From Lycium barbarum (lineage: Eukaryota > Streptophyta > Magnoliopsida > Solanales > Solanaceae): 64,000 bases of DNA. Where the stretch lies: the NCBI RefSeq assembly GCF_019175385.1, contig NC_083341.1:87570321-87634320 (forward strand), in the 5' to 3' direction. The notes under the pieces were generated by a model. That model saw only the letters and a program-made list of their open reading frames with translations, had not been told where the DNA came from and searched no databases. How positions within the stretch are numbered: the first letter of the stretch is position 1; the number at the start of each line of letters is the position of its first letter. Shown here in pieces: positions 1-64,000 of the stretch. Both the position numbers and the translations under genes were made by a program.

Positions 1-3000
1 GTACCAGACTGCCAAGGCTCCGGTTTCATCAGCTAGGAGAAGAGGATCTTATGGTAGGGACCGTGCTCAGATTGTGTGAGGTGGCCACATATCTGGTAGG
101 GTGTCACCCAGCCTAGTAGAGGTGGATCTCATTCAGCAGAGGTGGACATCAACCTGGTAGGGACGGGGCTCAATCGGGTCAGGGTGGTCGTAGAGGTTCG
201 CAGGCTAGAGGCAGACGGGTTCATTGCTATGCTTTTCCTGGCTGCTCAGAGGCTGAGGGTTCCGATACAGTCATTACAGGTAACATCTCAGTCTATCACC
301 AGTCGGCTACTGTGTTGTTTGACCCAGGTTCTACATTCTCTTATGTTTCCACATACTTCTCTATGGGTCTTGATATGGTTTGTGATTTTCTTGATGCTCC
401 TATACATATATCTACTCCGATTGGAGACTTAGTAGTGGTAGATAGAGTTTACCGATCTTGTACAGTCACATTATGGGTTATGGTACGTGGGTAGACCTGG
501 TGATCCTTGATATGATAGATTTGATGTTATTTTGGGTATGAGTTGGTTGTCTCCTTACAACGCGATTTTGGACTATCACGCCAAGACAATCACATTAGCT
601 ATACCGGGTATGTCTAGACTTGAGTGGAAGGGTACTCCTAGTCCCTCCCCAAAGAAGATCATTTCCTTTCTTCGCGCCAAAATGTTAGTTGATAGAGGTT
701 GTTTGGATTATATGGCGTACATTCGCGATACTAGTACTGACATTCCACTTCAGTCGGTTCCCGTGGTGAGTGACTTCGCGGAGGTTTTTCCCACGGACTT
801 GTCGGGTATACCACCAGACCGTGATATTTATTTCTATATTGAGTTGGAGCCAGGGACTTGCCTTATTTCTATTCTGCCGTATAGGATGGCGCCAGCCGAG
901 TTGAGAGAGTTGAAGGAGCAAATTTAGGATCTTCTCAGCAAGGGATTCAATAGACAGAGCTTCTCCCCTTAGTGCACTCCTGTGCTATTTGTGAAGAAAA
1001 GGATGGGACCATGCGGATATGCATTGATTACCGCCAGTTAAACAAGGTTATCATTCGGAACAAGTAGCCCATTCCTCGTATTGATGATCTATTTGACCAG
1101 CTTTAGGGGGCTCCTGTGTTTTCAAGATTGATTTGTGGTCAGGCTATCACCAGCTGAAGATTCGAGCCGAAGATACTCCTAAGACAGCCTTTAGGACTCA
1201 TTATGGCCACTAAGAGTTTCTTGTTATGTCATTTGGGCTTACCAATTCCCCAGCTGCTTTCGTGGACTTGATGAATGGCATTTTTAAGACATACTTGGAT
1301 TCTTTCATAATTGTGTTCATTGATGATATATTGGTATACTCGAGGAGTAAGGAAGATCACGAGAAATACTTGAGGATTATTCTTGGGTTGTTGTGAGACA
1401 AGGAGTTGTACGCAAAGTTCTATAAGTGTGAATTGTGAGTTTGGGCTCGAATCTGTAGACTTCTTCGATCATGTAGTATCAAAGGATGGAATTATGGTTG
1501 ATCCTAAGAAGATTGAGGTCTTTAGAGATTAGGCTAGGCCCACTTCAGTGACAGAGATTCGTAGCTTCGTGGGTTTGGCTAGTTACTACCGTCGGTTCGT
1601 GAAGGGGTTTGCTTCTAGTGCTTTGCATTTGACCCGTTTGACTCCGAAATAAGTACCCTTTAAGTGGTCTGATGAGTGTGAGGAGAGGTTTTAAAAGCTC
1701 AAGACTAGTTGACTTCAGCCCCAATTCTAGCATTGTTCATGGAGGGTAAGGACTTCGTAGTGTATTGTGATGCTTCTCGTTCTGGGTTGGGTGCCGTGTT
1801 GATGCAAGAAAAGAAGGTCATTGCTTATGCTTCTAGACAGCTGAAGATTGATGAGAAGAACTACTCTACTCATGATTTGGAGTTGGCAGCGGTAGTCTTC
1901 ACTTTGAAGATTTGGAGGCATTATTTATACGGTGTCGATTTTGAGGTGTTCACCGATCATCGCAGCCTTCAACATGTGTTTACTTAGAGGGATCTCAATT
2001 CTAGACAGCGGAGATGGATGGAGCTTCTGAAAGATTATGATATCACCATACTTTACCATCTAGGTAAAGCTAATGTGGTAGCCGATGCCTTGAGTCGCAA
2101 GGCAGTGAGTATGGGCAGTCTAGCTCGATTGGTTGCCTCTGAGCGTCCTTTAGCCATGGAGTTTCAGACTCTGGCTAACAGCTTTGTACATCTTGATATT
2201 TCAGATTCGGGTAGAGTTTTAGCATGTGTTGAGGCGAGGTCATCTCTCTTGGAGCAGATTAAGGCTCAGCAGTTTGAGAATGCTCAATTATGTAAGATTC
2301 ACTATAAAGTTTTGAGAGGTGAGGCCAAGGAGGACATGCTTGATAGTGAGGGGATTCTGAGGATCAAGGGACGCGTGTGCGTTCCTCATGTAGGTGGTCT
2401 GATTCAATTGATATTGGAAGAGGCTCACAGCTCCAGGTATTCTATTCACCCAGGTCCGATGAAAATGTACCATAATTTGAAGGAGCACTACCGGTGGGGT
2501 CGAATGAAGAGAGATATTACAGATTTTATTGCTAAGTGTGGGAATTGCAAGCAAGTCAAGTAGGAGAACCAGCGACCTGGTGGTATGCTTCAAAGGATGC
2601 CCATTCTCTAGTAGAAGTGGGAGAGGATTGCCATGGATTTCGTTTTGGGGCTTCCAAAGACCTTGGGCAAGTTTGATTCAATTTGATTTATGGTTGATCG
2701 GTTGACTACGTCTGCTCATTTCATCCTCGTTCAGGTTACTTATAATGAAAAGAAGTTGGCCAGGATTTACATCCGTGAGATTGTCCGATTGCACGGGGTT
2801 CCTATTTTCATCATCTCAGATCGAGGTCCCCAGTTTACTTCCAACTTCTGGAGCTCATTGCAGGCAGAGTTAGGTACTCAGTTGGACCTTAGTACAACTT
2901 TTCATCCCCAGACTTACGGTCAGTCCGTGAGGCCAATCCAGGGGCTCGAGGATATGTTGAAAGCGTGTGTTATTGACTTTTGCAGTCACTGGGACCAGTT

Positions 3001-3732
3001 CCTACCTTTGGCAGAGTTTGCGTACAATAGTAGCTACCATTCCAGTATTGATATGGTGTCGTTTGAGGCTTTATATGGTAGGAGTCGTTCTCCTATTGAG
3101 TGGTTTGATGCTTTTGAGGTTTGACCCTGGGGTACAGATTTGCTTAGAGAGTCTTTGGACAACGTGAAGCTTATTCAGGAAAAGCTTCTGGCAACTCAGA
3201 GTCGGCAAAAGATGTATACGGATCGGAAGGTCCGGGATTTAGAGTTTATGGAGGGCGAACAGGCTCTTCTGAGGATTTCACCCATGAAGGTTGTTATGAG
3301 GTTTGGGAAGAGGGATAAGTTGAGCATGAGGTACATTGGTCCGTTTGAGATCCTCCATCGTGTGGGTGATGCTGCTTATGAGTTGGCCTTGCCACCAATC
3401 CTATCAAGTGTTCATCCGATTTTTCTGTGCGAAAAAGGTATCATTCATACTGGGCTTATATTGTTTGTAGGGATTCTGTGTTGCTCGATGAGAATCTATC
3501 TTACGATGAGGAGCCTATAGCGATTTCAGATAGAGAGGTTCAGAAGTGAAGGTCAAAGGAAATAACTTCGGTGAAGGTTCAGTGGAAGCATCATCCGGTT
3601 GAGAAGGCCAGTAGGGAGACCGAGTCTAATATGCGTAGTAGATATCCCCAGCTTTTCATCGAGTCAGGTACTCTTCCTTTCATTCCACTCCTTGTCCATT
3701 CGAGGATGAACGTTAGCTTAATTAGTATCTGA
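1..3732 (+). pseudogene. gag-pol: Element A: decayed Ty3/gypsy gag-pol 3' part
   Basis: Remnant polyprotein of a Ty3/gypsy retrotransposon, entering the window after the capsid region. Visible in order: protease with an Asp-Pro-Gly-Ser active site near 321; reverse transcriptase about 860-1480 with Phe-Ile-Asp-Asp at about 1315-1328; RNase H about 1709-2000; integrase His/Cys zinc region about 2440-2560; integrase core about 2630-2960 (Asp near 2635, Asp-Arg-Gly near 2818, a downstream Glu); and a chromodomain-like tail about 3545-3660. The frame is broken many times, for example by stops near 925, 970, 1065 and 1395. It therefore cannot make protein. It belongs to a different subfamily from the other coding copies here. 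It runs straight into its own 3' LTR at 3733. Confidence 0.88.
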
Positions 3733-3881
3733 TGTAATGACCCATTCGGTCGTTATATGTACTTTGACCATTTTACCCCTGTTGACCTAATTCTCGAGGT
3801 TATCACGCGATTCTAGCAAAACATGGGAAATTAGAACTCTTAAGTGGAAAAGTTTGACCAATAGTAAACCTTTGGGTAAAC
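3733..3881 (+). repeat. Element A 3' LTR, fragment 1
   Basis: The LTR opens with TGTAATGACCC directly after the pol 3' region and a decayed polypurine tract. It is cut after 149 bp by solo LTR S1. The last five bases, TAAAC (3877-3881), recur at 6780-6784 on the far side of S1, so S1 inserted here. Confidence 0.75.
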
Positions 3882-6779
3882 TGTTATATCCCGCATTTTT
3901 GTACGTTCGGACAATTTAAGACAATCGCGGGGAGTTAAGGACGAGGTCATATTTTAATTTTGGCTTAGCACACAAGTTGAGTATGGAAGTTTTTGAAGTG
4001 GAAAATATTAGGAAAGGTTAGGGGCGAAAAGGGAAATTTGCAATATGACTCGTAGAAATATAGAGGAAGGCTAAGGGTAAATTTGGAATTTGAAAAAATT
4101 TAATTTTTCATGAAGTGCAAAATAAGACACAAACAAAAATGGGCTTGTGTTGTTGGGCCATGTTGGCCGTCCCATTTGGAGTGGGCTTAGCCCACCTAGG
4201 AGCTTAATGAATAAATAAAAAAGATGACTAAGTCATCTTATTCATATTATTCTCTAGAAATTTCAAGAAGCAAAGAACAAGGGAAAAAGGAGAAAAAAAC
4301 CCCAAGGCCATTCGGCCAAGCTTAAACCAACAAGAACGTTGGAAAATTTTTCATCAAAAATTAATCTATTCTAGCCAAACAACTAATTGAAGGGTCCTTA
4401 GCAAAGTGAAGTGTTCCTTGGAGCAAGAAAAACCCATATTCTTGCAAGTTACAAATTCTAGCCAAGAAGGAAGATAAGAGAAAAGGTAAGAATTCATCCT
4501 CTTTTATATGTTATAGATGTTTGTGCATGTTGTAGTGTATAAATATGAGTGAAATTCATGAAGAATATGGATGTAGGGGTGTGGCCGTGAGTGTGTAGTG
4601 TGTGTATGGCCGTGTATATTTGTTGTATTGTGAAGGGATGGTGAGCAAATTTTATTAGTGATTTGGTTGTTATTGTGTGGATTCTATGTTGCTAATAAAA
4701 GCTTAATGATCTTATTGAAGTTGTAGTCGTTGGAGACTTGTTTTAGAAGTTTATGTAAATTGAATATAATGTTCTTGCATGTATGGAAGATAATGTTGTT
4801 AGTGTGATGTTGTTAATATGATGTTGTTAGTGTGTAGTTCATGAATTTGGAAAGAAAGGAAATGTGTTGTTATTGTTCTTGTTCCATTTGTAAGGTGTCG
4901 GGTGAAGTAGTGTATCGATGGAGTCATTTTGAATGTTATGCGAATTGAATTGAATATGAATGAAGTGTCGTTGAATTGTGTGACGAAGATTGCTAATGTT
5001 AGAATGTATCTTGGGTTGATTGTTGAAATTGTTGGTATGATTGTTGGCATTGTTGTTGATAGTTTGGCCGGGTTGAATTCCCGGATTGTTGTTGATCAAA
5101 ATTGGCCAAGCTAGATTCTTGGGGATGGTGTATTTACAGGGGAAGTGCTGCCGAAATTTCGGTAGACAAAGTGTTAGTTTAGGATGAGATTCTTGGATAT
5201 TCATAGCTAATGTTTGTATTCATTAACATTGTTATAGACTTTGGGAAGGCCAAGAGTTAAGTTGGATTGACTAAGGAAGCGAATAAGGTATGTTAAGGCC
5301 CGTCCCTTTCTTTTAAGGCATGATTCCGAGGCTATGATTTCATAATTGCTCCCATACTTTCCTTGTAAAGTTAGATGCATATGATCCCATGGCATGATTC
5401 CCTCCCTAATAACCCGTAGATGTTTTCCAAAATGTCTATACCTATCCAAAACAAAGGTTTATGATTTTGGAAGCTTTCATGATTAGAACGACAGATATGT
5501 TTTTGTAATGAAAACGAAGTTACCAAAGATGAGAATATGTCTGTGATGACTATGATGAGAATGGTTACATGCTTGAAAGTCTCAAGTTATGAAATCAATA
5601 TGAATATGAGAATATTCTTGATCCTTAACTTTATTCCTTAATTATGATTCCATTTTCTAAAGACTTCAAGAATATAAGTTGACGCCTTATGAAGTTTATG
5701 ATCTTATTATATGTTTTCTCCTAATACCATTTTTCATTAATAGTCTCGCCTTATAGTACTAGTTCCTTCAAGGTGAGACAAAGCGGTCATGGTTATTCCA
5801 TAATGTAATCGGAGGCTACCGACCTTACGTCACTCCGATACGGACATGATTTTCTTTGGGCTCTCATGCATGCTGTTTATATATTATAAGTATATGTATA
5901 TGTATATGGGGAAGATGAGGAAAGGTAAGGCGCTATAGACGCATAGCCACCTGATCAGTTGGAGTATGATACATGATATCGTCCCGGACGAAGGATATGT
6001 GGTTAAATGGATCGGAGCCGACGCCTCGGCAATATGATATGTTCTATTTTCTATATATATATATGAAAAGAAATGTTTTCAAAGAAAGCAAAGTATAGTA
6101 TATGTACATGGATCGGGCTGCACGTTCCGCAGCGATACATTATAATATATGCACATATGGATCGGGCTGCACGTTCCGCAGCACTAAGCATGCATGGTAT
6201 CCGCCAAAGGGCACTCATATGTACAGGTTACCTTTCTATCTCATGATATGCGTTATATTTCCTTTATGTCATTATTCATGCTCTGTATTTCTCGTATGTT
6301 ATTATTCATACCTTACATACTCGGTACATTACTCGTACTGACGTCCCTTCTTGTGGACGCTGCGTTTCATGCCACGCAGGTAAACAGGTAGACGGGTTTG
6401 ATTCCTAGGAGCTCCTCCAGCGGTATATTGGAAGTGCTCCAGTTGTTCCGGAGCTCCAGCTTATTGGTACTAGTTTTGTGTACATGTTCGGGCACGACAG
6501 CACCCGGCCCTCCTTGTTATTATATGTATTTTGTCTAGAGGCTCGTAGATAGATATGTACAGTCAGATGTTTCATAACCTTGTTTGTCCCCGTCGCTGTA
6601 TAATATGTTAGTAAAGTTTATTAATACATGTTTATAATAATGCTATTAATGATAGTATTAATTAAATAAATGATGGTATTCATTTATACGGCCCACTTAG
6701 TAGTAAGAGTACGATACGAGATAGGGGGTGCTCGGTACAAGTATCGGTACCCGTCGCGGCCCCAATTTGGGTCGTGACA
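3882..6779 (+). mobile_element. S1: solo LTR, 2898 bp
   Basis: A single LTR running from TGTTATATCCC to GTCGTGACA, bounded by a perfect 5-bp TSD (TAAAC at 3877-3881 and 6780-6784). No primer site or internal domain follows, so the element was reduced to a solo LTR by LTR-LTR recombination. It is related to the LTRs of F (strongest at the start) and of E (strongest around 4860-5160), so it probably belongs to the same non-autonomous group. Donor-like GTAAG follows 4495, and a 148-nt exon-like module with a CCGAAATTTCGG palindrome lies at 5140-5287. Two copies of a 37-bp GC-rich unit lie around 6107-6185. No ORF in it is credible. Confidence 0.9.
5140..5287 (+). other. Exon-like LTR module in S1
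   Basis: An acceptor-like TATTTACAG ends at 5139 and a donor-like GTATGTTAAGG begins at 5288, enclosing 148 nt. The perfect palindrome CCGAAATTTCGG lies close to the acceptor side. The same arrangement and nearly the same length recur in C (147 nt), F (148 nt), E (160 nt) and, weaker, B (138 nt). That it is an exon is inference. Confidence 0.4.
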
Positions 6780-6784
6780 TAAAC

Positions 6785-7295
6785 GAACCATTTTCGAAAT
6801 TTCGTCGATTCCGTGAGAACCGGAGGTTCGATTATGACTTGGTGGGGTGGTTGGTTTGGTTCCCGAGCACTTGGTTGCAGTTTGGGTACTTGGTCGGAAA
6901 CTTGATTTATTCTGGCTGGGGGTTGACTTGGGGAATTAGACTTCCCTTGGGAATTTTGAGGCTACGGTTTAGTTTGTAGCTTGTTTTTAAGTATGTGTGC
7001 ATATCTGGTTTTCGTCCGGAAGGCCTCGGATTGATGTCGGGATTTTGGGATAGACTTGTGAAAACCAAAAAATCTGGTTGCTGGTGTTCTCGCCATGGCG
7101 AGCCCAGTACCGCCATAGCGGGACTGCCATAGCGGAGCCTGGCCCACTATGGCGAGGACCTACATTTAAATGAATTTTCGCCACGACAGATGGCTTGACT
7201 ACCTGGGTGGGACCTCCATGGCTATCCTTGTGACCGTCGTGGCAGATCGATGGGTCCAATCCATTACCTTTAATGCCTTGAGTTCATATCATTAG
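6785..7295 (+). repeat. Element A 3' LTR, fragment 2
   Basis: Continuation of A's LTR between S1 and array B. It contains at least four short copies of a CCATAGCGG / CCATGGCGAG motif (about 7090-7160), in both orientations. This fits a U3 enhancer repeat, but that role is inference. It ends with ATTAG (7291-7295), the left TSD copy of array B; the right copy is at 56136-56140. There is no credible gene. Confidence 0.7.
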
Positions 7296-7630
7296 TGTTA
7301 CACCTCGGAAGAATTTTCCGTTGATGCACAGTGAATAGACTAACGAAGAGCACGAAGTATATGGTATTTCAATAAGTAAGGAATGACATTTGATGACCCT
7401 AATTAAGATTTCAAAGACATTCGAGGTAAGAGGAGAAAGTTTGCCAAGAGAAGGCAAGCCATACGATATGTATCGGAAAGGATTTTCGAGTAACAAGTTA
7501 ATGATGATTTAATGATGCTTTGGAGAAGAGATATAACGTCCCTTAGATTGTTAATAAGGTGATAAACAAGTGTCAAGAAGGTTCCATAAGGATTGGAGAT
7601 CAAACAGGTCGAAGAGAATGAGTTCGGAAG

Positions 7631-7772
7631 AACTGGACATTATACGGCCCAACATACTGGCCGTATAAATTATACTGGCCGTATAATCAGCCCAGATAGC
7701 CGGCCTCACTGGACCAAATCAACGGCCAGACATACTGTCAGTGTAATTTATACGGACCGTATGTTGGTCCAT
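7631..7772 (+). promoter_or_regulatory. Palindromic repeat block in B LTR U3
   Basis: Several copies of a GGCCGTATAA-like motif and its reverse complement, ending in ATACGGACCGTAT, a near-perfect inverted repeat. The block lies just upstream of the TATA-like run. Equivalent blocks occur in LTR2 (about 43145-43285), LTR3 (about 54004-54140) and, with different copies, the minus-strand LTR (about 59410-59670). An enhancer or transcription-factor array is a reasonable inference. Confidence 0.5.
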
Positions 7773-8838
7773 ATATTTGGAACGGGACAGATTTGAGTAT
7801 TATTAATAAAGGGTCCAAGTTATTTCATCATTTCCCTTTCACTCCCCTTCTCTCTAGAACTCTCTAGAATACTTCTCCACACTTCTCCCACAAGAATTCA
7901 AGAGATATTAGTGATCAACTTCATCAAACCAAGAGAATCAAGTGTAAGAAACCCATTAAAGTTCATCCAAGACAAGGAATCCAAGTGAAGGTGAAACTAG
8001 GGTTTTGCTCAAGTGAAGTGTTTCCACCCAAGGGTCATTCCTACACCATCTAAGGTAAGTTTTATGGCATTTCATGTTGTTTAAGGTATTGAGAAGTTGA
8101 AACACTTGGATTGTAGAAGAATATAGAAAATGGGTCATGAATATGGGAATAGTGTCATTTTTTAGTAATAGCTTGGATTGAGTCATGATTCTTAATGTGC
8201 TGTGATTATGGTTATGTTATAAATGATGTTAAGAACATGGGATAGACATTGTATATGAATGAATGTAATCTTGTGCTATGACCATGGATATGGATGATTG
8301 GAAGGGAATTGAGAAGTAAGGATAATGTAGGTGAATAAACACTATTGTTATGATGTTGTGAATGTTATTATTGATGTTTGGGAGTTGATATATGATATGG
8401 AGGAAGTCGTATAAATAAAGGAGATGCTGTCCAATTTTCTATAGCTTTAGTCATGTATGCTAAGCTATCGATTTTCTAATGATAGTATAACTCTAATGAA
8501 GGTAGAAATGTGAGCATTGAAGGAGAGCGTGCAAGTGATAGAATAGTTGAACGGAAAGGTATGTAAGGCTAACCCTTCTTTCATAAGGCATGGTTCCTTG
8601 GCCAAATATCTAATCTTCTACGAGCCTATGATGTGCTCCAAATGATGCTATCTTCAAAAGCTACTAAGCTCATGAATCTCGATATGTTACGATTGTACTA
8701 AATTCCTCCTATGATGAGAATCCTCTAGGGATAGATGTAATGAACGACGATAGTAATGATACTAAAGATGCTTATGAGCTTTTATTTATATGTGTCTATG
8801 TATGGCTATTATGAATCCCCGAGCTTATATGGCCGGTA

Positions 8839-8904
<66 letters not shown>
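8839..8904 (+). repeat. AT dinucleotide microsatellite in LTR1
   Basis: About 66 bp of uninterrupted AT repeat. The same locus is about 28 bp in LTR2 (44362-44389) and about 24 bp in LTR3 (55219-55242), so it has changed length since the LTRs separated. Confidence 0.95.
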
Positions 8905-8906
<2 letters not shown>

Positions 8907-9806
8907 CGCATGCTCCACTACAGTTGGGTACGGATAACCCTGAGCCTTGGTAGGGCCAGGTATGTATACTCACCGAGCCTTGCCATGGCCGGGTATGTCA
9001 AACACAAAACCTTCGTGGTCGGGTATGCTATGTACATGATATGGATATGTATACGATATGAATACGAATATAAATATGAATATGCTATGAATAAAAAAAT
9101 GGATACGAAATGTAAATGAGTACGGATATGAATACGGATACGGATATGGATGTGTGTACTCAATCACGCATTAGAAATGGAAAGTCCCTATGAAAAGAGA
9201 GTAAGTGTTTATGACGATGGTTCTACTACCTCCCATCTTATGCTATTTCTTATGTTTCTTATTATGCTTCTATAATGATGTTGATCATGCTTTACATACT
9301 CAGTACAATCTTCGTACAGACGTCCTTTTGTTTGTGGACGCTACGTCATGCCCGCAGGTGGCCAAGGAGACAGGCTTGATCCATAGCTTTATTACTCAGG
9401 GACTACATAGCGGAGTTCCATTTCATTCGGAACTACAGCTTTTGGTATTTATACTTTTGTGTACATATTTATGGGCATGGCGGGGTCCTATCCCGCCTAT
9501 ATGATATGACATACTCTCCTTAGTGGCTCGTAGACGTGTATATGGTTAGATGTATTTGGCCTCGTTGGTCTATATTTGGGATATCATTTTGTTAGCCTCG
9601 TCGGCTTATGTACATTATTGTGGGCATAGATGTCGATGATGATATAAATGAATTGTTGCCCAATGGAATTAGTATGAATAATGGATGGAAAGTATGATTT
9701 AGCTATGCGGCTCACCTAGTTGTAAATGTGAAAGTATGATAATAGGTGCGCAGGTGGGTTATCACTGGGTGCCCGTCGCGGCCCTCCGGTTGGGTCTTGA
9801 CAAAAG

Positions 9807-9818
9807 TGGTATCAGAAC
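9807..9818 (+). other. Primer-binding site, array B internal 1
   Basis: TGGTATCAGAAC lies 4 nt after the LTR end. It complements the 3' end of plant initiator tRNA-Met apart from one change (AAC for AGC). It would prime minus-strand DNA synthesis. Confidence 0.88.
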
Positions 9819-9861
9819 AGTTCTGTCCTAGGGTGTGTCTACGAGCCGTGTCCAGTAGAGT

Positions 9862-9901
9862 CTTGGTGATGTGTGTGTTGCGCGCCACACTTATAAACAA
9901 G
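9862..9901 (+). ncRNA. Leader stem-loop with GCGCGC loop, internal 1
   Basis: A stem-loop in the untranslated leader: five upper pairs (GTGTG with CACAC) close an 8-nt loop TTGCGCGC whose last six bases are self-complementary. The lower stem is partly decayed. Homologous hairpins occur at 15325-15364, 22544-22583, 32576-32617 and 45348-45387. The shape resembles a retroviral dimerisation initiation site; that function is inferred. Confidence 0.55.
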
Positions 9902-10011
9902 AGGCTGCGGGTATTTTAGAAATGAATGACCTTCTTTCTTTATAAGATCGTGCAATAGAGCTATGACATAAGAACTTCTTTTTCCTTAACCGTGTGTTAT
10001 GTATTTCAGAG

Positions 10012-10920
10012 ATGCCTGTAAAGAGAAAGGCTACGGCAGCCCAAAAGGGCAAGAAAGTGGCAGAAAAGCCGGCTGAAAGAGCACCGCCAATGGTTGTAGA
10101 GGAAAGTGAGTCCCAGAATGCGGCTCAATCTCAATCCTCCCATCAGTGCCTATTTCTGAGGAGCGTGAGGGAGCCTCAGCCCCAGCTCCCGCACCTCCGG
10201 CTCCTCCACCGGATGCTTCAGGCCAAGATGTAAAAGAGGCCATTTATTTTCTTACTCAATTGGTTGCTGCCCAGACCCAGCGGCAGGGTACAGGGCAAGG
10301 TAATAGGGTTGTTAGTGCAAGGACTCGTGATTTTATTAGCTTGAACCCTCCAGAATTCTTTGGATCAAAGCTAGATGAGGACCCTCAGAATTTTATTGAT
10401 GGAATGTTGAGGACACTTCGGTTGATACATGCTTCGGACACCGAATCAGAGGAGTTAGCATCCTATAGATTTAGGGATGTTTCGGTTCATTGGTACACAG
10501 TTTGGATGGCTTCACGGGGAGCCAATGCGCCTTCCCCGTTATGGCAAGAATTTGTAGATGCTTTCCTCCGACATTACCTGCCTCCAGAAGTTCGGCGAGC
10601 TTGAGCCGATAAGTTTTTTCATTTGAGGCAAGGAAGTATGAGTGCTCTAGAGTATAGCCTCCGATTCAATTCTTTGGCTTGGTATGCTTCGGCCATGGTA
10701 GCGGATATGGGTGATAGAGTGCACCAATTTGTGAAGGTCCTAGGGCCAAATTTGATGGATAGGTGCTTGACTGCGTCCCTTCAAGACAATATGGAAATTT
10801 CACGCATTCAAGCCCATGCTCAAAATTTAGAAGAAATCCTACAACAACAAAGAAGTGAGCGTGAGCATGATAGAGGGTGTAACAAGAGGGCTAGATCTTC
10901 GGGTCCGATGAGTGAGTATA
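10012..10920 (+). pseudogene. gag: Array B internal 1: gag, first part
   Basis: N-terminal and capsid part of Gag. The start is the ATG at 10012, just after an acceptor-like TATTTCAG ending at 10009. The protein opens Met-Pro-Val-Lys-Arg-Lys-Ala-Thr. A 1-nt loss near 10140 shifts the frame. The retrotransposon-gag domain follows (about 10320-10600, with Asn-Pro-Pro-Glu-Phe-Phe-Gly and Asp-Glu-Asp-Pro). A TGA at about 10602-10604 sits where the family has Arg. Reading resumes to 10920, where element E interrupts; it continues at 27830. GTATA at 10916-10920 is E's left TSD. Confidence 0.85.
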
Positions 10921-12050
10921 TGTTATATCCCATATTTTATACATTCGGATATTTCAAGGTAGTCGTGGTAAGTTAAGGGAATGACCATCTTCCAAAATTA
11001 TTTTAATGTACAAGTTCGTTATGAATATTATTTATGAACATTATTAGTATGGAAATATTGAAAAAGGCTAAAGGGTAAAAAGGGAAATTCACAAAGTGAT
11101 TCATGGAAATATTGTGGAAGACTAGGGGCAAAATGGGAATTTCATAAAACTTCAAGAAATTTATGAAATGGGCTAAGGTGGCCAGCCAAGGTAGATATGG
11201 GCCTTGCCCATATGGACCAATAATATGTGTAGTCAAAAATGACAAATTAGGATAGAATTATCCTTTATTTTAAGAAGTTTCAAGAAACAAAGAGAAGGGG
11301 GCATGTGTCCCCTTATCATTTGTTGGAGCTAATTATAAATATAGGCCAATGCTTACAAGGCAAGACAATTTCATCTTCCAACTTAGGAATATGAAGAGAG
11401 AAATATGGTAGGGTTCGGCCAAGGCTCCAAAAAATTGTGCCATGGAAATTGATCAAGAAAAATTATTTTCTTCTAGTATTTCCACCAAATGGAAGGTCCT
11501 TATTAACATGAAGGAGTTGTTGGAGCAAGCAAAGCCTTTATTTGTGTAATTCACAAGCCCTAGCCGAGTGAAGAAGTTGGGTGAGAAAGGTATGTGCTCC
11601 ACCCTCTTTTACATATGTTGTGGGTGGTTTATGCATGTTGTTGTATGAAGAAATGGATTAAATTCATGTGATATATATGTGTGTGGGTGTTGGCCGAGTA
11701 GTAGCTAGGTGGGTGTAGAAGTGATGAATTAATTTTATTTAGTAGTTTGATTGTTGTGTTGTGGATTCCATGATGTAAAATGAAGGTTTGGAGGCTTGAA
11801 ATGAATTTGAAAATGTTTGTGCATTATTGAAGAAGTTAGTGTGATAATTAGTATGGTTTCTTATATTGTATGAATGATGTTGTTAATGTGTAGGTTGTAA
11901 ATACAATTCATGAATTTGGAAGTGAGACATATGTTGGAAGATTGTAAGTTGGGTTGTGGTGATTAAATTTGAAAAAAGGAAATAAGTTGTTATTGTTCTT
12001 GTTGAATTCGGAAGGTGCCGGGTGAAGTAGTGTGTTGATTGAGTCGTTTT
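10921..12050 (+). repeat. Element E 5' LTR, part 1
   Basis: Starts TGTTATATCCC. A TATA box, TATAAATA, is at 11334-11341, and a donor-like AAAG/GTATGTG follows 11589, 255 bp downstream of the TATA box. It is interrupted after GTTTT (12046-12050), the left TSD of F; the uninterrupted sequence is visible in the 3' LTR near 26049. No gene. Confidence 0.88.
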
Positions 12051-13201
12051 TGTTGTATCCCGCATTTTTGTACAGTCGGATAATTCAAGACAATCGCGGG
12101 AAGACAACAAGCCAGGCCATATTTTTATCTTGTTAAGCATGAGAGTTGTTTATGAAAATTTTGAAGTGGGAATATTAAGAAAGGTCAAGGGCATAAAGGG
12201 AAATTCGCAATATGACTCGTGGAATTATGAAGGAAGACGAAGGGCAAATTTGGAAATTGGAAAATTAAAAATTTGTCATGAAGCACAACAAAAAAAAAAA
12301 GGGAGTGGGCTTGATTTGTTTTGGGCCAAGGTTGGCTATCCATCCTTCTTGATAGGCCAAGCCCATATGAGAATTAATGAATGGTTTAAAAGATGACCAT
12401 TAAGTCATCTTTTCCTCATAACTCCCTAGAACATTCAAGAACAACAACAAAAAAAAGGAGCAAAACTCCATAGGCCTCTCGGCCAAGGGCAAGAATTGCC
12501 ATGAGAATTGACAAAAAAATCCTTCAAAAATCATTTTCTACTAATTTAAGGGCCCTTAACAAGGTGGAGTGTTCATTAGAACAAGAAGATTTCATATTCT
12601 TTCAAGTTACAATTCTAGTCAAGTGGGGAGTCAAGAAGGAAGGTGAGAATCAATTTATTTTATGTGTTATAGGTGATTATGTATGTTGTAGTATGTAAAG
12701 GTTGATGAAATTCATGGAAATGTGGAAAACATGTTGTGGCCGTGAGTGTGTGGTGTGTATATGTGGCCGTGTATACATGATGTTTAGCCGTGTATATTGT
12801 GTGGAAATAAAGAGTCAATTCTACTTAGTAATTGGTTGTTGTTAAGTGGATTCTATGTTACTAATAAAGGCGTAATGACCTTAGTGAAGTCGATGTAGTT
12901 GGAAACTTGCTTTAGAGATTATGTAAATTGAAAATAATGTTCTTGCAAGTATGGAAGATAATGAGACTAGTGTGATGTTGTTGGTGTATGAACTATTAGG
13001 TTGTTATTGTTTTATTGAAGTTGGAAGGCTTTGAAGGAAATTGTATATTGATTGAATTGTTAGAATGTACTTTGGGTTGGTTATTGAAATTGTTAGTATG
13101 GTTGTTGGCATTGTTGTTAATAATTTGGCCGGGTTGAATTCCCGGGATTGTTGTTGATTGAAATTGGCCAAGTTGAACTTGGTGGGATGGAGTATTTACA
13201 G

Positions 13202-13349
13202 GGGAAATGCTGCCGGAATTTCGGTAGCCAAGTATTATCTTAAGATTCCAATTCTAAATGCTCTAACCAAAGTTTGGTAAATATGACCAATTTGTAGATT
13301 GTGGCAGATTTGCAACTTGAATTTGGAATAGCATAAGGAGCGGAAAGAG
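13202..13349 (+). other. Exon-like LTR module in F
   Basis: 148 nt between the acceptor-like TATTTACAG ending at 13201 and the donor-like AGAG/GTATGTAAGG. It contains the near-palindrome CCGGAATTTCGG at its start. It is repeated in the 3' LTR from about 18660. See the matching modules at 5140, 8421, 20936 and 30832. Splicing is inferred, not shown. Confidence 0.4.
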
Positions 13350-14469
13350 GTATGTAAGGCTTCACCCTTCCTTCTATGGCATGTCTTAGACGTAATATGT
13401 TGGATATGAACCTCGGGGACAACTCTATTTTCCGGAATCCGCACTTAAATTTTCCCCTCTTTCATTCAGTAGAATTGAATTAGAAAGTGTGCGAAACGTT
13501 GGAAACACTTTCCAAACCTCTAGAACTTGCATAAATAGGACCCGACTACCTTTAAACCCTCACAAGTAACGCCATGACATATAATATATGTAAATTGTGC
13601 ACGCTACCTCATTCGGCCCGAGGTGGGCCCATTGTTCCCGGATTTTCCTTATTGTTTCGTTTGACTTATTTTGAAGCAGAATTCAAAGGAAACTTTTGAC
13701 TCTTGTCCCGATTATCAAACGATAAGTACCGTACCATTCTAATGGAAATATGTCTATGATAACCGTGATAACGATGATGCTAAGGAAGAGAATACGTCTA
13801 TGATAAGTATGACAAGAATGATTCCATGACTAAGAGTCTTAGGCTAAGGACCCAATGTGAATACGAAAGTATCAAACTAGTTCTTGATTTTTAATTCTAT
13901 TCCTTGGTTATGACACTATCTTCTAAAGATTTCAAAGGCATGATCCCCAAGTCGTAAAGTCTCAAATGTCTATGATAGATATGCTGACGATATGTTCCTA
14001 CTATGAATATGAAAATTTGACAATGTTAAATTATTTCTTGATATCTCAACTCTATTATGGGTAATGACTACTTTAGAGGTTCCAAGTATATGAAACGATG
14101 CCTTATGACCCTATTTTATGTTTTCTCATAATGACACTCTTCATTGATAGTCTCGCCTTATGATACTAGTTCCTTCAAGGTGAGACAAAGCGGTCACGGT
14201 TATACCATAATGTAATTGGAGGTCACCGACCTTACGTCACTCCGATGGATACATTGTTTTCTTTGGGCACTCCTGCATGCTTATATGACACATGTATATG
14301 AGATATGAATATGTACATGGGGTGGGGGAAGGGATACATGGGGGATGGGAAGGGAAACATGTTTCATTGCCACCTGGTCAGCTGGCTTATCATCCCGGAC
14401 GCGGGATATATGGGCGAGCCGATGTATTTCGGTGCTATGTGGGCTAGCCGACATTGTTCGGTGCTATGC

Positions 14470-14600
14470 TATGACCTGATATGATATGACATGATATGAT
14501 ATGACCTGATATGATATGACATGATATGATATGACACGATATGATATGACATGATCTCATAAGATATGATACTATATGACATGATATGATAAGGCATGAC
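14470..14600 (+). repeat. Short tandem repeat, ATGATATGAC type, in F 5' LTR
   Basis: Imperfect 5- and 10-bp repeats of ATGAT/ATGAC with occasional CCTG and CACG changes. The matching stretch in the 3' LTR is about 19927-20060. Confidence 0.85.
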
Positions 14601-15269
14601 ATGATATAAGTTCTATTTTCTATGTCTATGAAAAAGAAATGTTCTTTTTAAAGGGAAGGACAAGCATGCATGGTATCCGGCCTGAAAAGGGTATTCCTAT
14701 GTACAGGTTACTTTCTTGTACCACTATACGTCCTATGATCCCATGATATTGTTAATCATACCTTATGTTTCTGTTTGTATTATCTTCCATGCTTTACATA
14801 CTCGATACACTATTCGTACTGACGTCCCTTCTTGCGGACGCTGCGTTCCATGCCGCGCAGGTCAGCAGGTAGACAGACTTGACTCCTAGGAGCTTCATCA
14901 GCAGTATTGTAGCAGCGCTCCAGTTGTTCCGGAGCCTCAGTTTCTTGGTGCTATTTTGTGTATATATGTTTGGGCACGGCAGTACTCGGCCCTTCCTATG
15001 TATATGTGTACTATGTTTAGAGGCTCGTAGACAGATATGTACAGTTAGATGTTTTGTACTTTTGATGGTCCTCGTCACTGTGTAATGTGCTAGCAAAGTT
15101 TGCTAGCCTATGTTTATAATTATGCTGCTAATGTTAATGTTAAGCAGAAAAACAAAGTACGGTGATGTTCATACGGCCCACTTAGTAATAATAATGAGAT
15201 ACGAGTTAGGGGGGTGCTCGGTACAAGTATCGAGTACTCGTCACGGTCCTAGTTGGGTCGTGACAGAAG

Positions 15270-15282
15270 TGGTATCAGAGCC
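15270..15282 (+). other. Primer-binding site, element F
   Basis: TGGTATCAGAGCC lies 4 nt inside the 5' LTR end and matches the complement of initiator tRNA-Met over at least 13 nt. This confirms the 15265 LTR boundary. Confidence 0.92.
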
Positions 15283-15324
15283 GGCGGTCCTAGGGGTTTG
15301 TCTATGAGCCGTGTCCAGTAGAGT

Positions 15325-15364
15325 CCTGTTTATGGGTGTGTAGCGCGCCACACTTATAGACAGG
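15325..15364 (+). ncRNA. Leader stem-loop with GCGCGC loop, element F
   Basis: An unbroken 16-bp stem (C15325-G15364 up to G15340-C15349, including three G-T wobbles) closes the 8-nt loop TAGCGCGC, whose last six bases are self-complementary. It is the best-preserved copy of the leader hairpin seen in E, C and array B. The loop matches the type known for retroviral kissing-loop dimerisation sites. Function is inferred from structure and position, between primer site and ORF. Confidence 0.65.
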
Positions 15365-15476
15365 AGGCTGCAGGGCATTTAGGAAATATGACCTTCTTTG
15401 TACTCTAGATCGTGCGATAGAGCTATGCTACTAGGCTTCCTTATTCTCTTCCTAATCCTATGTTATGGTTTCAGTA

Positions 15477-16100
15477 ATGTCGATGAAGAGAGCAACTTCA
15501 GATAGTGGGGGCACCAAGAAGGCCCCTAGAGTATCTCCAGAGCCGAGTAAGGGGAGCCTCGGCTATTCGATTGAGACAGATCCGTCGGAGGACCCAGCCA
15601 CAATTCCTCCAGAGTTCCTGACTCCCAGAGCAGAGGATCCCGCGGAGGACAGCTATGATACAGATCCGTCGGAGGACCCAGCAACAATTCCTCCAGAGCT
15701 TCTGACCCCTAGAGTAGGGGATTCAACGGAGGGTGGCTATGATACAGATCCCTCGGAGGATCCGACGATGACTCCTCCAGAGCTTCTTACCTCCAGGGAG
15801 GAGGATAGTTACGACACAGACCCATCGGAGCATTCTTCCGGGACAACGGAGGAGGAGACTTCCGGGGATATGCCAGCTGCTCCTGTGATGGAGCACTATG
15901 TCAGTCAGGCCACCTCGGAGAGTGCTACGGACTACTCCTGTCCTTTGTCCTGGTCATCAGTGAACCAGGAATCGCCTGGTTATCTATACTCTTCCGATTC
16001 GGATGCAAGAAATGACGAGAGTCAAATGAGCGGAGAGCAGACAGACGAGGATGAGGAGCATACTTCACATGGCAGCTCCCCGGACCAGGCTCGAGATTGA
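15477..16100 (+). CDS. Element F acidic repeat protein (207 aa), unknown function
   Basis: The only substantial ORF of F, sitting where autonomous relatives have gag. I start at the ATG at 15477, just after an acceptor-like GGTTTCAG ending at 15474, the same arrangement as gag in B and C; an in-frame ATG at 15465 overlaps that acceptor. The N-terminus (Met-Ser-Met-Lys-Arg-Ala-Thr) resembles the Gag starts Met-Pro-Val-Lys-Arg-Lys-Ala-Thr and Met-Pro-Pro-Lys-Lys-Ala-Thr. It then diverges into Thr-Asp-Pro-Ser-Glu units recurring every 28, 28 and 24 residues. The rest is rich in Ser, Glu, Asp, Thr and Pro, with no capsid domain, zinc knuckle, signal peptide or membrane segment. It could be a remodelled Gag N-terminus or a protein with its own role. 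Element E lacks it. The frame is open, but expression is unknown. Confidence 0.6.
   Translation: MSMKRATSDSGGTKKAPRVSPEPSKGSLGYSIETDPSEDPATIPPEFLTPRAEDPAEDSYDTDPSEDPATIPPELLTPRVGDSTEGGYDTDPSEDPTMTPPELLTSREEDSYDTDPSEHSSGTTEEETSGDMPAAPVMEHYVSQATSESATDYSCPLSWSSVNQESPGYLYSSDSDARNDESQMSGEQTDEDEEHTSHGSSPDQARD
15576..15836 (+). repeat. 84-bp coding tandem repeat in the F ORF
   Basis: Three repeats of about 84 nt, each starting with codons for Thr-Asp-Pro-Ser-Glu (15576, 15660, 15744), and a shorter fourth from 15816. The frame is kept across all units. Confidence 0.85.
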
Positions 16101-16402
16101 TCGGCTACAGGTATATGAGATTTTCTTTGAAATTTTCTATGTATACGTAATCTTTGCAAAATACTAATTAGTGACGGCAGACAGAAATTCAAAAGGGGCC
16201 AAAGACTTAGCGGTTGTGAGTAATGGCGATTGAGATGTCTCCGCCACCAGTACGAATTTAGAAACCCCGGATAAAAGATAATCATATGTGTGGATGGGAG
16301 TAAATAGTGAAGATTTAAACAGAGGAAATATGGTAATTGTATGGTTAGGAAAGTGAAGATAGGAGTGGGACCCGCTGTGAGGACGTTTGGAAGTTGTTAG
16401 AA

Positions 16403-16443
16403 CCCCGACTTACCTTAAATTATGTGACAAAGGTCGTGCGGGG
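16403..16443 (+). ncRNA. Small hairpin just upstream of the 5S-like segment, element F
   Basis: CCCCG (16403-16407) can pair with CGGGG (16439-16443) across 31 nt; an AC/GT pair extends it inward past a short bulge. The element E copy is CCTCG (23128-23132) and CGAGG (23164-23168), again with 31 nt between. The T-A to C-G change is compensatory. The hairpin ends 4 nt before the 5S-like segment in both. Confidence 0.45.
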
Positions 16444-16447
16444 CAGT

Positions 16448-16546
16448 CGATATAATTATACCAGCATTCACGCATTTAAATGCACCAGAGTTTCGAGGTT
16501 AAGCGTGCTAAGGTGGGAGGATGGGTGACCCCCTGGGAAATATGCT
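16448..16546 (+). other. 5S rRNA-derived segment, element F
   Basis: Resembles plant 5S rRNA in sense orientation: an ATACCAGCA start region, then the box A core TTAAGCGTGCT at about 16499, then the box C core GGATGGGTGACC at about 16519 followed by CTGGGAA. Compared with the element E copy it has lost about 10 nt between boxes A and C and is rearranged around 16465-16495. It is not a working rRNA gene: the 3' third has no match and no T-run terminator follows. It is inside the internal region, not in the LTR. Confidence 0.8.
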
Positions 16547-17474
16547 GAAAATTTCGTAAATGTGGGAACAAGAGACGAATGTGAAATTAGGTAGCCTAAA
16601 GTAAATTAGAGTGTGTGAAGTGGTTAGAAACTCTATAGAAGTCGTGTAGGCTGAGACGGACTAGACCAGCAGAAGGAGAGAAAGCATGACAGAGCTTCAG
16701 GACTAAAGAAAGTTTGATTTGCTTTTGGAAGTGTTTGTAATAAAAAGAGTGGTGGAAATGTATATATGTACATGGCATCTTATCTGTGACGGTAGAACCC
16801 TAACAAACAGTGTCGCGATACATAGAACATGCTAGCTGGATTAAATTCGAAAGACGTGATGAAGGATATAAGTACGGATGTTATAGGGTAAGACCGATAT
16901 TGAATCCACACTAGTTAAGGTTAGAAATCTCTAATGCGGTGATATACGGGAACATACCTAGCAAGGGAATAGACGCACAAACTCAGCGAAGAAGGAATTA
17001 CAATTGTAAAAGATCGCGGAAGGCGACGATCATTTAAAAGGCATAGGCGTGTGCAGACCCTCTTAATGAAGGAAGGGAGAACGTGCTAGACCTAAAATGA
17101 ACTACGACGATTTAGACTTCATAAAAAGGGACCTAGTAACTCAGGACTAGAGTCTGAAGTATATTGGCGTATTGGGAAGGTTACGAAAGGACGTAAAAAT
17201 AAGTTGACAGCGGTTGTAATATGAGCTACAAGAGATACCTGGAAAGGTCACCGAATATAAACGACAACTGAGACGGCACTAGGTGAAGGATTGGTATAGT
17301 AAGATGTGTAAGTCATTAATCGGTTGGTTTGGTATTAGCGGAGCTGAGTCACTTGGCCGAAAGGCAGCCTAAGCTTCTAAAATGAATATACCGAGTGATC
17401 GTACGTGACGACCATAAGGGAGACACCCCCCCCCCCCCCCCCGAAGTATTGTAATACACTATGAGGCTAGTTTA
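16547..17474 (+). other. Element F internal non-coding region
   Basis: AG-rich sequence with frequent stops in all frames and no recognisable domain. The first 150 bp can be matched at low identity with the element E region after its 5S segment. A run of 17 C lies at 17426-17442. Confidence 0.6.
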
Positions 17475-17508
17475 ACATTCGAGGACGAATGTGCCAAGGG
17501 GGGGAGGA
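17475..17508 (+). other. Palindrome and polypurine tract, element F
   Basis: ACATTCG-AGGA-CGAATGT (17475-17492) is a perfect 7-bp inverted repeat with a 4-nt loop. The purine run 17496-17508 ends exactly at the 3' LTR and would prime plus-strand DNA. The same pair is found before the 3' LTRs of E, C, both B internals and the minus-strand element. Confidence 0.85.
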
Positions 17509-20500
17509 TGTTATATCCCGCATTTTTGTACAGTCGGATAATTCAAGACAATCGCGGGAAGACAACAAGCCAGGCCATATTTTTATCTTGTTAAGCATGA
17601 GAGTTGTTTATGAAAATTTTGAAGTGGGAATATTAAGAAAGGTCAAGGGCATAAAGGGAAATTCGCAATATGACTCGTGGAATTATGAAGGAAGACGAAG
17701 GGCAAATTTGGAAATTGGAAAATTAAAAATTTGTCATGAAGCACAACAAAAAAAAAAGGGAGTGGGCTTGATTTTTTTGGGGCCAAGGTTGGCTATCCAT
17801 CCTTCTTGATAGGCCAAGCCCATATGAGAATTAATGAATGGTTTAAAAGATGACCATTAAGTCATCTTTTCCTCATAACTCCCTAGAACATTCAAGAACA
17901 ACAAAAAAAAAAGGAGCAAAACTCCATAGGCCTCTCGGCCAAGGGCAAGAATTTCCAAGAGAATTGACAAAAAAATCCTTCAAAAATCATTTTCTACTAA
18001 TTTAAGGGCCCTTAACAAGGTGGAATGTTCATTGGAACAAGAAGATTTCATATTCTTGCAAGTTACAATTCTAGTCAAGTGGGGAGTCAAGAAGGAAGGT
18101 GAGAATCAATTTATTTTATGTGTTATAGGTGATTATGTATGTTGTAGTATGTAAAGGTTGATGAAATTCATGGAAATGTGGAAAACATGTTGTGGCCGTG
18201 AGTGTGTGGTGTGTATATGTGGCTGTGTATACATGATGTTTAGCCGTGTATATTGTGTGGAAATAAAGAGTCAATTCTACTTAGTAATTGGTTGTTGTTA
18301 AGTGGATTCTATGTTTCTAATAAAGGCGTAATGACCTTAGTGAAGTCGGTGTAGTTGGAAACTTGCTTTAGAGATTATGTAAATTGAAAATAATGTTCTT
18401 GCAAGTATGGAAGATAATGAGACTAGTGTGATGTTGTTGGTGTATGAACTATTAGGTTGTTATTGTTTTATTGAAGTTGGAAGGCTTTGAAGGAAATTGT
18501 ATATTGATTGAATTGTTAGAATGTACTTTGGGTTGGTTATCGAAATTGTTAGTATGGTTGTAGGCATTGTTGTTAATAATTTGGCCGGGTTGAATTCCCG
18601 GGATTGTTGTTGATTGAAATTGGCCAAGTTCAACTTGGTGGGATGGAGTATTTACAGGGGAAATGCTGCCGGAATTTCGGTAGCCAAGTATTATCTTAAG
18701 ATTCCAATTCTAAATGCTCTAACCAAAGTTTGGTAAATATGACCAATTTGTAGATTGTGGTGGATTTGCAACTTGAATTTGGAATAGCATAAGGAGCGGA
18801 AAGAGGTATGTAAGGCTTCACCCTTCCTTCTATGGCATGTCTTAGACGTAATATGTTGGATATGAACCTCGGGGACAACTCTATTTTCCGGAATCCGCAC
18901 CTAAAGTTTCCCCTCTTTCATTCAGTAGAATTGAATTAGAAAGTGTGCGAAACGTTGGAAAAACTTTCCAAACCTCTAGAACTTGCATAAATAGGACCCG
19001 ACTACCTTGAAACCCTCACAAGTAACGCCATGACATGTAATATATGTAAATTGTGCACGCTACCTCATTCGGCCCGAGGTGGGCCCATTGTTCCCGGATT
19101 TTCCTTATTGTTCCGTTTGACTTATTTTGAAGCAGAATTCAAAGGAAACTTTTGACCCTTGTCCCGATTATCAAACGATAAGTACCGTACCATTCTAATG
19201 GAAATGTGTCTATGATAACCGTGATAACGATGATGCTAAGGAAGAGAATACGTCTATGATAAGTATGACAAGAATGATTCCATGACTAAGAGTCTTAGGC
19301 TAAGGACCCAATGTGAATACGAAAGTATCAAACTAGTTCTTGATTTTTAATTCTATTCCTTGGTTATGACACTATCTTCTAAAGATTTCAAAGGCATGAT
19401 CCCCAAGTCGTAAAGTCTCAAATGTCTATGATAGATATGCTAACGATATGTTCCTACTATGAATATGACAATATGACAATGTTAAATTATTTCTTGATAT
19501 CTCAACTCTATTATGGGTAATGACTACTTTAGAGGTTCCAAGTATATGAAACGATGCCTTATGACCCTATTTTATGTTTTCTCATAATGACACTCTTCAT
19601 TGATAGTCTCTCCTTATGATACTAGTTCCTTCAAGGTGAGACAAAGCGGTCACGGTTATACCATAATGTAATTGGAGGTCACCGACCTTACGTCACTCCG
19701 ATGGATACATGGTTTTCTTTGGGCTCTCCTGCATGCTTATATGACACATGTATATGAGATATGAATATGTACATGGGGTGGGGGAAGGGATACATGGGGG
19801 ATGGAAAGGGAAACATGTTTCATTGCCACCTGGTCAGCTGGCTTATCATCCCGGACGCGGGATATATGGGCGAGCCGATGTATTTCGGTGCTATGTGGGC
19901 GAGCCGACATTGTTCGGTGCTATGCTATGACCTGATATGATATGACATGATATGATATGACCTGATATGATATGACATGATATGATATGACACGATATGA
20001 TATGACATGATCTCATATGATATGATACGATATGACATGATATGATAAGGCATGACATGATATAAGTTCTATTTTCTATGTCTATGAAAAAGAAATGTTC
20101 TTTTTAAAGGGAAGGACAAGCATGCATGGTATCCGGCCTGAAAAGGGTATTCCTATGTACAGGCTACTTTCTTGTACCACTATAGGTCCTATGATCCCAT
20201 GATATTGTTAATCATACATTATGTTTCTGTTTGTATTATCTTCCATGCTTTACATACTCGGTACACTATTCGTACTGATGTCCCTTCTTGTGGACGCTGC
20301 GTTCCATGCCGCGCAGGTCAGCAGGTAGACAGACTTGACTCCTAGGAGCTTCATCAGCAGTATTGTAGCAGCGCTCCAGTTGTTCCGGAGCCTCAGTTTC
20401 TTGGTACTATTTTGTGTATAAATGTTTGGGCACGGCAGTACTCGGCCCTTCCTATGTATATGTGTACTATATTTAGAGGCTCGTAGACAGATATGTACAG

Positions 20501-20721
20501 TTAGATGTTTTGTACTTTTGATTGTCCTCGTCGCTGTGTAATGTGCTAGCAAAGTTTGCTAGCCTATGTTTATAATTATGCTGCTAATGTTAATGTTAAG
20601 CAGAAAAACAATGTACGGTGATGTTCATACGGCCCACTTAGTAATAATAATGAGATACGAGTTAGGAGGGTGCACGGTACAAGTATCGAGTACTCGTCAC
20701 GACCCTAGTTGGGTCGTGACA
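17509..20721 (+). repeat. Element F 3' LTR, 3213 bp
   Basis: Near-duplicate of the 5' LTR, with about 50 differences by eye, ending GTCGTGACA. TSD GTTTT follows at 20722-20726. The first bases here are TGTTATATCCC, against TGTTGTATCCC in the 5' copy. Confidence 0.93.
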
Positions 20722-20726
20722 GTTTT

Positions 20727-22485
20727 GAATGTTATGTGAATTGAATTGAATAAAAATGAAATGTCGTTGAATTGTATGACAAAGGTTGTTAATGTTAGAA
20801 TGCATCTTGAATTGATTGTCGATGTTGTTGGTATGATTGATGGCGTTGTTGTTGATAGTTTGGCCGAGTTGAATTCTCGGATTGTTGATTGATGATTTGG
20901 GCCGAGTTAGATTCTCGGGGATGGTGTATTTACAGGGAAGATGCTGCCGAAATTTCGGCAGACTATAAATGAATTCATTTAAAGGATTAAGACAAGTATA
21001 TGGTGATGAATCTAATGATTGCGTCAATCTTCTTGAATGTAGACTAGCGATAACGAGCTTGGACAATTAAGCGTAGCGAATAGGACGTGGAACAGGTATG
21101 TTAAGGCTCGTCCCTTTTCTCTCAAGGCATGAATTCGATGCTATGATTTCATAATTGTCTCCACATTTTCCTTGTTTTAAAAGGTTAGATGTCTATGATT
21201 CTAAGGAATGATTCCCTTCCCGATAACTCGTAAATGTTTTTCCAAAGTGTCCGTATTTTTTTCCAAAATAAAGGTTTATGGTATCGTAAGCTTTTATGAC
21301 AGTAACGATGGATATGTTTTACAATGGCATTGATGATGTCGAGGATGAGAGTATTTCTATGATGACTATGATAAGAATGATTTCATGTTCGAAAGGTACC
21401 TGATATGAGGATTGCTTTGCTTTTCCAAAAATAGCTTCTGAAACCTTCATAGAAGGTCCTGTACTTCAAACGCTCATAACTTTCTTATACTAAATCGGAT
21501 TGACCAGAAACTTGTTTCTGAGCCTTCAGGTGTCGGTTTATGTACGCTGTTATTCATTGCTAGTCTCATCTTATAATAATTGTTCGTTCAAGGTGAGACA
21601 AAGTCATGATGATTGTCCCATAATGTAATCGGAGGTTACCGACCTTACGTCACTCCGATGGATACATGACTTTCTTTGGGCTCTCCTGCATGCTGCTTAT
21701 ATGATGTATGTATATGTATATGTATATGTATATGGGGAAGATGGGGAAAAGGTAGATATGTTGCGCTATAGACGCATTACCACCTAGTCAGTTGGCGTAA
21801 CTTTCATCCCAGACGCGGGATATATGTGGGGGAGCCGACGTTGTTCGGCGCTATGACATGTTCTATTTTCTATGTATATGAAAAAGAAATGTTTTCAAAG
21901 AAAGCCAAGCATGCATGGCATCCGCCTAAGAGGCACTCAGATGTACAGGTTACTCTTTTATCTCATGATATGCTCTATATCTCTATTCTGTTGTTGTTCA
22001 TAATTACATCTCTTACTATGTTACTATTCATGCCTTATATACTCGGTACATTGCTCGTACTGACCCCCTTTCTTTGGGGGGGCTGCGTTTCATGCCGTGC
22101 AGGTACACCCAGATGAGCTGAAGCTATTATAAAAGACGTTCCAGCGGAGTTGGCAAGCTCCACTTGTTCCTGGAGTGCTGCCGAGTCAGAGTATGTGTGC
22201 TATGATGTCTGATTAATGTTAGAGACTTTGCAGACAGAGTCGTGGGTTTAGGATATCAGTCTTGTAAGCGGCTCCACCAGCCGATGTGTCCTTATGTATT
22301 ATGACTCAGATTCTGTTTAATTTGAGCACGATGAAAAGGAAGTTTCTGAAAGCTGTACTATCTATTTCATCTTTATTTGATTTAAAAGTCCAAAAGATTA
22401 TGTGTGTACTAAGGGTCAGAGGGTTCGCTCGGCCCTAAGTAAGGGTCGGGTGCCCATCACGCCCTAGGGAGATTAGGGTGTGACA
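20727..22485 (+). repeat. Element E 5' LTR, part 2
   Basis: Resumes E's LTR after F and ends GTGTGACA at 22485. It contains an exon-like module at 20936-21095 (160 nt, palindrome CCGAAATTTCGG near its start), an ATCGGAG...CTCCGAT inverted repeat near 21628-21660, and the GTACTG motif of the LTR 3' part near 22057. No gene. Confidence 0.9.
20936..21095 (+). other. Exon-like LTR module in E
   Basis: 160 nt between acceptor-like TATTTACAG (ends 20935) and donor-like AACAG/GTATGTTAAGG. It holds the CCGAAATTTCGG palindrome. It is slightly longer than the 147-148 nt of the S1, C and F modules. Confidence 0.35.
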
Positions 22486-22488
22486 AAG

Positions 22489-22500
22489 TGGTATCAGAGC
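22489..22500 (+). other. Primer-binding site, element E
   Basis: TGGTATCAGAGC, complementary to the initiator tRNA-Met 3' end, 4 nt inside the LTR boundary. Confidence 0.92.
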
Positions 22501-22543
22501 GGGTTGTCCTAGGGGTTGTCTTCAAAGTCGTGTCCAGTAGACT

Positions 22544-22583
22544 CCTGTTTATGGGTGTGAAGCAGGCCACATTTATAAACAGG
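22544..22583 (+). ncRNA. Leader stem-loop, element E (non-palindromic loop)
   Basis: An unbroken 16-bp stem (C22544-G22583 up to G22559-C22568), like that of F, but the 8-nt loop AAGCAGGC is not self-complementary. One G-T wobble replaces a G-C pair of F, so pairing is kept despite base change. Confidence 0.55.
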
Positions 22584-23127
22584 AGGCTGCGGGGCATCTA
22601 GGGATTGTTGACCTTCTTTCTGTCTTAGATCGTGCGATTGAGCCAAGTCATAGGAGGAAGAAATTCCTTACGTAAGCCTTATATACGACGGAAGAAGGTG
22701 AGAAGCGATATAGAAAGTCACAGGGGTAAGCATTGATATTCGTTCTGCTACTTGGAACTGGAAGTTCTGGATGGCTGAAATGTGTCATATAGCCGTATGT
22801 TCTATGAGGTATTGTCGATATTTGCTGCGTACAGATCTTGAGTAGTAGGAGTGGTAAAGGAGGTTCTACCAGAATGGGTACGCATAACAGGAAGAAGCGT
22901 GGAAAGGAAATACTATAAATAGACAATAAGTGAGATGCGTTGATTCAGAAAGGTTATGGATTTGGCATGGCGATGAAGGTGCGAACACTACCATCGGGAA
23001 TCTAGGAATCCAGGACGAAAGATAGTTATGCACGTAAGCGAAAGATGAAGGTTGAGGGTCGAAAGGGGTAAAATAGTAATTGTAAAGGAGAAAGACGTGT
23101 TACGAGAGTGTCTCGAGATCTGTAAGA

Positions 23128-23168
23128 CCTCGACTCGCCCCAGATCATGAAATAAAGGTCATGCGAGG
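23128..23168 (+). ncRNA. Small hairpin just upstream of the 5S-like segment, element E
   Basis: CCTCG (23128-23132) pairs with CGAGG (23164-23168) across 31 nt. Inside, CATGA and TCATG could form a second short stem. It is the counterpart of 16403-16443 in F, with a compensatory pair change. Confidence 0.45.
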
Positions 23169-23172
23169 AAGT

Positions 23173-23292
23173 GGACGCGATTATATCAGCATTAAGGCAC
23201 CGGATTCCATCGAAGTTACGAGGTTAAGCGTGCTAAGGTGGGAGAAATTTTAGGATGGGTGACCTCCTGGGAAGTATGTAAGAAATTCTATA
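23173..23292 (+). other. 5S rRNA-derived segment, element E
   Basis: Aligned without any gap to a plant 5S rRNA recalled from memory, about 79 of the first 100 positions match. Strong blocks are GGCACCGGAT, GGTTAAGCGTGCT (box A core) and GGATGGGTGACCTCCTGGGA (box C). Many differences are C-to-T or G-to-A. The last 15-20 nt do not match, and no T-run terminator follows. Orientation is the same as the retrotransposon. It is a pseudogene-like derivative, yet with 5S spacing kept. Confidence 0.88.
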
Positions 23293-24248
23293 TATCCAGA
23301 CATAAGAGACAAAGGAGGCGTTAGAGTAACCTAAGGGAAACTAGAGTATACGGAATGGCTGGAAACTTTAAGAGGTCGCGTAAGACAAGGTAGGCTAGAC
23401 TGGAGAAGAGACAGAAAGTGCGTTACCGGCGCTACGGTAAAGAAGACATTAATCAAGTAAGGGTATCGAAGTTTGAGTGGCAGCAAAAATAAATGGTACA
23501 AGTGTTACAAGGTAAGCTGCTATTATTTTTACTACAGGTTAAGATTGGAAAGTTCTAATACAGCGATATTTGGAAAAGAACGAGAGTGAGTAGATGGAAA
23601 ATAAGGAGATCAAAGTGTCGGAAGAAGGTGAAAGGTAAGAAACCTCAGTGAGTGAAGCCTCAAGAGAAACTACCGGCAAAAGCATGAGACTATTGGGATA
23701 AAAATTCAAAGGTAGGCACGCGAAAAGGATAAAGTGTGGTTATATAGAACAAAAGAGGAATGTGTGAGGTTCGAGAACCGATTTCAATAAGTGGGGCTAA
23801 AGGAATAGTGACTAGGATAGGGGGATGTGAAGTAAGAGAAAGAATTCTTAGGCCTTGTGATGATGTTAAGGCGAGAGATATATAAAAGAATAAATGTGTA
23901 CCATAGTTAAAGGTTCGATGAACAAGGGTACGGAGAGTGAAAGCTGTAAGGATTCTGTGCTAAGAACAAATGTAGCGGGACGCTTGAGAAATATGGACGC
24001 ACAGCTACAACACAAACACGTAGTTAAAGAAGAATTATGAGCAAATGAGCTACGCAAGTGAAAGGACAAATAGTGGATGGAAGGGTATGGAAATGTGGAC
24101 AAAATGATGACATAGACAGAAAGTAAAAGAAAAACTTAGGATAAGAAGTTTTTGATATGTTAGGCACAGAGTGGGAAGGAAGATGAGGAATAAGGTATAA
24201 ACGAAGACTTCATAAAAGGATTGTTGGCATATAAGGAGCCCCTTAAAA

Positions 24249-24265
24249 GGGGGGGGGGGGGGGGG
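24249..24265 (+). repeat. Run of 17 G in element E
   Basis: Homopolymer in the internal region. Element F has a run of 17 C (17426-17442) in its own 3' internal region. Exact lengths may be sequencing-limited. Confidence 0.9.
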
Positions 24266-24888
24266 ACCATATTATATTAGGCCAAAAAGGGATCACAATA
24301 TTTTCAAGTACTAGAAAAGGAAACTTATTAGTTCGAGGCCAAAGTTTAAATATGTCGGTATATCGGGAGTAAGTAAAGAATGTCTCGAACGACGACGACT
24401 ATTATAACGAAAGTATCCATAATTGGTAGTCTGAGAATTTTTGAAATAAAGAAAGAACGTAGTGCCTATGAATGAAACAAAAGAGTTCATCGGACACTAG
24501 AGAATAGTTCATGGACCATTAATTGTACGGAGCATGAGAATATACGCTATGGAATTGTATGAATCATCTACGTGAAGCGATACTCAATCATGATTGTAGG
24601 GGATCCACACCGGAGAGCAAACAAGAAATAACGATGGATGAAACGAGCGCCAATACAAAGAAATCAAAGACAAGTATACTTGTGTCAAAAGATGACCTGG
24701 GAAGGACAAGGATAATAAGTTGGCGCAATGGATTAGAAAACCAATGACACGGAACGAGGACTCATGTAAGGACTGAGGAGTTCGATGATAAAGAAAATAA
24801 GGTAAAGGATAAGGAATGGGTATGAAGAAAAGGACAACTATAGAAGGGACCCTCCCGAAGGATTACAACACCCCATGAGATCAGTTGA

Positions 24889-24923
24889 ACATTCGAGGAC
24901 GAATGTTCTAAAGGGGGGGAGGA
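24889..24923 (+). other. Palindrome and polypurine tract, element E
   Basis: ACATTCG-AGGA-CGAATGT at 24889-24906, then the purine run 24910-24923 abutting the 3' LTR. Confidence 0.85.
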
Positions 24924-27824
24924 TGTTATATCCCGTATTTTATACATTCGGATATTTCAAGGTAGTCGTGGTAAGTTAAGGGAATGACCATCTTCCAAAA
25001 TTATTTTAATGTACAAGTTGGTTATGAATATTATTTATGAACATTATTAGTATGGAAATATTGAAAAAGGCTAAAGGGTAAAAAGGGAAATTCACAAAGT
25101 GGTTGATGAAAATATTGTGGAAGACTAGGGGCAAAATGGGAATTTCATAAAACTTCAAGAAATTTATGAAATGGGCCAAGGTGGCCGGCCAAGGTAGATA
25201 TGGGCTTTGGCCCATATGGACCAATAATATGTGTAGTCAAAAATGACAAATTAGGATATAATTATCCTTTATTTTAAGAAGTTTCAAGAAAAAAGGAGAA
25301 GGGGGCATGTGTCCCCTTATAATTTGTTGGAGCTAATTATATATATAGGCCAATGCTTACAAGGCAAGACAATTTCATCTTCCAATTTAGGAATATGAAG
25401 AGGGAAATATGGTAGGGTTCGGCCAAGGCTCCAAAAAATTGAGCCATGGAAATTGATCAAGAAAAATTATTTTCTTCTAGTATTTCCACCAAATGGAAGG
25501 TCCTTATTAACATGAAGGAGTTGTTGGAGCAAGAAAAGCCTTTATTTGTGTAATTCACAAGCTCTAGCCGAGTGAAGAAGTTGGGTGAGAAAGGTATGTG
25601 TTCCACTCTCTTTTACATATGTTGTGGGTGGTTTATGCATGTTGTTGTATGAAGAAATGGATGAAATTCATGTGATATATATGTGTGTGGGTGTTGGCCG
25701 AATAGTAGCTAGGTGGGTGTAGAAGTGATGAATTAATTTTATTTAGTAGTTTGATTGTTGTGTTGTGGATTCCATGATGTAAAATGAAGGTTTGGAGGCT
25801 CGAAATGAATTTGAAATTGTTTGTGCATTATTGAAGAAGTTAGTGTGATAATTAGTATGGTTTCTTATATTTTATGAATGATGTTGTTAATGTGTAGGTT
25901 GTAAATACAATTCATGAATTTGGAAGTGAGACATATGTTGGAAGATTGTAAGTTGGGTTGTGGTGATTGAATTTGAAAGAAGGAAATAAGTTGTTATTGT
26001 TATTGTTGAATTCGGAAGGTGTCGGGTGAAGTAGTGTGTTGATTGAGTCGTTTTGAATGTTATGTGAATTGAATGGAATAAAAATGAATTGTCGTTGAAT
26101 TGTATGACAAAGGTTGTTAATGTTAGAATGCGTCTTGAATTGATTGTCGATGTTGTTGGTATGATTGATGGTATTGTTGTTGATAGTTTGGCCGAGTTGA
26201 ATTCTCGGATTGTTGATTGATGATTTGGGCCGAGTTAGATTCTCGGGGATGGTGTATTTACAGGGGAGATGCTACCGAAATTTCGGCAGATTATAAATGA
26301 ATTCATTTAAAGGATTAAGACAAGTATATGGTGATGAATCTAATGATTGCGTCAATCTTCTTGAATGTAGACTAGCGATAACGAGCTTGGACAATTAAGC
26401 GTAGCGAATAGGACGTGGAACATGTATGTTAAGGCTCGTCCCTTTTCTGTCAAGGCATGAATCCGATGCTATGATTTCATAATTGTCTCCACATTTTCCT
26501 TGTTTTAAAAAGTTAGATGTTTATGATTCTAAGGAATGATTCCCTTCCCGATAACTCGTAAATGTTTTTCCAAAGTGTCCATATTTTTTTACAAAATAAA
26601 GGTTTATGATATCGTAAGCTTTTATGACAGTAACGATGGATGTGTTTTACAATGGCATTGATGATGTCGAGGATGAGAGTATTTCTATGATAACTATGAT
26701 AAGAATGATTTCAAGTTCGAAAGGTACCTGATATGAACATTTCTTTGATTTTCCAAAAATAGCTTCCGAAACGTTCATAGAAGGTCCTGTACTTCAAACG
26801 CTCATAACTTTCTTATACTAAATCGGATTGACTCGAAACTTGTTTCTGAGCCTTCAGGTGTCGGTTTATGTACGTTGTTATTCATTGCTAGTCTCATCTT
26901 ATAATAATTGTTCCTTTAAGGTGAGACAAAGTCATGATGATTGTCCCATAATGTAATCGGAGGTTACCGACCTTACGTCACTCCGATTGATACATGACTT
27001 TCTTTGGGCTCTCCTGCATGCTGCTTATATGATATATGTATATGTATATGGGGAAAAGGGAGATATGTTGCGCTATAGACGCATTGCCACCTAGTCAGTT
27101 GGCGTAACATTCATCCCGGACGCGGGATGCCCGGACGTGGGATATATGTGGGGGAGCCGACGTTGTTCGGCGCTATGACATGTTCTATTTTCTATGTATA
27201 TGAAAAAGAAATGTTTTCAAAGAAATCGAAGCATGCATGGCATCCGCCTAAGAGGCACTCAGATGTACATGTCACTCTTTTATCTCATGATATGCTCTAT
27301 ATATCTCTATTCTGTTGTTGTTCATAATCACATCTCTTACTATGTTACTATTCATGCCTTACATACTCGGTACGTTGCTCGTACTGACCCCCTTTCTTCG
27401 GGGAGGGGGGGGGGAGGGGGCTGCGTTTCATGCCGCGCAAGTACACCCAGATGAGCTGAAGCTATTATAGAAGACGTTCCAGCGGAGTTGGCAAGCTCCA
27501 CTTGTTCTTGGAGTGATGCCGAGTCAGAGTATGTGTGGTATGATGTCTGATTAATGTTAGAGACTTTGCAGACAGAGTCGTGGGTTTAGGATGTCAGTCT
27601 TGTAAGCGGCTCCACCAGCCGATGTATCCTTATGTATTATGATAACAGATTCTGTTTAATTTGAGCACGATAAAAAGGAAGTTTCTGAAAGTTGTACTAT
27701 GTATTTCATCTTTATTTGATTTAAAAGTCCAAAAGATTATGTGTGTACTAAGGGTCAGAGGGTTCGCTCGGCCCTAAGTAAGGGTCGGGTGCCCATCACG
27801 CCCTAGGGAGATTAAGGTGTGACA
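24924..27824 (+). repeat. Element E 3' LTR, 2901 bp
   Basis: Unbroken copy of E's LTR, ending GTGTGACA, followed by TSD GTATA (27825-27829). It preserves the pre-insertion sequence at F's target (around 26049). A G-rich stretch near 27400-27420 is expanded relative to the 5' LTR. Confidence 0.93.
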
Positions 27825-27829
27825 GTATA

Positions 27830-29589
27830 GAGGCGGGCACAGACAGTAGTTTTTGAGGCATTCAGGCCATTCTATGACTAGTGCGCCTCCACGGGTTTCA
27901 GGCCAGAAATTTGATAGATCTACTCATTTCGGGGCGAGTCAGAGTTTTTTGGGATCTCAGTTTAGGGGTGATTCGGGTCAGGCGAGACCACCCCTGCCAC
28001 GATGTTCCCAGTGTGGGAAGTTACATTGAGGTCATTGCCGATTGGGTTCAAAGGTTTGCTATTCATGTGGTCGGCTAGGCCATATTATGCGTGATTGCCC
28101 CTCAGTTGGTGGTAGAGGTAGGACCCATCCTTCAGGATCGGTAGCCGGATCTTTGTCATCTATACGCCCTATGGGGCCAGGTTCATATGCACCAGTCGGC
28201 CATGGTAGAGGCAGAGGGAGAGTCCCCAGTTCTAGCGGTCCTCAGCACCATATTTATGTTCTGGATGGACGCCAAGATCTTGAGTCTTCTCCTGATGTTG
28301 TCAGGGGAATATTATCAATATTTTCTCATGATGTATATGCCTTGATAGATCCGGGCTCCACATTGTCATATGTTACTCCGTATATTGCGGGTCGGTTTAG
28401 AGTCAAACCGGAGTCGATTAAACCTTTTGAGGTGTCTACACCCGTTGGTGAATCGGTAATAGCTAGCCGAGTATATAGAAGTTGTATACTTGTGATTTGT
28501 GACCATCATACTATGGTCTACTTATATGAGTTAAAAATGGTGGATTTTGATATTATTATGGGCATGGATTGGTTGGCTTCTTGCTAGGCCAATGTTGATT
28601 GTAGAATGAAAATGGTTTGTTTCCAATTTCCGGGAGAACCCGTTTTATCATGGAAAGGAAACATTGCGTCACCAAAAGGTAGGTTTATTTCGTATCTCAA
28701 GGCAAGGAAAATGATCACAAAAGGTTTCATTTATCACCTAGTTCGGGTTTAAGATGTAGAAGCTGAACCGCCAACTCTTCAGTCAGTCCCCGTAGTGAAT
28801 TGATTTCCGGATGTATTCCCGGAAGAGCTTCCTGGCCTGCCTCCCGAGCGGGAGATTGATTTTACTATTGATATGTTGCCAGACACCAAGCCTATATCTA
28901 TTCCACCTTATAGAATGGCTCTCGCAGAGTTGAAAGAGTTGAAGGAGCAATTGAAAGATTTGCATGAGAAAGGCTTTATTAGGCCTAGTTCATCCCCGTG
29001 GGGAGTACCCGTATTGTTTGTCCGAAAGAAAGATGGCTCCTTAAGAATGTGCATTGACTATCGATAACTGAATAAGGTGATGATTAAGAATAAATATCCT
29101 CTTCCGAGGATTGATGACTTAATTGACCAATTACAAGGCGCCAAATGGTTTTCGAAGATAGATTTGAGATCCGGGTATCATCAAGTGAGAGTTAGGGAGA
29201 AAGATATCCCTAAGACAGCCTTCAGAACAAGATATGGCCATTTTGAGTTCCGGGTGATGTCATCTGGACTAACTAATGCACCGGCAGTATTTATGGATTT
29301 GATGAACGATGTGTTCAGACCCTTCCTAGATTTATTTGTGATTGTATTCATCGATGATATCTTGGTGTATTCTAGATCCGAGGCAGAACAGGCAGATCAT
29401 TTGCGTACTGTCCTTAGAGTTCTTCAAACTCGAGAGTTGTTTGCAAAATTTTCTAAGTGTGAGTTTTGGTTGAACTCAGTGACATTTTTGGGGCACATTG
29501 TTTCAGCCGATGGTATTCGGGTAGATAGCCAAAAGGTTGAGACCGTGAAGACTTGGCCAAGGCCCAGACCACCTACGGAGGTTCGTAGC
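27830..29589 (+). pseudogene. gag-pol: Array B internal 1: gag end, protease, most of reverse transcriptase
   Basis: Continues gag after element E. It holds the paired Cys-rich knuckles (about 27995-28100, the second being Cys-X2-Cys-X4-His-X4-Cys), protease Asp-Pro-Gly-Ser near 28349, and reverse transcriptase about 28870-29560 with Phe-Ile-Asp-Asp near 29347. At least five in-frame stops are seen, for example near 28028 (a Trp position), 28585, 28750, 28800 and 29065. It is cut by element C after GTAGC (29585-29589) and resumes at 40627. Confidence 0.9.
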
Positions 29590-29894
29590 TGTTATGTTCC
29601 ATGTTTTTGTATAATTGGAAATCGAGAAATAATTAAGATTTGTGTGTTATAAGGAAATATTTTGATTTTAGTGAATATGACTATGTTGATTATGGAATCA
29701 TTAATGTTAAGACATCGGGGAAGGCCGAGGGTAAATTTGGAATTTCGGAAATTAGTTTCGGGAATTACAAAACGGGACTTTTTATGAATTGGGCCAAGAA
29801 AATATGACACAAAATTGAGGCCCAAAGTATTGAGGGTGGCCGGCCATAGCAATGGCCCAAACCCATCCTTTTAATGTCATGTGCTAGGCACATG

Positions 29895-29916
29895 ACCAAT
29901 AATATGGATATATATC
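29895..29916 (+). promoter_or_regulatory. CCAAT and TATA-like promoter in C LTR
   Basis: A CCAAT motif is followed about 10 bp later by a TATATAT run in the 5' part of the LTR. It is repeated in the 3' LTR at about 37997-38018. Transcription would start shortly downstream, placing U3 in roughly the first 340 bp. Confidence 0.5.
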
Positions 29917-30831
29917 ATCTTACACTTAGAATTATCAAGAACAAAGAACAAAATTCAAGAGCACCACAAAAGAGGGCTTCGGCCGAGACTAAGAAAGAGA
30001 GAAAAAGAAAATTGTGCTAGCCTTGTTTGAGGTCCAAAAATCCTAGTTTCTACATAGTTGTGAAGTACTCAAGACCCTCTTCAACGGGGTATAATTAGTT
30101 TGGCACAAGAACCACGTTTGCGGCAAGTCAGATTTTCAAGAAAAAGGTGAGAAATCTATGTTTTTATGTTATGAAATGGGTTTATATGTTATAGTGATTG
30201 ATGTTGCATGAAGATTATGGAATGGTGTTGTGTTTGTGCATGGCGTGTGTGTGTGAGAAGGGTGTGTTTGGCCGTGAGCCCTAGGAGGGAGAAAGAATGT
30301 GAATTTGATCTTGTTTAGTTTGTTTAATGCGTCGTTGTGACCTTTATGTGGTAAATGATTAGTTAATGAATTGATTTGGCATTGGAAAATGATTTCGGAA
30401 CGTTATCGGAAAGTATACACCTTTAGTATATTTGTGTATATCATTGTATATCTAGGGTGCTAAAGACCTTAAATATGATTTATGGTTGATGTTAAGGAAT
30501 TCGGAATGAAGCGACGCAAGTTAGAATGTTCGTCGTGACTTTTGATGTTTTGAATGAAATATGGAAAATAATGCATTTCGGGAACTTTCGTATATGGTTT
30601 GGAATATAATTGGGATGTGATTGAATAATCTTGAATGATTGAATGAATACAATAATGTGGATATAGATTTGGAATTTTGAAGCTTGAATGAAAAGTTGCC
30701 AACTTATGTAATAAGGTAGAATTTTGAAGTTAGTATGGTTTGAATATGATGTGTGTTGTTTGATGATGTGTGGGCTGTAGTTGTTGATGTATTTTGAGCC
30801 GAGCTAAGTCTCGGGGGTGTTAAATTTATAG

Positions 30832-30978
30832 GGGAAATGCTGCCGAAATTTCGGTAGGCAAAAATGAAGTTAATGTCATTTTTTTAAGTCTAAGGATCTC
30901 AAATTGGTAACTTTGACCATTTGCAGATTTCGGACGGAACGGGACTTGACTTTTGGGAGAGCATAAGACGTCAGTAAG
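30832..30978 (+). other. Exon-like LTR module in C
   Basis: 147 nt between acceptor-like TTTATAG (ends 30831) and donor-like AGTAAG/GTATGTAAAGC. It carries the CCGAAATTTCGG palindrome near its start; the 3' LTR copy has one change in it. Confidence 0.4.
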
Positions 30979-31949
30979 GTATGTAAAGCTTCCCACTTCT
31001 TCGTTTGGCATGTCTTAGTGTGTTAGGTGAATTTTGGAACCTCCGGAGCCTTTCTGCTCCTCGAAACCCGATCTACAAAACGACTATTATTCATTCAATT
31101 CAATTGAAGCCTAAAGGCTCTATTTTGGCTAGAATGCAACCAAATGTTCGAAACCTATCGAAATGTGATCGGGTTACTTTGAAATCATTATGTATAATCT
31201 TCTGGCCTTTAAATGTTCGTAAATTATGTTTGCCACCTCAATTTGACTCGAGGTGGGCCCGCTAACCCCGAGACGCCCTATTTGTCCTATTGGGCGATCC
31301 TTTTGAATAAAGCTTGATATGATACTTTCAGTTTTGGAACTTCCTCCCACGAGATATGTATTGAATATTATGATATGCTAAGTTACGTTTTGAGCCATAC
31401 GTACCATTTTGGGAAACATCTTGTGAAATAAAACTTTGTATCAACTAAGTATTCGGTTATTTTGTACTATGAAATGACTTATGAAATCATTATGTTTTGA
31501 AAGGCTATTTTGAAATATGATTTGCATTTGTTCGCTCACGACTCCGCTCGTGCCTTACTATGACTTCGTTCACCGGTTCCCGAGCCGGTTATGATTCGTG
31601 CGCCTTATGATAATTCGGCCGTATGCTGTGTTCCGGTTCCCGAGGCCTCGCCATAGGGCCGGGTTCCGTTTGGCGTTATGCTGTGATATGGCTCGTGATG
31701 TGATACGCTCACCTATGTTGTGTTTGTGTTCGGGGATGTACGGAGTTTTGAAACCTTCTGGTGTTATGCTGTGTGTGGCGCCAGCGTCGGAGTGGCGACC
31801 ACGTTCTTAAGCGTTTGCATGATTTCATTTGCATTATGTATACGTATATGATTTTGATACGGATTTTGACATACTGATTTGTACTCCACTTTGTCATCTG
31901 ATTTGCTTTCGGTTTTGGCCCATATTTCTGTACTCCGTGCTTTACATAC

Positions 31950-31970
31950 TCAGTACATATTTCGTACTGA
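31950..31970 (+). other. Conserved TCAGTAC / GTACTGA inverted repeat in C LTR
   Basis: A perfect 7-bp inverted repeat (31950-31956 with 31964-31970) and a 7-nt loop, followed by a pyrimidine-rich stretch and GCCCGCAGGT. Related copies lie in D (50711-50731), B, S1, E and F LTRs. Confidence 0.5.
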
Positions 31971-32523
31971 CCCTTTTTCTCCGGGGGCTGCGTTTCATGC
32001 CCGCAGGTGCAGATATTGGTGATCCTCCACTGTAGGCTTCACTCTTTGCTACTTCGGAGTACTCCTTCTTGACTCGGAGTCCACTTTTGGTACAGACTCC
32101 CTTTTGCTATGTATATTCTGTACATTTGACTATTTGGGTACGGCGGGGCCCTGTCTCGTCATATGTCTTTGTTTTGAGTTCGTAGAGGCCTGTAGTCATA
32201 TATGTGGGGCGAGGGTCCTATATATGTTTGTCTGATTTTGTTTTCTGGTCTTAAAGCGGTCCGTTTGTTTTGATGGCCCTGAATGGCCCTTATGCTTATA
32301 TTTGCATTTTTGACCGGCGATGTCTATTCCGCCGCTCAGTTTGGATCCGATATGACATTTTGATTTGTGCGACCGCTTAAGACATATTTTGATATAAACT
32401 ATGTTTGATATGACTTTTATGAAATTCTGAAATAAGTTTGGATTTGGCAATGAATATGTAATTTGGTCTGGGTACCCAAGTAGGGTGCCAGTCGCGGCCC
32501 ACGGGGCTGGGTCGTGACAAAAG

Positions 32524-32535
32524 TGGTATCAGAGC
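32524..32535 (+). other. Primer-binding site, element C
   Basis: TGGTATCAGAGC, complementary to the initiator tRNA-Met 3' end, 4 nt inside the LTR. Confidence 0.93.
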
Positions 32536-32575
32536 AGTTTGTCCTCAGAATGTATACAGGCCGTGTCTCGTAGAG

Positions 32576-32617
32576 TCTTGTTTATCGATGTGTTGTGCAC
32601 CACATCTATAAACAGGA
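32576..32617 (+). ncRNA. Leader stem-loop with GTGCAC loop, element C
   Basis: A 17-bp stem with one mismatch (C32586 with T32607) and one wobble closes the loop TTGTGCAC. Its last six bases are self-complementary but differ from the GCGCGC of B and F. A palindrome kept while its sequence changes suggests loop-loop pairing matters. Confidence 0.62.
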
Positions 32618-32722
32618 AGCTACAGGGCATTTAGGATGTTACTTTCTTTGGAATCTTAGATCGTGCGATAGAGCTGTGCTGTTAGGGTGATTTTGATCTG
32701 ACTCGCTATTGTGTTTGCAGTG

Positions 32723-35700
32723 ATGCCTCCGAAGAAGGCAACGGCGGCCCAGAAGGGCAAAGCGAGGATGGGAGAGACTAGTCAGGCACAGCGATCTACC
32801 CGAGCTCGTGTCTATGATTTTCCTGAGGTTGTGCCTCGTTCTGAGGGGTCCGCTACACCCCCACTAGTACAGCCTGGAGCAGGACCTTCAGCAGCTCCAG
32901 AGGTCCGTGTACCCGCTCCTGAGACTCCAGCTCCTCAGCCAGGGGCGGAGGATAGGACCCTGAGGCAGGCTGTACAGTTGTTGACTACACTAGTAGCAGG
33001 TCAGGCTCGCAGACACGGGCGGAGGGACGAGGATGACGATGACAGGCGGGACAGCCTGAGAGTTCGGGAGTTTCTATTATGTGGCCCTCCAGAGTTTTTC
33101 GGGTCTAAGCCCGATGAGGACCCCCATGACTTTATTCGGGGGATGCGACGCTCACTGGACTTGGTCAGGGTTTCAGAGACCGAGTCGGTCGAGCTGGCTT
33201 CGCACAGACTTCGAGATGTTGCCACCCATTGGTACGAGACTTGGGAGCTGTCTAGGGGAGAGGGTGCCCCTCCAGCCACTTGGGATCAGTTTGTGACTGC
33301 TTTCACCCGCCACTTTCTGCCCCCAGAGTTACGGTGGGCGCGGGCTGATCGATTCTTACGTCTGCAGCAGAGGGGTCGGAGTGTTCGCGAGTATAATCTT
33401 GAGTTTGATTCTCTGGCCCGATATGCACCGGCCGTGGTAGCAGATATGTCCGATCGGATGCACAGATATGTTATGGGATTGGATCGGTATTTGGTTGATG
33501 GCTGTATGGCAGTATCATTGCAGACAGACATGGACATTGCCCGACTCCAGGCCTATGCGATGGGTATGGAGGACCGTCGCAGGTCTGATCCTTCTGGCAG
33601 AGATCGAGATAGGAGGCCGCCCAAGAGGACTAGGTCCGCAGGCTATTCTGGAGATTCTCGAGGCGGACAGCCTCAGCAGCAGCAGTCAGATAAACCTTTT
33701 CCTCCGTCCGGCCGGAGTACTCAGTCAGGTAGCCGGAGATTTGACAGTGCAGGACCATCTGGGGCCGGTCAGGGCTCCAGAGCGGCAGGTTCACAGGTAT
33801 CCAGGGGTCCCAGCCAGGCCAGACCACCCAGGCCCAGTTGTCCTCATTGCGGGAAGTCTTATCCTGGGGAGTGTTATCGAGCTACTGGAGCTTGCTTTTC
33901 TTGTGGTGGTCAGGGCCACTTTATGAGAGACTGTCCGTTGGCGAGCGGTTCTGGTAGTGTGGCTCAGCTGACAGGGTCAGCCGCCGGTTCTTCTTCTGCT
34001 CCATCTGTTGCACGCCCTGGAGGGCGAGGTATGCCAGCATCGGCAGGACGCGGTCGAGGCCGCGGTGGCGTTTCAGGTTCTAGCGGTCCCTCGAACCGCA
34101 TATATGCTTTGGCCAGCCGCCAGGATCAGGAGGCTTCGTCAAACGTCGTCACAAGTACATTACTAGTTTTCTCTAGGTCTGTATATGCATTGATTGACCC
34201 TGGCTCTACTTTATCATATATTTCCCCGCTCGTTGCTAGTAAAATTGGGATAGTGTCTGAGCCTATAGAGCCATTTGAGGTAGCTACGCCAGTTGGGGAT
34301 TTTGTTATAGCGAGACAGATCTATAGAGATTGTTCTGTGACCATTTATGATCGTAGCACTAAGGCTGATTTGATATAGTTAGACATGCTTGAGTTTGACG
34401 TCATTATGGGTATGGACTGGTTGTCTTCCTCTTATGCTAATGTCGACTCCCAGAAAAAGGTAGTCCGTTTTCAGTTTCCAGGGGAACCAGTTATAGAGTG
34501 GTTCGGATCTACAGCATCGCCGAGGGGTAAGTTTATTTCATACCTCAAGGCTAAGAAGATGATCCAGAAGGGTTATATCTATTATTTGGTTCGTGTGCAC
34601 GATACTGCAGCGGAGATACCTCCCCTTCAGTCTGTTCCGGTCGTCAGTGAGTTTCCAGATGTTTTTCCTGACGAGCTTCCTGGCCTTCCGCCTGAGCGAG
34701 AGATTGATTTTACTATAGAGTTGATGCCGGATACGCAACCTATATCTATTCCTCCGTACAGGATGGCACCGGCTGAGTTGAAAGAGTTGAAGGAGCAGCT
34801 GAAAGATTTGTTGGATAAGGGCTTTATCAGACCCAGCACATCACCCTCGGGAGCGCCGGTATTGTTTGTCAGAAAGAAAGATGTGTCATTGCGGATGTGT
34901 ATCGACTACCGGCAGCTAAATAAGGTGACTATAAAGAATAAATATCCCCTCCCCCGGATTGATGACTTGTTTGATCAGCTGCAGGGTGCTAAATATTTTT
35001 CGAAGATAGATCTGCGCTCAGGTTATCATCAGGTGCGAGTACGGGAGTCAGACATCCCGAAGACCGCTTTCAGGACCCGGTACGGGCATTATGAGTTCAG
35101 AGTTATGTCTTTCGGGCTGACTAATGCTCCAGCGGTATTTATGGATCTGATGAACCGGGTATTTCGGCCTTTTCTGGATATGTTTGTCATTGTGTTTATT
35201 GATGATATCTTGATTTACTCGCGATCAGCCGAGGAGCATTCAGATCATTTGAGGACGGTACTTGGCGTTCTCCGTCAGCAGAAGTTATATGCTAAATTCT
35301 CCAAATGTGAATTCTAGTTGACTTCTGTGGCATTCTTGGGCCATATTGTCGGTGCAGACGGTATTTGGGTCGATACGCAGAAGATTGAGGCTGTGCAGAA
35401 TTGGCCCAGGCCTACTACTCCGACAGAGGTGCGCAGCTTTCTTGGATTGGCCGGGTATTATCGCAGGTTCGTGGAGGATTTTTCTTCTATTGTAGCACCA
35501 CTGACGAGGCTTACCCAGAAAGCAGCAAAATTCCAGTGGACAGATGCCTGTGAGCGCAACTTTCAGATGCTGAAGGAGAGATTGATTACAGCACCAGTTT
35601 TGGCTCTTCCAGAGGGATCTGACGGGTATGTTGTCTATGGTGACGCCTCTGGTATGGGGATAGGTTGTGTATTGATGCAGCACGGTCGAGTTATAGCCTA

Positions 35701-37581
35701 TGCTTCCCGGCAGCTCAGACCGCACGAGAAGAACTATCCCACTCATGATCTTGAGTTGGCCGCGATAATCCATGCTTTGAAGATTTGGCGGCATTATTTA
35801 TATGGGGTCCATGTTGATATTTATACGGACCATAAGAGTCTCCAGTATATTTTTAAGCAGAAGGAACTAAATTTGCGGCAGCGGAGATGGCTTGAGTTAC
35901 TAAAGGACTACGACGTTGATATTCTGTACCATCCGGGGAAAGCCAATGTGGTAGCTGACGCGCTTAGCCGCAAGTCCGTGGGCAGTCTGGCTGATGTTCC
36001 ATCTGATAAAAAAATTTGGTTCGTGATATTCATCAGCTGGCCAGCCTCGGAGTTCGTTTGGTGGATTCTGGAGATTCTGGGATTTCTGTTCGTCCAGTTG
36101 CTGAATCATCTTTTATTCTGGAGGTAAAGCAGCGCCAGTTTGAAGATCTTCTCCTGATTCAGTACAGAGATGTGTCTCTTAATAAAGCAAAGACTCAGTT
36201 TGAGATCTCGCCTGAAGGAATATTATTATATGACGGCAGATTCTGTGTACCGGACGTTGCGGGCTTACGGCGGCAGATTATGGGCGAGGCCCATAATGCA
36301 CGGTATTCTGTTCATCCTGGTGCCACTAAAATGTATCGGGATCTCAGGTGTTTGTATTGGTGGGACGGCATGAAGAAAGATATTGCTGAGTTTGTTAGTC
36401 AGTGCCCGAACTGCCAGCAAGTTAAGATCGAGCATCAGAAGCCCGGTGGATTATTACAGGAGATGGAAATTCCAGCCTGGAAATGGGAGATGATTAATAT
36501 GGATTTCGTTGTTGGGTTACCGCGCACTCCACGCAGGTACGACTCTATCTGGGTAATTGTTGACAGGCTGACGAAATCAGCCCATTTCCTCCCAGTTCAG
36601 ACTACTTATTCGGCTGAGGATTATGCTAGATTGTATATCAGGGAGATAGTCAGACTTCACGGAGTCCCTGTATCTATTATTACTGATCGAGGTGCCCAGT
36701 TTACAGCTAATTTCTAGAGGTCATTTCAGGAGGGATTAGGGACTCAGGTGAGCCTCAGTACAGCTTTTCATCCTCAGACCGATGGGCAGGCCGAGCGCAC
36801 TATTCAGACGCTCGAAGATATGTTGCGGGCCTGCGTTATTGATTTCAGGGGCAGCTGGGATGATCATTTGCCGCTTATAGAGTTTGCCTACAATAACAGT
36901 TATCACTCCAGCATTCAGATGGCTCCGTACGAGGCCCTTTATGGCAAGAGATGCAGATCCCCTATTGGCTGGTTTGACGTTGGCGAGACTAAGCTGATTG
37001 GGCCAGATGTGATCCAGGAAGCTGTAAACAAGGTAAAGCTTATTCGGGAACGATTATTGGCTGCTCAGAGTCGACAGAAAGCTTATGCTGATAGACGACG
37101 TCGACCGTTAGAGTTCCAGATTGGTGACTGGGTATTCCTGAAGGTGTCGCCCATGAAGGGTGTTATGAGATTTGGCAGAAAGGGTAAGTTGAGCCCGCGG
37201 TATATTGGGTCGTATCAGATTGTTCGGAGAATAGGCGCAGTCGCCTACGAGCTAGACTTACCATCCGATTTAGAGGCTGTACACCCGGTATTTCATGTGT
37301 CTATGCTGCGGAAGTGCATTGGTGATCCTTCCAGGATATTCCCAGTGGATGACCTTCAGGTAACAGAGCAGTTATCTTATGACGAGCAGCCTGTATCTAT
37401 TCTGGATCGACAGGTGCGGAGACTACGCACTAAAGAAGTGCCCTCCGTCAAAGTCCTATGGCGCAACAATAATCGGGAGGAGATGACTTGGGAGGCGGAG
37501 GACGAGATGAAAAGGAAATACCCTCACTTGTTCCCGACGTCCACAGGTAATCTAAATTTTTCAGTTTGTTATGTTGATTGA
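32723..37581 (+). pseudogene. gag-pol: Element C gag-pol polyprotein, nearly intact
   Basis: Start chosen at ATG 32723, 2 nt after an acceptor-like GTTTGCAG. Domains in order: retrotransposon-gag (residues about 115-245, with Pro-Pro-Glu-Phe-Phe-Gly); a Cys-rich stretch and a Cys-X2-Cys-X4-His-X4-Cys zinc knuckle from 33893 (about residue 391); protease Asp at 34196 (about residue 492); reverse transcriptase with Phe-Ile-Asp-Asp at 35195-35206; RNase H about 35620-35900; integrase His/Cys zinc region about 36311-36415; integrase core with Asp near 36500, Asp-Arg-Gly near 36684 and Glu near 36812; chromodomain-like tail about 37400-37550. Breaks: TAG at 34376-34378, at 35315-35317 and at 36715-36717 (the last two at Trp positions), and a frameshift at a run of seven A (36008-36014). 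One long gag-pol frame, with no separate gag stop, appears to be the ancestral layout. Confidence 0.93.
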
Positions 37582-37656
37582 TAAAATGAATTATGTATGT
37601 CATTATTAAAAAGGGATACTCCTGCCTTGATCATAAGACCTTATAAGATTAATTTA

Positions 37657-37691
37657 ACATTCGGGGACGAATGTTTTTAAGGGGGGGAGAA
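37657..37691 (+). other. Palindrome and polypurine tract, element C
   Basis: ACATTCG-GGGA-CGAATGT at 37657-37674, then the purine run 37679-37691 ending at the 3' LTR. The 75 bp between pol stop and palindrome show nothing else. Confidence 0.88.
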
Positions 37692-40621
37692 TGTTATGTT
37701 CCGTGTTTTTGTATAATTGGAAATCGAGAAATAATTAAGATTTGTGTGATATAAGGAAATATTTTGATTTTAGTGAATATGACTATGTTGATTATGGAAT
37801 CATTAATGTTAAGACATCGGGGAAGGCCGAGGGTAAATTTGGAATTTTGGAAATTAGTTTCGGGAATTACAAAACGGGACTTTTTATGAATTGGGCCAAG
37901 AAAATATGACACAAAATTGAGGCCTAAAGTATTGAGGGTGGCCGGCCATAGCAATGGCCCAAACCCATCTTTTTAATGTCATGTGCTAGGCACATGACCA
38001 ATAATATGGATATATATCATCTTACACTTAGAATTATCAAGAACAAAGAACAAAATTCAAGAGCACCACAAAAGAGGGCTTCGGCCGAGACTAAGAAAGA
38101 GAGAAAAAGAAAATTGTGCTAGCCTTGTTTGAGGTCCAAAAATCCTAGTTTCTACATAGTTGTGAAGTACTCAAGACCCTCTTCAACGGGGTATAATTAG
38201 TTTGGCACAAGAACCACGTTTGCGGCAAGTCGGATTTTCAAGAAAAAGGTGAGAAATCTATGTTTTTATGTTATGAAATGGGTTTATATGTTATAGTGAT
38301 TGATGTTGCATGAAGATTATGGAATGGTGTTGTGTTTGTGCATGGCGTGTGTGTGTGAGAAGGGTGTGTTTGGCCGTGAGCCCTAGGAGGGAGAAAGAAT
38401 GTGAATTTGATCTTGTTTAGTTTGTTTAATGCGTCGTTGTGACCTTTATGTGGTAAATGATTAGTTAATGAATTGATTTGGCATTGGAAAATGATTTCGG
38501 AACGTTATCGGAAAGTATACACCTTTAGTATATTTGTGTATATCATTGTATATCTAGGGTGCTAAAGACCTTAAATATGATTTATGGTTGATGTTAAGGA
38601 ATTCGGAATGAAGCGACGCAAGTTAGAATGTTCGTCGTGACTTTTGATGTTTTGAATGAAATATGGAAAATAATGCATTTCGGGAACTTTCGTATATGGT
38701 TTGGAATATAATTGGGATGTGATTGAATAATCTTGAATGATTGAATGAATACAATAATGTGGATATAGATTTGGAATTTTGAAGCTTGAATGAAAAGTTG
38801 CCAACTTATGTAATAAGGTAGAATTTTGAAGTTAGTATGGTTTGAATATGATGTGTGTTGTTTGATGATGTGTGGGCTGTAGTTGTTGATGTATTTTGAG
38901 CCGAGCTAAGTCTCGGGGGTGTTAAATTTATAGGGGAAATGCTGCCGAAATTTTGGTAGGCAAAAATGAAGTTAATGACATTTTTTTAAGTCTAAGGATC
39001 TCAAATTGGTAACTTTGACCATTTGCAGATTTCGGACGGAACGGGACTTGACTTTTGGGAGAGCATAAGACGTCAGTAAGGTATGTAAAGCTTCCCACTT
39101 CTTCGTTTGGCATGTCTTAGTGTGTTAGGTGAATTTTGGAACCTCCGAAGCCTTTCTGCTCCTCGAAACCCGATCTACAAAACGACTATTATTCATTCAA
39201 TTCAATTGAAGCCTAAAGGCTCTATTTTGGATAGAATGCAACCAAATGTTCGAAACCTATCGAAATGTGATCGGGTTACTTTGAAATCATTATGTATAAT
39301 CTTCTGGCCTTTAAATGTTCGTAAATTATGTTCGCCACCTCAATTTGACTCGAGGTGGGCCCGCTAACCCCGAGACGCCCTATTTGTCCTATTGGGCGGT
39401 CCTTTTGAATAAAGCTTGATATGATACTTTCAGTTTTGGAACTTCCTCCCACGAGATATGTATTGAATATTATGATATGTTAAGTTACGTTTTGAGCCAT
39501 AAGTACCATTTTGGGAAACATCTTGTGAAATAAAACTTTGTATCAACTAAGTATTCGGTTATTGTGTACTATGAAATGACTTATGAAATCATTATGTTTT
39601 GAAAGGCTATTTTGAAATATGATTTGCATTTGTTCGCTCACGACTCTGCTCGTGCCTTACTATGACTTCGTTCACCGGTTCCCGAGCCGGTTATGATTCG
39701 TGCGCCTTATGATAATTCGGCCGTATGCTGTGTTCCGGTTCCCGAGGCCTCGCCATAGGGCCGGGTTCCGTTTGCAGTTATGCTGTGATATGGCTCGTGA
39801 TGCGATACGCTCACCTATGTTGTGTTTGTGTTCGGGGATGTACGGAGATTTGAAACCTTCTGGTGTTATGCTGTGTGTGGCGCCAGCGTCGGAGTGGCGA
39901 CCACGTTCTTAAGCGTTTGCATGATTTCGTTTGCATTATGTATACGTATATGATTTTGATACGGATTTTGACATACTGATTTGTACTCCACTTTTTCATC
40001 TGATTTGCTTTCGGTTTTGGCTCATATTTCTGTACTCCGTGCTTTACATACTCATTACATATTTCGTACTGACCCCTTTTCTCCGGGGGCTGTGTTTCAT
40101 GCCCGCAGGTGCAAATATTGGTGATCCTCCACTGTAGGCTTCACTCTTTGCTACTTCGGAGTACTCCTTCTTGACTCGGATTCCACTTTTGGTACAGACT
40201 CCCTTTTGCTATGTATATTCTGTACATTTGACTATTTGGGTACGGCGGGGCCCTGTCTCGCCATATGTCTTTGTTTTGAGTTCGTAGAGGCCTGTAGTCA
40301 TATATGTGGGGCGAGGGTCCTATATATGTTTGTCTGATTTTGTTTTCTGGTCTTAAAGCCGTTCGTTTGTTTTGATGGCCCTGAATGGCCCTTATGCTTA
40401 TATTTGCATTTTTGACCGGCGATGTCTATTCCGCCGCTCAGTTTGTATCCGATATGACATTTTGATTTGTGCGACCGCTTAAGACATATTTTGATATAAA
40501 CTATGTTTGATATGAATTTTATGAAATTCTGAAATAAGTTTGGATTTGGCAATGAATATGTAATTTGGTCTGGGTACCCAAGTAGGGTGCCAGTCGCGGC
40601 CCACGGGGCTGGGTCGTGACA
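37692..40621 (+). repeat. Element C 3' LTR, 2930 bp
   Basis: Same length as the 5' LTR with about 33 substitutions by eye. It ends GTCGTGACA and is followed by TSD GTAGC (40622-40626). Short ORFs in both LTRs are mirrored copies, not genes. Confidence 0.95.
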
Positions 40622-40626
40622 GTAGC

Positions 40627-42597
40627 TTTCTGGGCTTAGCAGGTTATTACAGGAGATTTGCTGAAGGTTTTTCTTCTATTTCTGCGGCACTCACAAATCT
40701 GACCCAGAAATCAGCAAAGTTTCAATTTACAGATGCGTATGAAAGTAGTTTCCAAGAGCTAAAAGATAGATTGACTTCTACCCCAGTCCTGACACTTCCA
40801 GAGGGATTGGAAGGTTATGTTGTTTATTGTGATGCTTCAGGCATTGGGCTAGACTGTGTGTTGTTGCAACATGGTAAGGTGATTGTGTATGCTTCAAGGC
40901 AATTACTAAAACATGAGAAAAATTATCCAAACCCTGACCTTGAATTGGCTGCAGTGATTCATGCATTAAAGAAGTGGAGACATTATTTGTATGGTGTTCA
41001 TATGGATATTTGCACAGATCATAAGAGCCTTCAGTATATCTTCAAGCAAAAAGAGTTGAATTTACGGCAACGACGATGGTTGGAATTGCCAAAAGATTAT
41101 GATGTTGATATCCTATATCACCCCAGAAAGACAAATGTTGTGGCTGATGCTCTTAGCCGTAGATCCATCGGAAGTTTGTGTGATGTACGACCAGAGAAAA
41201 GAGAAATGGCTCGTGAGCTCCAACAGTTAGCTAGCCTAGGAGTTTGAGTAGTGGACTCAGGTAGCAGGGGAACTACCATTCAGAATTCAGCAGTCTCGTC
41301 GCTAATAATGGAAGTGAAAGAGCGACAATACGAAGATCCCATGCTAATACATTACAGAGATACACTCCCTCAGAAGGAGAAGTCATCATTTGAGATTGCA
41401 GGAGACGACGTTCTCCGATGTCGAGGCAGATTATGTGTCCCTGATATGGCAGGACTACGCCACCAAATATTGAGAGAAGCTCATTGCTCCCGTTATTTTG
41501 TCCACCCCAGAGCAACAAAAATGTATCATGATCTTAAGTCTATCTATTGGTGGAATAGGTTGAAGAATGATATAGCAGAATTCGTAGCTCATTGTCCCAA
41601 TTGTTAACAAGTGAAAATCGAGCACCAAATGCCTGGCGAATTATTGCAAGCTATAGAAATTCCAACTTGGAAGTGGGAAGTAATTAACATGGACTTCATT
41701 ACAGGCTTACCCCGTTCTAGACGTAAGTATGACACTATATGGGTGATTGTTGATCGGCTCACAAAGTCAGCTCATTACTTACCAGTCAGAACTACATATG
41801 TGGCAGAAGAATATGCAAAGCTTTATGTTAAAGAGATAATGTGACTCCATGGTGCTCCAGTATCTATTATATCAGATAGAGGAACTCAATTTACAGCTAA
41901 TTTTTGGAAGTCCTTCCAAGAGGGTTTGGGGACTCATGTGAGCCTTAGCACGACATTTCATCCGCAAACTGACGGACAAGCTGAACTTTCCATTCAAAAT
42001 CTTGAGGATATGTTACGAGCATGTATGTTGGATTTTGGAGGAAATTGGGATGATCACTTACCCCTTATTGAGTTTGCTTATAACAATAGTTATCATTCTT
42101 AAAGCTATGCGGATAATTATCTAAGGGACTTAGAGTTCCAAGTTAAAGATTGGATATTCTTAAAGCTATCGCCGATGAAGGGCGTTATGAGATTTGACAA
42201 AAAGGGGAAGTTAAGTCCCCGATACATTGGGCCTTATGAGATCGTGCGCAAGGTAGGCAAAGTGGTTTACGAATTAGATCTACCTCCTGATTTGGAGTCA
42301 GTTCACCCAATTTTCCATGTCTCGATGCTTCGCAAATGTGTTGGAGATCCTACTAGGATCGTGCCAGTACATGATGTTCAAGTGACTGAAAACTTGACTT
42401 ATGAAGAGGTACCCATTGCCATATTTGATAGGCAAGTACGGAGGCTTAGAAACAACGAAGTGGCCTCAGTTAAGTTTTTGTGGAGAAACAATAACCGAGA
42501 AGAGATGACATGGGAAGCGGAAGAAATTATGAAATCCAAGTACCCGCACTTATTTCAGCCCCCGGAAGAGATCCAAGATGAGACATCAAGATCATAA
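40627..42597 (+). pseudogene. pol: Array B internal 1: RT end, RNase H, integrase, chromodomain
   Basis: Resumes pol after element C: end of reverse transcriptase, RNase H about 40790-41060, integrase zinc region about 41490-41606, integrase core about 41680-42080, then a chromodomain-like tail about 42420-42550. Breaks include stops near 41245 and 41605 and TGA at 41842-41844. About 175 bp is missing from the integrase around 42100, compared with internal 2 near 52780-52958. The 41842 stop is shared with internal 2 (52531) but not with B2. Confidence 0.9.
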
Positions 42598-42800
42598 GGT
42601 ATGTATGTTTTCCTTTTTATGCATTTGGGTCGTGTGTGGCCAAACTCTATTGCTATTATGTTGTAGCCCTGTGAGGCATTGTTATTATAGGCTGTTGTGA
42701 CAGAATGGTAGTGCCATATCACAGGAGAAGCTCTGGCGAAATTTTTATAGAATCCCCGAGGACTAACATTCGAGGACGAATGTTCTTAAGGGGGGAAGAA
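42598..42800 (+). other. Array B internal 1 3' untranslated region, palindrome and polypurine tract
   Basis: About 165 bp of non-coding sequence, then ACATTCG-AGGA-CGAATGT (42766-42783) and the purine run 42788-42800 abutting LTR2. Confidence 0.8.
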
Positions 42801-45288
42801 TGTTACACCTCGGAAAAATTTTCCATTAATGCACAGTGAATAGACTAACGAAGAGCACGAAGTATATGGTATTTCAATAAGTAAGGAATGACATTTGATA
42901 ACCCTAATTAAGATTTCAAAGACATTCGTGGTAAGAGGAGAAAGTTTCCCAAGAGAATGCATGGCATACGATATGTATCGGAAAGGATTTACAAGTAACA
43001 AGTTAATGATAATTTAATGATTCTTTGGAGAAGATTTGTAACGTCCCTTAGATTGTTAATGAGGTGATAAACAAGTGTCAAGAAGGTTCCACAAGGAGTG
43101 GAGATCAAACGAGTTGACGAGAATGAGTTCGGAAGAACTGGGCAGTATACAGCCTAACATACTGGCCGTATAAATTATACTGGCCGTATGTTTGGCCGTA
43201 TAATCAGTCCAGATGGCCAGCCTCACTAGACCAAATCTACGGCCAGACATACGGTCAGTGAAATTTATACGGACCGTATGTTGGTCCGTAGATTTGGAGT
43301 AGGACAGATTTGAGTATTATTAATAAGGGGTCCAAGTAATTTCATTTGATTTCCCCTTCACTCCCCTTCTCTCTTGAACTCTCTAGAATACTTCTTCACA
43401 CTTCTCCCACAAGAATTCAAGAGATATTACTGATCAACTTCATCAAACCAAGAGAATCAATTGTAAGAAACACATTAAAGTTCATCCAAGACAAGGAATC
43501 CAAGTGAAGGTGAAACTAGGGTTTTGCTAAAGTGAAGGGTTTCCACCCAAGGGTCATTCCTACGCCATCTAAGGTAAGTTTTATGGCATTTCCATGTTGT
43601 TTAAGGTATTGAGAAGTTGAAACACTTGGATTGTATAAGAATAGAAAAAATGGGTCATGAATGTGGGAATAAGGTCATTTTTGAGTAATAGCTTGGATTG
43701 AGTCATGATTCTTGATGTGCTGTGATTATGGTTATGTTATAAATGATGTTAAGAACATGGGATAGACATTGTATATGAATGAATGTAATCTTGTGCTATG
43801 ACCATGGATATGGATGATTGGAAGGGAATTGAGTAGTAAGGATAATGTAGGTGAATAAACACTATTGTTATGATGTTATGAATGTTATTATTGATGTTTG
43901 GGAGTTGATATATGATATGGAGGAAGTTGTAAAAATAAAGGAGATGCTGTCCAATTTTCTCAAGCTTTAGTCATGTATGCTAAGCTATCGATTTTCTAAT
44001 GATAGTATAACTCTAATGAAGGTAGAAACGTGAGCATTGAAGGAGAACGTGCAAGTGATAGAATAGTAGAACGGAATGGTATGTAAGGCTAACCCTTCTT
44101 TCATAAGGCATGGTTCCTTGGCCAAATATGTAATGTTTTATGAGCCTATGATGTCCTCCAAATGATGTTATCTTCAAAAGCTACTAAGCTCATGAATCTC
44201 GATATGTTACGATTGTACTAAATTCCTCCTATGATGAGAATCCTCTAGGGATAGATGTAATGAACGACGATAGTAATGATGCTAAAGATGCTTATGAGCT
44301 TTTATGTATATGTGTCTATGTATGGCTATTATGAAACCCCGAGCTTATATGGCCGGGTAGAATATATATATATATATATATATATATATTGCGCACGTAC
44401 CAATGCAGTTGGGTACGGATAACCCTGAGCCTTGGTAGGGTCTGGTATGTATACTCACCGAGCATCGCCATGGCCGGGTATGTGAAACACCAAACCTTCA
44501 TGGTCGGGTATGCAATGTACATGATATCGATATGTATACGATATGAATATGAATATAAATACGAATATGCTATGAATACTAAAATGGATACGAAATGTAA
44601 ATGAGTACGGATATGAATACGGATACGGATATGGATGTGTGTAAACAATCACGCATTATAAATGGAAAGTCCCTATGAAAAGCAAGTAAGTGTTTATGAC
44701 GATGGTTCTACTACCTCCCATCTTATGCTATTTCTTATGTTGCTTATTATGCTTCTATAATGATGTTGATCATGCTTTACATACTCAGTACAATCTTCGT
44801 ACTGACGACCTTTTGTTTGTGGACGCTACGTCATGCCCGCAGGTGGCCAGGGAGACAGGCTTGATCCATAGCTTTATTACTCATGGACTACATAGCGGAG
44901 CTCCATTTCATTCGGAGCTACAGCTTTTGGTAGTTATTCTTTTGTGTACATATTAATGGGCATGGCGGGGTCCTGTCCCGCCTATATGATATGACATACT
45001 CTCCTTAGAGGCTCGTAGACATGTGTCTATGGTTAGATGTATTTGGCCTCGTCGGCCTATATTTTGGATATCATTTTATTAGCCTCGACGGCTTATGTAC
45101 ATTGTTATGGGCATAGTTGTCGATGATGATATAAATGAATTATTTCCAATGGAATTAGTATGAATAATGGATGGAAAGTATGATTTATCTATGTGGCTCA
45201 GCTAGTTGTAAATGTGAAAGTATGATAAGAGGTGCCCGGGTGGGTTAGCACTTGGTGCCCGTCGCGGCCCTCCGTTTGGGTCGTGACA
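42801..45288 (+). repeat. Array B LTR2 (shared middle LTR), 2488 bp
   Basis: Serves as 3' LTR of internal 1 and 5' LTR of internal 2: a polypurine tract abuts its start and a primer site follows its end. It has no TSD of its own. AT microsatellite 44362-44389; donor-like AAG/GTAAGT after 43573; palindromic U3 block about 43145-43285. Confidence 0.92.
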
Positions 45289-45292
45289 AAAG

Positions 45293-45304
45293 TGGTATCA
45301 GAGT
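45293..45304 (+). other. Primer-binding site, array B internal 2
   Basis: TGGTATCAGAGT, one change from the initiator tRNA-Met complement, 4 nt after LTR2. Confidence 0.88.
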
Positions 45305-45347
45305 AGTTCTGTCCTAGGGTGTGTCTACGAGCCGTGTCCTGTAGAAT

Positions 45348-45387
45348 CTTAGTTATGGGTGTGTTGCGTGCCACACTTTTAAACAAG
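45348..45387 (+). ncRNA. Leader stem-loop, array B internal 2 (decayed)
   Basis: Upper stem GTGTG/CACAC is kept. The loop is TTGCGTGC, a single C-to-T change from the palindromic loop of internal 1, so self-pairing is lost. The lower stem is degenerate. Confidence 0.4.
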
Positions 45388-45497
45388 AGGCTGCGGGCAT
45401 TTTAGGAATGAATGACCTTTTTTCTTCATAAGATCGTGCGATAGAGCCATGACATAAGAACTTCTTTTTCCTTAACCGTGTGTTATGTATTTTAGAG

Positions 45498-48164
45498 ATG
45501 CCTGTAAAGAGAAAGGCTACGGCAGCCAAAAGGGCAAGACAATGGCAGAAAAGCGGGCTGAAAGAGCACCGTCAACGGTTTTAGAGGAAATTGAGTCCCA
45601 GAATCCAGCTCAATCTCAGTCCTCCCATTCAGTTCCTATTTCTGAGGAGCGTGAAGGGGCCTCAACCCCAGCTCCAGCACATGTGGCTCCTCCACCGGAT
45701 GCTTCAGGCCAAGATGTAAAAGAGGCCATTCATTTGCTTACTCAATTGGTTGCTGCCCAAACCCAGCGGCAGGGTACAGGGCAAGGTGATAGGGTTGTTA
45801 GTGCAAGGGCCCGTGATTTTATTAGCTTGAACCCTCCAGAATTCTTTGGATTAAAGCCGAATGAGGACCCTCAGAATTTTATTGATGGAATGTTGAGGAC
45901 ACTTCGGTTGATACATGCTTCGGACATCGAATCGGAGGAGTTAGCATCCTATAGATTGAGGGATGTTGCGGTTCATTGGTACATGGTTTGGATGGCTTCA
46001 CGGGGAGCCAATGCGCCTCTCCCGGCATGGCAAGAATTTGTGGATGCTTTCCTCCGACATTACCAACCTCCAGAAGTTCGGTGAGCTAGAGCCGATAAGT
46101 TTTTGAATTTGAGGCAAGGAAGTATGAGTGCTCTAGAGTAAAGTCTCTGCTTCAATTCTTTGGCTAGGTATGCTTCGGCCATAGTAGCAGATATGGGTGA
46201 CTGAGTGCACCGATTTGTGAAGGGCCTAAGGCCACATTTGATGGATAGGTGCTTGACTGCGTCTCTTCAGGACAATATGGAAATTTCACGCATTCAAGCC
46301 CATGCTCAAAATTTAGAAGAAAGCCTACAACTACAAAGAAGTAAGCGTGAGCATGATAGAGGGTATAACAAGAGGGCTAGATCTTCGGGTCCGATGAGTG
46401 AGTATAGAGGCGGGCACAGACAACAGTTTTCGAGACATTCAGGCCATTCTATGACTAGTGCGCTTCCACGGGTTTTAGGCCAGAGATTTGATAGATCTAC
46501 TCATTCCGAGCCGAGTCAGAGCTTTTCGGGATCTCAGTTTAGGGGTGATTCGGATCAGGCGAGACCATCCGTGCCACGATGTTCCCAGTGTGGGAAGTTA
46601 CATTGGGGTCAGTGCCGATTGGGTTCAGAGATTTTCTATTCATGTGGTCGGCTAGGCCATATTATGCGTGATTGCCCCTCAGTTGGTGGTAGAGGTAGGA
46701 CCCAGCCTTCAGGGTCGATAGCAGGATCTTCGTCATCTATACGCCCTATGGAGCCAGGTTCACATCCGCCAGTCGGCCATGGTAGAGGCAGAGGGAGAGT
46801 CCCTAGTTCTAGCGGTCCTCAGCACCATATTTATGCTTTGGCTGGACGCAAAGATCTTGAGTCTTCTCCTGATGTTGCCAGGGGTATATTATCAGTATTT
46901 TCTCATGATATATATGCCTTGATAGATCCGGGCTCCACATTTTCAAATGTTACTTCGTATATTGCGGGTAAGTTTAGAGTCAAACCAGAATCGATTAAAC
47001 CTTTTGAGGTGTCTACACCCGTTGGTGAATCGGTAATAGATAGCCGAGTATATAGAAGTTGTATAGTTGTGATTTGTGACCATCATACTATGGTCTACTT
47101 ACATGAGTTAAAAATGGTGGATTTTGATGTTATTATGGGCATGGATTGGTTGGCTTCTTGCTATGCCAATGTTGATGGTAGAAAGAAAATGGTTTGTTTC
47201 CAATTTCCGAGAGAACTAGTTTTAGCATGGAAAGGAAATACTGCGTCACCAAAAGGTAGGTTTATTTCGTATCTCAAGTCAAGGAAAATGATCATAAAAT
47301 GTTGCATTTATCACCTAGTTCGGGTTCAAGATGTAGAAGCTGAATCGCCAACTCTTCAGTCAGTCCCCGTGGTGAATGGATTTCCGGATGTATTCCCGGA
47401 AGAGCTTCTCGGCCTCCCTCCCGAGCGGGAGATTGATTTTGCTATTGATGTGTTGCCAGACACCAAGCCTATATCTATTCCACCTTATAGAATGGCTCCC
47501 GCAGCGTTGAAAGAGTTGAAGGAGAAATTGAAAGACTTGCTTGAGAAAGGCTTTATTAGGCCTAGTTCATTCCCGTGGGGAGCACCCATATTGTTTGTCC
47601 AAAAAAAAGATGGCTCCTTGAGAATGTGCATTGACTATCGGCAACTGAATAAGGTGACGATTAAGAATAAATATCCTCTTCCGAGGATTGATGACTTATT
47701 TGACCAATTACAAGGCGCCAAATGGTTTTCAAAGATAGATTTGAGATCCGGGTATCATCAAGTGAGAGTTAGGGAGAACGATATCACTAAGACAGCCTTC
47801 AGAACAAGATATGGCCATTTTGAGTTCCGGGTGATGTCATTTGGACTAACTAATGCACCGGCAGTATTTATGGATTTGATAACATGTGTTCAGGCCCTTC
47901 CTAGATTTATTTGTGATTGTATTCATCGATGATATCTTGGTGTATTCTAGATCCGTGACAGAACATGCAGATCATTTGCGTACTGTCCTTAGAGTTCTTC
48001 AAACTCGAGAGTTGTTTGCAAAATTTTCTAAGTATGAGTTTTGGTTGAACTCAGTGAAATTTTTGAGGCACATTGTTTCAGCCGATGGTATTCGGGTAGA
48101 TATCCAAAAGGTTGAGGCCGTGAAGACTTGGCCAAGGCCCATTACTCCTACGAAGGTTCGTAGC
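45498..48164 (+). pseudogene. gag-pol: Array B internal 2: gag, protease, most of reverse transcriptase
   Basis: Gag ATG at 45498, after an acceptor-like TTTTAG. A 1-nt loss near 45529 shifts frame. The retrotransposon-gag domain is at about 45820-46080. TGA at about 46082-46084 interrupts it, two codons from the equivalent TGA of internal 1. The frame is then open from about 46205 through the zinc knuckle (about 46630-46675), protease (Asp near 46924) and reverse transcriptase. A frameshift near 47880 precedes the Phe-Ile-Asp-Asp motif (about 47920). It is interrupted after GTAGC (48160-48164) by solo LTR D, at the same nucleotide of pol where C entered internal 1. It resumes at 51316. Confidence 0.9.
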
Positions 48165-51100
48165 TGTTATGTCCCGTATTTTCATACACTTGGACGTTTT
48201 AAAATAAACGCGACAAGTTAAAGACAAGACTATCTTAAGGTACGAAGTAGAGATTTTAACTTCCGGTTTCGTTTCGAGTCACAATTTATCTACAATTTTC
48301 GTTTGGCATGGAAGTATTAATGAAAAATTGGGATTAAACTAACCATAATTGGATTAATAAGTGGGATTGGAAAGACAAAAATCTGCCCACTATTTTAGGC
48401 CATGTTTGGCCGTGCACTATAGTGCCTTGGTCAAGGAATCTTGACCCAATTTAGTGTGATCCACATGTCCAAGGCATGGAGGGGACATATAGACAAGAAA
48501 ATCTGTTCACTCCACATTTTCACAACTCATTTCAACATTCCAAAGTGTAGAACACTTAGAGAGAGAGAGAGAGGGAAGCTCTCGGCTAAGAGCTAGCCGA
48601 GAGTGAGGTTCAAAAATTGCTCAAAAATTCCAGTTTTCTCCACCAATTTTACTCCTCATCTAGTGTGTAAGAAGGTGTAGTAGTTGTTGAAAAGAAACAA
48701 GAAAGTGTAGCACCTAAATAGAGTTGAAGTTTCGGCCAAGGTGAAGAACAAGATTGAAAGGTAAGAATGCTTATTGTTCTTGTGTTGCATGATAATTTGA
48801 ATGTATAGTTCATGCATGTTGTTGTTGGATTTTTGTTGTGGTTGAAGTAGAGAGTGAGCCGTGAGTGTGGTGAAGTCATGATTGATTTCATTTTGCATGT
48901 ATTGTTGATGAATTGAATAGGTATCAACATAGGTAAATGAACAAAGATTGTAGAAGTTTGGTTGTGATGTTGCATGTTGGATATTGGTCTGTTTTCTTGA
49001 AATTAAAATGAGCCGTGTGCCCTTGATTCTAATGAAGTCATGCTTAATCTTCTTGTACATGGATTGGAAGTGAATTGAATGTGTTGTAGTATGGATAAAT
49101 GGATGAAAATCATGAAGTTGTTGAAGTGGTGTTGTAGCCGTGTGAGTGGACTGTTTTGGGGGGATTTAGGGACTGTTTTGTGTCACATTTGGATTGTTGT
49201 TGTTATGAACATTGTGGTGTATGTATGCATGTTGAATATGTGAATTGAGGTGTTAAACAAATGAATTATGTTGAAGTGTATAGGCAGTCCAAAACCGTGG
49301 ACTTTTTTGGTACTAGAAGTCAATTTGTGTGTGTTGAATGTTGATTCTTGTTGCAAACGTTTAGTGAAAGTAAAGTGCAATGATTCAAGTTAAAACTGAA
49401 ATGAATTGTGGACTGTTGTAAGAATGAAGATGATGCTAAAACAGTTCCAAGAACCATGAAAGTAATGTCATTAAACGTGTTGTTGTTGTTGCAAGTTAAA
49501 ACTGGAAAATTGCTAAACGAGAATGAAAACGTTATGTGTGTTGTTTAGCCGTGTGTATGGGGAAGTTTTGAATGATGTATGGACTGCCCGAGTTCCCTAA
49601 GTAGTGTTTAAACAAGTTTGGATTGATACATGAAAGAACGATTGGCAATGTTAGCTTGTAGCTCTAGTTGGTTTGAATGCGAACGAAACGTCTTTTAAAT
49701 GTTAGAAAGGGATTGTGAGCGTCAAAATACGTATTGAATTCCCTTGTAGACTAATTGTAGCTCTTCATATCTTGATATAGGATAAGTGTTTTTGGGCAGC
49801 AAGTACAAGTTAGAATACAACTAAACGCTAAAGGTATGTAAAGCCTATTCCTTCTTTCTTTTGGCATGTCCTAGACGTAAGTAGGAAATGATATGAACCT
49901 TGGGGTAAATTCTATTCTCTAGTTCCATGCATGACTTATGATTCTATATTTCCTTAATGCTATTGTCACGAGCCTACCATATGATTGACTAATGAATGAT
50001 GTATAGAAGTTCCTACTCTTAAAATAATGGCATGAATAGAAGCATACTTGACTTCCAAAAACTACATCATGGAAATTGATACATGTACATGAAAGCTGAA
50101 ACGTTCCTTGCTATGGCTTGTAATGAGAGTTGAAAAGAATTGAATATGATTATTATCCCAATACTTTAGAGCTGGTTAGTTGCTTATCTATTGAGTCTCA
50201 AAAGATGAATGGCTTATATGTGGTTGCTTATTATTCTGCTCGTGCTTATCACTATATCCTTCACTGAGTCCCGGGCCAGGACACGTTTTCATGCGCATGT
50301 TTATTATATTATTCACCAAGTCCCTCACTAGAGGGCCGGGACACGTTATATATATATATGATGATGATATGATGATATGATGATATGATGATATGGAGAT
50401 GGTAGCCAGGAGGGCATATATTCCTATTACCGAGTCACTTACTAAAGGGTCGGGACACGTATATGTTTATGTTTATGATGCTATGATTATAATTACCGAG
50501 TCCCTCATTAAAGGGTCGGGACACGTTATATATGTTATATACAGAATGAGTATGCAGCATTGATTACACAACTCTATATTGAGATTGATATGAGAATGAT
50601 ACAGATGAAAAATGTTCAAAGGCAAGTTTTATGAAATTCTGTTTGTTGCATTGAATCCTATACACTTTGTCTCAGTATGAGTCTATTATTACATTTCATG
50701 CTTTACATGCTCAGTACACATCCCGTACTGACCCCCTTTCTTCGGGGGGCTGCGTTCATGCCCGCAGGTACAGACGCTCGTTTTGGAGATCCGCCAGCCT
50801 AGGGTACCTATTCAGCTATTTTGGACTGCTCCTTTGTTCCGGAGCCTAGCTTGTGGTATAACTTCCTTTGTTGTATGTATAAGTGTTCATTTGGGCACGG
50901 CGGGGCCCTGTCCTGCCATATGATACGGTCATTACTCTTAGAGGTCTGTGGACATCTGTGTGGGTCTGTTTGTAGTTGTTGATGCGTTTTACGACTATGA
51001 CTTATGTTTGGGGCGTACCCATTCGTAATGGCAGCCTTGTCGGCTTGCATATATATGTATGTTTGGTATTTTGCATATCGTGGCAGCCTTGTCGGCTTGC

Positions 51101-51310
51101 GTAGGAATATATACATGTTGTTGTTTAAAAAGTACAACTCCTCAGGAGACAGGTGCCTAAGACATTCAAAACTTGGCAGCTTTAAAATAACACTCTACCT
51201 TTTTATACAAATGAGATCATGACATGCTGATTATAAATAATTATAGTTAACAGATAATATGAGTGTCCAACTCGGGCACTAGTCATGGCCTGCGGGGTTG
51301 GGTCGTGACA
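48165..51310 (+). mobile_element. D: solo LTR in array B internal 2, 3146 bp
   Basis: Runs from TGTTATGTCCC to GTCGTGACA, TSD GTAGC (48160-48164 and 51311-51315), with no internal region. It is a different LTR family from C, B, E, F and S1, alignable only at short shared motifs: donor-like GAAAG/GTAAG after 48760, AAAG/GTATGTAAAGC after 49833, and TCAGTAC / GTACTGA at 50711-50731. It contains four spaced GTCCC...GGGAC units. No gene. Confidence 0.92.
50265..50526 (+). repeat. Spaced GAGTCCC...GGGACACG hairpin units in D
   Basis: Four units at about 50267, 50322, 50433 and 50497. Each can fold GTCCC with GGGAC and ends ACACGT or similar, separated by AT-rich spacers, including a GATGATAT short repeat at about 50360-50397. 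Confidence 0.75.
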
Positions 51311-51315
51311 GTAGC

Positions 51316-53453
51316 TTTCTGGGCTTATCAGGTTATTACAGGAGATTTGTTGAAGGTTTTTCTTCTATTTCTGCGGCACTCACAATGCTGACCCAGAAAT
51401 CAGCAAAGTTTCAATGGACAGATGCATATGAACGTATTTTCCAAGTGCTAAAAGATAGATTGACTTCTGCCCCAGTCCTGACACTTCCAGAGGGATTGGA
51501 AGGTTATGTTGTTTATTGTGATGCTTCAGGCATTGGGCTAGGATATGTGTTGATGCAACATGGTAAGGTGATTGCGTATGCTTCAAGGCAATTACGAAAA
51601 CATGAGAAAAATTATCCAACCCGTGACCTTGAATTGGCTGCAGTGATTCATGCATTAAAGATGTGGAGACATTACTTGTATGGTGTTCATGTGGATATTT
51701 ACACAGATCATAAGAGTCTTCAGTATATCTTCAAGCAAAAAGAGTTGAATTTGCGGCAACGACGATGGTTGGAATTACTAAAAAATTATGATGTTGATAT
51801 CCTATATCACCCCAGAAAGGCAAATGTTGTGGCTGATGCTCTTAGCCATAGATCCATGGGAAGTTTGTGTGATGTACGACCAGAGAAAAGAGAAATGGCT
51901 CGTGAGCTCCAACAGTTAGCTAGCCTAGGAGTTCGAGTAGTGGACTCAGGTAGCAGGGGAACTACCATTCAGAATTCAGCAGTCTCGTTGCTAATAGTGG
52001 AAGTGAAAGAGTGACATTACGAAGATCCCATGCTAATACATTACAGAGATACACTCCCTCAGAAAGAGAAGTCATCATTTGAGATTGCAGGAGACGAAGT
52101 TCTTCGATGTCGAGACAGATTATGTGTCCCTGATGTGGCGGGACTACGCCACCAAATATTGAGAGAAGCCCATTTCTCCCGTTATTTTTTCCACCCCAGA
52201 GCAACAAAAATGTATCATGATCTTAAGTCAATCTATTGGTGGAATGGGATGAATAAAAATATAGCGGAATTCGTAGCTCAATGTCCCAACTGTCAACAAG
52301 TGAAAATCAAGCACCAAAAGCTGGGCGGATTGTTGCAAGCTATAGAAATTCCAACTTGGAAGTGGGAAGTAATTAACATAGACTTCATTACAGGCTTACC
52401 CCACTCTCGACCTAAGTATGACACTATATGGGTGATTGTCGATCGGCTCACGAAGTCAACTCATTTCTTACCAGTCAGAACTATATATGTGGCAGAAGAT
52501 TATTCAAAGTTTTATGTTAAAGAGATAGTGTGACTCCATGGTGCTCCAGTATCTATTATCTCAGATAGAGGAACACAATTTATAGCTAATTTTTGGAAGT
52601 CCTTCCAAGAGGGTTTAGGGACTCATGTGAGCCTTAGCACGGCATTTCATCCGCAGACTGACGGACAAGCTGAACGTACCATTCAGACTCTTGAGGATAT
52701 GTTACGGGCATGTATGTTGGATTTCGGAGGAAATTGGGATGATCACTTACCCCTTATTGAGTTTGCTTATAACAATAGTTATCATTCTAGATTCAAATGG
52801 CATCGTATGAGGCTTTATATGGGCGAAAGTGTAGATCCCTAATTGGGTGGTTTGAAGCAGGAGAGACTAAATTGATAGGGCCAGACTTGGTCCAGCAAGC
52901 CATAGGAAAGGTTAAGCTCATACAAGGTTGACTATTAGCAGCCCAAAGTCGTCAAAAGTCCTATGCGGATAATCGTCGAAGGGACTTAGAGTTCGAAGTT
53001 AAAGATTGGGTATTCTTAAAGGTATCGCCGATGAAGGGCGTTATGAGATTTGGAAAAAAGGGGAAGATAAGTCCCCGATACATTGGGCCTTATGAGATCG
53101 TGCGCAAGGTAGGTAAAGTGGCTTACGAATTAGATCTGCCTCCTGATTTGGAGTCAGTTCACCTTGTTTTCCCTGTCTCAATGCTTTGCAAATGTGTTGG
53201 AGATCCTACTAGGATCGTGCCAGTAAAATGATGTTCAACTGACAGAAAAGTTTACTTATGAAGAGGTACCCATTGCCATATTAGATAGGCAAGTACGGAG
53301 GCTTAGAAATAACAAAGTGGCCTCAGTTAAGGTTTTGTGGAGAAACAATAACCGAGAAGAGATGACATGGGAAGCGGAAGAAATTATTAAATCCCAGTAC
53401 CCGCACTTATTTCAGCCCCCGGAAGAGATCCAAGATGAGACATCAAGATCATA
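51316..53453 (+). pseudogene. pol: Array B internal 2: RT end, RNase H, integrase, chromodomain
   Basis: Resumes pol after solo LTR D. RNase H about 51500-51740, integrase zinc region about 52190-52300, core about 52370-52790, chromodomain-like tail about 53300-53430. Stops near 52012, at 52531-52533 (shared with internal 1) and near 52840 and 52930, with frame shifts near 52790 and 53228. It keeps the integrase stretch that internal 1 has lost. Confidence 0.9.
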
Positions 53454-53658
53454 AGGTATGTATGTTTTCCTTTTTTTGCATTTGGGTCATGTGTGGCCAA
53501 ACTCTATTGCTATTATGTTGTGGCCCTGTGAGGCATTGTTATTATAGGCTGTTGTCACAGGATGGTAGTGCCATATTACAGGGGAAACCCTGGCGAAATT
53601 TTTATAGAATCCCCGAGGACTTAACATTCAAGGACGAATGTTCTTAAGGGGGGAAGAA
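53454..53658 (+). other. Array B internal 2 3' untranslated region, palindrome and polypurine tract
   Basis: Non-coding tail like that of internal 1. The palindrome (53624-53641) has one mismatch (ACATTCA with CGAATGT). The purine run 53646-53658 abuts LTR3. Confidence 0.8.
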
Positions 53659-56135
53659 TGCTACACCTCGGAAAAAATTTTCGTTGATGCACAGTGAATA
53701 GAATAACCAAGAGTACGAAGTATATGGTATTTCAATAAGTAAGGAATGACATTTGATGACCCTAATTAAGATTTCAAAGACATTCGAGGTAAGAGGAGAA
53801 AGTTTGCCAAGAGAAGGCATGGCATACGATATGTATCGAAAAGGATTTACAAGTAAAAAGTTAATGATGATTTAATGATGCTTTGGAGAAGATTTATAAT
53901 GTCCCTTAGATTGTTAATGAGGTGACAAACAAGTTTCAAGAAGGTTCCATAAGGATTGGAGATCAAACGAGTCGACGAGAATGAGTTCAGAAGAACTGGC
54001 ATTATACGGCCCAACATACTGGCCGTATAAATTGTACTGGCCGTATGTTTGTCCGTATAATCAGCCCAAATGTCCAGCCTCACTGTACCAAATCTACGGC
54101 CAGACATACGGTCAGTGAAATTTATACGGACCGTATGTTGGTCCATAGATTTGGAGCGGGACAGATTTGAGTATTATTAATAAGGGGTCCAAGTTATTTC
54201 ATTTCAATTCCCCTTCACTCCCCTTCTCTCTAGAACTCTCTAGAATACTTCTTCACACTTCTCCCACAAGAATTCAAGAGATATTAGTGATCAACTTCAT
54301 CAAACCAAAAGAATCAAGTGTAAGAATCCCATTAAAGTTCATCCAAGACAAGGAATCCAAGTGAAAGTGAAACTAGGGTTTTGCTCAAGTGAATTGTTTC
54401 CACCCAAGGGTCATTCATACACCATCTAGGGTAAGTTTTATGGTATTTCCATGTTGTTTAAGGTATTGATAAGTTGAAACACTTGGATTGGAGAAGAATA
54501 TAGAAAATGGGTAATGAATGTGGGAATAGTGTCATTTTTGAATAATAGCTTGGATTGAGTCATGATTCTTGATGTGTTGTGATTATGGTTATGTTATAAA
54601 TGATGTTAAGAACATGGGAAATACATTGTATATGAATGAATGTAATCGTGTGCTATGACCATGGATATGGATGATTGGAAGTGAATTGAGAAGTAAGGAT
54701 AATGTAGGTGAATAAAGACTATTGTTATGATGTTTTGAATGTTATTATTGATGTTTGGGAGTTGATATATGATATGGAGGAAGGCTTATAAATAAAGGAG
54801 ATGCTGTCCAATTTTCTCTAGCTTTAGTCATGTATGCTAAGCGATCGATTTTCTAATGATAGTATAACTCTAATGAAGGTAGAAACGTGAGCATTGAAGG
54901 AGTACGTGCAAGTGATAGAATAGTTGAACGGAAAGGTATGTAAGGCTAACCCTTCTTTCATAAGGCATTGTTCCTTGGCCAAATATCTAATCTTCTATGA
55001 GCCTATGATGTCCTCCAAATGATGCTATCTTCAAAAGCTACTAAGCTCATAAATCTCGATATGTTACGATTGTACTAAATTCCTCCTATGATGAGAATCC
55101 TCTAGGGATAGATGTAATGAACGACCATAGTAATGATGCTACAGATGCTTATGAGCTTTTATGTATATTTGTCTATGTATGGCTATTATGAAACCCCAAG
55201 CTTATATGGCCAGGTAGAATATATATATATATATATATATATTGCGCACGCACCACTGCAGTTGGGTACGGATAACCCTGAGCCTTGGTAGGCCAGGTAT
55301 GTATACTCACCGAGCCTTGCCATGGCCGGGTATGTGAAACATCGAACCTTCATGTATGCTATGTACATGATATGGATATGTATACGATATGAATATGAAT
55401 ATAAATATGAATATGCTATGAATAAAAAAATGGATACGAAATGTAAATGAGTACGGATATGAATACGTATACGGATATGGATGTGTGTACACAATCACGC
55501 ATTAGAAATGGAAAGTCCCTATGAAAAACATGTAAGTGTTTATGACGATGGTTCTACTACCTCCCATCTTATGATATTTCTTGTGGTTCTTATTATGCTT
55601 CTATAATGATGTTGATCATGCTTTACATACTCAGTACATTCTTCGTACTGACATCCTTTTGTTTGTGGACGCTGCGTCATGCCCGCAGGTGGCCAGGGAG
55701 ACAGGCTTGATCCATAGCTTTATTACTCAGGGACTACATAGCAGAGCTCCATTTCATTCGGAGCTATAGGTTTTGGTATTTATTCTTTTGTGTACATATT
55801 TATGGGCATGGCGAGGTCCTGTCCCACCTATATGATATGACATACTCTCCTTAGAGGCTCGTAGACATGTGTATATGGTTAGATGTAGTTGGCCTTATCA
55901 GCCTATATTTTGGATATCGTTTTGTTAGCCTTGTCGGTTTATGTACATTGTTGTTGGCATAGTTGTCGATGATGATATAAATGAATTGTTGCTCAATGGA
56001 ATTAGTATGAATAATGGATGGAAAGTATGATTTAGCTATGTGGTTCACCTAGTTGTAAGTGTGAAAGTATGATAAGAGGTGCCCGGGTGGGTTAGCGCTG
56101 GGTGCCAGTCACGGCCCTCCGGTTGGGTCGTGACA
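53659..56135 (+). repeat. Array B LTR3 (3' LTR), 2477 bp
   Basis: Starts TGCTACACCTCGG (one change from the other LTRs) and ends GTCGTGACA; the array's right TSD ATTAG follows at 56136-56140. AT microsatellite 55219-55242; donor-like AGG/GTAAGT after 54430. Confidence 0.92.
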
Positions 56136-56140
56136 ATTAG

Positions 56141-57339
56141 TCCAAAGCCCTAAAACCTAATTCTAAGATCTAGGAGAGGCGATACTTGAAGGAAATTAGT
56201 GAAATCATCTAGTGGAGTAAGCTCTAACCAATAATCTTGCTTTACTACCTTCCCCTCTAAGATTCCGTGGTAGTTTATGGTCCTAAAATGGTAGGTGATG
56301 AGACCTAGAGTATTAATCATGAGACCCTCTTTGTAAATTTGTTAATGTAGCTTCAATTACTGTTTGTATCATCTAGAATTGTAGATTAACACAATCTAGA
56401 TGGAATCACTCTTAAATTCAAGAATCTATTCATGAAACTTAGGGTTTCACCCATTTTGGGGGTTTTGGATAATTTGATGAAATTTGAAGGGTCTAATGTG
56501 ATTAGAAACCCGTGTAAGGATTATGATTATTGGGACTATGGGTAGGGTAATTTCACCCTTAATTTCCCATTTAAACTGTATGATTCGTTAGGGGAATTTT
56601 GGGTATTTTAGGTAATTTTCCCCAATCAATTCTTCTTCTAGTTAGTTCGTTTATGGTAGTCATTTTCTTACTTAGCATTACTATTTTTTAGACTTTGAGT
56701 GTTTCGATGCATTTCGTAAAGCAAAGGCTTTGGTAGAGTAGTTCGTGGCTCCAGTTCTGCATCCGAGGTAGGTTACGTTTTACTTGAGTTAGACTTTGAT
56801 TATTAAAATGCATATATAGTAGAATTGATGGGAGAAAGCATGATTAGGTCTTCGGACACGATGTTGGGTTGGATACGCTCTTAGGTTGGTATTGACTTCT
56901 GATTATGTGGGCTTGTCGTCGTTACTTTATGTATTGAACCATGAGGTGTACTTGCTGTGTTTTGGAAGGAAAAAGGGTTGATATAGACTCTTATGTTGAT
57001 TGAGATGGTTTGTATGATTCATTCCATGATTAAGCTGATTTATTTAACTCTTGATATGACTTATGGCATTGTGACTTGTATTTTCATTGGCATTTGATTT
57101 CATTGAGTTATCATGCTTACTTATGAGTTGGTGCTTCATATTGGGGTTCTAGACAAGAACCATATCTTAAGACTCATCTTGTGTACAGATATATATAAGG
57201 CACATTTGACAGTGGGTAAGGATGTGTCCTATTTGTGGACTCGTGATCTAAGGTCAGTTCCAGATTGTACGAACAAGGCCTTTAGCAAGTGTGTACGGTG
57301 GAGTTACTTATCACGTGTTGCATTGCATATGACATCATC
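56141..57339 (+). repeat. Element A 3' LTR, fragment 3
   Basis: The sequence that follows the right TSD of array B. By position it continues A's LTR from 7295. It shows no ORF of note, no primer site and no polypurine tract. It is interrupted at 57340 by the minus-strand element B2, whose adjoining five bases are TCATC (57335-57339). The end of A's LTR is beyond the window. Assignment to A rests on the TSD logic, not on a second LTR copy. Confidence 0.6.
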
Positions 57340-59885
57340 TGTCATGACCCTTCTAGAGGGCCGCGGCGAGCGCCTGGTTCTAGCCCACCCGGGCACCCCT
57401 TGGCTTACACTTATACTTACATCTAGGTGAGCTACATAATTTAACATACTTCTATTCATTCATCATGCTAGTCCCATTCGACAACAATGCCTTTATATCA
57501 TGATTGGCATCTATGCCACATCAATGTACATGAGCCAACAAGGCTAACAAAATGATATACAAAATATAGGCCAACAAGGCCAGACATATCTAACCATATA
57601 CACATGACTACGAGCCTCTAAGGAGAGTATAACACATCACATGAGCGGGACAGGACCCCGCTATGCCCATAATTATGTGAACAAAAGAATAAGTACCCAA
57701 AAGCTATGGCTCCGAATGAAATGAAGCTCTGCTAGGTGGTCTCTGAGAATACCGCTATGGATCAAGCCTGTCTCCCTGTGCACCTGCGGGCATGACGCAG
57801 TGTCCACAAACAAAAGGACGTCAGTACGAAGAATGTACTGAGTATGTAAAGCATGATCAATATCAATGTAGAAGCATAATGAACATCATAAGAAATAGCA
57901 CAAGATGGGAGATGGTAATATTATCGCCATGGGCACTTACTTGCCCTTCATTGAAACTTTCCATTCTAATGTGTATTTGTGCTCATACCTCCATATCCGT
58001 ATCCATATTAGTACTCATATTCGTATACATACCCTTATTCACATTCATATTGTAAACATAATCATATCACATACATAATCATATCATATACATAGCATTT
58101 ACATAACATACCCGACCCCGAAGGTTCAGTGTTTCACGTACCCGACCATAGCCAGGCTCGGTGGACATACATACCTGGCCAACCAAGGCTCAGTGTTACA
58201 CATACCTGGCCCTACCAAGACTCAGTGTTATCCGTACCCAACTGCAGTGGTGTGCGCGCGTTACGTAATCATATACATACTCTATACATATTCATATACA
58301 TACATTCTACCCGGCATCATAAGCTCGGGGTCTTATTATAGCCCTGCATAGGCACACATACATACAATAGCCCGTAGGCATCTCTAACATCATATTATTC
58401 TCATCATCATTACTATCATTATCACTATCTTCGTTGTTATCATTAAATCTATCTTATAGGCCTACTCGTCATATGAGAAACTTGGTACATCCGTAACGTA
58501 TCAAGCATCGTGAGCTTACTAGCTCGGAAGATCAAATCATTTGAAGAAATCATAGTCTTATAGAAGGTTTAGACGTTTGGCCAAAGAACCATGCCTTATG
58601 AAAGAAGGGTTAGCCTTACATACCTTTTCATTCGACTATTTACCACTTGCACGTTCTCTTTCAACGGTTGCATTTATACCTTCATTAAAGTCATACTATC
58701 GTTAGAATCGACAACTAGCACACATGGCTAAAGCTAGAGAAAATCGGATAGCATCTCCTTTATTTATACAACATTCCTCCATATCGTAATTCAACTCCCA
58801 AACGTCAACAATACATTCACAATACCATAACAATGGCCATTATTCATTTACGTTAACCACATTATCTATATTGCTCAATTCACTCCCAATTCACCCATAT
58901 TCATGGTCATATCTCCCGACTTCTTCCATTCATATACTATTCCCATTTTCATGATCTTAACATCATTTATAACACATTCATATCACAACAGAACAAGAAT
59001 CATGGTTCAATTCAAACTATCTCTCAAAATGTCACTATTCATCATTCATGACCCTTTTTTCTATACTCATCTAATGTCCAAGCATTTTAACTCTCAAATA
59101 CCTTAAACAACATATAAATACCATAAATCTTACCTTAGATGTTGTAGGAACGAGCCTTGGTCGAAATACTTCACTTGAGCAAAAACCCTAGTTTTCCTTC
59201 AATAAGATTTGCTTGACTTGAATAATCTTAATGGGTTTCCTTACACTTGATTCACTTGATTTGTGTTGTTGATGACTAATAATCCTTGAAATCTTGTGGA
59301 ATAAATGTAGAGAGATGTTTTAGAGAGAGGGGATGAAATGTGGGAATGAAATAATAAACATGGATCTCTTATTTAATGACTTAAAATCTGGTCTGGAGTG
59401 AACAGCACTGTGGTCGTAAACTTGGTTTACGGTCTGTATTCCAGTTTACGGACCGTCCTTCGTGTTCGGATTTAGTCATAACAGAACCAGAAGCTGAGAC
59501 GTGGTGATTTACGGACCCAGTTTACGGGTCGTAAACCACTTTACGGTTCGTATTTTAGGTCGTATTTAACCATTTGATCATTTGGCAGAAAGTTGAAGTT
59601 TTGGAAGCCAAAATACAACATGGTAATTTACGGACCGTATACCACTTTACGGTCCGTATTTCATTTTACGACCAACTGGCCAGAATGCAAACCTGCAACT
59701 TTTCTCATTTCCAAAACCTATAATTAGTCATTGTGGAGCACAACCTACCTTTCATTGCAATTGCCTTTGAAATCTTACTTAGGGTCGTCAAACGTTATTT
59801 CTTACTCATGAAAACATCGGATACTCGTACTCCTCGCGGGTCCATTCACTTGGACAAAAATGGAGGATTTTTCCGAGGTGTAACA
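57340..59885 (-). repeat. Element B2 3' LTR, 2546 bp
   Basis: Read on the minus strand it runs from TGTTACACCTCGG (59885) to GGGTCATGACA (57340). The palindromic U3 block (TTTACGG / CCGTAAA type) lies at about 59410-59670, and a donor-like AAG/GTAAG near 59136. The long AT microsatellite of array B is absent; about 58260-58310 has only an imperfect AT-rich stretch. Confidence 0.9.
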
Positions 59886-59920
59886 TTCTTCCCCCCTTAA
59901 GAACATTCGTCCTCGAATGT
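59886..59920 (-). other. Polypurine tract and palindrome, element B2
   Basis: The minus-strand purine run 59886-59900 abuts the LTR. The palindrome ACATTCG-AGGA-CGAATGT (minus-strand reading) is at 59903-59920, perfect. Confidence 0.85.
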
Positions 59921-60099
59921 TAAAGTCTTCGGGGATTCTATAAAAAATTCGCCAGAGTCTCCCCTAGAATATGGCACTACCATCCTGTCACAACAACCCA
60001 TAATATTGATGCCTCTCAAGCCACAACATAATAGCAATAGAACTTGGCCACACACGACCAAAAAGCATAAAAGGAAACATACCTACCTCATGATCTTGA

Positions 60100-63000
60100 T
60101 ATCTCATCTTGGATCTCCTCCAAGGGATGAAACAAATGTAGGTATCGGGATCGCATACTTTCCTATGCCTCCTATGTCATTTCCTCTCGCTTACTGCTTC
60201 TCCATAAAACCTTGACTGAGGCCACTTCTTTGTTTCTAAGCCTCCGTACTTGCCTATCTAGTATGGCAATGGGTACCTCTTCGTAAGTCAATTTCTCTGT
60301 CAGTAGCACATCATTTGCTGGGACGATCCTAGTAGGATCTCCAACACATTTTCGAAGCATTGTGACATGGAAAACTGGATGGACTGACTCCAAATCCAGA
60401 GGTAGATCTAATTCATAGGCCACTTTGCCCACCTTGCGCACAATCTCATAAGGTCCAATGTACCGGGGACTAAGCTTCCCCTTATTGCCAAACCTCATTA
60501 CACCTTTCATCGGTGACACTTTGAAGAATACCCAATCTTTCACTTGGAACTCTAAGTCCCTTCGACAGTATCTGCATAGGACTTTTGACGACTTAGGGCT
60601 GCTAACAACTGATCTTGTATGAGCTTGACTTTCTCTATGGCTTGCTGGACCAAGTCTGGCCCTATCAATCTAGTCTCTCCTGTTTCAAACCACCCGATTG
60701 GGGATCTACACTTTCGCCCATATAAAGCCTGATACGGTGCCATTTGAATGCTAGAATGATAACTATTATTGTAAGCAAATCCAATGAGTGGAAAATGATC
60801 ATCCCAATTACCTCCAAAGTCTATCATACATGCTCGCAACATATCTTCAAGAGTCTAAATGGTGCGTTCAGCTTGCCCATCGGTCTGCGGATGAAATGTC
60901 GTGCTAAGGTTCGCTTGGGTCCCTAAACCCTCTTAGAAAGCCTTCCAGAAATTAGCTGTAAACTAAGTCCCTCTATCCGAGAAAATAGATACTGGAACAC
61001 CATGGAGCCTTACTATCTCCCTAAGATAAAGCTCTGCATAATCTTCGGCCACACAGGTCGTTCTGACCGGTAAGAAATGAGCTGACTTGGTGAGTCTATC
61101 CACAATCACCCATATAGAGTCATACTTGCGTTGAGAACGGGGTAAGCCTGTAATGAAGTCCATGCTAATCACTTCCCACTTCCAAGTTGGGATTTCTATG
61201 GCTTGCAACAATCCACCCGACTTTTGGTGCTCGAGTTTCACTTGCTGACAATTGGGACATTGAGCTACGAATTCCGCTATATCTTTCTTCATCCCATTCC
61301 ACCAATATATAGACTTGAGGTCATGATACATTTTCGTCGCACCGAGGTGAACAAAAACGGGAACAATGAGCTTCCCTCAATATCTGGTGGCGTAGACCTG
61401 CAACATTGGGAACACATAATCTGCCTCGACATCGGAGAACTCCGTCTCCTGAAATATCAAATGATGACTCCTCTTTCTAAGGGAGTGTATCTTTGTACTG
61501 CATTAGCATGGAATCTTCATATTGTCGCTCTTCCACTTCTGCTACTAGCGACGAGACTGCTGAATTCTAAATAGTAGCTCCCCTGCTACCTGAGTCCACT
61601 ACTCGAACTCCTAGGCTAGCTAACTGCTGGAGCTCATGAGCCATTTCTCTCTTTTCTGGTCGTACATCACATAACTTCCCATCGATCTGCGGCTAAGAGC
61701 ATCAGCTACAACATTTGCCTTTCCAGGGTGATATAAGATATCAACGTCGTAATCTTTTAGCAATTCTAACCATCGTTGTTGCCGAAAATTCAGCTCTTTC
61801 TGCTTGAAGATATACTGAAGGCTCTTATGAGCTGTATAAATATCCACATGGACACCATATAAATAATGTCTCCATATCTTCAATGCATGAACCACTGCGG
61901 CCAATTCTAGATAATGGGTTGGATAATTCTGCTCATGTTTCCGCAATTGCCTTGAAGCATATGCAATCACCTTACCATGTTGCATCAATACACAGCCTAG
62001 CCCAACACCTGAAGCATCGCAATATACAACATATCCTTCCAATCCCTCTGGAAGTGTCAATACTAGAGCAGAAGTCAACCTATCTTTCAACTCTTGGAAG
62101 CTACGTTCACAAGCATCTATCCATTGAAACTTTGCCGATTTCTGGGTCAACTTTGTGAGTGGTGCTGAAATAGAAGAGAAACCTCCAACAAATCTCCGGT
62201 AATATCCTGCTAAGCCCAGGAAGATACGAACCTCCGTAGGAGTCGTGGGCCGTGGCCAAGTCTTCACAGCCTCAATCTTTTGGCTATCTACTCGAATACC
62301 ATCGGCTGCCACAATATGCCCCAGAAATGACACTGAGTTCAACCAAAACTCTCATTTGGAAAACTTTGTAAACAACTCTCGAGTTAGAAAGACTCCGAGG
62401 ACAGTACGCAAATGATTCGCATGTTTTGCCTCGGATCTAGAATATACCAAGATGTCGTCGATAAATACGATTATAAATAAATCCAGAAAAGGCCTGAATA
62501 CATTATTCATCAGATCCATAAATGCCGCCGGCGCATTAGTTAGCCCAAATGACATTACCCGAAACTCAAAATGACCATATCTTGTTCTGAAGGCTGTCTT
62601 AGGAATATCTTTCTCCCTAACACTCACTTGGTGATATCCGGATCTCAAATCTATCTTTGAAAACCATTTGGCACCTTGTAATTGATCAAATAAATCATCA
62701 ATCCTAGGAAGAGGATATTTTTTCTTAATCGTCACTTTATTCAACTGCCGATAATCAATGCACATTCGCAAAGAGCCATCTTTATTTCGGACAAACAATA
62801 CGGGTGCTCCCCACGGGGATGAACTAGGCCTAATGAAGCCTTTCTCAAACAAGTCTTTTAATTGCTCTTTCAACTCCTTCAATTCTGCGAGAGCCATTCT
62901 ATAAGGAGGAATAGATATAGGCTTACTGCCTGACAGCACATCAATAGCAAAATCAATTTCCCGCTCGGGAGGAAGGCCTGGAAGTCCTTCCGGGAACACA

Positions 63001-64000
63001 TCCGGAAATTCATTCACCACTGGAACTGACTGTAGAGTCGGCGACTCAGCTTCTACATCTTGAACTTGCACTAGATGATAAATGCACCCTTTCGTGATCA
63101 TTTTCCTTGCCTTTAGATAGGAAATAAACCTACCTTTTGGCAATGTTGTATTCCCTTTCCATTCTAAAACTGGTTCTCCCGGAAATTGGAAACGAACCAT
63201 TTTCATCCTACAATCCACATTGGCATAATAAAAAGCCAACCAATCCATGCCCATAATAACATCAAAATCCACCATTTCTAACTCATGCAAGTTAATCATG
63301 GTATGACGATCACAAATCACAATTACATAATTTCTATATACCCGGCTAGCTATTACCAATTCACCCACGGGTGTAGACACCTCAAAAGGTTTGATTGACT
63401 CCGGTTCGACTCTAAATCGACCCGCAATATATGGAATAACATAGGACAATGTGGAGCCCGGATCAATCAAAGCATATACATCATGAGAGAATACCGATAA
63501 TATACCTGTGACCACGTCAGGAGAAGACTCCAGATCTTGGCATCCAGCCAAAGCATAAATACGGTGCTGGGGACCGCTAGAACTGGGAGCTTTCCCTCTG
63601 CCTCTACCATGGCAGACTGGCGCCTGTGAACCTGGCCCCATAGGGCGCATAGAAGATGAAGATCCAGCTACTGACCCTGAAGGTTGGGTCCTACCTCTAT
63701 CATGAACCGAGGGGCAATCACGCATAATATGGCCTGGACGACCACATGAGTAGCAACCATCTGAACCTGATCGGCATTGACCCCAATGCAACTTCTCACA
63801 CTGGGAACATCGTGGCACGGACAGCCTCGCCTGACCCGAATCACCTCTAGACTGGGACCCTGAAGAACTCGGACTCGACCCTGCATGAGCAGATCTATCA
63901 AATCTCTGGCCTAAAAACCGTGGAGGTGCACTGGTCATAGAATAGCCCGAATGCCTTGGAAACTGTTTCCTGTGCCTACCTCTGAACTCACTCATCGGAC
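60100..64000 (-). pseudogene. gag-pol: Element B2 gag-pol, 3' part
   Basis: Minus strand, entering at the window edge in the gag tail. The first open stretch (about 63995 to 62352) holds the Cys-rich knuckles (about 63730-63815), protease Asp-Pro-Gly-Ser (about 63455) and reverse transcriptase with Phe-Ile-Asp-Asp (about 62456-62467). A stop at about 62349-62351 is followed by RNase H (about 62340-61640). A frame change occurs near 61670. Integrase zinc region and core span about 61331-60740, with stops near 60960 and 60860. A frame change occurs near 60550. The chromodomain-like tail ends at a TAG at a Trp position (about 60172-60174). The spot equivalent to the C and D insertions reads GTATC rather than GTAGC and is uninterrupted. 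Confidence 0.9.

What the first reader, a model, noticed from the sequence alone, without database searches (positions are those of the whole stretch)
23173..23292. 5S rRNA-derived module inside the internal region of two non-autonomous retrotransposons
Elements E (23173-23292) and F (16448-16546) both carry a sense-strand 5S rRNA-like segment between leader and polypurine tract. In E it aligns gap-free with plant 5S rRNA, about 79 of 100 positions, with intact spacing between the internal promoter boxes; F keeps boxes A and C. The flanking internal sequence of E and F is much more diverged than these boxes. Established knowledge: Cassandra TRIM elements carry 5S sequence in their LTRs, and land-plant TFIIIA genes carry a 5S mimic. 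An internal-domain 5S module in large gag-less elements is, as far as I know, different. It might recruit TFIIIA, ribosomal protein L5 or Pol III, affect nuclear export or packaging, or be a captured relic under weak constraint.
Basis: partly seen in the sequence, partly recalled or inferred. Interest (0 to 1): 0.88.

Follow-up and report, generated by a model that had tools for sequence, protein, structure and literature searches.

The report
5S rRNA piece inside retrotransposon interior
Two related mobile elements in a plant that looks like a goji relative (Lycium) carry an old piece of the 5S ribosomal RNA gene in their middle, and the parts of it known as promoter boxes have changed far less than the DNA around them.

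Summary
Element E carries a sense 5S rRNA-derived segment: 82 of 103 positions match plant 5S ungapped; Rfam RF00001 gives 35.7 bits (E=1.3e-5 locally, below the cutoff of 38). F carries the homologous segment, 9 nt shorter between box A and box C; alone it is not significant by RF00001 (13.5 bits), but it shares 11 derived letters with E. E and F are structurally complete 8.2 and 8.7 kb gag-less LTR elements with 5-bp target duplications, sharing primer site, leader hairpin and pre-PPT palindrome with a gag-pol element in the window. Their LTRs are 66% identical, yet nt 47-70 (box A) agree at 24/24 and nt 80-103 (box C) at 22/24, against about 60% in flanks. In the interior only leader hairpin, the 5S cores and the PPT palindrome reach this level. 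Seven database ORFs show further copies, seen as protein only; 5 of 7 imply E's box spacing. Much of the 5S fold and its 3' end are lost and coding is unlikely, so a DNA-level TFIIIA/Pol III-box role is my best guess, unproven; an RNA role stays open. A start there lies downstream of the PBS, so it cannot make genomic RNA as in Cassandra.

The parts
23173..23275 (+). 5S rRNA-derived module of E (5S nt 1-103)
   Evidence: 82/103 ungapped matches to plant 5S; RF00001 35.7 bits at 23179-23288
23219..23242 (+). conserved core 1 of E, 5S nt 47-70 (box A and start of IE; box borders recalled)
   Evidence: 24/24 identical to F; six of these letters are shared by E and F and differ from 5S
23252..23275 (+). 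conserved core 2 of E, 5S nt 80-103 (box C)
   Evidence: 24/24 identical to canonical 5S, 22/24 to F
16448..16541 (+). homologous 5S-derived module of F, with 9 nt missing between boxes
   Evidence: E/F alignment; local score 39 to 5S at 16518-16539
16494..16517 (+). conserved core 1 of F (box A)
16518..16541 (+). conserved core 2 of F (box C)
10921..27824 (+). element E, 8.2 kb without the nested F; TSD GTATA at 10916-10920 and 27825-27829
24924..27824 (+). 3' LTR of E; the 5' LTR is 10921-12050 plus 20727-22485
12051..20721 (+). element F, nested in the 5' LTR of E; TSD GTTTT at 12046-12050 and 20722-20726; LTRs 12051-15266 and 17509-20721
22486..22500 (+). PBS of E (contains TGGTATCAGAGC; tRNA-Met type recalled)
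22526..22602 (+). conserved leader hairpin of E, shared with F and D
   Evidence: folds at -40.5 (E), -40.2 (F), -33.5 (D) kcal/mol
24882..24923 (+). palindrome AACATTCGAGGACGAATGTT and polypurine tract of E
   Evidence: conserved in F and, with a one-letter variant in D, in the gag-pol elements
15456..16100 (+). non-gag ORF of F (acidic repeats)
   Evidence: 24 database relatives; the 13 named ones are Lycium; no Pfam match
29590..40621 (+). element D, structurally complete gag-pol Ty3-type element whose coding frames are interrupted; possible relative of the helper
   Evidence: LTRs, TSD; gag, protease, RT, RNase H, integrase zinc-binding and SH3 matches above cut-off, chromodomain and integrase core below it; frames in pieces

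Best explanation
A 3'-truncated 5S rRNA sequence (nt 1-103) was captured long ago, in sense orientation, into the internal domain of a gag-less lineage of large LTR elements related to chromovirus-type Ty3 elements. It has been inherited through at least two diverged subfamilies (E and F), each with an insertion dated by LTR divergence to roughly the last 1-1.5 million years (the divergence is shown, the rate is assumed). Its box A/IE and box C cores are held by selection as cis-acting sequence, at the level of leader hairpin and PPT (conservation shown for E against F, selection inferred). The most likely use, inferred, is at the DNA level: the boxes bind TFIIIA (and so TFIIIC/Pol III), giving a short sense internal transcript of some 350 nt in E and/or an open chromatin site that helps the element stay expressed. 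It cannot be the promoter of the genomic RNA, because a start at 23173 lies downstream of the PBS.
For: 5S identity. Nesting and TSDs show two separate, structurally complete insertions; LTR K2P is 0.016 for F and 0.026-0.034 for E, while E and F LTRs are 66% identical, K2P 0.48. Only leader hairpin, the two 5S cores and the PPT palindrome reach 22 of 24 identity in the E/F interior alignment. Core 1 is identical at synonymous positions too and core 2 continues past the stop of the frame, so not coding. Six of seven further copies, seen as ORFs, keep the codons RLSVLRWE of box A/IE, and 5 of 7 imply the box A to box C spacing of E. The contrast holds, more weakly (p=0.011), for E and the five copies that share five or more words with the queries outside the box by my script's count. 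Helix I keeps 3/9 and helix V 3/5 pairs in E, helix V 2/5 in F; fold z-scores are 0.4 and -0.8. First T4+ run downstream is at 23526 in E and 16723 in F.
Against: F, a recent insertion, lacks 9 nt between the boxes; passages of PMC10853983 say spacing looks mandatory in Cassandra. Box A of E is 12/15 and IE 4/6. P0027 has a residue in place of the stop inside box C, which implies a changed letter there. Nt 8-22 are also conserved (13/15) though I know of no promoter box there; helix II pairs are kept 6/7 and helix III pairs 5/6 in both, helix IV 7/8 in E and helix I 6/9 in F, which hint at an RNA role. No expression data. Family copies were seen only as translated ORFs, and the word search favours copies that keep box words.
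Confidence: 0.43

Rival explanations
1. RNA-level cis signal: the 5S-like stretch in the long genomic RNA binds TFIIIA, L5 or a retroelement protein and aids export or packaging of an RNA without gag.
For: Sense orientation; position between leader and PPT; nt 8-22 conserved 13/15; of the pairs that I named, helix II 6/7 and helix III 5/6 can form in both E and F, helix IV 7/8 in E, helix I 6/9 in F. No 5S match above the random range in the gag-pol elements of the window.
Against: No fold better than shuffles (z 0.4 and -0.8); helix I 3/9 in E, helix V 3/5 and 2/5, helix IV 4/8 in F; the sequence of nt 23-46 is 13/24 alike; F lacks nt 71-79.
Confidence: 0.29
2. Relic without function: a captured 5S fragment, with box similarity kept by chance, by recombination between subfamilies or by ascertainment.
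For: 5S 3' end lost, 9-nt deletion in F, nt 1-7 and 23-46 of the module as diverged as flanks.
Against: 46/48 against 241/402 in flanks, Fisher p about 1e-7; the shared non-5S letters exclude fresh copying from rDNA for core 1; E and five copies sharing words outside the box still show the contrast.
Confidence: 0.22
3. Part of a protein-coding exon (peptide ...RLSVLRWE...).
For: Open frames of 62-162 aa in seven database ORFs.
Against: Stops upstream in the same frame in E and F; synonymous positions of core 1 identical and conservation runs past the stop; no Pfam match for P0027, the one tested.
Confidence: 0.03
4. Remnant of a 5S-derived SINE (SINE3 type) or of a Cassandra LTR inserted in an ancestor (a claim on origin, not on use).
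For: 5S starts at nt 1 and ends at nt 103, as a SINE head followed by an unrelated body would; PMC10886601 (abstract and passages) proposes a SINE origin for related elements.
Against: No SINE tail or inner target duplication was looked for. Template switching onto 5S RNA during reverse transcription would leave the same ends (inference).
Confidence: 0.03

Closest known systems
Cassandra TRIM elements (plants)
   Same: Non-autonomous LTR element with sense 5S sequence; boxes conserved, spacers between boxes variable (PMC10853983, passages)
   Different: Cassandra has 5S in its short LTRs and relies on it for Pol III transcription (PMC10853983 and PMC7215508, passages); here LTRs are 2.9-3.2 kb without a 5S match and the module is internal, downstream of the PBS
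Ajax / TRIMp3 (PMC10886601, abstract and passages)
   Same: 5S-derived promoter part in a non-autonomous LTR element, not folding as 5S
   Different: In the LTR, miniature element, nemerteans
LARDs (large retrotransposon derivatives; PMC7215508, passages)
   Same: LTR element with a core domain but no gag-pol; long LTRs, PBS, PPT
   Different: I know of no 5S module in LARDs; F has its own ORF
5S mimic exon of land-plant TFIIIA genes (recalled)
   Same: 5S-derived sequence outside rDNA with conserved parts
   Different: That is an RNA-level exon in a host gene (recalled); here the overall fold is not kept and the L5-type region has drifted in sequence, though helix III pairs can still form

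Membership tests
Cassandra TRIM | 5S sequence within the LTRs | tested here: not met
   Best 5S scores in the window are at 23173-23275 and 16518-16539, both internal; the next (29, at 11687-11715, in E's 5' LTR) lies within the random range
Cassandra TRIM | miniature size, short LTRs | tested here: not met
   E 8.2 kb, F 8.7 kb, LTRs 2.9-3.2 kb
Cassandra TRIM | Pol III transcript from 5S | not testable with these tools
   no expression data
LARD | complete LTRs, PBS, PPT, 5-bp TSD | tested here: met
LARD | no gag-pol coding | tested here: met
   no interior ORF of 150 aa or more in E; F has one, without a Pfam match
LARD | conserved interior across many copies | tested here: inconclusive
   E, F and seven database ORFs; the ORFs cover the module and some upstream sequence only
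Functional 5S rRNA gene | full length and 5S fold | tested here: not met
   last 16 nt match at 1/16; helix I 3/9 pairs in E, though helices II-IV 6/7, 5/6, 7/8; below the Rfam cutoff
Type 1 (5S) Pol III promoter | box A, IE, box C with fixed spacing | tested here: inconclusive
   E: 12/15, 4/6, 18/18 with spacing intact; F: 9 nt missing

The most novel reading that the evidence does not exclude
A class of large non-autonomous LTR elements uses an internal 5S-derived TFIIIA/Pol III box pair as a cis-acting element that its autonomous relatives lack, producing a short Pol III RNA or a Pol III-type chromatin site inside a Pol II-transcribed retrotransposon.
Probability: 0.33. Interest if true: 0.8.

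Novelty: new variant of a known kind. Interest (0 to 1): 0.62.

Why it matters
In the papers whose passages I saw, 5S capture by LTR elements is reported for the LTRs of miniature elements, where it supplies the promoter of the genomic RNA. A constrained 5S box pair in the interior of 8-kb elements cannot do that job, so it points to another use of TFIIIA/Pol III boxes or of 5S-like RNA by retroelements. It is testable with existing Lycium genomes and small-RNA data. It also warns genome annotators of a source of 5S pseudogene calls.

Tried and rejected
L5-binding mimic: put behind, not excluded; the sequence of nt 23-46 has drifted (13/24) while 5 of 6 helix III pairs can form. Coding exon: rejected on synonymous identity and stops. 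Long-range pairing of the cores with the rest of the interior: no perfect complement of 9 to 11 nt in E or F. DNA relatives: exact-pattern scans of viral contigs and genome contigs found none; the protein-pattern scans hit 17 stretches of viral contigs and 52 of genome contigs, none confirmed by tblastn. This says little, as these are viral and prokaryote collections. The genome search 'own' did not complete, so copy number and a true DNA family alignment are missing. Literature: seven searches for 5S in non-autonomous or plant LTR elements and two with Lycium terms listed no paper that, by title and start of abstract, describes an internal 5S in a large LTR element; three lists were cut (15 of 16, 12 of 38, 15 of 43). 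The library is open-licence PMC only. On rechecking I moved 0.02 of confidence from the DNA reading to the RNA reading, because helix III pairs kept in both elements had been left out; I also withdrew the word 'intact' for D, whose frames are interrupted.

Full report
OBSERVATION. The segment is real. The local score is 104; the best in 100 random 64-kb sequences from a second-order Markov model of the window is 33. RF00001 gives 35.7 bits, E=1.3e-5 for 701 nt and 3.4e-4 for 18 kb, but stays below the gathering score 38, so the window-wide curated scan is empty. F scores 39, at 16518-16539 in the strict alignment, which 0 of 100 random sequences reach, and 13.5 bits, E=3 with RF00001. On its own F would be doubtful; its alignment with E settles it.

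ANATOMY. Self-comparison and target duplications resolve a nest. F (12051-20721, TSD GTTTT, LTRs 98.4% identical) sits in the 5' LTR of E (10921-27824, TSD GTATA, LTR parts 97.4% and 93.8% identical by blastn). By its flanks, which match 42801-46406 and 46401-48194, E sits in the gag region of a gag-pol element. D (29590-40621, TSD GTAGC, LTRs 98.9%) carries gag, protease, RT, RNase H, integrase zinc-binding and SH3 domains above Pfam's cut-off, an integrase core below it (22.1 bits, cut-off 32.6) and a chromodomain just below it (24.0 bits, cut-off 25.1). Its frames are interrupted. E, F and D share PBS, leader hairpin and the AACATTCG(A/G)GGACGAATGTT-type palindrome before the PPT. That D-like elements mobilise E and F is inferred from this; the lineage name Tekay/Del is recalled.

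CONSTRAINT. E and F LTRs are 66% identical over 2482 aligned sites, K2P 0.48, while each element's own LTRs differ by K2P 0.016 (F) and 0.026-0.034 (E). So these are two old lineages, each with a recent insertion (0.6 and 1.0-1.3 My at an assumed 1.3e-8 per site per year). In the E/F interior alignment, 5S nt 47-70 are identical at 24/24 and nt 80-103 at 22/24. Nt 8-22 agree at 13/15, nt 23-46 at 13/24, nt 1-7 at 2/7. Flanks agree at 124/204 and 117/198. The two cores against flanks give Fisher p about 1e-7. Stretches with at least 22 of 24 identity are only the leader hairpin, the two 5S cores and the PPT palindrome (outside the homologous blocks the two interiors align poorly, and F's ORF region has no counterpart in E). 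Leader hairpin and palindrome recur in the gag-pol elements; 5S does not, no other place among the 12 best listed scoring above the random range. E and F share 11 letters that differ from canonical 5S, six of them in nt 47-70, so the module was inherited and core 1 was not copied anew from rDNA.

MORE COPIES. A protein search with F's ORF found 24 proteins of 370 candidates; the 13 named ones are Lycium barbarum and L. ferocissimum, the other 11 unnamed ENA entries. This suggests the window's origin; it is not proof. Searches with the sense frame through the module found 2 of 24 and then 7 of 194 candidates, all unnamed ENA ORFs on short contigs, the first two included in the seven. Six of seven keep the codons RLSVLRWE of box A/IE; P0029 keeps LSVLR and then departs, probably by a frame shift. 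Five of seven contain WEQF-x-DG, which by translation implies the spacing of E to box C; P0025 stops before it and P0029 has departed. In one of the five, P0027, the frame runs on through box C (W in place of the stop), so one letter of box C is changed there. Mean pairwise residue identity over the nine sequences, aligned by hand: 0.97 in box A/IE codons, 0.58 in the 5S head, 0.58 upstream. The search favours copies that share box words. With E and the five copies sharing at least five words outside the box by my script's count (one of P0028's five overlaps the box edge) the values are 0.96, 0.76 and 0.70, permutation p=0.011. P0030 and P0031, with only three and two such words, were dropped there, and so was F. 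The DNA of these copies was not seen, and their species are unknown.

WHAT IT DOES. Not a 5S gene: the last 16 nt match at 1/16, helix I keeps 3/9 pairs in E, helix V 3/5 in E and 2/5 in F, and folding is no better than shuffles (z 0.4 and -0.8). But not all pairing is gone: helix II 6/7 and helix III 5/6 can form in both, helix IV 7/8 in E and 4/8 in F, helix I 6/9 in F (the pairs were named by me from complementarity in the plant 5S). Not coding: core 1 is identical at synonymous positions, core 2 lies past the stop, and there are stops upstream in the same frame in E and F. Not a promoter of genomic RNA: a start at 23173 is downstream of the PBS at 22486. What remains is a DNA-level box pair or an RNA-level signal. 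The cores coincide with box A/IE and box C (borders recalled; names in PMC10853983, passages). In E box C is 18/18, box A 12/15 and IE 4/6. Against this, F lacks 9 nt between the boxes, while PMC10853983 reports no larger indels between boxes in Cassandra and infers that spacing is mandatory. The conservation of nt 8-22 and of helix II and III pairs fits an RNA role better. I put the DNA reading first at 0.43 and the RNA reading at 0.29. The exact 5' end (nt 1) and missing 3' end would fit capture of 5S RNA by template switching, or a 5S-SINE head; both are inference.

KNOWN. Cassandra and Ajax carry 5S in their LTRs (PMC10853983, PMC10886601, PMC7215508: passages, and abstracts as printed). 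PMC4717578 (passages) states that no 5S was found in the other TRIM families of its survey. PMC4524691 (passages) mentions that nine unknown potato repeat families matched Rfam entries, 5S among them, without saying where in the repeat; some could be relatives. PMC7076952 on pepper elements (passages) treats 5S rDNA and Tekay/Del elements apart. No paper listed by my searches describes, by title and start of abstract, an internal 5S module in large LTR elements; the library is partial.

Noticed in passing
15456-16100: F encodes a 214-residue frame of acidic repeats (YDTDPSEDP type) placed where gag starts in D. It has 24 database relatives, the 13 named ones from Lycium, and no Pfam family; one relative is annotated RPB1-like, perhaps because of the repeats.
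   Followed up: partly
22520-22605, 15301-15386, 32550-32640: Long leader hairpin just after the PBS, conserved between gag-less E and F and gag-pol D; could be the packaging or dimer signal used in trans.
   Followed up: partly
24891, 17477, 42768, 59918 (minus strand): Palindrome ATTCGAGGACGAAT directly before the polypurine tract in these elements; D has a one-letter variant.
   Followed up: partly
14417-14666 and 19873-20122: 15-nt tandem repeats (TATGACATGATATGA type) in both LTRs of F.
   Followed up: no
22643-24880: By eye, not computed: the interior of E looks purine-rich on the sense strand, with few T runs.
   Followed up: no
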